Assembly: GCF_020283565.1 (NCBI RefSeq)
Contig: NC_060059.1
Span: 28,407,838-28,471,837, forward strand
DNA: 64,000 nt
Reading direction: 5' to 3'
Origin: Trifolium pratense
Taxonomy: Eukaryota > Streptophyta > Magnoliopsida > Fabales > Fabaceae
Shown piece after piece: positions 1 through 64,000 of this stretch (the stretch's first letter is position 1; the number at the start of each line of letters is the position of its first letter). The translations under genes were made by a program, and so were the position numbers. Under the pieces are notes generated by a model, which did no database searches, had not been told where the DNA came from, and worked only from the letters and a program-made list of their open reading frames with translations.

Positions 1-702
1 CAACACAGACAGCGCTGCTATTCAATTCCACAATCACAACAGGTGGAGACACACTCCTAAGAAACTAGGATTCACTCTTGCTTAAAAGCTTGCGAGTAAA
101 CCACACAACACAATAGAACAATCTCCGTACTTCAAAGCTTAGGAGAAGTTCACACTTACAACTCAATAACACTCAGGTCCTAAGCTTGCATCAATGAGAC
201 ACAAGAAAGGCTCACAATTAACACTCTAAAATCCTAAAAACACACGCTTTGTAAAACACGATTTTAGATGCTTGAAACCATATGCTTGCCTTCGTATTTA
301 TAGCAGTAGAATGACTTGGGCTTCAAGACAAAATTAGGGCTTCTAGAATTGCGGCAGCAGTGATATATTTTTGAAAATAATAGTTATATTTTTGAAACCG
401 CAAAAATATATTTTCCAAAAATATAATTCCTTTGGAAAATAAAACTAGGGTTTGGCTGCCTCATGAAACACATTAAACACGTGCGCCTTCTTCTGCAAGA
501 TACCTTGAACAAATTCTTCAAACAGATCTTCAAAAGATTGAGTAGAAAATAATAACACCTTAGCTGGCGCGCGCAGAACAGAGTCAGGTGTTGTTCCAAA
601 GTGTCTCAACATTTGTCACAACACTTGGGGTCAGCACACTTGTCTCAACACTTGGCTAAAATATGTTTTTGCAAAATGTAGCCAACATACAAAAACCCAA
701 CA
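1..702 (-). repeat. Element A 3' LTR, partial (window edge)
   Basis: Matches 9210-9911 collinearly. In element orientation it starts TGTTGGGTTTTTG at 702. About 339 bp of its far end lie left of the window, judged from the 1041-bp partner LTR. Confidence 0.93.
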
Positions 703-717
703 ATCTCCCCCTTTGGC
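703..717 (-). other. Element A polypurine tract
   Basis: On the minus strand a purine run reading CCAAAGGGGGAGAT directly abuts the TG of the 3' LTR. This is the expected position and composition of the plus-strand primer for reverse transcription. Confidence 0.85.
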
Positions 718-1018
718 AAATTTTGGCTAAAACAATATTAGACCAGTGTATAGAGAGATACAGTATTACCTTTCCTTCAAGTCAACATGATCACACAACT
801 AGGAAAGAAAGTAACACACAATAAAACTACCTCAAAGAGATCTAAGTAGCATCAGAGGTAATGCAACAGCGGAATAAGAACAACAGGGAAAAATAAATTC
901 CCATATAACATCTGAGAAAAATAAATTCTCAGTCATAAGAGATAGTGGACTCAATAGTCAGGTGCCATAACACTTGGCACAACATTCGTCATCAAATACA
1001 TTCAGGCGATCAAGAGAT

Positions 1019-1262
1019 ATTATCACTCACACTCCCCCTGAATTCATGCATACACACACCAGATAGAGTAATATTCACTACTCCCCCTCAGTACATGCAT
1101 ATTACTCACACTCCCCCTCAATACGAGCATACGAACACATATTATCACTCACACTCCCCCTGAATTCATGCATACACACACCAGATAGAGTAATATTCAC
1201 TACTCCCCCTCAGTACATGCATATTACTCACACTCCCCCTCAATACGAGCATACGAACACTA
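1019..1262 (-). repeat. 122-bp tandem duplication with multiplied PPT-like tracts
   Basis: Two near-identical 122-bp copies, 1019-1140 and 1141-1262, lie between the env-like ORF and the 3' PPT of element A. Each carries three ACTCCCCCT words, which are purine tracts on the minus strand; another lies near 1353. Extra PPT copies upstream of the 3' LTR are a known trait of Sireviruses. The rest of 703-1552 is AT-rich non-coding with short CA repeats and holds no convincing gene. Confidence 0.85.
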
Positions 1263-1552
1263 GTACAACAACAGTCACCAGATGTGGGAACATCTGTCTT
1301 CACACTTGTCACACACACACACTTCACACTTGTCACACACACACACTACTCCCCCTTTTTAGCCACAATTTAGACAAACATCATGCATAGGAAATTGGAG
1401 TGTACCAGAGCATAGAGAATATCAGTGTGCAGTTATTACAGACCATAAAGCACACACAGGTGCTAGAAATTCAGGTCCTTGCCCAAAAAAAAAGGAACAA
1501 CAAAAGAAACACCAAAAGTACATCAGAAACAAATATAAGGAAACATCAGCAA

Positions 1553-3855
1553 TCAAATTGAAGAACTTTCATCAGAGTCCTCCATCACATCCTCAGAACC
1601 ATCCTCAGACTCACTAGCCTCTTCTCCTTCTTGTCCATTTGGCTCACCCTCAGCCATCTCAGCAGCTTCCTCAGCCTTGAGTGCCTCAATCACACGGTCT
1701 ATTTTCAGCTTCCTGGCCTCAAGAGCTCTGCTAGTTTCAGTAAGATCAGCAATCATCTGTTTCCTTGAAAGTACACCACCCTGGACAGATGTGCCAACAC
1801 CTGCTGCAGCATTTGTCCCATCCAGCAGCCTCTGCTCAATCACCAACACCCCTTTCCTTTTACAAGGAACATCAGTACTCCTTAGTATATCTGGGTGTTG
1901 CTCAAGAATGATATTGCATAGCAGAGTAGGGAGAGCAACTGGCTTCTCAACAGCATAAGTCAGGGCATGGCTTAAAGTTTCATGAAAGAAATAAGCTCCA
2001 TAGTCAAAATTGGCTTTTGTGCCCACAGCATAAATGAACTTACCCAATCCTCTTGCTACATCACCTGAGTGGGTTGTAGGCACCCAATTATGTGCAGCAA
2101 TCCTATTTAGAACAGCATAGAATGGTGAGAGGGAAGTTGCAGACAGTTTTGCCTTACTTGGCCACACTTTAATTTTTCCACCAGTGAGGACCTTGCAGAT
2201 TTCATTATCTGTGGCTTTTAGAGGAGCCACTTCATCAGAACTTCTTTGCAGATATTGATTAATCACAATTGGTGAGAAATTCACACACTTTCCACGTACA
2301 AACACCTGCCTGTACTCAGGACTTGCTGGGTCATTACAGTTTGCAGCCACATTAATCAAAAATTCCTTGACAAGCCTGTCATAGCACTTGTCCAAACCAA
2401 CCACTGTTTTCATCAAACCTGCATACTCAAGAGCTTCAACAACAAGAGGGCATTCAAGAATATCATCTTTCAAATTTCTTTCTAGAGCCAGCCTCCTGTG
2501 ATACACAAATTTCCATCTTGCAGAACCATTTTCCAGATGAAATGATATATTGTCTAAAGGAGCATAGGGAACTGTTTGAGGGATCTTCTTCCTTCCTATA
2601 CTCTTCCTAGATGTGCTGCCAGATGCAGCAACATCTGTCTCCGGTACAAAATCAGAATCACTAGTTGGTGGAGCCTTCCTTTTCCTAGTCTCAGTTCTAG
2701 GCACCACCTTACTGACAGGTTTTGGAGGTCCATATAGGGGCTTTTTACCAGTAGCCTTTCCAGCCTTAGAGGGTTTGGGTGTTTGGACAGGTGTGTTAGT
2801 AGCCTCTACAGTTTTACCAGCCCTACTTCTAGTCCTCCTAGCCACACTAGCTTCAGAATGTGCAGGAATAGCCTTATCACTAGCAGTAGTTTCATTTTCA
2901 TTAGCAATTATTACCTCAGGAGTTTCATTCACAACTTTATCAGGAACAGCTTCTTTATCAGTAGCCTTAGGTGGGGGACTCTCATCAGACTCAGAATAGT
3001 CCACCAGATTTTCTTGTGCCAAAGATGTGGGAACATCTGGCACCACATTTGGCGCAGCGCCATGTGTTGCAACATTCGGCGTAACATGAGTCTCAGGAGC
3101 AGTTTCTTTGAGAGACTCATCAGCAACAGCCTTATTGGTCTCAGTGGAAGCACCAATATTAGCATCAACAACAGTAGGGGGTTAAGAACAGTTTTCCCCA
3201 ATTTTTCAGACATAGCAGGGTCCTTTAAACCTAGGGTTTCAGCAGATTTTGGTGTATTAAGACCTAAATTAACAGAAATCTTACCAGATGCAGTAACATT
3301 AACCTCTGCAGCTTTTACGACAGGAGTAGCAACACCACTCGATGGAAGTGGATCAACATGCAGTTCAGACATTGTAAAACTTCTCCTTGATTCAGACTTC
3401 GATTTCTTGCTCTTACGTTTTGAACTTTTAATTGCAGCAGGAGAGGAAGGATTTGTATTCGTTCGCGATGATTTATCCTTCTTTGCAACGGATTTTCTCC
3501 TTATCTTTGGACTTGTGGCAGGTATGGTGTTGAGAGGAATCGCATTTATCGCCACTTGTGGTGACGGAACATCTTCATTCTTCGTTGGTGAGGATTTTCC
3601 AGAATCAGTCATGATTATTGAGTAAGATTTTCTGAGAAATGTAAAGATTAGAACAAAATTGGTGAAGAAGTTGGAGAGATTTTGAGCGAGAGAAGATGCA
3701 GTTCTGTTTGTGTTTGGAACGAACACAGGAAGTTGAGCAGTTGGTTGCGTGTTTTGGAAATAAAATAAATGTTGTAATGATTTCCCTTTGTAAACGTGCA
3801 GAGAGTGTAGGAGGGAAGATAAAGTAACTGTTGTACACTCTCCTTGCAATAACTG
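1553..3855 (-). pseudogene. Element A third ORF (env-like), frameshifted
   Basis: This frame continues directly from pol after a single UAG and would be reached by readthrough. An internal ATG at 3613 could also start it. The N-terminal part (to about 3180) is rich in Lys, Ser and Pro. The C-terminal part (1553-3046 and upstream) has a folded-looking region resembling the 'putative plant transposon protein' domain seen beside Sirevirus and other legume elements, then a Glu/Asp/Ser-rich tail. The two parts lie in different frames, with the break at a run of five G on the plus strand (3177-3181). A one-base indel in this copy is the simplest explanation, so the full product is probably not made. 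'Env-like' rests on position; I see no clear signal peptide or fusion peptide. Confidence 0.75.
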
Positions 3856-3861
3856 CTATTG
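3850..3861 (-). promoter_or_regulatory. Readthrough-type stop context at the end of pol (CAA-UAG-CAG-UUA)
   Basis: The pol stop codon (3856-3858) reads CAATAGCAGTTA on the minus strand. It fits the tobacco-mosaic-virus type leaky context UAG-CAR-YYA with the preceding CAA. The frame downstream stays open into the env-like ORF. Stop-codon suppression at this junction is known for soybean SIRE1; its use here is inferred. Confidence 0.75.
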
Positions 3862-6800
3862 ATTTTCAAATAGGCAAATTCCTAATTTGCCCCTCAATTT
3901 TTCAAATTGACTTGCGTCCAAAGCTTTAGTAAAAATGTCTGCTAACTGTTCTTCAGATGTAATGTGCTCAAGTGTAACAATTTTTTCTTCTACAAGCTCC
4001 CTTATAAAATGATGGCGTATATCAATATGCTTAGTCCTACTATGTTGAATAGGATTTTTAGAAATGTTTATAGCACTCAGATTGTCACAGTAAAGTGTCA
4101 TGACATCTTGCTCAACACTATACTCCTTCAACATTTGTCTCATCCATAACAATTGAGAGCAACTACTCCCAGCTGCTATATATTCTGCCTCAGCTGTTGA
4201 TAGAGACACACTATTTTGCTTCTTACTAAACCAAGATACTAGATTGTTTCCCAAGAAGAAACATGCACCAGAGGTGCTCTTTCTATCATCAGCACTTCCA
4301 GCCCAATCTGCATCACAATATCCAACTAAGGTAGAATCATTGCCATGAGAGTATAGAATTCCATAGCCACATGTGCCATTGACATATTTGAAGATCCTCT
4401 TTACTTGAGTCAGATGACTCATCTTGGGTTCAGATTGGTATCTAGCACAAACTCCAACTGCAAACATGATATCAGGCCTGCTAGCTGTGAGATATAGTAA
4501 GCTCCCAATCATACTTCTATAGAGACTTTGATCCACATCAACCCCTTTCTCATCTTTGGTAAGCTTCAAGTGTGTAGGTGCAGGTGTCCTTTTGTGACTA
4601 CCACCTTCCATACCAAATTTCTTCACAATGTTTCTTGCATATTTTTCTTGAGAGATAAATATGGTATCTTCCATTTGTTTGACCTGAAGACCTAAAAAAT
4701 AAGTTAGCTCACCTACAAGACTCATTTCAAATTCAGATTGCATTTGATGCACAAAGTGTTCCACCATTTGTCGCGACATTCCACCAAATACAATATCATC
4801 CACATATATCTGAGCTATCATTAGCTTCCCTTTCTCTTCCCTTACAAACAAGGTTTTGTCATTTCCACCCTTTTTGTATCCATGGCTGACAAGAAATTCA
4901 GTCAACCTTTCATACCATGCTCTAGGGGCTTGTTTCAATCCATAAAGTGCTTTCTTTAGTTTGTAAACATGGTTAGGAAAGCTTGGATCTACAAACCCTT
5001 TTGGTTGTTCAACATAAACCTCTTCATTTAGATAACCATTTAGGAATGCACTTTTTACATCCATTTGGTATAGCTTGAATTTCAAGATGCATGCCACAGC
5101 CAAGAGTAATCTTATGGACTCCAAGCGAGCAACTGGAGCAAAAGTTTCATCAAAGTCTACTCCTTCTATCTGGGTGTATCCTTGTGCTACAAGTCTGGCT
5201 TTATTTCTAGTAATGTCACCATTTTCATCAGTCTTGTTCTTGTACACCCACTTTGTACCAATAACATTTACACCATCTGGTCTAGGTACTAGATCCCATA
5301 CCTCACTTCTTTTGAACTGAATTAGTTCATCCTGCATAGCATTGATCCAGTATTCATCAGTCAAAGCTTCTTTGACATTCTTTGGTTCAATCTTGGATAT
5401 GAAACATGAATTGGAGATTGCTTCTTTTGATCTTCTTGTTGCAATTCCTTGATTTGGATTTCCAATGACAAGTTCCAGAGGATGATTCTTCTGTATTCTA
5501 GTAGATGGTCCCTTGTTTGGTCTAGGAACCTCTGTAGTAGATTCAGAATGTTGATCAGGTTCAGGTTCAGATTGATCATCATCAGGTGTTGGGACAGGTG
5601 TTATGACATCTGTCTCTTCAGCTGGATCTGCACTTGTTGTATCACTATCATCAACAACAACATTAATTGATTCCATCATAGTTCTTGTTCTGGAGTTAAA
5701 AACCCTGTAGGCTCTGCTGTTGGTTGAGTAACCTAAAAATATCCCCTCATCACTTTTGGGGTCCAATTTTCTCCTAGGTTCTCTATCTGCCAAAATATAA
5801 CATTTTGACCCAAACACATGGAAATACTTCACAGTAGGCTTCCTATTCTTCCATAGTTCATACAGTGTTGTAGCAGTACCTTTTCTTAATGTTACTCTAT
5901 TGTGAATGTAACATGCTGTATTCATGGCTTCAGCCCAGAATTTGTAAGGAACATTTTTGGCATGCAACATTACTCTAGCAGATTCTTGTAAGGTTCTGTT
6001 CTTTCTCTCAACCACACCATTTTGTTGAGGTGTAATTGGTGAAGAAAATTCATGAATTATTCCTTCAGCAGTACAAAAGTCAGCAAATTTAGAGTTCTCA
6101 AACTCCTTACCATGGTCACTTCTAATTCTTACAATACCACAATCTTTCTCCTTTTGAAGTTGTAAGCAAAGATTTTTGAATTCTTCAAAAGTCTCAGATT
6201 TTTCCCTAATGAAATTGACCCAAGTATATCTAGAGAAGTCATCAACAACAACAAGTACATATTTCTTACCTCCAAGACTCTCCACTTGTATGGGCCCCAT
6301 CAGATCCATGTGTAGTAACTCAAGAACTTTAGAAGTGGACAAGTGTTGCAACTTCTGGTGCGACACTTTGGTTTGCTTCCCAATCTGACATTCACCACAG
6401 ATATTGCCTTCTTGTATTTGTAAACTTGGTAGTCCTCTGACAGCTTCTTCTGATATGACTCTCTTCATGCTCTTTAGGTTAAGGTGTCCTAATTTTTGAT
6501 GCCACAGCTTAACCTCTTCATTTTTAGTTAAGAGACATGTAGATACATTAGCTTCTTCAAGGGGGGTCCACAAGTAGCAATTGTCTTTTGATCTAACACC
6601 CTTCATAAGGATGTTTCCTTCATTATTGCTGACTAGACATTCATTTTTTGTAAAGTTGACTCTCATGCCTTGATCACATAGTTGGCTTATACTAATTAGA
6701 TTGGCAGTTAAGCCTTTTACAAGGAGAACATTTTCAAGTTTTGGTAGACCATTGTCAATCAGTCTTCCAATACCTTTGATTTCCCCCTTTGCTCCATCTC

Positions 6801-8799
6801 CAAATGTCACAAAGCTTGTGGCATAGGATTTTATTTCTTTCAAATACTTTTCAACACCAGTCATGTGTCTGGAACAACCACTATCAAAGTACCAATCTTC
6901 TTTTGATGATGCTCTGAGAGATGTATGAGCAATCAAACTTTTCCCACTGCTTTCAGCTGTATACTCCTTGGTATTTGTTGTTTCATCTTTTTGCTTCCAT
7001 TCCATCTTTGTTTTAGTGATGGATTGATCAGATTCTTGTGGAATTTCACTTGGATATCCATACAGTTTGTAGCAATAAGGCCTTATGTGCCCCTTTCTTC
7101 CACAGTGATGACATCTCCATGAATGGTACCTGCTTCTTGGTCTAGGTATAAACCTAGGTCTCTGCCATCTTTGCTGATGTGGTGCCACATGTGGCAACAC
7201 TTGTCTCTGCTGTCTAGGAGACAGGTGTGGCGACATCCTGTCATGCATTTTTGGAGATGGTTGTTTACTTATCTCAGGCATGTATTTCCCCTCTTTGTTG
7301 TAATCCATAATCCTATTAACATTTTTGTATTCATACCCAATGCCAGTTTTGGATCTGCTAGGAACAGGCAGAGTTTCCAGGATTTCATCTAGATCACTTC
7401 CTTTGAATAGCCTAAGAACATGCTTCTTTAAATTCTCAAGATGAGAGTTTAATTCAGTTACCTCTTCATTCAGATGGGCTATTTCAGTCAGTTGTTTGAT
7501 CTTGTCAGCTTCTAAGTTGATGATAGTTGCCTTCTGTTCCTCAATGATCTTTAAACTATCTTCCCATTTAGTACTAAATTCAGAGATTCTTGACATATCA
7601 GCAGCTTTCTCAGTTTGCAATTTAGTGATTGTTTCTTTTTGTTCTTCAGAAACTCTGCAGACTTCTGCACTCTTCAGACACAGCTTTTTATATGATTCAG
7701 CAAGTTCATCAAAGGTCAGTTCTTCTTCACATGATTCAGTGTCAGATGTGCAAACACTTGTCAATACATGTATAGCCTTTGCAGTATCAGTTTCTCCTTC
7801 AGAATCTTCATCTGACCAAGTTACAGTTAACCCCTTCTTTTGTTTCTTCAGAAAGGTACCACATTCACTTCTAATGTGACCAAACCCCTCACATTCATGG
7901 CATTGAACACCTTTATTTGGAGCTGATTTTTCATCTGTTACAGGTTTTCTGAAGTTCCTGTAAGTGTTGCGCCCAATGTCAGCTGCACCTGTCTTAGAGC
8001 GTTTGTCCATTCTCTTCAGTACTTTATTAAATTGTTTTCCCAAAAGAACCATTGCATCAGAGATGCTTTGTTCAGACTCTGTGTCACTCAGTTGATCTTC
8101 TTCCTCAGCATTTGAAACAAAGGCAATACTTTTGTTTTTCTTATCCATCTTTTCATTTGCAGCTACCTCATAGGTTTGTAGTGAACCAACCAGTTCATCT
8201 AGCTTCATATCTGTGATATCCTTTGCTTCTTCTATAGCTGTGACTTTCATGTCAAACTTCTTAGGTAGAGACCTGAGCATTTTTCTTACCAGCTTTTCTT
8301 CAGGTATCTTTTCACCCAAGGCATCAAATTGATTGTCAAAATCAAGTATGGTCATGTGAAAATCCTGAATGGTTTCATCATCATTCATTCTAAGATTCTC
8401 AAACTTAGTTGTTAGGAGTTGTAGCTTAGATAACTTCACTTTAGAGGTACCTTCATGAACAGTCTCAAGAATTGTCCAAGCTTCCTTAGCACAAACACAC
8501 TTTTTGATGAGTCTGAATATGTGTTTGTCAACACCATTATATAGTGCATATAATGCTTTTGAGTTTGCAAGAGCAAGCTCATCCTCTTCTTTGGACCATT
8601 CTTCAGCAGATTTCAACTCAAGAGTAGGTTTACCATCTTTGTCCATCTTCACAGGTGGAGTCCACCCTCTCAGAATTGCCTTCCAAGTCTTGCTATCAAT
8701 TTGTTTTAGAAAGGCCATCATGCGGGACTTCCAATAGTCATAGTTTGAAGCACCAACCAGAAGAGGTGGTCTGGTAACAAAACCTCCTTCTTTGTCCAT
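3856..8799 (-). CDS. Element A Gag-Pol polyprotein (Copia/Sirevirus), intact frame
   Basis: A single frame of 1647 codons if translation starts at the MDKEGG methionine (8799); the frame is open upstream but there it overlaps the PBS and LTR, so that extension is unlikely to be a start. Approximate domains: UBN2-type gag 10-250; CCHC knuckle 298-311; coiled-coil stretch 380-500; second CCHC 558-572; protease with [13 protein letters not shown] near 638; integrase HHCC then D (HMDLMG, about 830), D (SDHGKEF, about 893) and E (GVVERKN, about 928); RT from about 1155 with YVDD near 1331; RNase H about 1490-1605 ending in FENQ. All catalytic motifs I looked for are present. The product would form the particle and copy and integrate the element RNA. 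No frameshift is seen, and with near-identical LTRs this may still be functional. Confidence 0.93.
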
Positions 8800-8856
8800 C
8801 CTTGCCAGAAAAAAAGTTTCCCTGGAGCTCACCCTAAAATTCAGAACAGGGTGCCT

Positions 8857-8868
8857 GCTCTGATGCCA
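8857..8868 (-). other. Element A primer-binding site (initiator tRNA-Met type)
   Basis: The minus strand reads TGGCATCAGAGC two bases after the LTR end. It is one mismatch from the canonical TGGTATCAGAGC complementary to plant initiator tRNA-Met; element F keeps the canonical form at 20021-20032. Confidence 0.85.
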
Positions 8869-8870
8869 AT

Positions 8871-9911
8871 TGAAATTCCTGGCACACAGTGGACAGGTGT
8901 TGCTCAAGGTGTAGCAACACTTGTCTGTTGTAGACAGATGTTGTTACTAGTGCGCCAACACTTGTCTATAAACAGAGCAAATAACATAAAACAATACAAA
9001 CAGTAAAGTAAATAACACACGAGAGTTGTTAACCCAGTTCAGCCTAAAGCCTACTCTGGGGGATACCAATCCAGGAATGAAGTCCACTATCAGCAGTATT
9101 ACTTCGAAGCTAAACTCACCCGTTTACAACTTCTCACTTAATCACTACCCAATGACACTTCTACCTAGGAACTCCTAGATATGAGACCCCGTCCCAATTC
9201 CCACCTTAGCAACACAGACAGCGCTGCTATTCAATTCCACAATCACAACAGGTGGAGACACACTCCTAAGAAACTAGGATTCACTCTTGCTTAAAAGCTT
9301 GCGAGTAAACCACACAACACAATAGAACAATCTCCGTACTTCAAAGCTTAGGAGAAGTTCACACTTACAACTCAATAACACTCAGGTCCTAAGCTTGCAT
9401 CAATGAGACACAAGAAAGGCTCACAATTAACACTCTAAAATCCTAAAAACACACGCTTTGTAAAACATGATTTTAGATGCTTGAAACCATATGCTTGCCT
9501 TCGTATTTATAGCAGTAGAATGACTTGGGCTTCAAGACAAAATTAGGGCTTCTAGAATTGCGGCAGCAGTGATATATTTTTGAAAATAATAGTTATATTT
9601 TTGAAACCGCAAAAATATATTTTCCAAAAATATAATTCCTTTGGAAAATAAAACTAGGGTTTGGCTGCCTCATGAAACACATTAAACACGTGCGCCTTCT
9701 TCTGCAAGATACCTTGAACAAATTCTTCAAACAGATCTTCAAAAGATTGAGTAGAAAATAATAACACCTTAGCTGGCGCGCGCAGAACAGAGTCAGGTGT
9801 TGTTCCAAAGTGTCTCAACATTTGTCACAACACTTGGGGTCAGCACACTTGTCTCAACACTTGGCTAAAATATGTTTTTGCAAAATGTAGCCAACATACA
9901 AAAACCCAACA
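8871..9911 (-). repeat. Element A 5' LTR (1041 bp)
   Basis: Bounded by TG...CA on the element strand (TGTTGGG at 9911, CA at 8871). It abuts the PBS on one side and element B sequence on the other. It holds a TATAAATA box and several copies of the ACACTTGTC word found throughout this family. Confidence 0.93.
9504..9511 (-). promoter_or_regulatory. TATA box in element A 5' LTR
   Basis: TATAAATA on the minus strand about 400 bp into the LTR, consistent with the U3/R boundary. The same box is seen in the left LTR near 295-302. Confidence 0.55.
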
Positions 9912-10058
9912 GAAGGTTCCATCATTGAGATAAGACCAACTAATGATTCCTCATTTCTCAGTTGAGATCTTGTCTTCCTTGGACTATCCTTGTTGCCTAA
10001 TATCAGTTCCTCTGGATGTGATGATTTGTATTTGAAAGTATTTCTTGGGGGCTCATCA

Positions 10059-10060
10059 TC
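10059..10060 (-). other. Splice scar 2 in element B (integrase region removed)
   Basis: Bases flanking this junction are contiguous with both ends of the 1305-bp segment 37112-38416 of B'. That segment starts GTAATT and ends CTGAAG on the sense strand. Confidence 0.85.
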
Positions 10061-10227
10061 TACTGTACCTGTACCTATTATCTTTCCTTTTTGATTGCCT
10101 CCAAAGCCAACAGATCCTCCTTCTTTCATAGTCAGCTTAGAAAATAGTTGTTTGTCACCAGTCATATGCCTTGAACATCCACTATCCAGATACCATGAGT
10201 GTTTCATGATATTTCTTTGAGTGGCAG

Positions 10228-10229
10228 GC
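10228..10229 (-). other. Splice scar 1 in element B (gag tail removed)
   Basis: The junction matches removal of 38586-39748 of B', which starts GTATTT after GATGAG and ends in a pyrimidine-rich CATACAG before CCTGCC. Confidence 0.87.
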
Positions 10230-11541
10230 TCATCAGTTACTTCTGAATCTGATTCTGATTCATCGTCTGAGCCTGCATCTGAGTCAGTTGAAGCCATCAG
10301 GGCTAGATTTGCCTCTTCTTCTTCCTCAACTTCTTCCTCAGATGATAGCTCTTCAAAGGTAGCCATCAGACTCTTTCTCAATTTACTCTTGAATTGTTGC
10401 TTCTTTGAGCTGTATCTTTTGCTTTTGTCTTTAGCAGACATTTCTGGACAATCAGCAATAAAGTGTCCAGGCTTCTTACAGTTGAAGCAATTCTTCTGAT
10501 CATCCTTTTTGCTGACAAAATTTCTGGAGCTGTTACCTCCTCTGAAATTTCTTTTGTTAAATCTGTTCCATTGCTGAAACTTGGTGAATAAAGCAAACTC
10601 ATCCTCATTCATCTCATCCTCTTGACCATCAGCAGAAGATTCTTCTTCAATATCAAGAAGCTGAGTCTTAAGAGCCTTAGAAGTAGTCTTAGTTGACTGT
10701 AAAGCCACTGACTTAGACTTCTTCTTAGTTTCTGAGTCAGCATCCAGAACCATCTCATGGCTTCTGAGATTGCTTATCAGAGCTTCAAGACTCAGAGTCT
10801 TGAGATTTTGAGCTTCCTCTATTGCAGTGACCTTAGGTCTCCAAGCAATAGGAAGACTTCTCAGAATCTTCTGAACATGGTCATAGGTTGAATAACTTCT
10901 CTTAAGAGCTTTAAGACCAGATACAAGGATTTGAAACCTTGTAAACATAGTCTCAATGTTTTCATCTTGTTGCATAGTGAAAAGTTCATATTGCCTTATC
11001 AAAAGACTAGCTTTAGCCTCTTGAACCTTTTCATTACCATCATAGGTAGCACACATAGAATCAAAGATAGATTTAGCAGTAGACTTGTTCTCTATTCTGA
11101 CATAATCCTCATGTCTAATAGCACCAACAACAATGTCCTTTACTCTATGATGCTTAGTGTAGATTTTTAAGTTAGCTGGTGTGAGTAACTTTCTATGCTC
11201 AATGGACAATCTTCCATGTTCATTTAAGTTTTCAAAAGTTACTCCCAACTCAACCAAATCCCACAACTCATGATCAATAGCAGTAATATTGCTATACAAT
11301 CTCTCTTTCCACCACTCAAATAATGATGCATCACCATTGAATATAGGGGCTTTTCTGTTGCCACTATGTTCATGTGATTCATTACTCAAGTAGTCAAAAC
11401 CAAAAGCATTTCTAGGACCACCACCAGCTCCACTGGCCTCACCTTCACCAGTGGTTCTAGTACTACTATCATCTCCTCCAGACATAGTGTTCTCACAAGA
11501 TCTTTACTGTCTCACTGTTAAGTGAAAGTAACAGACCAGGC

Positions 11542-11553
11542 GCTCTGATGCCA
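11542..11553 (-). other. Element B primer-binding site
   Basis: TGGCATCAGAGC on the minus strand, two bases from the LTR end, one mismatch from the initiator tRNA-Met complement. Confidence 0.8.
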
Positions 11554-11555
11554 AT

Positions 11556-12675
11556 TGAAGGTGTGAAAACACAAGAAGGGGGGGTTGAATTGTGTTTTAG
11601 CTAAGTTAAAACTTTTTCAAGTTCTTAACTTAACTACGTTAGCAGCGGAAAAATAACACAATAAATAACAAGAGAGAGAGAAAGATCACACAAGCAATTT
11701 ATACTGGTTCCTCTCACAAAACGAGAGTAGTCCAGTCCCCTTGCACTTCCAAGGGATTTCACTATAATCACACAAGATTACACCTGCTCAAGCACACAAG
11801 CAAGAGACTTCTCAATACTGCTCAAGCACACAAGCTTAAGACTTCACACTTAAGCACACAAGCTTAAGTTTCACACTTAAGCACACAAGCTTAAGTTTCC
11901 TCAAGTAATAGAAAAGTATATAAAAATATACAAGTACTCTTAGATGAACCTAAAGAGAGCAAATACAAAAAGTACAGAGTATTTGGCTAAAGTGCAAAAA
12001 ACACTTGATGAGAGGTTCAGAGCTTGTATATCACAGAGTTCAGAGTTTGTTCAGCGCACGTTCAATAATTGATAATAGTTATTTTTATTGTAGCTGAATC
12101 TTCTAGTATATATACCACTAGAAAAGAGTCGTTGCAAAAAGAACCGTTGGAGCTGATAAACTTTTGTCTTCAAGCAGTCTGTCTTGATGCAGTTTGGTTG
12201 TATCCAAAACTAAGAAAGAGTTTCAGTTACTTTGACTACTGCAGAGTGGACTTTCCTTATTCAGCTAACAAAACTGAAAACCCACGTTCTCAAGTTAGGA
12301 CAGACAAAACAAAGGTAGCTGAACTGATCAGGCTTGAAAGGTCCTTTTCTTCATTGGTAGAAGAGTTGACTTGTAAAGAGAATCTTCACAGCTTTCAAAG
12401 AGATCTTCAGAGATTGATGAAGCTTGTAGACAGATAAGAAGTTCTGAAGTCTTCATCCTCTGAACGTTGTAACCTCTGAAGTCCAACATCTTCTGAGCGC
12501 TTGTGAACTTCTGAATTTCACATCCTCTGAACTTCACTCAGAGCTTATATGATGCTTATATCTGCGCACTTAAAATAAATTTTTAGTCCTTCCAATTTGT
12601 TAATTAATACTTTGTTATCATCAAAACCTTTATATATTTAGGGGCAAACATTTTTAAATCAATTTTGTTCCAACA
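11556..12675 (-). repeat. Element B 5' LTR (1120 bp)
   Basis: TG...CA bounded and similar to the B' LTRs (1083-1085 bp). The extra length is mostly additional copies of the CACACAAGCTTAAG unit near 11815-11895. A TATATATA box lies at 12107-12114 on the minus strand. The end near 12430-12550 is dense in CTTCTGAA/CTCTGAA words. Confidence 0.9.
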
Positions 12676-14985
12676 GAAAGTCCTAAGTTTGAAAACCTCC
12701 TTGAAGTGAATGATAAGGATCAAATGGAAGAAGAAAGGAAAGCTCCCGAACTGAAGCAACTCCCTTCACATCTAAAGTATGTGTTCTTAAGTGATGATGC
12801 TTCGTTTCCAGCCATCATTAGCAGCAAACTCACTCATTTGGAAGAGGAAAAACTGTTGAGGGTCTTGAAGTCCAACAAAGCCGCAATGGGGTGGACTATC
12901 TCCGATCTAAAAGGAATAAGTCCCACTTTTTGCATGCATAAAATCAAGTTGGAAGCTGAGTTTAAACCAGTTGTGCAACCTCAACGAAGACTCAATCCTA
13001 CCATGAAGGAAGTTGTGAAGAAAGAGGTGCTGAAACTCTTGGAGGCCGGCATGATATACCCTATTTCCGATAGTGCTTGGGTATCTCCGGTCCATGTGGT
13101 GCCGAAAAAGGGGGGGATGACTGTGGTGAAAAACGATAAGAATGAGTTTATTCCATCTCGGACTGTTACGGGATGGCGTATGTGCATTGACTATCGCCGA
13201 CTCAACACCGCTACTAGGAAGGATCACTTTCCCTTGCCATTCATGGATCAGATGTTGGAACGGTTAGCGGGGCAGGAGTTTTACTGTTTCCTTGATGGTT
13301 ACTCAGGTTACAATCAGATTACTTGTCCCTTTGGGGTGTTCGCATATCGAAGAATGCCATTTGGATTATGTAATGCCCCAGCAACGTTTCAAAGATGTAT
13401 GCTTGCCATCTTCTCCGATATGATGGAGGACACAATGGAGGTATTTATGGATGACTTTTCGGTTTTCGATCACTCAGCTTTGAAGTATTTGTTGACAAAG
13501 GGCGATTCCAAGCCGCGATTGTTGCGATGGATGTTGCTTTTACAGGAGTTTGATTTGGAAATTCGCGACAAGAAGGGGGTAGAGAATGTGGTGGCTGACC
13601 ACCTCTCAAGGCTAAGCAATTCGGATGTTACTAATAAAGAGGAAGCTATTAAGTGTGAATTCCCGGATGAAAAATTGCTTGCAGTATCTGAGTTTCCATG
13701 GTTCGGTGACATTGCCAACCTCAAAGCTAGTGGATTCATCCCGGAAGAAATGACGGCACAACAAAAGAAGAAGCTCTTCGCGGATTCGCGACATTATTTC
13801 TGGGATGATCCATTTTTGTTCAAGATGAGCAATGATGGCATGATTCGTCGATGTGTGGCCGATAGTGAGATCCTAGGTATTATGTGGCATTGCCATAACT
13901 CACCATGTGGAGGGCATCATAGTGGCCCTAGAACAGCCGCGAAGGTTTTACAATGTGGATTCTTTTGGCCAACGATCTTTCAAGATTGTATGGAGTTTGT
14001 AAAAGCTTGTGATGCATGTCAAAGATCGGGGAGTGTTTCTAAAAGAGATGAGATGCCTCAGCATGGCCTAACTGAAGTCGAACCATTTGATGTATGGGGG
14101 ATCGATTTCATGGGACCATTTCCTTCGTCCCAATCTAATGTGCACATCTTGGTTTGTGTGGATTATGTTACAAAGTGGGTCGAAGCTACAGCCTGCCAAG
14201 CCAATGATTCAGCCACTGTGGTGCGGTTTCTCAAAAAGAACATATTTACAAGATTCGGGGTGCCGAGGATCTTAATCAGCGATGGGGGAAAGCACTTCAT
14301 TAATCAGCATCTTGAAAATTTGTTGCGGAAGTATAATGTTAAGCACAAGGTTGCTACTCCTTATCATCCTCAAACTTCGGGACAAGTTGAAGTGTCCAAT
14401 CGCCAGTTGAAACAGATTCTTGAGAAGACGGTTTCTTCATCAAGGAAGGATTGGTCAGTCAAACTCGATGATGCGTTATGGGCATACCGTACTGCATTTA
14501 AAACCCACCTCGGTTTTTCCCCGTATCAGTTGGTTTATGGGAAAGCATGTCATTTACCAGTGGAGCTTGAGCATAAAGCATACTGGGCTGTTAAGCAACT
14601 GAACATGGATGCCACACTCGCCGGTAGAGCTCGGTTGTTGAAGCTCAATGAGTTAGAGGAATGGCGCGAAAGGGCATATGAGAATGCGGTACTGTACAAG
14701 GCAAGGACTAAACGCTATCATGATGCGAAATTAGTTCCAAAAGAGTTTCACGAAGGACAGTTGGTGTTACTGTTTAACTCTCGATTCAAGTTATTCCCCG
14801 GTAAACTCAAGTCCAAGTGGTCTGGTCCTTTTGTAGTTAAGGAAGTGTTTCCACATGGGGCTGTGGAAATCTTCAAATCAGAGGAGGAGAATCAGAGTTT
14901 TAAGGTGAATGGGCAAAGGTTGAAAGTTTATCGTGGTGGAGAGCTCGTTCGGCACAATGTGGCTCTTTTCTTCCAAGACCCTTAG
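12676..14985 (+). pseudogene. Element D' partial Pol (Athila-like), RT/RNase H partly removed
   Basis: Open from the B junction to the TAG ending LFFQDP. Visible: RT start ([20 protein letters not shown]), FMDDFSVF, then directly DHSALKYLL of RNase H, the His/Cys zinc region ([10 protein letters not shown]...CDACQ), and integrase D (GIDFMGPFP), D (SDGGKHF) and E (GQVEVSNR). Missing against D: 33 bp before CPFGVF (about 13322) and the RT thumb plus first half of RNase H at 13468/13469. The frame stays open, but the RT/RNase H cannot be functional. Confidence 0.88.
13468..13469 (+). other. Splice scar in element D' pol
   Basis: TTTTCG joins directly to ATCACTC. In D the same exon end is followed by GTAAGT, and the same restart is preceded by TTGTTTTTACAG, 621 bp apart (46898-47518). 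Confidence 0.85.
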
Positions 14986-17273
14986 GGGCATGGAACGTCA
15001 AGCATCGGGACGTTAAACAAGCGCTGGTTGGGAGGCAACCCAACGGTTTCTAATGATTAGTTGTTTTGTTTTGCAATATGTAGGTAGGTGCGCAGCATTC
15101 AGCAGCAAACAGAGCAAAAACAGAGGACTGTTGAAGTGTACTACGCTGGGGGCGTAGTGCAATCACGCGCGGCGTGAAGGCTTCCTACGCGCGGCGTGAT
15201 GATGGAAATGGATAAGTTAGCTCTCTGACTAGTGATCACGCGCGGCATGGTATCTTTCACGCGCTGCGTGAACAAGGCAGAGAGGAAAGTGGTTTTGCTA
15301 AAGTGGTCACGCGCGGCGTAAGTAAGACTACGCGCGGCGTCGTCAAGTCAACCTGATCGTTTGAATTTGGTCAACATGACCGTTGGAGTTTGGGCCAAAG
15401 AGAAATTTGAAATAGATCACGCGCGGCGTGGAGTAAGTCACGCGCAGCGTCATCAGGTGACTCTGTTCTGATTATTTAAACTCTCAATTTCTAGCTAAAG
15501 ACGCACCATTCATCAAGGTTCAGATTCATCTGCGTGGTTTTAGGCTTCAGATCTATCAATTTCACTAAGTTCTTAAGTGCTATGTGAAGCCTAAAATCAG
15601 TGCAAGTGAATTCAGTAAACCTTCATTTCATTAATTCAAGCTATGAGGGTTTTCGCAGGTATTAAGGTATACAGTCTGGTGTTTGGTTTTAGGCCTCAGA
15701 TCCATCCATCTATCTCAGTATCTCAAAAAGGATGTGAGTCCTAAAATCAATGCACGTGACTACTATTAACCTTCCTTTTCTTCAATCATAGATTATGCAC
15801 TTTTGTTGGTAAGAAGTTTCAAAAACGGTGAAGTAAGGGCTTCTCTGCTCTCTAATCTCTGCTGCTGCTGCTGCTACACTACTACTCTATCTTTACTTTT
15901 TACTTTCGTCTATTTTACTTTCGTTGGTTTGTAATAATATTTGATGTTGCTTGGATTTGGCTGGATTGTATTATTTTAACCTTTGAATTTGAATTTTGTC
16001 TTGTTTTATTGTGGAATGACGTTTACTTTTAGAGTTTGTTTCAATACTTTGGCATGTTCCTTCTAGTTACTTGAGTATCAATTGCATGATTTTCTCCGTG
16101 TGTAATTTGTGAAATCTGCAGTGCAATAGCTTGTTGCACTCATGTGATCAAGAGGCAAAGGAAGGGAACGCACACTTTTTGACCGGTTCTTTGATTCGAC
16201 CCAACCGAGAGGTATTGAGCCAAACACTCTTTTTTTTCTTCTATGTGTGATATCCACTCATGTATTGTCTCTCGATTTTGCTTGTCGTCTTTTTATTTGA
16301 TTGGTACTTTTGTAGCACACACGAGGCATGTTCCTTGGTACCTTTGAGCCTTTCTATCCACCCTTACATATAACTATCCTTTGCTTAACCATTTTGAGCT
16401 GAAAAAGAAAATGTTATTTCGCACAACTTTAAGAAATTTTTGATGTAGAAAAAAGGAATGACTTTCTTGGAGGTTAGGCACCTAATTAGTGGTTGATGCG
16501 CATTGTTCACCACTAAGTTTGTGGTTGCTCTTTGGAATTAGCAACAAATAAAGTTTAGGGTGAGGGTACTAGAGAACTTATAAAAGTTTTGATTGAAAAA
16601 TTTCAAAAATTGCAAGGCAAAGAAGATAAGAAAATAAGTAGTAAGAAAAAAAAGAAAATAAAAGAAAAAAAAAAAAAACAAACAAGATGAATGAATGTGA
16701 AACAAAAAAATATGGAAAAGAAGTGATAGCCTTGAATTCAAAAGAATTGCAAAACTTTCTTTGATGATTTGAAAAAGTTCTCTAGTCCACTATTTTTCAA
16801 AAGGGGTTTGGTTTATGAAAATGTTCTTTGACTAATAGGGGGATCTAACTCCAAGTTTTTCTACTACTTATCCCAAAATGTCACCATCCACCCTAGCCAA
16901 GCCACGTTATAACCCTAAAAGACCTCTAAAGTGTGTGCACAAAGTGAACCGAATGAATTCTTAGACTACTTGCAAAATTATTGTTGACTTGCATTGATGT
17001 GTTGATTTGAGTGAAGAACCAAAAACTGGAGAGTGCATGTGAGTAGTGTGATGAAATCATAGAGCCTTGGTCGAAAAGTGTGAACTACTTGAAAATGTCT
17101 TGCGGGAACGATTGTGCAATTGAGCATTGTTTGCAGGTGGATCATTGATCATCAGGTGATTCTCACGTATGTATGATTCGAGTGAATTTAAGGAAAATGC
17201 CAAGGTCTTGACACAAAAGCTTGAGGTAAAAGTTGTTTCCTTGAGGACAAGGAAAGGTTTAAGTTTGGGGTTG
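14986..17273 (+). other. Element D' 3' non-coding region
   Basis: About 2.3 kb between the pol stop and the PPT, matching 43169-45380 of D in opposite orientation. It contains the CG-rich hairpin array and AT-rich filler with a poly-A stretch near 16650-16680. No env ORF is recognisable, although many Athila elements carry one here. The PPT AGTTTGGGGTTG ends at 17273. Confidence 0.75.
15141..15452 (+). repeat. CG-rich hairpin word array in D' 3' region
   Basis: About ten dispersed copies of TCACGCGCGGCGTGA-like words (arms TCACGC/GCGTGA, three-base loop), separated by unrelated 10-30 bp spacers. The array starts with the variant CTACGCTGGGGGCGTAG. Confidence 0.85.
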
Positions 17274-18506
17274 TGATGACGGATCGTCACACTCTCTAAT
17301 CCATGCCTATTTTAGCAACATTAGATGCATTTTAGTAGGTTTTTAGCAATAAATATAAGAGAAATCTAATCATAAGCTTGATTACTTGTTTTGCAAGAAA
17401 ACAGGAAAAATTGCAGGAAATGGATGATTTTCACTACGCTGGGGGCGTAGCCCATCACGCGCCGCGTGATGGAGATCACAGGGAGCCTTGATTTTCACTC
17501 TGACCACGCGCGGCGTGATATCTGACCACGCGCGGCGTGAAGCCTTGTTCAAAAAGAAGATTGCTCTCTGACTTGATCACGCGCCGCGTGATACCGTTAT
17601 CACGCGCGGCGTAGTTGATGGATCTGCAACCACGCGCGGCGTGATAGATCTGGCGCGCGGCGTGGTTGCGTTCAGTATATATGGTTTCTGCATAATTCTG
17701 TTAGATGGTTGGAAAATTCTGCAATTTTGATCTACATTCTGGGTTTGGAAACTTCAAGATTGGGATTGAAGACTCCAGAGGATAGCTCCAAGCACATCGA
17801 TAGCATGGATTCACAAGCCATGACGTTGAAGCTAGGACGCGAACGAAGGGAGATGAGGAGCTAAGCTTCTTTGGAGGTAGGATCTAGGATAGCTTAGGAT
17901 GTAGATGAATCTCATGTAATCTGCTTAATTGTAAGGATTTACTCTGTAACAGTGTTTACTTAATGCAATTCGTCTCTTAATGCTTTATGATCCTTCATTA
18001 GTGTTGTAATGATTTCGAGTTAAGTCACGTGCGAGAGTATTGATTTAATTTCTGAACTGAATTGCATTGAGAACTCGAGTGTTTCCGGTCGAGAGATTGA
18101 GAGATAGAGTGTAGCGAACGATTGACGCGCTTTAAATTCATTCGTTGTAGGTAGCTTCCGCCCGAGAGATCGGGGGAGTATCGACAACGAATAGAGTGGA
18201 TTTTGACAAGAGATTGCGATTCACTAATTTGTCGATCTAGTTGTGAACACTTGAGTAGATTCCTATGATATAGTAGATTGCATGTGGTTTAGCTATAGAC
18301 TAGGCGATTCCGATGATTCTACCTCGCTTTTCCATTATATCAAAGCACGTTTTCTAACAATTCATCACTCAACATACCCCCAATCTATGTGTATTTCTTG
18401 CATAATGTTTATGAACACTATTAGACTAGTTTAATCACACAATCCCTGTGGATCGATATTTTTATTACTACGTGGTAATTCGTTCACTTGCGAAAATTAT
18501 CCATCA
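17274..18506 (+). repeat. Element D' 3' LTR (1233 bp)
   Basis: Runs TGATGACGG...CCATCA, directly after the PPT. Homologous in inverse orientation to the 1304-bp LTRs of D. Contains a second hairpin array (17434-17665) and a TATATAT box near 17681. Confidence 0.88.
17434..17665 (+). repeat. CG-rich hairpin word array in D' LTR
   Basis: Eight or so copies of the CACGCGCGGCGTG word, again opening with CTACGCTGGGGGCGTAG as in the 3' non-coding array. Confidence 0.85.
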
Positions 18507-19963
18507 CCTGTTTTGGATCTACTAGGAGTAGGCAATGTTTCTAGGATTTCATCTAGATCACTTCCTTTGAATAGCCTAAGAACATGCTTCTTTAAATTCT
18601 CAAGATGAGAGTTTAATTCAGTTACCTCTTCATTCAGATGGGCTATCTCAGTCAGTTGTTTGATCTTGTCTGCTTCTAAGTTGATGATAGTAACCTTCTG
18701 TTCTTCAATGATCTTTAAACTTTCTTCCCATTTAGCACTAAATTCAGAGATTCTTGACATATTGGCAGTTCTCTCAGTTTGCAACTTAGTAATTGTTTCT
18801 TTTTGTTCTTCAGAGACTCTGCAGACTTCTTCACTCTTCAGACACAGTTTTTTATATGATTCAGCAAGTTCATCAAAGGTCAGTTCTTCCTCACTTGATT
18901 CAGTGTCAGATGTACATACACTTGTCAATGCATGTATAGCCTTTGCAGTATCAGCTTCTCCTTCAGAATCTTCATCTGACCAAGTTACAGTTAACCCCTT
19001 CTTCTGTTTCTTCAGGAAGGTTCCACATTCACTTCTAATGTGACCATACCCTTCATATTCATGGCATTGAACACCTTTATTTGGAGCTGATTTCTCATCT
19101 GTTGCAGGTTTTCTGTAATTCCTGTAAGTGTTGCGACCAATGTCAGCTGCACCTGTCTTAGAGCGTTTGTCCATTCTCTTTAGTACCTTATTAAATTGTT
19201 TTCCCAAAAGAACCATTGCATCAGAGATGTTGTTTTCAGACTCTGTGTCACTCTGTTGATCTTCTTCCTCAGCATTTGACACAAAAGCAATGCTTTTGTT
19301 CTTCTTATCCATCTTTTCATTTGTAGCTACCTCATAGGTTTGTAATGAACCAACCAGTTCATCCAGCTTTATATCTGTGATATCCTTTGCTTCTTCTATA
19401 GCTGTGACTTTCATGTCAAACTTCTTAGGTAAAGACCTAAGCATTTTCCTTACCAGCTTTTCTTCAGGTATCTTTTCACCCAAGGCATCAAATTGATTAT
19501 CATAATCAAGTATGGTCATGTGAAAATCCTGAATAGTTTCATCATCATTCATTTTTAGATTCTCAAACTTAGTGGTTAGGAGTTGTAGCTTTGACAGCTT
19601 AACTTTAGAGGTACCTTCATGAACAGTCTCAAGAATTGTCCAAGCTTCCTTAGCAGAGACACACTTTTTGATGAGTCTGAATATGTGCTTGTCAACCCCA
19701 TTATATAGTGCATATAATGCTTTTGAGTTTGCAAGAGCAAGCTCATCCTCTTCTTTGGACCATTCTTCAGCAGATTTCAACTCAAGAGTTGGTTTACCAT
19801 CTTTGTCCATCTTCACAGGTGGAGTCCACCCTCTCAGAACTGCCTTCCATGTTTTGCTATCAATTTGTTTTAGGAAGGCCATCATGCGGGACTTCCAATA
19901 GTCATAGTTTGAAGCACCAACCAGAAGAGGTGGTCTGGTAACGAACCCTCCTTCTTTGTCCAT
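18507..19963 (-). pseudogene. Element F partial Gag (family 1)
   Basis: About 485 codons from the MDKEGG methionine (19963), close to element A's Gag: UBN2-like region, zinc-knuckle region, then the coiled-coil-like stretch, ending where D' begins. The knuckle reads CHEYEGYGHIRSEC, so the second cysteine of the CCHC motif has become tyrosine; A has cysteine there. RNA packaging by this Gag would be impaired even without truncation. Confidence 0.88.
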
Positions 19964-20020
19964 CCTTGCCAGAAAAAAAGTTTCCCTGGAGCTCACCTTA
20001 AAATTCAGAACAGGGTGCCT

Positions 20021-20032
20021 GCTCTGATACCA
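20021..20032 (-). other. Element F primer-binding site
   Basis: TGGTATCAGAGC on the minus strand, a perfect initiator tRNA-Met type PBS, two bases from the LTR. Confidence 0.88.
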
Positions 20033-21874
20033 ATTGAAATTCCTGGCACACACTGGACAAGTGTTGATCAAGGTGTATCAACACTTGTCTGTTGTAGACA
20101 AATGTTACCGGTGCGCCAACACTTGTCTATAAACAGAGTACTTAACATAAAACAATAAAAGCAATAAAGTAAATAACACACAAGAGTTGTTAACCCAGTT
20201 CAGCCTAAAGCCTACTCTGGGGGATACCAATCCAGGAATGAAGTCCACTATCAGCAGTATTACTTCGAAGCTAAACTCACCCGTTTACAACTTCTAACTT
20301 AATCACTACCCAATGACACTTCTACCTAGGAACTCCTAGATATGAGACCCCGTCCCAATTCCCACCTTAACAACACAGACAGCGTTGTTATAAACTTCAA
20401 CGATTACAACAGGTGGAGACACACTCCTAAGAAACTAGGATTCACTCTTGCTTAAAAGCTTGCGAGAAAATCACACAACACACTAGAACAATCTCCGTAC
20501 TTCAAAGCTTAGGAGAAGTTCACACTTACAACTCAATAACACTCAGGTCCTAAGCTTGCATCAATGAGACACAAGAAAGGCTCACAATTAACACTCTAAA
20601 ATCCCTAAAAACACACGCTTTGTAAGACACGATTTTAGATGCTTGAAACCATATGCTTGCCTTCGTATTTATAGTAGTAGAACGACTTGGGCTTCAAGAC
20701 AAAATTAGGGCTTCTTGATTTGCGGCAGCAGTGATATATTTCTGAAAATAATAGTTCTATTTTTGAAACACAAAAATATATTTTCCAAAAATATAATTCT
20801 TTTAGAAAATATAACTAGGGTTTAGCTGCCTCCTGAAACACATTAAACACGTGCGCCTTCCTCTGTAAGAAACCTTGAAACAATTCTTCAAACAGATCTT
20901 CAAAATATTGAGTAGAAATTAAAAACCCTCTAGCTGGCGCGTGTAACACCCAAACCCGTTATTTAATTAACTCTGCCTTTATAAAAATCTTTTTCGAAAA
21001 TACGCAGCGGAGAAATTGAAAATCTGATTTATAAAGCGCTGGTTTGAATATCACAAACTTCATTCAAAGATAATACTAATACATTTGTCTAGTAAAATAT
21101 TCGAATGAACTGAAAACAAAACCTCGCATCGAACGATGCGTTATTAGTTATACAAAACGGATACTTTTCAAATGAAAGCTTAAGACCAACAGAGTATACT
21201 AAGAGGACTACATGCATATACATATAAAAACCCCTTTTTCCCGTGTCTCAATCAGAGCAGAGCTTCACCATTGCACTCGGACGAGGCTAACACATAACCT
21301 GTCAACCTGGACCCCCAAAGGTCCAGCAATTAACACAAAGCAGAGAGTTAGAAAACATAAACATAAATATAAGTGTGAGTAGTATACTACACACTTCACA
21401 CGCTATCATACATTTCTAACTCACGCACATACATCGTCAAATACGACTACCAATCAATCATTCATTTACGAACAATCCAATCATATAGTTTCACGTCTTC
21501 TCGGACACTACCAAAGTGTTCATTTTATAGTCATGACGGACTCTACACTTGTTCATTTTATAGTCATGACGGACTCTGCTCATATACCAAGACATGGCAA
21601 CAATCACAGTATTAAACAATTAGTAAATACCGAAGCTTAACACATACGGAAAACACATTACAATCCAATCAGATAATGTCACATAACAATTATCAAATAC
21701 ATGTGCATTTACCCTAATGCATCTAATGCCAATTATCCAATGTCAGGTCATCCCTAGACACGACTAATGCATGTGGTACCAATTACATTGTTCAGATTTC
21801 AGTCATGACGGACTGTTCAGATTATAGTCATGTACGGACTGTTCAGATTATAGTCATGCACGGACTCTACATAA

Positions 21875-22185
21875 GCAGTTTTACATCATGCAGGATAAGC
21901 GTCTCACCAATGGTGGACCAAACCAGTTTTACATCATGTTGGATGCTGCTATTCACCCCATTTAAGGTGAACCCAGTTTTACATCTTGTTGGATGCTGCT
22001 ATTCACCCCATTTAAGATGAACCCAGTTTTACATCTTGTTGGATGCGTCGGAACTTACCGAACCCTCATATCCCTCATGGATAAGTTAAACAGTTTTATA
22101 TCATGTAGGATATGGTTATCATCAACCATCTCTCCCATAAAGAGGAGTCACACAGTTTTATATCATGTTTGGATATGGGCTCCAG
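21875..22185 (-). repeat. Tandem ~50-bp unit in solo LTR G
   Basis: Six copies of a CAGTTTTAYATCWTGTTGGAT word; two adjacent copies extend to about 51 bp (with GCTGCTATTCACCCCATTTA). The same word appears twice in each Tekay LTR (for example near 26119 and 26188). Confidence 0.75.
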
Positions 22186-22711
22186 ATCTCGGATAACATA
22201 ATCCCATCTTCGGCCACTTTTCATAAACATAGTCCATTTTCTTCAATTATTGGAATTCACATGATTCCCATAACGCAATTATTCATGAATGCATGATTAC
22301 TTTTAAACACATCAAATACATGTCGCTATCTAGCTCGAAGCTATTCATTCACTGATGTGGAAACACAATTCCAACATCTAACACATTAGGATAACACAAT
22401 ATCCTATCACTCCAATCATAATTATTCACATGATAATTATCTGCATAACCATTTTTATACACATAAAGTTTCATTTACACTTATGTCATAAAACACACAT
22501 CATTTCCTTAACATTGCAAATTAATGCTAAAACATAAACATAGTCACTTGGACTACAAGTCATTGCATACGCGTGCGAATCATATAACGATTAACAATAA
22601 GCATTAACAACATCAACATGTATCAACAAACATGTAAGGATACCCTTAAACCATGTTACAAGTGCCTAATTGCACTTAAAACAATTATCAAAAAGTTGCT
22701 GTCACAGTGCT

Positions 22712-22902
22712 GTTCGCTAAGCGAATCCGTAGCGAACACGTAGCGAACCCGTAGCGAACACGTAGCGAACACGTAGCGAACACGTAGCGAACACGTTCGC
22801 TGTAGCGAACAGGTAGCGAACTACATCAGAGGGTTACAGGTACATGGCGAACACGTAGCGAACCCGTAGCGAACACGTTCGCTGTAGCGAACAGGTAGCG
22901 AA
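22712..22902 (-). repeat. GTAGCGAAC hairpin word array in solo LTR G
   Basis: About sixteen AGCGAA/TTCGCT words, mostly as GTAGCGAAC with ACACG-like spacers, including palindromes such as GTTCGCTGTAGCGAAC. Confidence 0.85.
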
Positions 22903-23838
22903 CCACACCAGAAAATATCTGTTCTTGAGTTTCTAAGGCGGTTTAACATGAAATCCACTCAAAAATTCATCTAGACATGTTATAAATTCATATAAACAGC
23001 CATTCCAAACATATATGGTATCAAGGAACATTAATCATCCCTTCCAAACATCCAAATACCTCGAATAATCAAAATCATGCCAATTTCTTGCAAAATAAGC
23101 AAAGTTGCATAACCATTCAAATCATTGATCAAACATCTACATATTCCCATTTTCAACTTCCCAAAGTTGTTTACCTCATCTACCATGAGTTCACTACACA
23201 TGTTAGGATCAAAAGAATCCATTTTCCATTAAGAAAATCACCCACAAAACCCACAAGAAAATAGAGTGTAAAGAGTTTGGGAATGGAGGAATCGACATCC
23301 TCCCCTCTTCCGAATCACTCACGAATATGTAATCTAACTCTCGTACCTTAGCTCGACGAATCCACAAGCTTGCTCTTCTCTTTCTCTCCCACGAGCTCCT
23401 CTCTTCCTCATGAGCTCCTTGCCCTAGCTAAGCTCTTGAACTTCTCATGGATTTGTAACTTATGAGACTATTCACCCAAACTTATGCTACTTATAGAGCT
23501 CCCATTGTTCTCATGGATCCAAGCCCACTTGGCTTAGGCCCAATGCCTTTCCCACGCCCAAAGGCCCAAACAACATAACTTCTCGCTCATAACTTACGTT
23601 CTCGCTAAATGATTATTCGCCGCTTAATAATTTAATTATAAATCACGCCCTCGCGTAATAAAATAATTAAATAACGAATACTAAATTTTGGGTCGTTACA
23701 GCGCGCACAGATACTCAGACAGGTGTTGTTCCAAAGTGTAACAACATTTGTCACAACACTTGGGGTCAGCACATATGTCTCAACACTTGGCTAAAATATG
23801 TTTTTGCAAAATGTAGCCAATCATACAAAAACCCAACA

Positions 23839-24124
23839 GTTTCAAGGATGTGCAAACACCCTACATTCCTTAGTTATTGTTGACTGTGAAAATCTTGAGG
23901 AGCTTCCTAATTGGTTTTCAACTGCTATTTCTCTCAAGAACATTTCAATTTTAAACTGTCCAAAATTGTTATCACTCCCTGAAGATGTGCATCACCTTAA
24001 AAACCTCGAATGTTTAGAAATGAAGGGTTGTCCTGAGTTATATAGAAGATACCAGACAACATTTGGACAAGATTGGTACAAAATATCACATATCAAAGTT
24101 GTTGTGGTTGAACTTGAAGTTTAA
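23839..24124 (+). pseudogene. C-terminal LRR fragment of an NBS-LRR resistance gene
   Basis: Open frame of about 94 codons ending in TAA at 24122-24124. Its spacing of Leu/Cys residues (LVIVDCENLEELP, ISILNCPKLLSLP, LECLEMKGCPEL) and the end RYQTTFGQDWYKISHIK are typical of the last repeats of CC-NBS-LRR proteins of the RGA type, which sense pathogens in the cytoplasm. The 5' side is cut by the LTR of element F, so the gene was disrupted by that insertion or was already a remnant. A possible polyadenylation signal AATAAA follows at 24208. Confidence 0.8.
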
Positions 24125-24207
24125 ACAGAGTTCCTAGATTTGTACAATGAAAATTTGAATGTAGTAAGTTTCTGTTGAATTTCTTCTTTGTATTTCATTA
24201 TTTTTTG

Positions 24208-24213
24208 AATAAA
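24208..24213 (+). terminator. Putative polyadenylation signal of the LRR gene
   Basis: AATAAA 84 bp after the LRR stop codon, in an AT-rich tail. Position fits; no transcript evidence. Confidence 0.4.
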
Positions 24214-24273
24214 AATTTCATCATGTATTAATTGATTTTATTCTATGGAAAGTTTATTTCATTTTATTATCTT

Positions 24274-24740
24274 TGGTTAATTTATTCTATGGAACGTTAA
24301 TTCATTGGAAAAGGGAATGCATATATAGCAGAACTTTGGGGAGTGTTGGAAGGTTTAGAGCTTGCAAGAAGAATGAATTTTTAAGCAGTAGAGTTACATG
24401 TGGATTCCTTAGTAGTTGTTCAAGCTTTAACAGATGATAGCAAAGGAAGCCCTTGTGAAAGTGCTATAATTCAAAAAATTAGAAACCTTCTTGGATCGGA
24501 TTGGGAGGTCAGAGTTCATCATGCCTATCGTGAAATAAATAAATGTGCGGATGCTCTAGCTAGTATTGGTTGCTCCATGAGAGTTGGTAGTAGTTTTTAT
24601 AATTGTTGTCCTGCTCAGCTGAGTAGTTTGTTACTTGCTGACTTAATGGGGATAACCTCCCCTAAATTGGTTTCTTTGTAGTTTTCCTTATTGCTGGGTT
24701 TTTAAACCCTCTTTGAAATAAAAAAAAAAAAGATAAAAAC
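24274..24740 (+). mobile_element. 5'-truncated LINE fragment with RNase H-like domain
   Basis: From about 24310 the frame encodes a type-I RNase H-like domain (AELWGVLEGLELARR, then DSLVVVQALTDDS, then HHAYREINKCADALAS), as found at the 3' end of plant L1 LINEs, closing with a stop at 24679-24681. An in-frame TAA near 24381 breaks it. A short 3' UTR and an A-rich tail (about 24716-24740) follow. TTATTATCTT occurs at 24264-24273 and 24741-24750 and could be the target-site duplication, though it is low complexity. A host RNase H-like gene fragment is the alternative. Confidence 0.65.
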
Positions 24741-24750
24741 TTATTATCTT

Positions 24751-25359
24751 CACAATTTGAAGTGAGGTAGGAAAATTGACAAGAAATCAATTGCTAATAA
24801 TACAAGAATACATGAATTGTAATTCATGTCTTTTTCCCCATTTTATTATCATCATCATAATCATTTAATATATTTTCTACTTATTTGTGTCTGAATTCCT
24901 TGTTGTTTGCAAGTGGAAAAGCTGGTACTCTTTCCAAAATGATTTTTCTTTTTCAATCAATGACAGTTTCTTCTATACATAACTGGTATTCTCAATTAAC
25001 AACATGTTGTGTCCTTCATACCTTAATCTTTACATAATGCACATTAATTATGACATTATTTTCGCTCATTTCCACATTTTTTTAGATTCAAAAAGCATAT
25101 AAAAGTCAAATTTTGCTTATAAAAATTTATTTCCACATTTTTTTGTTTGTTGTTTTTGTTTTTACCATCAGTATCTGGTCCATTGGACCGTCTAATCTGG
25201 TTCGAAAGTCAGTTATAGTATTAAATGGTTACAACTCCTCCCGATCGCAATCTCCTCATCTACTACAACTACCATAATTTATAAATTAAAAACAATACCT
25301 AACAAGCAGGTTGAAAATATTATAAAAGATACTGTAACAAGGATGTACATTTCAATGTT
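24751..25359. other. AT-rich intergenic sequence, no gene seen
   Basis: Low-complexity AT-rich DNA with TTTCCACATTTTTTT repeated near 25068 and 25129. No frame or element end I could support. Confidence 0.6.
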
Positions 25360-25364
25360 CAGAC

Positions 25365-27564
25365 TGTAACACCCTAACCCATACTACCCTTAAAAACGTA
25401 ATATTAAAAACTTTTTAACAAGTGTAAAGGCAGAGTGTCACGCGGTAATTAAAAACACAAGCATACACACAGAGCGTCATGAAGTTTAACATGAAAAGCA
25501 ACAGCGGATTCAATAAAACCAAGCATGCATATATATATATATATATATACATAAGCCATATTCATCCCTAAGGATGTCACTTATACAAGAACTAGCATAT
25601 AAAAAAGGTAACACCGATTTACGATGAAAGCCAAGCGTAATCCCCGACTCGATGTTACATTACCAGAGCAATTACTATTTACAAACTCTAACCAAAAGCT
25701 AGCACTAAAAGGAGAAATCTATGCTAAGTCTCCTCACCAAAAGATACTTCAACACCAAGCTATAACAGCAGTCTAATCGTTGGCACAGTCCTCAGCCTGA
25801 ATATCTGAACCCCCAAAGGTCTAGCAAATAACACAAAGCAGAGAGTTAGAAAACATAATCGCATATCATACGAGTATAAGAAAGGCCTTACACTTTCGAA
25901 CTATCATACATATTCTAACTCACGCCAAAACGTCGCACTAAACAGTTATCAATTAATAAAGTTTAACACAATTCAACCAGATAATGTCACATACCATTTA
26001 TCAAATATATGCGCATTTACCCTAATGTATCTAATGCCAATCAATTCACTGTCATGCCATCCCTAGACATGACTAAATGCATGTGGTACCAAGGCGTCTC
26101 ACCAACGGTGGACCAAGAACAGTTTTATATCTTGCTGGATATGTCGGAACTTACCGAACCATCTTATCTCCCTTGGATAAGCCAACACAGTTTTATATCC
26201 TGTTGGATAGCAGCTCTGGACTCATGGATTCATCTAATCCGATCCTCGGCTTCATTATGGACACATAATCCATTTTCGTTATTGGAACCCAAGTTTCCAA
26301 TGTTCACATACAATCATGAATGCATGTATGTATGCACATATCAATCATATGATATTCTCTAGCTCGAAGCTACTCTTTTATGAATGCGGGAACACAATCC
26401 TAACACATTCACTTAACATTACAAATTAATGCCAAAACATCACATTACTCACTTTAAAACTGTAACTCATTGCATACACGTTTATCAATCATATAACGAT
26501 TAACAATAAGCATTAACAGCATCAACATGTATCAACAATCATGGAAGGATACCCTTAAACCATGTTACAAGTGCCTAATTACACTTACAACCATTAACAA
26601 AAGTTGCAGGTTCAGTACTGTTCGCTAAGCGAAGTAGTAGCGAACAGGTAGCGAACTATTCGCTAAGCGAAACTCCGTTCGCTGCAGCGAACTACGTCAG
26701 AGGATTACAGGTGCATGGCGAACAGGTAGCGAACTATGGCGAGCAGGTTCGCGTAGCGAATCTCCTGGTCGCTTAGCGAACTACACCAGAAAAATATCTG
26801 TTCTTGAGTTTTTCTAAGGCGGTTTAACATTGAATCAGCTCAAAAATTCATTCAAACATGTTATAAATTCTTATAAACAGCAATTTCAAACATATATGGT
26901 ATCAAGGAACATTAATCATCCCTTCCAAACATCCAAATACATCAAACAATCATAATCATGCCAATTTCTTGGATTTTAAGCAACTTTCATAAACTTTTCA
27001 AACATGATTCAAACACATACATATCTTTCATGGAATCAAGCTAGTGATTAACACATACAAAGTGATGATGAAGAACATCACACTCACATACAAAAGCTTA
27101 ATCAAAAGTCTAAAAAGAAATTGAGTGGGAGAGTTCGGGAATGGAGACATAGACAATCTCCCCTCTCCTTGCCACTCAAGAATCATGAATTCTAATCTCT
27201 TACCTTAGCAAAGTTGATGATCCAAGCCTTTCCTCTTCTCTCTTGCTCGTGATTCTCTCTTCCTCTTCCTAGGGTTTTTGCTTTGCTCTTGCTTACTAAC
27301 TTCTAACTTCTCAAAGAAATAATTGTGATACTATTCATTGGTTTGACTTACTACTTATACTACTTCCTAAAGTCATGAACCAAGCCCAAGTGGCTTAGGC
27401 CCAAATGGCCTCTCACGCCCATTAAGCCCAAAACAAAGGTTCTCGCGTCTAATAACTTACGCTCGGCTAAATAATTATTCGTCGCTCACTAAAATAATAA
27501 AAGCCAATTAATAAATAAAATAACATTTAATAAAATATACGAATACGAAAAATGGGTCGTTACA
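25365..27564 (-). repeat. Tekay LTR 1 (2200 bp)
   Basis: TGTAACACC to GTTACA on the plus strand. Differs from LTR2 and LTR3 by T at 25438, 25781 and 25822 (C in both others). (AT) run of about 21 bp at 25529-25549. Serves as the 3' LTR of unit C. Confidence 0.92.
26620..26781 (-). repeat. TTCGCT/AGCGAA hairpin word array in Tekay LTR 1
   Basis: A dozen or so AGCGAA/TTCGCT words, including the palindrome TTCGCTAAGCGAA twice and TTCGCTGCAGCGAA. Repeated at the same place in LTR2 (about 55829-55990) and LTR3 (about 62594-62755). Confidence 0.85.
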
Positions 27565-30057
27565 ATCCTACCCCCCTTAAAAGAATTTCGCCCTCGAAAT
27601 TACCTAGAAACAGATCGGGATAAGAATCTCTCATCTTGCTTTCCAGCTCCCACGTTGCATTCTCACCAGCAGGACCTCCCCACACAACTTTCACGGATGC
27701 AATCTCTTTGTTTCTCAACCTCTTCACTTCTCTTCCTTCGATTCTCAAAGGCACAGTCTCGATGGTCAAGTCATCCCTCACTTGAACATCGTCCGATTCA
27801 ATCACGTGTGTCGGATCAGACACATACTTGCGCAACTGTGATACATGAAAAACATCGTGCAAATTCGCCAATGATGGCGGTAATGCAATCCTATACGCAA
27901 CTTTCCCAACTCGCTTCAAAATCTCAAACGGCCCAATAAACCTCGATGTTAACTTTCGCGACTTCAACGCACGTCCTACTCCAGTAGTCGATGTAACTCG
28001 TAGGAATACATGATCCCCCTCTTGGAATTCAATGTCCTTCCTCCTCTTATCATGATAACTCTTCTGTCGACTCTGAGACGCTTTCATCTTCTCACGAATC
28101 ATCCGAATCTTCTCCGTTGTTTCTTGTACAATCTCTGGTCCAAGAATTGCACCTTCTCCAGTTTCATACCAACACAGAGGTGTCCTACACCTTCTCCCAT
28201 ACAAAGCCTCAAACAGTGTCATTCCGATACTAGAATGGTAACTGTTGTTGTATGTAAACTCTACCAACGGCAAACAAGAATCCCAATTCACGTTTTGCTC
28301 CAAAACACAAGCTCTCAACAAATCCTCTAAGGATTGTATCGTCCTCTCTGACTGACCATCTGTCTGAGGATGATAAGCTGAACTCAACCTCAACTTCGTT
28401 CCTAAAGCTTCTTGCAAGCTTTCCCAAAATCTGGAAGTAAATCTCGGATCTCTATCCGAAATAATACTTGTTGGAATACCATGTAGCTTCACAATCTGCT
28501 CCACATAAATCTCGGCCAACTTAGGCACCAAAGTACCTTTCCTGACAACAATGAAGTGAGCACACTTCGCAGACGATCTACCACTACCCAAATCACCTCG
28601 TTACCTTTCTTGGTCTTCGGTAAACCTCCCACAAAATCCATTGCAATGCTATCCCATTTCCATTCTGGTATAAACATTGGTTGCAACAAACCAAACGGCT
28701 TCTGATGTTCAATCTTCGATTTCTGACAAGTTAAGCATGAATAAACAAATTCAGAAATTTGCCTCTTCATTCCCGGCCACCAAAATAACTTCCTCAAATC
28801 CTGATACATCTTGGTTACTCCAGGATGAATACTCAAACCACTTCTGTGACCTTCTTCCATGATCATTCTTTTCAATTCGGGTACATCCGGTACACAAACT
28901 CTTCCGTGAAATCTCATGACTCCACTTTCGTCAATCTTGATATTGGTCTCCTTGCCTTCATTGATGAGTACCATCTTCTCCATCAATTTCTTATCCGATT
29001 TCTGACGTTCTTTAATATCTTCGAGAAAAGGATTCGTCAATCTTAACATTCCAAGCTTCACACTTGAAGAAGTAACCTCACACACAAGACTCAAGTCTCG
29101 GAATTCTTCAATCAACTCTAACTCTTTCACCATCAACGATGACATATGCAAAGTTTTCCTACTTAATGCATCGGCCACCACATTGGCTTTTCCGGGGTGA
29201 TAACTCAATCCAAAATCATAGTCCTTTAAGAATTCGAGCCATCTTCGTTGCCTCATATTCAACTCCTTCTGGTCGAATAAGTATTTCAGACTCTTGTGAT
29301 CACTAAACACTTCAAACCTTGATCCATACAAGTAGTGTCTCCACACTTTCAAAGCAAACACCACTGCGGCTAACTCCAAATCATGCGTTGGATAGTTCCT
29401 CTCGTGAACCTTCAGTTGCCTTGAAGCATATGCTACCACATTACCCCCTTGCATAAGCACTCCGTCAAGTCCTAACTTCGAAGCATCGCAATACACGATG
29501 AACGACTCTTTGGCATCAGGTAAAATCAACACGGGTGCAGTAGTCAATCTTCTCTTGAGCTCTTGGAAGCTCTTCTCACAATTACCATCCCAAACAAACG
29601 CTTGATCTTTCCTTGTCAACTTGGTTAACGGTAAAGCCAACTTCGAAAAACCTTCGATGAATCTTCTATAATAACCGGCTAAACCAAGGAAACTTCTAAT
29701 CTCTGAAACAGATTCCGGCGTTCCCCACTGTGACATAGCGTCAACCTTCGCACGATCTACCGCGATTCCTCCACTTGAAATTATATGCCCTAGGAAACTC
29801 ACCTCTTTCATCCAAAATTCACACTTCGACAACTTGGCATACAACTTCTTCTCCTTCAAGACTTGCAAAACAATCCTCAAGTGCTCTTCGTGCTCTTCCT
29901 CGGATTTCGAGTAAATCAAAATGTCGTCGATGAACACCACCACGAATCTATCCAAAAATGAATGGAAAATTCGGTTCATATATTCCATGAAAACTCCGGG
30001 TGCATTGGTCACACCAAATGGCATAACTGAGTACTCGTAGTGCCCATACCTCGTCCT
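27560..30057 (-). pseudogene. Unit C Pol, 3' half (RT to chromodomain), frameshifted
   Basis: RT from the [12 protein letters not shown] motif, FIDD, RNase H ([13 protein letters not shown]), His/Cys zinc region, integrase core with GQSERT, and a C-terminal chromodomain-like stretch ([18 protein letters not shown]). Near-identical to E, but lacks one base (T of CGTCAG) at 28569/28570, which shifts the frame inside integrase just before KCAHF. On the 5' side it is cut by B' at 30057. The frame runs through the PPT and stops in the first bases of the LTR (27560-27562). Confidence 0.9.
30053..30057. repeat. Target-site duplication of B' (GTCCT), left copy
   Basis: Pairs with 52576-52580. The unoccupied site in unit E (about 59262-59266) carries GTCCT once. 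Confidence 0.95.
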
Positions 30058-31140
30058 TGAAGGTGTGAAAACACAAGAAGGGGGGGTTGAATTGTGTTTT
30101 AGCTAAGTTAAAACTTTTTCAAGTTCTTAACTCAACTACGTTAGCAGCGGATAAATAACACAAATAAAAACAAGAGAGAGAGAGATCACACAAGCAATTT
30201 ATACTGGTTCCTCTCACAAAACGAGAGTAGTCCAGTCCCCTTGCACTTCCAAGGGATTTCACTATAATCACACAAGATTACACCTGCTCAAGCACACAAG
30301 CAAGAGACTTCTCAACAATGCTCAAGCACACAAGCAAGAGACTTCACACTTAAGCACACAAGCTTAAGTTTCCTCAAGTAATAGAAAAGTATATGAAGAT
30401 ATACAAATGCTCTTAGATGAACCTAAAGAGAGCAAATACAAATAGTACAGAGTATTTGACTAAAGTGCAAAAACACTTAACAGAGGTTCAGAGCTTGTAT
30501 ACACGGAATTCAGAGTTTGTTCAGCGCACGTTCAAATCTTAAAAAATTTTTTATATAGCTGATTCTTCTAGTATATATAACACCAGAAAAGAGTCGTTGC
30601 AAAAAGAACCGTTGGAGTTGATAATCTTTTGTCTTCAAGCAGCCTGTCTTGATGCAGTTTGGTTGTATCCAAAACTAAGAAAGAGTTTCAGTTACTTTGA
30701 CTACTGCAGAGTGGACTTTCCTTATTCAGCTAACAAAACTGAAGACCCACGTTCTCAAGATAGGACAGACAAAACGAGAGTAGCTGAACTGATCAGGCTT
30801 GAAAGGTCCTTTTCTTCATTGGTAGAAGAGTTGACTAACAAAGGGAATCTTCACAGATCTCAAAAAAAACTCTTCAGAGTTTGATGAAGCTTGAAGTCAG
30901 TCAAGAAGTTCTGAAGTCTTCATCCTCTGAATGTTGTAACTTCTGAAGTCCAACATCTTCTGAGTGCTTATGAACTTCTGAATTCACATCCTCTGAGCTT
31001 CACTCAGAGCTTGTCTGAAGCTTATATCTGCGCACTTAAAATAAATTTTTAGTCCTTCCAATTGTTTATTAATACTTTGTTATCATCAAAACCTTTATAG
31101 ATTTAGGGGCAAACATTTTTAAATCAATTTTGTTCCAACA
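30058..31140 (-). repeat. Element B' 3' LTR (1083 bp)
   Basis: TG...CA bounded and adjoining the PPT at 31141. Contains the undisturbed GAGTTGACTAACAAAGGG site (about 30831) that D occupied in the other LTR. Confidence 0.93.
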
Positions 31141-31153
31141 ATCTCCCCCTTTT
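31141..31153 (-). other. Element B' polypurine tract
   Basis: AAAAAGGGGGAGAT on the minus strand directly before the LTR TG. Further purine tracts of the same kind lie near 31240, 31373 and 31590, again the Sirevirus multi-PPT pattern. Confidence 0.85.
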
Positions 31154-31660
31154 TGATGATGACAAACATAAGTATTAATTGACAATTGTTGTTAAATTAA
31201 CTTATCATGTTTCTCTTAGGTTTATGAGGTTTGCAAGCTCCCCCTAAGATTGATACTCCTTAAAGCCAAAACTTTAAGTTCTATCCATGATATTTAATTT
31301 AGTATAAGATTAAGATTGTTTGAAATAAAACAAATTTCATATCTTTCTTCAGAGTGAGAGGTTTGCAAGCTCTCCCCCTAAGTCTCATAAGGCTAAGTTA
31401 AAATTGCACTCTTAACTTATCCTTACTTATGAAATTTATTTCAGTTTCAACTAACTTAGTCTCCACCTTGAAATACGTAAAACAACTTAAAAGTAACAAC
31501 TTTTAACTTAACGGATAAAAGCGAGATAAAAGCATAAAAACGTGGTTTCAGTTTTGAACTTATCACTTATCAATTAATGCGTAACTACTCCCCCTTTTTT
31601 CATTATCAAAAAGTAAAACAAAGTTATATAACCAAGACAGTCAAAGAAGAAGAGTGGTTG

Positions 31661-31667
31661 TTATAAA
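31661..31667 (+). promoter_or_regulatory. Candidate TATA box for the antisense ORF
   Basis: TTATAAA 67 bp before the ATG at 31734, which leaves room for a start site about 30 bp downstream. A second box at 31711 is too close to the ATG to serve it. Confidence 0.35.
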
Positions 31668-31733
31668 GGTGAATTAAATTCAAAAACGAAAACCAACGCG
31701 CTCAAAGGTTTATAAAAAGGTGAACGAGTTAAC

Positions 31734-32090
31734 ATGCCTTCTTCACGTAAAAACAAGAATAATCAAGAAAGATTAGGAAGAATGAGAAGATTCAGCACAC
31801 GCATTGCAGAGTTTAGGAGAAAGAAAGACGACGAAAAACGCGAAGAAGATGAGAAAAATAAAAAAGACGACAAGAAACCACAAGAAGCTGAGATAATAAT
31901 CATCTCGTCAGATTCTGAAGCTGAGGAGAATGAAGATGATGCTGACTATGTTGAGTTCCTGGCTAGCTATGTTCCAGAAGAGGAACAAGAAGAAGAAGAA
32001 GAAGAACAAAACCCAGATCCCATTGAAATATCATCAGAGGATGCTGAGGAGAAATCTGAGATTTCTTCTGAGTATTATCCATCTGATTAG
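31734..32090 (+). CDS. Antisense small acidic ORF inside element B'
   Basis: 118 codons on the strand opposite to gag-pol, with an ATG and a TAG stop. The N-terminus is strongly basic (RKNKNNQERLGRMRRF...RRKK), followed by Lys/Asp/Glu-rich sequence and a very acidic C-terminal half. A stretch of four isoleucines followed by SSDSEAEE resembles a SUMO-interacting motif; PIEISSEDAEE is a weaker second candidate. TATAAA-like boxes lie at 31661-31667 and 31711-31716, and AATAAA at 32151-32156, so the stretch looks like a small transcription unit. No family is recognised. Low-complexity translation by chance is the main alternative. Antisense ORFs are known in some plant Gypsy (Tat-group) elements, so an accessory nuclear protein is possible. 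Confidence 0.5.
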   Translation: MPSSRKNKNNQERLGRMRRFSTRIAEFRRKKDDEKREEDEKNKKDDKKPQEAEIIIISSDSEAEENEDDADYVEFLASYVPEEEQEEEEEEQNPDPIEISSEDAEEKSEISSEYYPSD

Positions 32091-32341
32091 GATTAGGTTG
32101 TCCTTTTTTTCTTTTCTTTTTACCAATGTACTCAACATGGTTAGATCATTAATAAAAAAATTTGCGTTTTAAAAGCATCTTGTGTTCTTATGTTCTTATT
32201 TTTCAAAGAAAGAAAGATGAATAATAAGTTAAAAAAAAATACTTCAAGCAAAACATAAACAACTTAAAAAAAAAAAAATTGTTCAGACGATAACAGGAAA
32301 AACAGAACAAAAACAACAGCTTAACAAAGGTGCATAGAATC

Positions 32342-34991
32342 CTAGGGTTTCTTAAGGTAGGCTAAGAGTTGGTCAAATTTGTCATTCAAAGATCCCACGT
32401 TGGAAACCAGACCATCCACTTTGGATTCCAAGTTGAGGTGAGCTGTCCTTTGCCTTTCCAAACCTTCTTGCTGCTCCCTCAGAGCTTCTTGAAAGATCTG
32501 CAACTGATCAGCCACAACAGGAGCTTGATCTTCAACCATAGGCACTTGTTCTTCAACCAAAGGTGCCTTGCCTTTATCAGAGGGTTCACCTTCCTCTGGG
32601 TAATCAATCATCAGGACATCATCCTGGTTCAGCACATTCAGTACATCCTCTTCTGTGGCATCCTCATTATGTAGCTCATTTGCCAACTCGGCAACTCTAG
32701 CAGCAGCTTCTTCCAGACGTTCATTTTCAAACCGTTGATCCTCAAGACGTTGCAAAAATAGTAGAATCAACCCAGCAATCCTTGAATGCAGACAGACGCC
32801 TTACAGCAGCAGATATAGCGGCAAGCTTAGCACGCTCATGTTCTTCATGATTGAACGGCGTTAACCTCTTTAACGCAGCCCTAGCAAAACTGTCCCTCAT
32901 GAAGCTTATCACATCCAGATCTCTCTTACCAACAACAGCCTTAATTTCTTCAGCAGCATCATCCAAGGCATTGCAAATTCTTGCCTTAATGCTTGACACT
33001 TCTAGGTCCACATCAGAAGGACAAACTAAGAACCTGTCCTTTATCTTAGATAATCTACGTAAGTCATCATGAAACTGAGTGGATAGATTACAAAGAGGGT
33101 TAGATGATGAGGGTGAAGGATTGGGAATGGTAGAGAGATTAGGTGTTTCAGTAGCAGGGTTGTCAATAAACACAACTTCTGCCTCTGTAGGCTTGGGAGC
33201 ACAAGTGTGAATACGCTCAGGGGTTGGTTCAGATGATGAGATGTCAGAAGTTGATTCAGGGTAAATATGTTCAGGAGATGGTTCAGGAGATTTATGTTCA
33301 AGGGTTGGGTTAGGAGAAGGTTGTTTAATAGGAGAGGTTGGTTCAGCATTGGGAATATCTGGTTGAGGTTCAGATGGTGGAATGTCATGTGATAGTTGTT
33401 GTGGTTGAGGTAGAGGTGATTTTGGTTTAGGAGATGAGCTAGATTTGTGGGTTTCATGAGAAAGAGGTTGATTATTGAGAGGGTCAGGGCTCAGATGTTT
33501 TTCTAGTTCAGAAAGAGGGTTGTCAGAGGTTGGAATAATTGTGGGTTCAGGAAGTATAGTCCTAAGTGGTTTAGTATAACCTATTCCAATTTCAGCTTCA
33601 TTAAAGATGTACTTAGTAGACTTACCTTTACCTTTAGGAGTAGGAGCAGGTCTTTTCCTCAAACGAGCAGCCAAAGTCTCTTCATCAGATTCAGTTTCAT
33701 CTTCAGAAGTAGATTCTTCAGATGAACTGTCTACCTCAACAACAATAGGCTTTTTGGAAGCCCCTTCAGCAGCCTTGTTTGCAGTTTCTTCATGCTTCTT
33801 CTTTGTTCTCTGCTCAGCAATAGCTTCTTCTACCTTAATCTTCTTCTGAACCAAAAGATCTGGTTTTTCTTGTTCAGCTTTTCTCTTTGGTTTCCTCTTA
33901 GGATTATACATGTTTACAGGAGCTGGAGGAACCATACTTCTATCAACAACAAATCCTTCTTGTCTGAGCACTTCCAAATAGTCCTGAATGATGTGCTCAG
34001 CATCAGCTTCTGAGATAACTGGATATCCATCCACATACAGACGATCTTCAAGATTGGCTGTAAACTCTTGTGGAGGTGGAACCACTTTGGAGGAGATGAG
34101 ACGCATCTTGGTGAGGAAGCTGGCATTCAGAATTTCAGGAGTGAATTTCTTTTCAACAAGTTCCGGATGAAACTTCTTCAGATTCTCAACAACATGACCT
34201 TGATATAGAAGGTCTGAGAGTAATCTTGGATAGGCTATAGCTGTCTTCCTCTGAGATTTGCTTAAGAAGATTGCCTCACAGATCCTCTCAAAGAAATATT
34301 CTCCCAGATTCACCTTCATTTCTTTCAGAAGAAAGTAGATCAGATGACGATGAGTCCAGGAAATGGTATCAGTACCACCAACTCTTGGACTGATAGAAGC
34401 TAGTATGATCTTGAAAAGTACTCTGCAGACGTCAGTCAAACCCTTGACTTTACCCTTCAGTTTCAAATCTGTACACATCAGAGCCAGAAGATCATCTCTG
34501 TACCTAGTGTCCTTCTCAAAAACATCCAACTCTATCCCAGAGTTATCCAAACCAAGCAGCGCATTAAAGTGAATAGGTGAGAAAGCTAGGTTCATACCAC
34601 AGATGTTAGACCTAATTTGCTTTCCAGTGAATTCCAATAAACCCATTTCTTTCCTGGATTTACCTTTTAAACTAGGATTTCTCTCAATAGCAGCACGTTC
34701 TTCTTCCTTAGCTTCATGCTTGTCAAAGACCTTAGCTTTCATCCAGAATTTCTTCAAGAGATCTGGGTAAATAGGACCATTTAACATGCTGAAGTATTTA
34801 TCCCAACCTTGAGCGGAGAAGTAATGTTTCACATCAAACCCATTTGCCTTGATACTGTCGAAGTCAATCATCTTTTCAGAAAGAAAGATGAGCTCAGATT
34901 CTGGAAACTCCATCTCGTTCCCAACGATTTGGAGATTTTTGAACATAAAAGGTGGAATCTTTGTTGACGACGAAGACGAAGGTCCAGCCAT
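32342..34991 (-). pseudogene. Element B' third ORF (env-like), split near its end
   Basis: 749 codons from the MAGPSSSS methionine (34991): a folded-looking N-terminal half of about 370 residues similar in style to plant Sirevirus third ORFs, a basic Lys-rich segment, then a long Pro/Ser-rich low-complexity region with PEP repeats. The frame closes at 32742. A second frame (32342-32770) overlaps its end and adds about 140 residues with a coiled-coil character and many Gln/Glu, ending LLAYLKKP. A frameshift at roughly 32745-32775 is the likely reason for the split. Unlike in A it has its own ATG and lies 450 bp after pol, with no readthrough context. Confidence 0.7.
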
Positions 34992-35441
34992 TGTTGGAGA
35001 TAGGGTAGGGTTAGAAAACTAACGAGAGAGAAAGAAAGTTTGTTGGAGGTTTAGAGAGAAAAAGAAAGTGTAGGTTGTGAGAGTGAGAAGTGTGCAAGTG
35101 TATTGTGTAAGTTTTATTTAAATGCACACAGTTAACACGAAAATAGCAAATTTGGGAAGTTACGCTAATTGACAGAAAGTTGAATACCAAAAGTCATCAT
35201 TAACCACCCACTACCTGACACACGTAGACCACGTGCAGAAATTTACTCGGTAACTGCTATTTTAATGGACAACTGTTCAGCACTTGAATACTAAACGTTA
35301 CCCACTTAAATAGTTCAGAGCCTCTGAGTTATTTAAAATTCTCTATCAGAGTTAAGTACTTCAGAGCTTATGTTTCAGATGTTCTGAGATATAAGTTCTG
35401 ATATACATAACCTCTTACACTTTAATTGCCAAAAAAAATTT
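34992..35441 (-). other. Spacer between pol and env-like ORF of B'
   Basis: Non-coding. The pol-proximal part (35300-35400) is dense in CTCTGA/TTCTGA/TCAGAG words that mark this family. The pol stop here is TGA followed by AAA, not a leaky context. Confidence 0.6.
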
Positions 35442-38400
35442 TCATTCAGAGATTGAAAACATGTTCAGATGTTTCTTAATAAAATCAAATCTTTCAACAG
35501 GTAAGGCTTTAGTAAATATGTCAGCCCATTGATTTTCAGTATCAACAAACTTAATATCTATAATGCCTCTCTGAACATAATCTCTGATAAAATGGTGTTT
35601 GATTTCAATATGTTTGGCTCTTGAGTGTAGGATAGGATTTTTAGATAAATGAATGGCTGCAGTATTGTCACAATATAAAGGAATATTGTTACTGCTTACC
35701 TGATAATCTTCTAACTGATATTTTAACCAGAGTAGTTGTGTACAACACTTAGCTGCTGAAATGTATTCTGCTTCTGCTGTAGACAAAGCTATAGTAGTTT
35801 GTCTCTTACTAGCCCAGGAGATAAGGTTTTCACCAACAAATTGACAATTGCCACTTGTGGATTTTCTTTCAATTTTATCTCCAGCATAGTCAGCATCACA
35901 GAATCCATTTAGCACATAATCATTGGATTTCTTATAGAGAAGTCCAAGATTAGTTGTTCCTTTCAGATACCTAAAGATTCTCTTTACAGCTGTAAGATGA
36001 GATTCTCTAGGATCTGACTGGAATCTTGCACATAAGCATACACTGAATAAAATATCTGGTCTAGAGGCTGTCAGATAGAGTAAGGAACCAATCATACCTC
36101 TGTAGACCTTTTGATCTACTTTTCCTTCATCATCTGACTTGCTCATGTTGGTAGTTGAATGCATAGGAGTGTTCATTATCTTGCAGTCATCTAGATTGAA
36201 TTTCTTCAGAAGTTCCTTGGTGTATTTAGATTGATGAACATAAGTTCCTTCCTTCTTCTGATTAATTTGAATTCCAAGAAAGAACTTCAACTCTCCCATC
36301 ATGCTCATTTCAAATTCATCCTGCATTATCTTAGAAAAATTCTTGCACAAAGCAGCATTAGTTGAACCAAAAATAATATCATCAACATAAATTTGAATGA
36401 TTAAAATGTCTTCTTTGGTTGTTTTTCTAAAGAGTGTGCAGTCAACCTTTCCTTTCTCAAAACCTTTTTCAAGAAGGAAATTACTGAGTCTATCATACCA
36501 AGCTCTTGGAGCTTGTTTCAGACCATACAGTGATTTCTTCAGTTTAAAAACATGTTCTGGGTTTGAGACATCTTCAAAACCAGGAGGTTGCTTAACATAC
36601 ACTTCTTCAGAAATGAAACCATTTAAGAAGGCACTTTTAACATCCATCTGATATAAGGTTATTCCATGATTAACAGCATAAGATAGAAGTAACCTGATTG
36701 CTTCAAGTCTAGCAACTGGTGCAAAGGTTTCAGTATAGTCAATCCCCTCTTGTTGACTATAACCTTGTGCAACCAATCTAGCCTTGTTTCTTACCACTTC
36801 ACCTTGTTCATTCAGCTTGTTTCTGAATACCCATTTTGTTCCAATAATGTTCTTGTGTGAAGGTTTTGGCACTAGAGTCCATACATCATTCCTTTGAAAT
36901 TGATTCAGCTCTTCTTGCATTGCTACAATCCAAGCATCATCTTTCAGAGCTTCATCAATCTTTGAGGGTTCCATCATTGAGATAAGACCAACTAGAGATT
37001 CCTCATTTCTTAGTTGAGATCTTGTCTTCCTTGGACTATCCTTGTTGCCTAAGATCAGTTCCTCTGGATGTGATGATTTGTATTTGAAAGTATTCCTTGG
37101 GGGTTCATCATCTTCAGACTCATCAACATCAGGTTCAGCAGTTGCTTCAGTTCTTTGTTGTTCAGAGTCAGTAGGAACTATTTCATTCAGAGGTTCTTCA
37201 GAGAATGGATGTTCTGAGTAGTTTGGAATATCTGAATATTGATCCTCTGATACCTGAAATCTAGACAGACCTTCCACAAGCTCTGACACTTGGTCAGGCT
37301 CTTTGTCATCAAATTTGACATGCATACTTTCTTCCACAGTGTGTGTTTCAGAAATATACAGTCTGTATGCTTTTGAGCGTTCAGAGTATCCTATAAAGAT
37401 ACCCTTATAACCTCTAGCATCAAATTTCTTTAGATGGACTTTGTTGTTTAAAATGTAACATGTACATCCAAACTGATGAAAATAAGAAATGTCAGGTTTT
37501 CTTCCTTTGAACAATTCATAAGCAGTTTTGTTCAACTTAGATCTGATATAGATTCTATTTTGAACATAACATGCTGTGTTTACAGCTTCTGCCCATAAAA
37601 ACTTTGCTACATTTGTTTCATGCATCATGGTTCTGGCCATTTCTTGCAGGGTTCTATTCTTCCTTTCTACAACCCCATTTTGTTGAGGAGTTCTAGGAGA
37701 AGAGAATTCATGCAGAATGCCATATTTTTCACAAAAGTTTTCAAAAGGTTCATTTTCAAATTCTCCACCATGATCACTTCTAACCTTTAAAATAGTGTAG
37801 CCTTTTTCATTTTGAATTTGTTTGCAGAAGATGCTAAACTCATCATAAGCTTCATCTTTTGATCTTAGGAATTTTACCCAAGTCCATCTACTGTAATCAT
37901 CAACAATTACTAATCCATACTTCTTTCCATTGATAGAGGCAGTTTGAACTGGCCCAAAAAGATCAATGTGAAGAAGTTCCAATGGTCTTGAGGTAGAGAC
38001 AATGTTCTTAGGTTTAAAAGAAGATTTTGTAATCTTTCCTTTTTGACATGAACCACAAAGTGTGTTTGAGTGATATTTGATTTTAGGTAAACCTCTGACA
38101 AGGTCAAGCTTGCTAAGCTTAGAGATTAACCTCCAGTTAGCATGGCCTAACCTCTTATGCCAGATCCATTTTTCTTCACTCAAGGTCAAAAGACACATCA
38201 CTTTTTGTTCATTCAAATCAGAAAGATTAATTTTATAAACATTGTTCTTTCTCAGACCTTTGAATATAATGGAGTTATCAGATTGTTTAGACACAGTACA
38301 TGATTCCTTATTAAAGACAACTACATAACCATTGTCGCAAAATTGACTTATGCTCAATAGGTTATGTTTGAGTCCATCAACTAACCAAACATCATTAATA

Positions 38401-38600
38401 GATAGGGAAGAATTACCTACTGTACCTGTACCTATTATCTTTCCCTTTTGATTACCTCCAAAGCCAACAGATCCTCCTTCTTTCATAGTCAGCTTAGAAA
38501 ATAGTTGTTTGTCACCAGTCATATGCCTTGAACATCCACTATCCAGATACCATGAGTGTTTCATGATATTTCTTTGAATGGCAGGCTGTATGAGAAACAA
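35442..38600 (-). CDS. Element B' Pol (protease, integrase, RT, RNase H)
   Basis: About 1050 codons with no ATG at the start; the frame opens just upstream of LIQPAIQRN, within the last bases of intron 1. Protease [10 protein letters not shown] near residue 20, integrase D (LLHIDLFGP, about 212), D (SDHGGEF, about 273) and E (GVVERKN, about 307), an acidic linker about 460-500, RT with YVDD near 741, and RNase H about 900-1003 with CDADYAGD and STAEAEY. All motifs look intact. It lies in another frame than gag, separated by the gag TAA (38603-38605). Removing intron 1 joins it in frame to Gag residue 421, giving a predicted 1468-residue Gag-Pol. Confidence 0.92.
37112..38416 (-). other. Candidate intron 2 of B' (1305 bp, spans integrase)
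   Basis: Sense strand: ...ACAGTAG then GTAATTC, ending GAGTCTGAAG then ATGATG. Exactly this segment is absent from B. Its length is a multiple of three, so pol stays in frame but loses integrase. The acceptor is less pyrimidine-rich than that of intron 1. Confidence 0.78.
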
Positions 38601-39748
38601 CTTTAATCATTGCGATATAACTCTTCATCAAGGTTAATGATAAAGTCATCCCAATATTCTTCCTCTTCATTTATCAAGTTCTGATTGTTAACTTGAGAAC
38701 TTGTCAGCCATTGGTCTAGGACATAAGCCCTTCTTCCTTTGCATAAGACTTGTTTCCACATTCTAGGTAGGACATATCCTTTCCTAGTTGGTAAATCTGA
38801 ATGATACATTATTTCAGCTTTTGGTACCCATCTTCTGGGTCCACGCTTGTTAGTCCAAACATGCTTACTATGTTGTCTAGTGTTGGAGAAGGATCTTGGT
38901 TTGGAATAATAATCTTTTTGAAATCTTTTCTTTGTTTGAAATCTGTTATTGTTCCAAGATTTGGATTGTTTATGATTCCAGGGTTTGTATTTATCATCAA
39001 TCCTATGTTCTGATTGATTATATCTACTTACTCTAGAATCATAAATAATCTGAGTCTTGTACTTCATCTGAGATTTGGAGTTTGAATTTTTTCTTTTAAA
39101 AACTTCTGATCTTTTAAATTGACTAGCTTCAGGTACTGAAGTTCCTTTGGATCCAGAATTTGAAGTTTCAGATGTTGAAGCTTTCAGAACTTCTGAACTG
39201 ATGTTCTCAGGTTCTGAACAACTTCTATCTTCTGAACTTTTCTTTCCAGATCCTGAGAAACTAGGTTCCTCTGAGCTGTCAGCTTCTAAATCACTCAGAT
39301 CATCTTTGTCATTTTCAACATTACCAGGATTCTTTCCCTCTTCACTTTGTGGAACAACATAATAAACCCAAGATTTTCCAACCTTTTTGGCAGAGGTCTT
39401 CAGCTTTGAATATGTTCTACCATATTCATAGCCAAGTCCCTCTCCTCTATGTCTCATGACATTATAAACAAGATTAGCAGCTTTGCTCTTACCAAGGTTG
39501 AGATGCACAAACTGTTGGAGAGCTATTTCCTGCTCATCAATAGGTTTGTGACAAACAGCACAACCCTTTTCAAAGTCATTTACTCTATTCAGAGTTTCTT
39601 GATACAGACCTTGAAAGTGTTCTGCTTGTTCAGTCAGAGTGTTAAGCTTTTCTTGTAAAACTTTTTGTTTACTTAATACTCTGAGATGTTTCTCAATGAC
39701 CTTGTTAAGTGCAGTTATAAGTTGAGATTTAGAGCAGTCAGAAAATAC
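38586..39748 (-). other. Candidate intron 1 of B' (1163 bp, spans gag tail and gag stop)
   Basis: Sense strand: ...GATGAG then GTATTTTC, ending TTGTTTCTCATACAG then CCTGCC. Exactly this segment is absent from B. It contains the last 381 codons of gag and the gag TAA. Its length is not a multiple of three, and removal puts gag and pol in one frame. Confidence 0.85.
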
Positions 39749-41011
39749 CTCATCAGTTACTTCAGAATCTGATTCTGATTCTGATTCAACGTCTGAGTCT
39801 GCATCTGAGTCAGTTGAAGCCATCAGGGCTAGATTTGCCTCTTCTTCTTCCTCAACTTCTTCCTCAGATGATAGCTCTTCAAAGGTAGCCATCAGACTCT
39901 TTCTCAATTTACTCTTGAATTGTTGCTTCTTTGAGCTGTATCTTTTGCTTTTGTCTTTAGCAGACATTTCTGGACAATCAGCAATAAAGTGTCCTGGCTT
40001 CTTACAGTTGAAGCAATTCTTCTGATCATCCTTTTTGCTGACAAAATTTCTGGAGCTGTTACCTCTGAAATTTCTTTTGTTAAATCTGTTCCATTGCTGA
40101 AACTTGGTGAATAAAGCAAACTCATCCTCATTCATCTCATCCTCTTGACCATCAGCAGAAGATTCTTCTTCAATATCAAGAAGCTGAGTCTTAAGAGCCT
40201 TAGAAGTAGTCCTTGTTGACTGTAGAGCCACTGACTTGGACTTCTTCTTAGTTTCTGAGTCAGCATCCAGAACCATCTCATGGCTTCTGAGATTGCTTAT
40301 CAGAGCTTCAAGACTCAGAGTCTTGAGATTTTGAGCTTCTTCTAATGCAGTGACCTTGGGTCTCCAAGCAATAGGCAGACTTCTCAGAATCTTCTGAACA
40401 TGGTCATAGGTGGAATAACTTCTCTTAAGAGCTTTAAGACCAGATACAAGGATTTGAAACCTTGTAAACATAGTCTCAATGTTTTCATCTTGTTGCATAG
40501 TGAACAGTTCATATTGCCTTATCAAAAGACTAGCTTTAGCCTCTTGAACCTTTTCATTACCATCATAGGTAGCACACATAGAATCAAAGATAGATTTAGC
40601 AGTAGACTTGTTCTCTATTCTGACATAATCCTCATGTCTAATAGCACCAACAACAATGTCCTTTACTCTGTGATGCTTAGTGTAGGTTTTTAAGTTAGCT
40701 GATGTGAGTAACTTTCTATGCTCAATGGACAATCTTCCATGTTCATTTAAGTTCTCAAAAGTTACTCCCAGCTCAACCAAATCCCACAACTCATGATCAA
40801 TAGCAGTAATATTGCTATACAGTCTTTCCTTCCACCACTCAAATAATGATGCATCACCATTGAATATAGGGGCTTTTCTATTGCCACTATGTTCATGTGA
40901 TTCATTACTCAAGTAGTCATAACCAAAAGCATTTCTAGGACCACCACCAGCTCCACTGGCCTCACCGGCTTCACCGGTTGTTCTAGTGCTACTATCGTCT
41001 CCTCCAGACAT
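38603..41011 (-). CDS. Element B' Gag (802 codons)
   Basis: Starts [13 protein letters not shown] at 41011, about 56 bp after the PBS. UBN2-like gag region about 40-250, one CCHC knuckle [14 protein letters not shown] about 329-343, then an acidic Glu/Ser/Asp region. Residues 422-802 are encoded by intron 1: a coiled-coil-like part with CAVCHKP, a Ser/Glu-rich part and a basic Arg/Lys/Asn-rich tail that may bind RNA. Stop TAA at 38603-38605. Retained-intron RNA would give this long Gag; spliced RNA would give the Gag-Pol fusion. Confidence 0.9.
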
Positions 41012-41066
41012 AGTGTTCTCACAAGATCTTTACTGTCTCACTGTTAAGTGAAAGTAATAGACCAGA

Positions 41067-41079
41067 GCTCTAGATACCA
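41067..41079 (-). other. Element B' primer-binding site with one extra base
   Basis: The minus strand reads TGGTATCTAGAGC. The canonical initiator tRNA-Met complement is TGGTATCAGAGC, so one T appears inserted. This may weaken priming, or the base may be a copying error fixed at integration. Confidence 0.7.
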
Positions 41080-41597
41080 ATTGAAGGTGTGAAAACACAA
41101 GAAGGGGGGGGGTTGAATTGTGTTTTAGCTAAGTTAAAACTTTTTCAAGTTCTTAACTCAACTACGTTAGCAGCGGATAAATAACACAAATAAAAACAAG
41201 AGAGAGAGAGATCACACAAGCAATTTATACTGGTTCCTCTCACAAAACGAGAGTAGTCCAGTCCCCTTGCACTTCCAAGGGATTTCACTATAATCACACA
41301 AGATTACACCTGCTCAAGCACACAAGCAAGAGACTTCTCAACAATGCTCAAGCACACAAGCAAGAGACTTCACACTTAAGCACACAAGCTTAAGTTTCCT
41401 CAAGTAATAGAAAAGTATATGAAGATATACAAATGCTCTTAGATGAACCTAAAGAGAGCAAATACAAATAGTACAGAGTATTTGACTAAAGTGCAAAAAC
41501 ACTTAACAGAGGTTCAGAGCTTGTATACACGGAATTCAGAGTTTGTTCAGCGCACGTTCAAATCTTAAAAAATTTTTTATATAGCTGATTCTTCTAG

Positions 41598-41605
41598 TAT
41601 ATATA
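41598..41605 (-). promoter_or_regulatory. TATA box in B' 5' LTR
   Basis: TATATATA on the minus strand. Because D splits this LTR on its upstream side, U3 sequences beyond 41864 are displaced by 10.4 kb and transcription of B' may now be altered. Confidence 0.45.
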
Positions 41606-41864
41606 ACACCAGAAAAGAGTCGTTGCAAAAAGAACCGTTGGAGTTGATAATCTTTTGTCTTCAAGCAGCCTGTCTTGATGCAGTTTGGTTGTATCCAAAA
41701 CTAAGAAAGAGTTTCAGTTACTTTGACTACTGCAGAGTGGACTTTCCTTATTCAGCTAACAAAACTGAAGACCCACGTTCTCAAGATAGGACAGACAAAA
41801 CGAGAGTAGCTGAACTGATCAGGCTTGAAAGGTCCTTTTCTTCATTGGTAGAAGAGTTGACTAA

Positions 41865-43168
41865 TGATGATAAATTTCGCAAGTGCACGAAAATCACGTA
41901 GTAATAAAAAATATCGATCCACAGGGATTGTGTGATCAAACTAGTCGAACGGTGTTCATAGACATTATACAGAAAATACACATAAATTGGGGGTATGTTG
42001 AGTAATGAATTGCTAGAAAATATGCTTGATATAATGGAAAAGCGAGGTAGAATCATCGGAATCGCCTAGTCTATAGTTCAACCACATGCAATCTACTATA
42101 TCATAGGAATCTACTCAAGTGTTAACAACTAGATCGACAAAATAGTGAATCGCAATCTCTTGTCAAAATCCACTCTATTCGTTGTCGATACTCCCCCGAT
42201 CTCTCGGGCGGAAGCTACCTACAACGAATGATCTTAACGCGCGTCAATCGTTCGCTACACTCTATGCCTCAATCTCTCGACCGGAGACACTCGAGCGCTC
42301 AATACAATTCAGTTCAGACATTAAATCAATACTCTCGCACGTGACTTAACTCAAAATCATTACAACACTAATGAAGGATTGTAAAGCATTAAACATTGAA
42401 TTGCATCAAATTAATCACTATGAAAAGAGTAGATTCTTACACATATAACAGATTACACATGATCTCCCTACATTCTAAACTATCCTAGATCCTACCTCCA
42501 AGGAGTTTAGCTCCTCATCGTTCTTCGTACGCTTCCTCGCTTCATCGCCACGGCTTGTGAATCCATGATCTGATGCGCTTGGAGCTCTCCGCTGGAGTGT
42601 TGAATCACGATCTTCAAGTTCCAAGACCAGAATGTAAGCCAATTTCGCAGAATTTTCCAACCCCAAAACAGAATTATGCAGAAAATATATATACAGAATG
42701 CAACCACGCCGCGCGCCAGATCTATCACGCCGCGCGTGGTTGCAAATCCATCAACTACGCCGCGCGTGGTAACAGAATCACGCGGCGCGTGATCAAGTCA
42801 GAGAGCAATCTTCATCTTCAGCAAAGCTTCACGCCGCGCGTAGTAAGGCATCACGCCGCGCGTAGTCAAGTCAGAGAGCAATCCAGTTCCTGAACAAAGT
42901 TTCACGCCGCGCGTGGTCAGGTATCACGCCGCGCGTGATCAGAGTGAAAATCTTAGCTCCCTGTGAGCTCCATCACGCGGCGCGTGATGGGCTACGCCCC
43001 CAGCGTAGTGAAAATCATTCATTTCCTGCAGTTTTTCCTGTTTTCTTGCAAAACAAGTAATCAAGCAAATGGTTAGATTTCTCTTATATTTATTGCTAAA
43101 AACCTACTAAAATGTATCTAATGTTGCTAAAATAGGCATGGATTAGAGAGTGTGACGATTTGTCATCA
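41865..43168 (-). repeat. Element D 3' LTR (1304 bp)
   Basis: TGATGATAAATT...TCATCA on the plus strand, preceded in element order by the PPT TTTAAGTTTGGGGTTG (43169-43184). Contains a hairpin array at 42705-43009. Confidence 0.94.
42705..43009 (-). repeat. CG-rich hairpin word array in D LTR
   Basis: Nine CACGCCGCGCGTG-type words plus the end variant CTACGCCCCCAGCGTAG. Duplicated in the other LTR at 51805-52109. Confidence 0.88.
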
Positions 43169-45380
43169 CAACCCCAAACTTAAACCTTTCCTTGTCCTCA
43201 AGGAAACAACTTTTACCTCAAGCTTTTGTGTCAAGACCTTGGCATTTTCCTTAAATTCACTCGAATCATACATACGTGAGACTCACCTGATGATCAATGA
43301 TCCACCTGCAAACAATGCTCAATTGCACACTCGTTCCCGCAAGACATTTTCAAGTAGTTCACACTTTTTGACCAAAGCTCTATGATTTCATCACACTACT
43401 CACATGCACTCTTCAGTTTTTGGTACTTCACTCAAATCAACACATCAATGCAAGTCAACAATAATTTTGCAAGTAATCTAAGAATTCATTCGGTTCACTT
43501 TGTGCACACACATTAGAGGTCTTTTAGGGTTATAACGTGGCTTGGCTAGGGTGGATGGTGACATTTTGGGATAAGTAGTAGAAAAACTTGGAGTTAGATC
43601 CCCCTATGGTCAAAAATTTCATAAACCAAAACCCTTTTGAAATAAAACATAGTGGACTAGAGAACTTTTCCAAATCATCAAACAAAGTTTTGCAATTCTT
43701 TGAATTCAAGGCTATCACTTCTTTATGTACTTCTTTTCTATTTCCTTTCACATTCATCTCCCTTTTTTTTTTCATCCATTTTTTTTTTCTTCATTTCTTC
43801 TTTTGCCTTGCAATTTTTGAAATTGTTTGAAAAATTATTCCATCAAAACATTTATAAGTTCTCTAGTACCCTCACCCCAAACTTTATTTGTTGCTAATTC
43901 CAAAGAGCAACCCCAAACTTAGTGGTGAGCAATGTGCATCAACCACTAATTAGGTGCCTAATCTCCAAGAAAGTCATTCCTTTTTTCATCAAAAATTCCT
44001 TTAAGGTTTTGCAAAAATAACATTTTCTTTTTCAGCTCAAATTGGTTAAGCAAAGGATAATTATATGTAAGGGTGGATAGAAAGGCTCAAAGGTACCAAG
44101 GAACATGCCTCGTGTGTGCTACAAAAGTACCAATCAAATACAAAGACGACAAGCAAAATCGAGAGACAATACATGAGTGGATATCACACATAGAAGAAAA
44201 AGGAGTGTTTGGCTCAATACCTCTCGGTTGGGTCGAATCAAAGAACCGGTCAAAAAGTGTGCGTTCCCTTCCTTTGCCTCTTGATCACATGAGTGCAACA
44301 AGCTATTGCACTGCAAGTTTCACATATCACACACGGAGAAAATCAAGTAATTGATACTCAAGTGACTAGAAAGAACATGCCAAAATGTTGAAACAAATTC
44401 TAGAGGTAAAAATCATTCCACAATTAAACAAAGGAGGATTCAAATTTAGAGTACACAAATAAAATATCCAGCCAATATCCAAGCAACATCAGAATATTAT
44501 TACAAACCAAACAATTAAAAGACAATTAAGTAAAGATAGAGATAGAGTAGTAGAAGCATAGTAGCAGCAGCAGCAGTAGCCCTTATGCAATACCGAGATA
44601 GATGGGTGGATCTGAAGCCTAAAACCAAACACCAGACTGTATACCTTAATACCTGAAAGAACCCTCATGAGATTGAGTGAATGAAATGAAAGTTACTGGA
44701 TTCACTTGCACTGATTTTAGGCTTCACATCGCACTTAAGGACGTAAGTGAATTTGATAGATCTGAAGCCTAAAACCAAGCAGATGAATCTGAACCTTGAT
44801 GAATGGTGAGTCTTTAGCTAGAACTTGAGAGTTTAAATAATCAGAACAGAATCACCTGAGCACGCCGCGCGTGACTTACTCCACGCCGCGCGTGGTCCAT
44901 TTCAAAATTTCTCTCTGGTCCCAAAAATCCAACGGTCATGTTGACCAAATTTAAACCGTCAAGTTGACTCTGTCACGCCGCGCGTAGCTCTACGTACGCG
45001 GCGCGTGATAACCTTAGCAAAACCACACTCCTCTCTGCCTTGGTCACGCGGCGCGTGAAAGGTATCATGCCGCGCGTGATCACTAGTCAGAGAGCTCACT
45101 TAACCACTTCCAACATCACGCCGCGCGTAGGAAGCAATCACGCGGCGCGTGACCAATACTCCAGAGGCACCTCTTTCCTCCTCATACACAACGCCGCGCG
45201 TGACTGCACCACGCCCCCAGCGTAGTTCACTTCAACAGTGCTCTGTTTCTGCTCTGTTTGCTGCTGAAAGCTGCGTACCTACCTGCATCTTGCAAAACAA
45301 AACAATTAATCATTAGAAACCGTTGGGTTGCCTCCCAACCAGCGCTTGTTTAACGTCCCGATGCTTGACGTTCCATACCC
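43169..45380 (-). other. Element D 3' non-coding region
   Basis: Between pol and PPT. No env ORF; short frames here do not look coding. Holds T-rich tracts (43740-43830) and the second hairpin array. Confidence 0.75.
44861..45226 (-). repeat. CG-rich hairpin word array in D 3' region
   Basis: Nine CACGC(C/G)GCGCGTG-type words separated by unrelated spacers, closing with ACGCCCCCAGCGTAG, the same end variant as in the LTR array. Confidence 0.88.
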
Positions 45381-48300
45381 CTAAGGGTCTTGGAAGAAAA
45401 GAGCCACGTTGTGCCGAACGAGCTCTCCACCACGATAAACTTTCAACCTTTGACCATTCACCTTAAAACTCTGATTCTCCTCCCCTGATTTGAAGATTTC
45501 CACAGCCCCATGTGGAAACACCTCCTTAACTACAAAAGGACCAGACCACTTGGACTTGAGTTTACCGGGGAATAACTTGAATCGAGAGTTAAATAGAAGC
45601 ACCAACTGTCCTTCGTGAAACTTTTTCGGAACTAACTGCGCATCATGATAACGTTTAGTCCTTGCCTTGTACAGCACTGCATTTTCATACGCCCTTTCGC
45701 GCCATTCTTCTAATTCATTTAGCTTCAACAACCGAGCTCTACCGGCGATTGTGGCATCCATGTTCAGTTGCTTAACAGCCCAGTATGCCTTATGCTCAAG
45801 TTCCACGGGTAAATGACATGCTTTTCCATAAACCAACTGATACGGGGAAAAACCGAGATGGGTTTTAAACGCAGTACGGTATGCCCATAACGCGTCGTCC
45901 AGTTTGAGTGACCAATCCTTCCTTGATGACGAAACCGTCTTCTCAAGAATCTGTTTCAACTGGCGATTGGACACTTCAACCTGTCCGGAAGTTTGAGGAT
46001 GATAAGGAGTAGCAACCTTGTGCTTAACGTTATACTTCCTCAACAAGTTTTCCAGATGCTGATTAATGAAGTGCTTTCCTCCATCGCTGATTAAAATCCT
46101 CGGCACCCCGAATCTCGTAAATATGTTCTTCTTGAGAAACCGCACCACAGTGGCTGAATCATTGGCTTGGCAGGCTGTAGCTTCGACCCACTTTGTAACA
46201 TAATCCACACAAACCAAAATGTGCACATTAGATTGGGACGAAGGAAATGGTCCCATGAAATCGATCCCCCATACATCAAATGGTTCGACTTCAGTTAGGC
46301 CATGTTGCGGCATCTCATCTCTTTTAGAAACACCCCCCGATCGTTGACATGCATCGCAAGCTTTTACAAACTCCATACAATCTTGAAATATCGTTGGCCA
46401 AAAGAACCCACATTGTAAAACCTTCGCAGCTGTTCTTGGGCCACTATGATGCCCGCCACAAGGCGAGTTATGACAATGCCACATAATACCTCGGATCTCA
46501 CTATCGGCCACACATCGACGAATCATGCCATCATTACTCATCTTGAACAAAAATGGATCATCCCAGAAATAATGTCTCGAATCCGCGAAGAGCTTCTTCT
46601 TTTGTTGTGCCGTCATTTCTTCCGGAATGAATCCACTAGCTTTGAGATTGGCAATGTCACCGAACCAAGGAAACTCAGATACGGCAAGCAATTTTTCATC
46701 CGGGAATTCACACTTAATAGCTTCTTCCTTATTAGTAATATCTGGATTGCTTAGCCTTGAGAGGTGATCAGCCACCACATTCTCTACCCCCTTCTTGTCT
46801 CGAATTTCCAAATCAAACTCCTGTAAAAGCAACATCCATCGCAACAACCGCGGCTTGGAATCGCCCTTTGTCAACAAATACTTCAAAGCTGAATGATCTG
46901 TAAAAACAATCACTTTTGACCCAATTAGATAGGAACGAAACTTTTCCAAAGCGAATACCACCGCTAGCAATTCCTTCTCCGTTGTGGTGTAGTTAATTTG
47001 ATTCTCATTAAGGACCTTGCTAGAGTAGTAAATCACATGGAAAAGTTTGTTATGGTGTTGGCCTAGGACTGCACCAACCGCGTAATCACTTGCATCGCAC
47101 ATCAATTCAAAAGGGAGGTCCCATTGTGGTGCAACGATCACGGGAGCAGTAACCAACTTAGTTTTCAGACAATTAAACGCAGTCACACAAGCCTCATCAA
47201 AAAGAAACACCGTATCCTTGACTAGTAAGGATGATAAGGGTTTTGCAATTTTTGAAAAATCCTTAATGAACCGCCGGTAGAACCCGGCATGTCCGAGAAA
47301 ACTCCTTACCCCCTTTACATTTAACGGTGGAGGTAGCTCTTTGATTACCTCAATTTTGGCTTGGTCTACTTCAATCCCCTTTGAGGAGATTTTATGACCG
47401 AGAACAATCCCTTCTCTTACCATAAAGTGACATTTTTCCCAATTTAAAACCAAATTGGTACTTATACACCTTTTCAGCACATCATTCAAATTAGAAAGGC
47501 AAAAATCGAAAGACTTACCGAAAACCGAAAAGTCATCCATAAATACCTCCATTGTGTCCTCCATCATATCGGAGAAGATGGCAAGCATACATCTTTGAAA
47601 CGTTGCTGGGGCATTACATAATCCAAAAGGCATTCTTCGATATGCAAACACCCCAAAGGGACAAGTAAATGCCGTTTTCTCTTGATCTTCCGGATCGACG
47701 GTGATCTGATTGTAACCTGAGTAACCATCAAGGAAACAGTAGAACTCTTGCCCCGCTAACCGTTCCAACATCTGATCCATGAATGGCAAGGGAAAGTGAT
47801 CCTTCCTAGTCGCGGTGTTGAGTCGGCGATAGTCGATGCACATACGCCATCCCGTAACAGTTCGAGATGGAATAAACTCATTCTTATCGTTTTTCACCAC
47901 CGTCATTCCCCCCTTTTTCGGCACCACATGCACCGGAGATACCCAAGCACTATCGGAGATAGGGTATATCATGCCGGCCTCCAATAGTTTCAGCACCTCT
48001 TTCTTCACAACTTCCTTCATGGTAGGATTGAGTCTTCGTTGCGGTTGCACCACTGGTTTAAACTCAGCTTCCAACTTGATTTTATGCATGCAAAAAGTAG
48101 GACTTATTCCCTTCAGATCGGAGATAGTCCACCCTATTGCGGCTTTGTTGGACTTCAAGACTCTCAACAGTTTCTCTTCTTCCAAATGAGTGAGTTTGCT
48201 GCTAATGATGGCTGGAAATGAAGCATCATCACTTAAGAACACATACTTCAGATGTGAAGGGAGTTGCTTCAGTTCGGGAACTTTCCTCTCTTCTTCCATT

Positions 48301-50915
48301 TGATCCTTGTCCCTCACTTCAAGGAGGCTTTCAAACTTAGGACTTTCATCTATCCGACTAGCATTCAAATTGCTAAGACACAACTCAATTTCTCGCTCCC
48401 CTTCCTCTTCCATATTATCCAATGAATTAACTAACACTTTTTCAAGAGTGGAGGAGGAGTGTTGAACCTTAAAGATATCTTCAATGACCTCGTCAACCAC
48501 TTCAATTCTGAAACATTGAGTGTCATCGTCGTGTTGTTTCATAGCTTCAAACACATTAAAGAGGATTTGTTCACCGTCAGTCCGGAACATTAGTTCTCCC
48601 AACTCCACATCGATAAGGGCGCGTCCGGTAGCTAAGAATGGTCTTCCTAACAGCAAGGGTTCCCAATTCTTGTCTTCTTCCATGTCTAAGACGACAAAGT
48701 CAGCTGGAAAAACAAATCCGCCAACTCGCACCAGAACATCATGTAAGATACCTTCCGGATACACGATAGATCTATCCGCCAAAGAGAGACTCATCTTTGT
48801 CGGCTTTGCTACAGCTCCTGGTATCTTCTTCATCATTGATAATGGCATCAAATTTACACTAGCACCCAAGTCACACAAAGCCTTTCCAATAGTAAGATCC
48901 CCAATAGAACAAGGAATTGTAAAGCTCCCCGGATCTTTCTTTTTCTGAGGTAGCTTCCGTTGAATGAGGGCGCTGCACTCTTCCGTCATACTTACCATTT
49001 CATCATCTAATGGTTTTCTTTTCTTTGTGAGTAGCTCCTTCAAAAACTTTGCATAACTTGGCATTTGTTCCAAAGCCTCCACTAACGGTACAGCCATCTC
49101 AAGCTTGTTCAACACCTTCATGAATTTCTTGAACTCCTTCTCCCGCTCAAGATTCTTCACTTTCTTTCTCCTAGGAAAAGGCATCCTAGCATATGGTGAT
49201 TCATCAACTCCCTTACCTTTCTCAACCTTCTTACTCTCTTTTTCTTTTATCTCCCTCTGTTTTTCAACTTCTTCTACTTCATCCTCACTAATCTCAACTT
49301 CTTTAGGCATATTTTCCTTTTCTACTTCTCCCTCATATCTCTCATTTTCAACTACAACTTCTTGCTTATTTTCAACTTCTCCCTCAATGACCTTCTTTTT
49401 CAAGGGCTTCTCCATAGCTGGCCTTTCCGGTATCTCTCTACTCCTCAACGTGATTCCATTGCAAGTTTCATTTTTCGGATTATCATGAGTGTTTCCACCG
49501 AAACCTCCTTGGTTTTGCAACATAGAAAACTGTCTTGACAGCTGACCCATTTGCACCTCAAGATTCTTTATCGAAGCTTCATGATTCTTGTTAGAGGTTG
49601 CTTGACTCGATTTCATCGCTTCAAAGTTGCTTTGGGTCATGAGCATGAACTGATTTAGAGTCTCTTCCATCCTTGATGGAGGCCTTTGCTGCTGTGGCTG
49701 TGTACCTTGACCTTGCATACCATTCCCCCACCCGGAACCGTTGTTATTGTTGTTGTACGGCTTCCGAAAATTGGCCAAGTAGCGAGCCTCCTCTGAACCC
49801 TCCGGGAAGCATCCGCCATTTGGGTGGTCCTGCAAACAAAAATCACAGCGCACATTGTCAATTTTACCTATTGGAGAAGATTGGACTTGTGGATTGGACA
49901 GCAACTTCATCATTGCTTCCATTTGGCTAGTCATGAGCTTTTGCTGCGCCAATAGTGCTGTTTGAGTATCCAATTCCAACACTCCGCCTTTCTTTTTGGC
50001 TCCCCTATCATTAGTGGCTCTATACTCGTTTTGAGCCATGCTTTCAACCAATTCTCTTGCTTCAGTTTCGTCACGGTTCTTCAACGAACCACCGGCTGAT
50101 GCGTCAAGTATCATTCGCGTTTGAGCCCTCAAACCTTGGGTGAACATTTGCATCTGATTGTGGCCATCGAAACCGTGATTCGGGCACCTTTTAAGACAAA
50201 CTTTGAACCTCTCCCAAGCATCATACAACGTTTCACCATCCGCTTGTTCGAAGTTGCTAATTTCAGCCCTCCTTTCTAGAAACTTATGAATAGGAAAGTA
50301 ACGATCTAAGAACTTCCGCTCCAGCTGTCTCCAAGTCTCAATAGTTCCGGCGGGTATCGTGTCCAACCAATCTTTAGCACGGCCGGTGAGAGAATGCTTG
50401 AATAACCTAAGTCTTTTGTCCGATTCGCTCACCCCCGGTGGATCGGTATAGTCGCAGGCTTCATAAAAGTGAGACAAGTGTAAATTCGGGCATTGAGCTT
50501 CCGAACCTGAATACGGATTTTCTTTTAAGGCGGAAAGGACCGTGTTCTTGATGTCGAATGAGACAGGATTCGCCGGCTGAAAGCCTTGGTTTGCCAACGC
50601 GTCATTGTCTCTCCTTCCATAATCACCAAGGGTACGCCTTGGCGGTTGAGGAACCGGTGGAACCTGTTCTTCCTCCATTGTTGCTGCAGTCCGTCCTTGA
50701 CAGTCCGGTGTATCCCTTAGCAAAGCTGTTCCCCTTGAAGCTTGAGCTTCCCTTGTTGCCTTTCGAATTGCGCGAGCTGTTTTTTCAATCTCCGGATCAA
50801 ATTGCAGCTCTTGAGGACCTGTTCTCCGCATGCACAATGAAACACACAAGTAGAACGCTCCGGGAGAAAAATATAAACCAGAAAATAATAAAGAAAACAC
50901 AGAAAATATGAACAC
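45381..50915 (-). CDS. Element D Gag-Pol polyprotein (Athila-like), intact
   Basis: One frame of up to 1844 codons. The methionine at 50831 ([10 protein letters not shown]) is an alternative start that skips a hydrophobic leader. Approximate residues: retrotransposon gag domain 148-240 ([16 protein letters not shown]); Cys/His knuckle [13 protein letters not shown]; Lys/Glu-rich linker; protease DLGA near 682; RT from about 1010 with FMDDFSVFG near 1127; RNase H 1268-1340 with [13 protein letters not shown]; His/Cys zinc region; integrase D (GIDFMGP, about 1551), D (SDGGKHF, about 1609) and E (GQVEVSN, about 1644). No stop or frameshift. It contains a perfect-looking GT-AG segment (46898-47518) that must be retained for a working RT. 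Confidence 0.94.
46898..47518 (-). other. Candidate cryptic intron in D pol (621 bp)
   Basis: Sense strand: TTTTCG then GTAAGT, ending TTGTTTTTACAG then ATCATTC; both ends fit plant splice consensus well. Exactly this segment is absent from D'. The length is divisible by three. It removes RT thumb and the first half of RNase H. Confidence 0.85.
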
Positions 50916-50940
50916 TATTGCCTAATTGAATCAATCACAA

Positions 50941-50958
50941 TCCCCGGCAACGGCGCCA
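50941..50958 (-). other. Element D primer-binding site
   Basis: TGGCGCCGTTGCCGGGGA on the minus strand, six bases from the LTR. This is the PBS style of Athila/Tat-group elements, distinct from the initiator-Met type of the other families here; the exact tRNA I leave open. Confidence 0.85.
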
Positions 50959-50964
50959 AAAACT

Positions 50965-52268
50965 TGATGATAAATTTCGCAAGTGCACGAAAATCACGTA
51001 GTAATAAAAAATATCGATCCACAGGGATTGTGTGATCAAACTAGTCGAACGGTGTTCATAGACATTATACAGAAAATACACATAAATTGGGGGTATGTTG
51101 AGTAATGAATTGCTAGAAAATATGCTTGATATAATGGAAAAGCGAGGTAGAATCATCGGAATCGCCTAGTCTATAGTTCAACCACATGCAATCTACTATA
51201 TCATAGGAATCTACTCAAGTGTTAACAACTAGATCGACAAAATAGTGAATCGCAATCTCTTGTCAAAATCCACTCTATTCGTTGTCGATACTCCCCCGAT
51301 CTCTCGGGCGGAAGCTACCTACAACGAATGATCTTAACGCGCGTCAATCGTTCGCTACACTCTATGCCTCAATCTCTCGACCGGAGACACTCGAGCGCTC
51401 AATACAATTCAGTTCAGACATTAAATCAATACTCTCGCACGTGACTTAACTCAAAATCATTACAACACTAATGAAGGATTGTAAAGCATTAAACATTGAA
51501 TTGCATCAAATTAATCACTATGAAAAGAGTAGATTCTTACACATATAACAGATTACACATGATCTCCCTACATTCTAGACTATCCTAGATCCTACCTCCA
51601 AGGAGTTTAGCTCCTCATCGTTCTTCGTACGCTTCCTCGCTTCATCGCCACGGCTTGTGAATCCATGATCTGATGCGCTTGGAGCTCTCCGCTGGAGTGT
51701 TGAATCACGATCTTCAAGTTCCAAGACCAGAATGTAAGCCAATTTCGCAGAATTTTCCAACCCCAAAACAGAATTATGCAGAAAATATATATACAGAATG
51801 CAACCACGCCGCGCGCCAGATCTATCACGCCGCGCGTGGTTGCAAATCCATCAACTACGCCGCGCGTGGTAACAGAATCACGCGGCGCGTGATCAAGTCA
51901 GAGAGCAATCTTCATCTTCAGCAAAGCTTCACGCCGCGCGTAGTAAGGCATCACGCCGCGCGTAGTCAAGTCAGAGAGCAATCCAGTTCCTGAACAAAGT
52001 TTCACGCCGCGCGTGGTCAGGTATCACGCCGCGCGTGATCAGAGTGAAAATCTTAGCTCCCTGTGAGCTCCATCACGCGGCGCGTGATGGGCTACGCCCC
52101 CAGCGTAGTGAAAATCATTCATTTCCTGCAGTTTTTCCTGTTTTCTTGCAAAACAAGTAATCAAGCAAATGGTTAGATTTCTCTTATATTTATTGCTAAA
52201 AACCTACTAAAATGTATCTAATGTTGCTAAAATAGGCATGGATTAGAGAGTGTGACGATTTGTCATCA
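50965..52268 (-). repeat. Element D 5' LTR (1304 bp)
   Basis: Same boundaries as 41865-43168. TATATATA at 51786-51793 on the minus strand marks the likely promoter. Confidence 0.94.
51786..51793 (-). promoter_or_regulatory. TATA box in element D 5' LTR
   Basis: TATATATA on the minus strand, beside the hairpin array, which would lie immediately upstream in U3. Confidence 0.5.
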
Positions 52269-52575
52269 ACTAACAAAGGGAATCTTCACAGATCTCAAAA
52301 AAAACTCTTCAGAGTTTGATGAAGCTTGAAGTCAGTCAAGAAGTTCTGAAGTCTTCATCCTCTGAATGTTGTAACTTCTGAAGTCCAACATCTTCTGAGT
52401 GCTTATGAACTTCTGAATTCACATCCTCTGAGCTTCACTCAAAGCTTGTCTGAAGCTTATATCTGCGCACTTAAAATAAATTTTTAGTCCTTCCAATTGT
52501 TTATTAATACTTTGTTATCATCAAAACCTTTATAGATTTAGGGGCAAACATTTTTAAATCAATTTTGTTCCAACA

Positions 52576-54452
52576 GTCCTGAATGCAGTCTTAGGTATGT
52601 CTTCCGTCTTCACTCTAATCTGATGGTATCCGGATCTCAAATCGATCTTACTAAACACGCAAGCTCCAACTAGTTGATCCATCAAATCATCTATCCTCGG
52701 AAGTGGATATTTATTCTTGATCGTCACTTTGTTCAACTGACGATAGTCTATACATAATCTCATGCTTCCATCTTTCTTCTTTACAAGCAATATCGGCGCT
52801 CCCCATGGCGAAACACTCGGCCGAACAAACCTCTTCTCAAGCAGCTCTTCAAGTTGCTTCTTCAATTCATTCAACTCAGACGCTGACATTCGATACGGCG
52901 CCATCGATATCGGACTAGTTCCAGGTACTAGGTCGATAGAAAACTCTACCTCTCGCTTCGGAGGCACGTCAGATATATCATCCGGAAACACATCTGGGAA
53001 TTCACAAACGATCGGTAACTCTTCTACCTTAACTCCTCCTTCGAGTTTCAATGATGCAAACATCATGAACATCTCAGCATGTTCTTTCAACGATTCCGAT
53101 ACTTCCTTCCCGCTCATCAATTGCAAGTTCTCCTCCGGCTTCGGAAAAACAACGGCCTTCTCACGACAGTTGATATGAATTCGGTTGAAGATTAACCAAT
53201 TCATACCAAAAATTACATCCATACCACTAAGTGGAATACACACTAAATCCATACCAAAGTGCCTATCAAAAATGGTTACGGGGCAATTACGACATACTTG
53301 TCGAGTAATCACTGAACCATTAGCAGGAGTTTCTATTTCCATCCTACCCGTCATATCCGTTAAAGGAATACTAAGACGCTTCGCACAATGCAAAGAAATA
53401 AAAGAATGTGTCGCTCCCGTATCTATAATCGCAATTAAAGGAGTGTCATAGATGAAACACGTACCTCTAATGAGATTGTCCTCATGGCTAGCATCCTCTC
53501 CACTCAAAGCAAACACCTTGCCCATCACCTTCTTGGGCTTCTTACAAGTCGGACTCTTGTGGCCTTCCTCACCACAGTTGAAACACACCACTTTTCCTCT
53601 GCAAGCTTCGGTCTTGTGGCCCAGCTTTCCACAATTCTTACACCTATCCCCTCTCTTCGGGCAATCATAAGACATATGACCCCATTCTCCACAGTTATAA
53701 CAACTTCTATTATTCGGTTTCCTACTTCCACTTGTATTCCCCTTACCGCGGTTGTCATAAGGTTTTCCGCGCTCTTGTCCTTTCCCTTTTCGGTCGTTCA
53801 CAGCTTTGTAGTAGTTCACCTTTGCCCTACCATCTTCATCACAGATCCTACTCTTGTTCACAAGGGTCGCAAAATCCCTTATCTGTGAAAATCCAATCAT
53901 ATGTTTAATGTCCGGGCGTAAGCCACTCTCGAACTTCACGCACTTGTCGTCCTCCGCTTCCAAAGTGTTGTAATGCGGACTAAACGCACACAAAGTCTCG
54001 AACTTGACGGCATAGTCAGCTACCGTCATATTCCCCTGTTTCAGTTCCATGAATTCCACCACTTTCTTGTTCTTCACATCAACAGGAAAATACTTAACCA
54101 AAAATTCCCTTTTAAACATTGCTCATGGTATAGCCATACCACCGGGTCCTAGCCTCAACTTGGCGTTCTTCCACCACACGTTCGCTTCCTCGCGCAACAC
54201 ATATGTTCCAAGGGTTGTCTTCCCTTCCTCGGAACAATCCATTGCTTCAAAAATTATTTCAAGTTCCTCTAGCCACTTGTAAGCTCCATCCGGGTTGTAA
54301 CCTCCGGTAAATGTTGGCGGTTTCTGCTTCATGAACCGTTCCAACCTCATCTCTACCTCTCTTCCAGGTTGATGATCTCTAACCACTATGTTGTTGAGTG
54401 CGGCCAAAGCCTCCGCAATCTGGGCATTCGTTCTCGCAGCACCAGCAGCCAT
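52576..54452 (-). pseudogene. Unit C Gag-protease-RT 5' half, cut by B'
   Basis: Starts MAAGAARTN (54452). The gag frame is interrupted by TGA at 54123-54125 (the codon that should read TGG before GCA-ATG). It then reads gag, three CCHC knuckles ([42 protein letters not shown]), protease [10 protein letters not shown] and the RT start to AFRT, where B' interrupts at 52576. E carries the same TGA. In C the codon that is TAA in E is ATA. Confidence 0.9.
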
Positions 54453-54558
54453 GATTCCTGAACGAATCACAACTAGACGTTAGAATGTACTAACAGTGTA
54501 CCCAACACATGCTCATACGAGAAAAGAAAAGTCCTAATTGGTTCACATGAACCGACCT

Positions 54559-54570
54559 GCTCTGCTACCA
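54559..54570 (-). other. Tekay primer-binding site, unit C
   Basis: TGGTAGCAGAGC on the minus strand, one mismatch from the initiator tRNA-Met complement, four bases from LTR2. Repeated in unit E at 61245-61256. Confidence 0.8.
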
Positions 54571-54574
54571 CTAT

Positions 54575-56772
54575 TGTAACACCCTAACCCATACTACCCT
54601 TAAAAACGTAATATTAAAAACTTTTTAACAAGTGTAAAGGCAGAGTGCCACGCGGTAATTAAAAACACAAGCATACACACAGAGCGTCATGAAGTTTAAC
54701 ATGAAAAGCAACAGCGGATTCAATAAAACCAAGCATGCATATATATATATATATATACATAAGCCATATTCATCCCTAAGGATGTCACTTATACAAGAAC
54801 TAGCATATAAAAAAGGTAACACCGATTTACGATGAAAGCCAAGCGTAATCCCCGACTCGATGTTACATTACCAGAGCAATTACTATTTACAAACTCTAAC
54901 CAAAAGCTAGCACTAAAAGGAGAAATCTATGCTAAGTCTCCTCACCAAAAGATACTTCAACACCAAGCTATAACAGCAGTCTAATCGTCGGCACAGTCCT
55001 CAGCCTGAATATCTGAACCCCCAAAGGTCCAGCAAATAACACAAAGCAGAGAGTTAGAAAACATAATCGCATATCATACGAGTATAAGAAAGGCCTTACA
55101 CTTTCGAACTATCATACATATTCTAACTCACGCCAAAACGTCGCACTAAACAGTTATCAATTAATAAAGTTTAACACAATTCAACCAGATAATGTCACAT
55201 ACCATTTATCAAATATATGCGCATTTACCCTAATGTATCTAATGCCAATCAATTCACTGTCATGCCATCCCTAGACATGACTAAATGCATGTGGTACCAA
55301 GGCGTCTCACCAACGGTGGACCAAGAACAGTTTTATATCTTGCTGGATATGTCGGAACTTACCGAACCATCTTATCTCCCTTGGATAAGCCAACACAGTT
55401 TTATATCCTGTTGGATAGCAGCTCTGGACTCATGGATTCATCTAATCCGATCCTCGGCTTCATTATGGACACATAATCCATTTTCGTTATTGGAACCCAA
55501 GTTTCCAATGTTCACATACAATCATGAATGCATGTATGTATGCACATATCAATCATATGATATTCTCTAGCTCGAAGCTACTCTTTTATGAATGCGGGAA
55601 CACAATCCTAACACATTCACTTAACATTACAAATTAATGCCAAAACATCACATTACTCACTTTAAAACTGTAACTCATTGCATACACGTTTATCAATCAT
55701 ATAACGATTAACAATAAGCATTAACAGCATCAACATGTATCAACAATCATGGAAGGATACCCTTAAACCATGTTACAAGTGCCTAATTACACTTACAACC
55801 ATTAACAAAAGTTGCAGGTTCAGTACTGTTCGCTAAGCGAAGTAGTAGCGAACAGGTAGCGAACTATTCGCTAAGCGAAACTCCGTTCGCTGCAGCGAAC
55901 TACGTCAGAGGATTACAGGTGCATGGCGAACAGGTAGCGAACTATGGCGAGCAGGTTCGCGTAGCGAATCTCCTGGTCGCTTAGCGAACTACACCAGAAA
56001 AATATCTGTTCTTGAGTTTTTCTAAGGCGGTTTAACATTGAATCAGCTCAAAAATTCATTCAAACATGTTATAAATTCTTATAAACAGCAATTTCAAACA
56101 TATATGGTATCAAGGAACATTAATCATCCCTTCCAAACATCCAAATACATCAAACAATCATAATCATGCCAATTTCTTGGATTTTAAGCAACTTTCATAA
56201 ACTTTTCAAACATGATTCAAACACATACATATCTTTCATGGAATCAAGCTAGTGATTAACACATACAAAGTGATGATGAAGAACATCACACTCACATACA
56301 AAAGCTTAATCAAAAGTCTAAAAAGAAATTGAGTGGGAGAGTTCGGGAATGGAGACATAGACAATCTCCCCTCTCCTTGCCACTCAAGAATCATGAATTC
56401 TAATCTCTTACCTTAGCAAAGTTGATGATCCAAGCCTTTCCTCTTCTCTCTTGCTCGTGATTCTCTCTTCCTCTTCCTAGGGTTTTTGCTTTGCTCTTGC
56501 TTACTAACTTCTAACTTCTCAAAGAAATAATTGTGATACTATTCATTGGTTTGACTTACTACTTATACTACTTCCTAAAGTCATGAACCAAGCCCAAGTG
56601 GCTTAGGCCCAAATGGCCTCTCACGCCCATTAAGCCCAAAACAAAGGTTCTCGCGTCTAATAACTTACGCTCGGCTAAATAATTATTCGTCGCTCACTAA
56701 AATAATAAAAGCCAATTAATAAATAAAATAACATTTAATAAAATATACGAATACGAAAAATGGGTCGTTACA
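54575..56772 (-). repeat. Tekay LTR 2, shared middle LTR (2198 bp)
   Basis: Acts as 5' LTR of C and 3' LTR of E at once. Carries C at 54648, 54989 and 55030 as LTR3 does, but lacks LTR3's 13-bp duplication as LTR1 does. (AT) run about 19 bp at 54739-54757. Confidence 0.92.
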
Positions 56773-59653
56773 ATCCTACCCCCCTTAAAAGAATTTCGCC
56801 CTCGAAATTACCTAGAAACAGATCGGGATAAGAATCTCTCATCTTGCTTTCCAGCTCCCACGTTGCATTCTCACCAGCAGGACCTCCCCACACAACTTTC
56901 ACGGATGCAATCTCTTTGTTTCTCAACCTCTTCACTTCTCTTCCTTCGATTCTCAAAGGCACAGTCTCGATGGTCAAGTCATCCCTCACTTGAACATCGT
57001 CCGATTCAATCACGTGTGTCGGATCAGACACATACTTGCGCAACTGTGATACATGAAAAACATCGTGCAAATTCGCTAATGATGGCGGTAATGCAATCCT
57101 ATACGCAACTTTCCCAACTCGCTTCAAAATCTCAAACGGCCCAATAAACCTCGATGTTAACTTTCGCGACTTCAACGCACGTCCTACTCCAGTAGTCGAT
57201 GTAACTCGTAGGAATACATGATCCCCCTCTTGGAATTCAATGTCCTTCCTCCTCTTATCATGATAACTCTTCTGTCGACTCTGAGACGCTTTCATCTTCT
57301 CACGAATCATCCGAATCTTCTCCGTTGTTTCTTGTACAATCTCTGGTCCAAGAATTGCACCTTCTCCAGTTTCATACCAACACAGAGGTGTCCTACACCT
57401 TCTCCCATACAAAGCCTCAAACAGTGTCATTCCGATACTAGAATGGTAACTGTTGTTGTATGTAAACTCTACCAACGGCAAACAAGAATCCCAATTCACG
57501 TTTTGCTCCAAAACACAAGCTCTCAACAAATCCTCTAAGGATTGTATCGTCCTCTCTGACTGACCATCTGTCTGAGGATGATAAGCTGAACTCAACCTCA
57601 ACTTCGTTCCTAAAGCTTCTTGCAAGCTTTCCCAAAATCTGGAAGTAAATCTCGGATCTCTATCCGAAATAATACTTGTTGGAATACCATGTAGCTTCAC
57701 AATCTGCTCCACATAAATCTCGGCCAACTTAGGCACCAAAGTACCTTTCCTGACAACAATGAAGTGAGCACACTTCGTCAGACGATCTACCACTACCCAA
57801 ATCACCTCGTTACCTTTCTTGGTCTTCGGTAAACCTCCCACAAAATCCATTGCAATGCTATCCCATTTCCATTCTGGTATAAACATTGGTTGCAACAAAC
57901 CAAACGGCTTCTGATGTTCAATCTTCGATTTCTGACAAGTTAAGCATGAATAAACAAATTCAGAAATTTGCCTCTTCATTCCCGGCCACCAAAATAACTT
58001 CCTCAAATCCTGATACATCTTGGTTACTCCAGGATGAATACTCAAACCACTTCTGTGACCTTCTTCCATGATCATTCTTTTCAATTCGGGTACATCCGGT
58101 ACACAAACTCTTCCGTGAAATCTCATGACTCCACTTTCGTCAATCTTGATATTGGTCTCCTTGCCTTCATTGATGAGTACCATCTTCTCCATCAATTTCT
58201 TATCCGATTTCTGACGTTCTTTAATATCTTCGAGAAAAGGATTCGTCAATCTTAACATTCCAAGCTTCACACTTGAAGAAGTAACCTCACACACAAGACT
58301 CAAGTCTCGGAATTCTTCAATCAACTCTAACTCTTTCACCATCAACGATGACATATGCAAAGTTTTCCTACTTAATGCATCGGCCACCACATTGGCTTTT
58401 CCGGGGTGATAACTCAATCCAAAATCATAGTCCTTTAAGAATTCGAGCCATCTTCGTTGCCTCATATTCAACTCCTTCTGGTCGAATAAGTATTTCAGAC
58501 TCTTGTGATCACTAAACACTTCAAACCTTGATCCATACAAGTAGTGTCTCCACACTTTCAAAGCAAACACCACTGCGGCTAACTCCAAATCATGCGTTGG
58601 ATAGTTCCTCTCGTGAACCTTCAGTTGCCTTGAAGCATATGCTACCACATTACCCCCTTGCATAAGCACTCCGTCAAGTCCTAACTTCGAAGCATCGCAA
58701 TACACGATGAACGACTCTTTGGCATCAGGTAAAATCAACACGGGTGCAGTAGTCAATCTTCTCTTGAGCTCTTGGAAGCTCTTCTCACAATTACCATCCC
58801 AAACAAACGCTTGATCTTTCCTTGTCAACTTGGTTAACGGTAAAGCCAACTTCGAAAAACCTTCGATGAATCTTCTATAATAACCGGCTAAACCAAGGAA
58901 ACTTCTAATCTCTGAAACAGATTCCGGCGTTCCCCACTGTGACATAGCGTCAACCTTCGCAGGATCTACCGCGATTCCTCCACTTGAAATTATATGCCCT
59001 AGGAAACTCACCTCTTTCATCCAAAATTCACACTTCGACAACTTGGCATACAACTTCTTCTCCTTCAAGACTTGCAAAACAATCCTCAAGTGCTCTTCGT
59101 GCTCTTCCTCGGATTTCGAGTAAATCAAAATGTCGTCGATGAACACCACCACGAATCTATCCAAAAATGAATGGAAAATTCGGTTCATATATTCCATGAA
59201 AACTCCGGGTGCATTGGTCACACCAAATGGCATAACTGAGTACTCGTAGTGCCCATACCTCGTCCTGAATGCAGTCTTAGGTATGTCTTCCGTCTTCACT
59301 CTAATCTGATGGTATCCGGATCTCAAATCGATCTTACTAAACACGCAAGCTCCAACTAGTTGATCCATCAAATCATCTATCCTCGGAAGTGGATATTTAT
59401 TCTTGATCGTCACTTTGTTCAACTGACGATAGTCTATACATAATCTCATGCTTCCATCTTTCTTCTTTACAAGCAATATCGGCGCTCCCCATGGCGAAAC
59501 ACTCGGCCGAACAAACCTCTTCTCAAGCAGCTCTTCAAGTTGCTTCTTCAATTCATTCAACTCAGACGCTGACATTCGATACGGCGCCATCGATATCGGA
59601 CTAGTTCCAGGTACTAGGTCGATAGAAAACTCTACCTCTCGCTTCGGAGGCAC
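56768..59653 (-). CDS. Unit E Pol (RT, RNase H, integrase, chromodomain-like)
   Basis: 961 codons from the [11 protein letters not shown] region: RT with [20 protein letters not shown] at about 59129-59150, RNase H with [13 protein letters not shown] and DHKSLKYLF, zinc region (HPGVTKMY...CLTCQ), integrase D (MDFVGGLP, about 57850), D (SDRDPRF, about 57655) and E (GQSERT, about 57553), and a chromodomain-like end targeting heterochromatin in related elements. Frame intact, but cut off from gag-protease by TAA at 59660. The last codons translate the PPT and end on a TAA formed by the LTR's first bases (56768-56770). Confidence 0.9.
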
Positions 59654-59659
59654 GTCAGA

Positions 59660-61138
59660 TTAATCATCCGGAAACACATCTGGGAATTCACAAACGATCG
59701 GTAACTCTTCTACCTTAACTCCTCCTTCGAGTTTCAATGATGCAAACATCATGAACATCTCAGCATGTTCTTTCAACGATTCCGATACTTCCTTCCCGCT
59801 CATCAATTGCAAGTTCTCCTCCGGCTTCGGAAAAACAACGGCCTTCTCACGACAGTTGATATGAATTCGGTTGAAGATTAACCAATTCATACCAAAAATT
59901 ACATCCATACCACTAAGTGGAATACACACTAAATCCATACCAAAGTGCCTATCAAAAATGGTTACGGGGCAATTACGACATACTTGTCGAGTAATCACTG
60001 AACCATTAGCAGGAGTTTCTATTTCCATCCTACCCGTCATATCCGTTAAAGGAATACTAAGACGCTTCGCACAATGCAAAGAAATAAAAGAATGTGTCGC
60101 TCCCGTATCTATAATCGCAATTAAAGGAGTGTCATAGATGAAACACGTACCTCTAATGAGATTGTCCTCATGGCTAGCATCCTCTCCACTCAAAGCAAAC
60201 ACCTTGCCCATCACCTTCTTGGGCTTCTTACAAGTCGGACTCTTGTGGCCTTCCTCACCACAGTTGAAACACACCACTTTTCCTCTGCAAGCTTCGGTCT
60301 TGTGGCCCAGCTTTCCACAATTCTTACACCTATCCCCTCTCTTCGGGCAATCATAAGACATATGACCCCATTCTCCACAGTTATAACAACTTCTATTATT
60401 CGGTTTCCTACTTCCACTTGTATTCCCCTTACCGCGGTTGTCATAAGGTTTTCCGCGCTCTTGTCCTTTCCCTTTTCGGTCGTTCACAGCTTTGTAGTAG
60501 TTCACCTTTGCCCTACCATCTTCATCACAGATCCTACTCTTGTTCACAAGGGTCGCAAAATCCCTTATCTGTGAAAATCCAATCATATGTTTAATGTCCG
60601 GGCGTAAGCCACTCTCGAACTTCACGCACTTGTCGTCCTCCGCTTCCAAAGTGTTGTAATGCGGACTAAACGCACACAAAGTCTCGAACTTGACGGCATA
60701 GTCAGCTACCGTCATATTCCCCTGTTTCAGTTCCATGAATTCCACCACTTTCTTGTTCTTCACATCAACAGGAAAATACTTAACCAAAAATTCCCTTTTA
60801 AACATTGCTCATGGTATAGCCATACCACCGGGTCCTAGCCTCAACTTGGCGTTCTTCCACCACACGTTCGCTTCCTCGCGCAACACATATGTTCCAAGGG
60901 TTGTCTTCCCTTCCTCGGAACAATCCATTGCTTCAAAAATTATTTCAAGTTCCTCCAGCCACTTGTAAGCTCCATCCGGGTTGTAACCTCCGGTAAATGT
61001 TGGCGGTTTCTGCTTCATGAACCGTTCCAACCTCATCTCTACCTCTCTTCCAGGTTGATGATCTCTAACCACTATGTTGTTGAGTGCGGCCAAAGCCTCC
61101 GCAATCTGGGCATTCGTTCTCGCAGCACCAGCAGCCAT
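59660..61138 (-). pseudogene. Unit E Gag-protease with two premature stops
   Basis: Starts MAAGAARTN (61138). TGA at 60809-60811 interrupts early gag, shared with unit C. The frame then holds gag, three CCHC knuckles and protease DTGATHSFI, and stops at TAA 59660-59662, where C has ATA. So E cannot make a continuous Gag-Pol. Confidence 0.9.
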
Positions 61139-61244
61139 GATTCCTGAACGAATCACAACTAGACGTTAGAATGTACTAACAGTGTACCCAACACATGCTC
61201 ATACGAGAAAAGAAAAGTCCTAATTGGTTCACATGAACCGACCT

Positions 61245-61256
61245 GCTCTGCTACCA
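61245..61256 (-). other. Tekay primer-binding site, unit E
   Basis: TGGTAGCAGAGC on the minus strand, identical to the PBS of unit C. Confidence 0.8.
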
Positions 61257-61421
61257 CTATTGTAACACCCTAACCCATACTACCCTTAAAAACGTAATAT
61301 TAAAAACTTTTTAACAAGTGTAAAGGCAGAGTGCCACGCGGTAATTAAAAACACAAGCATACACACAGAGCGTCATGAAGTTTAACATGAAAAGCAACAG
61401 CGGATTCAATAAAACCAAGCA

Positions 61422-61424
<3 letters not shown>

Positions 61425-61509
<85 letters not shown>
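61425..61509. repeat. Expanded (AT)n microsatellite in LTR3
   Basis: About 42 AT units, against about 10 in LTR1 and 9 in LTR2 at the same site. The length may be affected by sequencing or assembly. Confidence 0.9.
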
Positions 61510-61513
<4 letters not shown>

Positions 61514-62203
61514 AGCCATATTCATCCCTAAGGATGTCACTTATACAAGAACTAGCATATAAAAAAGGTAACACCGATTTACGATGAAAGCCAAGCGTAA
61601 TCCCCGACTCGATGTTACATTACCAGAGCAATTACTATTTACAAACTCTAACCAAAAGCTAGCACTAAAAGGAGAAATCTATGCTAAGTCTCCTCACCAA
61701 AAGATACTTCAACACCAAGCTATAACAGCAGTCTAATCGTCGGCACAGTCCTCAGCCTGAATATCTGAACCCCCAAAGGTCCAGCAAATAACACAAAGCA
61801 GAGAGTTAGAAAACATAATCGCATATCATACGAGTATAAGAAAGGCCTTACACTTTCGAACTATCATACATATTCTAACTCACGCCAAAACGTCGCACTA
61901 AACAGTTATCAATTAATAAAGTTTAACACAATTCAACCAGATAATGTCACATACCATTTATCAAATATATGCGCATTTACCCTAATGTATCTAATGCCAA
62001 TCAATTCACTGTCATGCCATCCCTAGACATGACTAAATGCATGTGGTACCAAGGCGTCTCACCAACGGTGGACCAAGAACAGTTTTATATCTTGCTGGAT
62101 ATGTCGGAACTTACCGAACCATCTTATCTCCCTTGGATAAGCCAACACAGTTTTATATCCTGTTGGATAGCAGCTCTGGACTCATGGATTCATCTAATCC
62201 GAT

Positions 62204-62229
62204 CCTCGGCTTCATTCCTCGGCTTCATT
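62204..62229. repeat. 13-bp tandem duplication in LTR3
   Basis: CCTCGGCTTCATT occurs twice in a row; LTR1 and LTR2 have it once. Confidence 0.92.
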
Positions 62230-63542
62230 ATGGACACATAATCCATTTTCGTTATTGGAACCCAAGTTTCCAATGTTCACATACAATCATGAATGCATGT
62301 ATGTATGCACATATCAATCATATGATATTCTCTAGCTCGAAGCTACTCTTTTATGAATGCGGGAACACAATCCTAACACATTCACTTAACATTACAAATT
62401 AATGCCAAAACATCACATTACTCACTTTAAAACTGTAACTCATTGCATACACGTTTATCAATCATATAACGATTAACAATAAGCATTAACAGCATCAACA
62501 TGTATCAACAATCATGGAAGGATACCCTTAAACCATGTTACAAGTGCCTAATTACACTTACAACCATTAACAAAAGTTGCAGGTTCAGTACTGTTCGCTA
62601 AGCGAAGTAGTAGCGAACAGGTAGCGAACTATTCGCTAAGCGAAACTCCGTTCGCTGCAGCGAACTACGTCAGAGGATTACAGGTGCATGGCGAACAGGT
62701 AGCGAACTATGGCGAGCAGGTTCGCGTAGCGAATCTCCTGGTCGCTTAGCGAACTACACCAGAAAAATATCTGTTCTTGAGTTTTTCTAAGGCGGTTTAA
62801 CATTGAATCAGCTCAAAAATTCATTCAAACATGTTATAAATTCTTATAAACAGCAATTTCAAACATATATGGTATCAAGGAACATTAATCATCCCTTCCA
62901 AACATCCAAATACATCAAACAATCATAATCATGCCAATTTCTTGGATTTTAAGCAACTTTCATAAACTTTTCAAACATGATTCAAACACATACATATCTT
63001 TCATGGAATCAAGCTAGTGATTAACACATACAAAGTGATGATGAAGAACATCACACTCACATACAAAAGCTTAATCAAAAGTCTAAAAAGAAATTGAGTG
63101 GGAGAGTTCGGGAATGGAGACATAGACAATCTCCCCTCTCCTTGCCACTCAAGAATCATGAATTCTAATCTCTTACCTTAGCAAAGTTGATGATCCAAGC
63201 CTTTCCTCTTCTCTCTTGCTCGTGATTCTCTCTTCCTCTTCCTAGGGTTTTTGCTTTGCTCTTGCTTACTAACTTCTAACTTCTCAAAGAAATAATTGTG
63301 ATACTATTCATTGGTTTGACTTACTACTTATACTACTTCCTAAAGTCATGAACCAAGCCCAAGTGGCTTAGGCCCAAATGGCCTCTCACGCCCATTAAGC
63401 CCAAAACAAAGGTTCTCGCGTCTAATAACTTACGCTCGGCTAAATAATTATTCGTCGCTCACTAAAATAATAAAAGCCAATTAATAAATAAAATAACATT
63501 TAATAAAATATACGAATACGAAAAATGGGTCGTTACACAGAC

Positions 63543-64000
63543 AGTGCTTGAAATGGCTAAAATCATATGCCTATTGTACTACAAGAACATACATTAGTCT
63601 TACAAGTTTCAGGGAGTGATGATTCTTTTATTCAAAGGTTGTTGTATTCACACGAAAAAAAAAGAAGGTATTCATTACCTAAATAATATAAATACTTAAT
63701 TATGTGAGGACTTTAGTACACGAGAAGAGCGCAACTCAAAAGTCTATTATATAATAGGTGGAAGAGTCTCATAACTTAAGTACTATATTGAACACAATTA
63801 TTTACTCAATGTGAGACTCCTAACACTTTTACAGATAAGAATACACATTAATACCCTCCACCCTACCATGATAAATGAGTCCGGTACATATCCCTCACGG
63901 CAAATTCTAATATGCACTACATCTTTAAGTGGTCCATTGTGGACCCGTATATAAAAAATATTTAAAATATTATTGATAATATATGTTGGTGTTTAAAAGT
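63543..64000. other. AT-rich flank right of the Tekay tandem, no gene seen
   Basis: After the TSD CAGAC the sequence is AT-rich, with GTGAGACTCCTAACAC and GGTCCATTGTGGACC (a short palindrome). It may itself be old repeat, but I see no element ends or coding frame. Confidence 0.5.

What the first reader, a model, noticed from the sequence alone, without database searches (positions are those of the whole stretch)
9912..11485. Element B is a reverse-transcribed, doubly spliced retrotransposon RNA
Against its full-length relative B' (30058-52575), B lacks exactly two segments. On the sense strand both missing pieces begin GT and end AG: GATGAG|GTATTT...CATACAG|CCTGCC (1163 bp) and ACAGTAG|GTAATT...CTGAAG|ATGATG (1305 bp). 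Each junction has only two bases of ambiguity, so chance agreement with GT-AG at both is unlikely. The result is an open Gag-protease-linker frame without integrase. Ty1/Copia RNAs are known to splice (Drosophila copia, Arabidopsis EVADE), but a spliced form that was packaged, reverse transcribed and inserted is unusual.
Basis: partly seen in the sequence, partly recalled or inferred. Interest (0 to 1): 0.9.

Follow-up and report, generated by a model that had tools for sequence, protein, structure and literature searches.

The report
Genomic copy of spliced retrotransposon RNA
A damaged plant jumping gene carries two clean gaps that look like removed introns, so it was probably copied back into DNA from a spliced RNA, and the first of those introns looks like a shared switch that related elements may use to join their shell protein to their enzymes.

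Summary
On the minus strand, B (9912-12675) lacks 1163 bp and 1305 bp that its relative B' has; both gaps read GT...AG in the sense direction with 2-bp ambiguity, which random deletions do in 1.1% of cases. B's frame stays open. Junction 1 is very likely a spliced intron: its sites score well, the acceptor lies just after the gag stop, and the B' frames leave no room for a ribosomal frameshift. New evidence: of 14 tail-less Gag-protease proteins found, 9 join at the same aligned column as B and 4 (Citrus) join at a Val of their own tail-bearing relative; in long Gags that column is Val (GTN) in 63 of 67. Junction 2 fits splicing but has a poor acceptor and no second example. Against: a red-clover cluster (P0001) joins one codon away, not at GT-AG; no RNA reads or sister DNA copies could be examined. 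Best reading: B is a reverse-transcribed spliced Sirevirus RNA, a plant analogue of MLV SDARE, and intron 1 is a conserved Gag-Pol intron. New variant of a known kind.

The parts
9912..12675 (-). Element B, the part inside the window (left end cut by element A)
   Evidence: self-BLAST and end sequences
11556..12675 (-). B 5' LTR
   Evidence: match to both B' LTRs; ends read and 57 sequence
11542..11554 (-). B primer-binding site TTGGCATCAGAGC (tRNA-Met type, label recalled)
   Evidence: sequence
10229..11485 (-). B exon 1: Gag with CCHC knuckle, ends GATGAG
10228..10229 (-). Junction 1 in B (GATGAG|CCTGCC)
10060..10228 (-). B exon 2: first half of protease domain (169 bp)
10059..10060 (-). Junction 2 in B (ACAGTAG|ATGATG)
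9912..10059 (-). B exon 3: linker before reverse transcriptase, cut by element A
38586..39748 (-). B' segment absent from B, intron 1 (1163 bp): Gag tail, gag stop and out-of-frame gap
37112..38416 (-). B' segment absent from B, candidate intron 2 (1305 bp): rest of protease, gag_pre-integrs, integrase core, SH3
38603..41011 (-). B' ORF1, long Gag, 802 aa
35442..38606 (-). B' pol frame (-1 relative to gag), opens after TGA 38609-38607
32742..34991 (-). B' env-like ORF, 749 aa (PF20167; 'env-like' recalled for Sireviruses)
30058..52575 (-). Element B' with a Gypsy-type insertion (41865-52268) in its 5' LTR; GTCCT on both flanks
1..9911 (-). Element A, single-ORF Sirevirus inserted into B (continues left of window)

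Best explanation
B is a DNA copy, made by reverse transcription and integration, of a spliced RNA from a Sirevirus (SIRE lineage of Ty1/copia) related to B'. Shown: exact GT-AG gaps, a frame open across both joins, 5' LTR and primer-binding site kept, and the same Gag-to-protease join in proteins of other Sirevirus groups. Inferred: full-length RNA keeps intron 1 and makes long Gag (802 aa in B'); splicing intron 1 removes the Gag tail, the gag stop and the frame break, so that Gag runs into Pol, and this is how the element makes Gag-Pol. Inferred with less support: in the RNA that became B a second, weaker intron inside pol was removed as well. That RNA was packaged with proteins of intact relatives, reverse transcribed and integrated, leaving a defective processed provirus.
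For: GT-AG at both gaps, 1.1% each by chance. Frame open across both joins. B' gag stops at 38605-38603 and pol opens after TGA 38609-38607, leaving no overlap for a frameshift. Rough splice scores: donor 1 rank 5 of 260 GT, acceptor 1 rank 5 of 469 AG. Of 197 proteins listed in three searches, 19 hold LDSGCS/LDNGCS; 14 of these lack the Gag tail; 9 of the 14 join at B's column and 4 (Citrus) at a Val of their tail-bearing relative. Closest pair: P0024 against P0078, 99% over 305 aa up to the join. Donor column is Val in 63 of 67 long Gags, the least variable of 21 columns printed. 5' LTR and PBS kept. Spliced RNA that is packaged, reverse transcribed and integrated is known for MLV SDARE.
Against: No RNA reads and no second DNA copy seen: the genome search unanswered 11 times. 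P0001 (T. pratense, 14 members) joins one codon past the donor and cannot be GT-AG on B' sequence. T. pratense annotations P0158, P0159, P0161 join Gag tail to pol at still other places, and P0004 leaves at the donor column but lands inside the tail. Acceptor 2 ranks only 116 of 469 and no other protein shows junction 2. Introns are only slightly T-richer than exons. Whether the fused jgi/ena/src proteins come from DNA or RNA is unknown. B's 3' half is outside the window.
Confidence: 0.75

Rival explanations
1. Junction 1 is a real splice, but gap 2 is an ordinary deletion (template switch during reverse transcription or later recombination) that happens to read GT-AG.
For: Weak acceptor 2 (rank 116 of 469); junction 2 seen in none of the 197 listed proteins (by inspection output; only the region near the Gag-protease join was printed for most); in P0001, P0018, P0021, P0024, P0036, P0098 the sequence continues past that point.
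Against: Sense GT-AG in 1.1% of random deletions; frame kept; donor 2 ranks 14 of 260.
Confidence: 0.2
2. Both gaps are chance deletions with 2-bp microhomology, unrelated to splicing.
For: Deletions are common in LTR elements (general knowledge); P0001 shows a neighbouring non GT-AG join with a shared GGTAT on B' sequence.
Against: About 1 in 8,000 for two sense GT-AG joins; same join in other groups; conserved donor Val.
Confidence: 0.05
3. B belongs to a non-autonomous subfamily that carries these deletions and is mobilised in trans; the splice (or deletion) happened once, long before this insertion.
For: B's frame is open and gag between B and B' looks constrained (417 codons, dN 0.0086, dS 0.091); LTR pieces of B and B' differ by about 4-9%.
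Against: No second DNA copy was seen; not opposed to a splicing origin.
Confidence: 0.15
4. Tail-less Gag-protease proteins are separate lineages that lost the tail in DNA, and the shared column reflects a shared deletion, not splicing.
For: Their DNA was not seen.
Against: P0024 is 99% identical to tail-bearing P0078 up to the join, and tail-bearing and tail-less forms pair up in several groups, so one old loss does not suffice.
Confidence: 0.1

Closest known systems
MLV SDARE (splice-donor-associated retroelement)
   Same: A spliced RNA of an LTR element is packaged, reverse transcribed and integrated as a defective provirus (passages of PMC2925334)
   Different: Retrovirus of mice, shown by experiment; B is a plant Ty1/copia element known here from sequence alone
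Ogre (Ty3/gypsy of legumes)
   Same: An intron between coding parts is removed from a subset of transcripts so that the whole polyprotein can be translated (passages of PMC6317226)
   Different: [quoted passage not shown] in B' the intron holds the Gag tail and stop. No genomic copies of spliced Ogre are mentioned in the passages read
EVADE and BARE1 short-GAG splicing (Ty1/copia)
   Same: Alternative splicing of a Ty1/copia RNA near the end of gag (passages of PMC8892269, PMC3735527)
   Different: There splicing ends the frame and yields Gag only; here it would open Gag into Pol. [quoted passage not shown]
Sunflower Tyran and Varan transcripts
   Same: Plant LTR-element RNAs with two spliced introns, seen by direct RNA sequencing (passages of PMC7730604)
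   Different: RNA only; isoforms encode truncated Gag; no genomic copies in the passages read

Membership tests
Sirevirus (SIRE lineage, Ty1/copia), for B' | copia order protease-integrase-RT | tested here: met
   Pol_BBD, gag_pre-integrs, rve, SH3, RVT_2 in that order
Sirevirus (SIRE lineage, Ty1/copia), for B' | large Gag with CCHC knuckle and a long tail after it | tested here: met
   802 aa, CCHC at 332-348; coiled coil of the tail not predicted here
Sirevirus (SIRE lineage, Ty1/copia), for B' | extra ORF after pol | tested here: met
   749-aa ORF, PF20167
Sirevirus (SIRE lineage, Ty1/copia), for B' | place in an RT or integrase tree | not tested
   no tree built
Sirevirus type with pol out of frame | pol in another frame than gag | tested here: met
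   pol is -1 (+2) to gag; the passage read speaks of +1 types, so B' may not be that exact type
SDARE-like processed provirus | gaps equal to introns (sense GT-AG) | tested here: met
SDARE-like processed provirus | 5' LTR and PBS kept | tested here: met
SDARE-like processed provirus | 3' LTR and target-site duplication | not testable with these tools
   left half outside the window; the genome search unanswered
SDARE-like processed provirus | spliced RNA present and packaged | not testable with these tools
   no RNA data
Ogre | Ty3/gypsy order RT-RH-INT | tested here: not met
   integrase lies before RT; it may work like Ogre but is not one
EVADE/BARE1 short-GAG strategy | splice leads to an early stop, Gag only | tested here: not met
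   frame stays open across both joins in B

The most novel reading that the evidence does not exclude
Sireviruses with out-of-frame pol make Gag-Pol by splicing out a conserved intron that holds their Gag tail and stop, intron retention giving long Gag; and spliced RNAs return to the genome as processed proviruses in several groups. This would answer how these elements express pol, for which internal entry or ribosomal bypass had been proposed.
Probability: 0.55. Interest if true: 0.78.

Novelty: new variant of a known kind. Interest (0 to 1): 0.62.

Why it matters
Sireviruses are called abundant and plant-specific (PMC2829016, abstract start), and for those with pol out of frame the passage read names only internal entry or bypass as proposals. 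A conserved donor and acceptor give a simple, testable answer, and B would be a DNA record that such a spliced RNA existed. It would also show a spliced RNA of a plant LTR element completing the cycle, which was looked for and not found for barley BARE1. Searches for this in print. Among the titles and abstract starts listed I saw none on splicing-based Gag-Pol in Sireviruses; several lists were cut (20 of 22, 12 of 13, 12 of 57, 12 of 31) and the library lacks most subscription papers, including Gao 2003, Oberlin 2017 and Steinbauerova 2008.

Tried and rejected
Collection scans: viral contigs with the start of B' Pol and with the fused-protein alignment (2 of 8 scans used) and genome contigs (1 of 2) gave no relative, so no further DNA was obtained. 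The own-genome search did not complete, so sister copies could not be counted. A -1 frameshift for B' was considered and rejected on frame grounds. Intron T-richness was checked: 0.265 and 0.300 in the introns against 0.23-0.25 in exon pieces, weak. A hairpin closing over the acceptor tract folds only modestly better than shuffles (z -1.88, 5 of 200 at least as good). My first pattern pass over the proteins returned nothing because the pattern was faulty; redone. The exon 2 mismatch count printed (128) is an offset error of mine and is not used; BLAST gives 98.2%.

Full report
What is there. The window is plant DNA full of nested LTR retrotransposons. Protein matches of 93-98% to Trifolium pratense (P0001, P0002, P0006) suggest red clover or a close relative; this is inference. 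Element B lies on the minus strand from 12675 down to 9912, where element A (LTR pair 99.86% identical over the 702 bp visible) has jumped into it, so the rest of B should lie left of the window. Its relative B' occupies 30058-52575, flanked by GTCCT on both sides, with a Gypsy-type element in its 5' LTR.

The gaps. Aligned to B', B lacks 38586-39748 and 37112-38416. Both gaps begin GT and end AG on the sense strand. Among 323,443 random deletions in the same stretch 0.67% could be written GT-AG, and among the 38,247 with exactly 2 bp of ambiguity 1.1%. Two such joins by chance is about 1 in 8,000 if independent. Small indels between B and B' also exist, so 'exactly two segments' is true of large ones only.

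Junction 1 in context. In B' gag (802 aa) and pol are in different frames. Gag stops at TAA 38605-38603. The pol frame, -1 (or +2) relative to gag, opens only after TGA 38609-38607, and its first ATG is at 38564. There is no overlap in which a ribosome could slip. Directly after the gag stop comes TTGTTTCTCATACAG, a good acceptor (rank 5 of 469 AGs by a rough matrix recalled from memory). The donor GAG|GTATTT ranks 5 of 260 GTs. Removing this intron joins residue E421 of B' Gag to the pol frame, which is what B shows.

Other groups. Three protein searches listed 197 distinct proteins (the best 120 of 533, the best 120 of 1,820, and all 91). Nineteen carry LDSGCS or LDNGCS; other spellings were not sought. 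Five of these keep a tail between Gag and protease (P0141, P0159, P0161, P0169, P0188). Fourteen lack it: P0001, P0018, P0021, P0024, P0036, P0090, P0094, P0098, P0120, P0134, P0186, P0190, P0194, P0197. Nine of the 14 (P0018, P0021, P0024, P0036, P0090, P0094, P0098, P0120, P0134) join at B's column, to within a codon. The four Citrus proteins join where their tail-bearing relative P0188 has Val (DLNE|GLKK against DLNK|VSDP), but P0188 did not align to B's column. P0001 differs (below). Pairs: P0024 DSEDEDE|ICTPRK against P0078 DSEDEDE|VLAQLS (99% over 305 aa); P0021 SENETE|VCLRGS against P0041 SENETE|VYSKLT (92%); P0018 DSEDENE|ICLRVK against P0124 DSEDENE|VYSKIP (85%); P0036 TDDIDE|VCTQRR against P0011 TDDIDE|VISKMS (88%); B VTDE|PATQRN against B' [10 protein letters not shown] (97%). 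The 13 are not independent: P0098 and P0134 share sequence, the Citrus four are alike, and by eye they make about six groups. P0036 and the Citrus four are annotations on genome records, where gene predictors favour GT-AG; the other eight come from jgi, ena or src contigs, whose gene callers normally model no introns (recalled), so their joins are physical in DNA or assembled RNA. Which of the two is unknown.

Donor conservation. Of 82 aligned long Gags, 67 have a residue at the donor column and 63 of these are Val; the others are P0004 (H), P0053 (A), P0060 (L) and P0182 (Q). It is the least variable of the 21 columns printed (0.45 bits). The 15 rows without a residue there are mostly distant or poorly aligned. 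P0020, with L, was left out because its tail is short. In the single-ORF Sirevirus A of this window the corresponding codon is CTG (one element only).

Against. P0001, a T. pratense cluster of 14 sequences, reads SEVTDEV|YLDSGC: one codon past the donor and beyond the acceptor. On B' sequence this would use a shared GGTAT and no GT-AG (inference from protein; DNA not seen). Other T. pratense annotations join elsewhere: P0158, P0159 and P0161 connect the Gag tail to pol at other places (P0161 at PTTQGGIMNHSW, which matches B's acceptor side), and P0004 leaves at the donor column but lands inside the tail. P0169 (jgi) keeps the tail yet enters pol at the same ICLRAKEKQRSW start as P0098.

Junction 2. 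It lies in phase 1 of the pol frame on both sides, keeps the frame, and removes 435 codons: the second half of the protease domain, gag_pre-integrs, integrase core and SH3. Donor rank 14 of 260, acceptor rank 116 of 469. I saw it in no other protein. I put about 0.75 on splicing here and about 0.9 on junction 1.

Mechanism. A spliced RNA of this kind would keep leader, PBS and LTR ends, so it could be packaged and copied with enzymes of intact relatives; B keeps its 5' LTR and PBS. Gag divergence between B and B' (417 codons, dN 0.0086, dS 0.091) says both stem from constrained lineages. The step from spliced RNA to DNA is described for MLV SDARE and, as reverse transcription, for spliced HIV RNA; in barley BARE1 copies of the spliced RNA were sought and not found. 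Ogre uses a splice to join its coding parts. EVADE and BARE1 splice to end the frame after Gag. The junction 1 arrangement is thus Ogre-like in a Sirevirus. All papers were seen as passages or listings, none in full.

A side observation. A 12-nt inverted repeat (38503-38514 and 38591-38602, 92% complementary) has one arm on the acceptor tract. A conserved inverted repeat at the Sirevirus gag/pol boundary was earlier linked to bypass (passage); whether it is the same repeat I could not check. It could instead tune a splice acceptor. Folding is only modestly better than shuffles.

Verdict.

Noticed in passing
38503-38514 and 38591-38602: 12-nt inverted repeat at the gag/pol boundary of B', one arm on the intron 1 acceptor tract; modest fold (z -1.88).
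   Followed up: partly
25365-30057 and 52576-63537: Gypsy-type element present as near-identical (99.3-99.8%) head-to-tail copies, one of them interrupted by B'.
   Followed up: no
61421-61513: About 92-bp near-perfect palindrome (97.8% to its own reverse complement) at the joint of the repeated Gypsy copies.
   Followed up: no
1017-1260: Exact 122-bp tandem duplication inside element A.
   Followed up: no
3856-8907: Element A is a Sirevirus with Gag and Pol in one open frame of 1683 aa and LTRs 99.86% identical: probably very young, and a single-frame contrast to B'.
   Followed up: partly
12676-18501 and 41869-48347: Two related Gypsy-type elements in opposite orientation; B interrupts one, and the other sits in the B' LTR.
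   Followed up: no
protein P0169 (jgi, contigs up to 17,384 bases): A Gag that keeps its tail yet runs into the same [18 protein letters not shown] pol start as tail-less P0098, as if one acceptor were used with another upstream join.
   Followed up: partly
protein P0001 (T. pratense, 14 members): Tail-less Gag-protease protein of the B family joined one codon past the donor, apparently without GT-AG; unexplained.
   Followed up: partly
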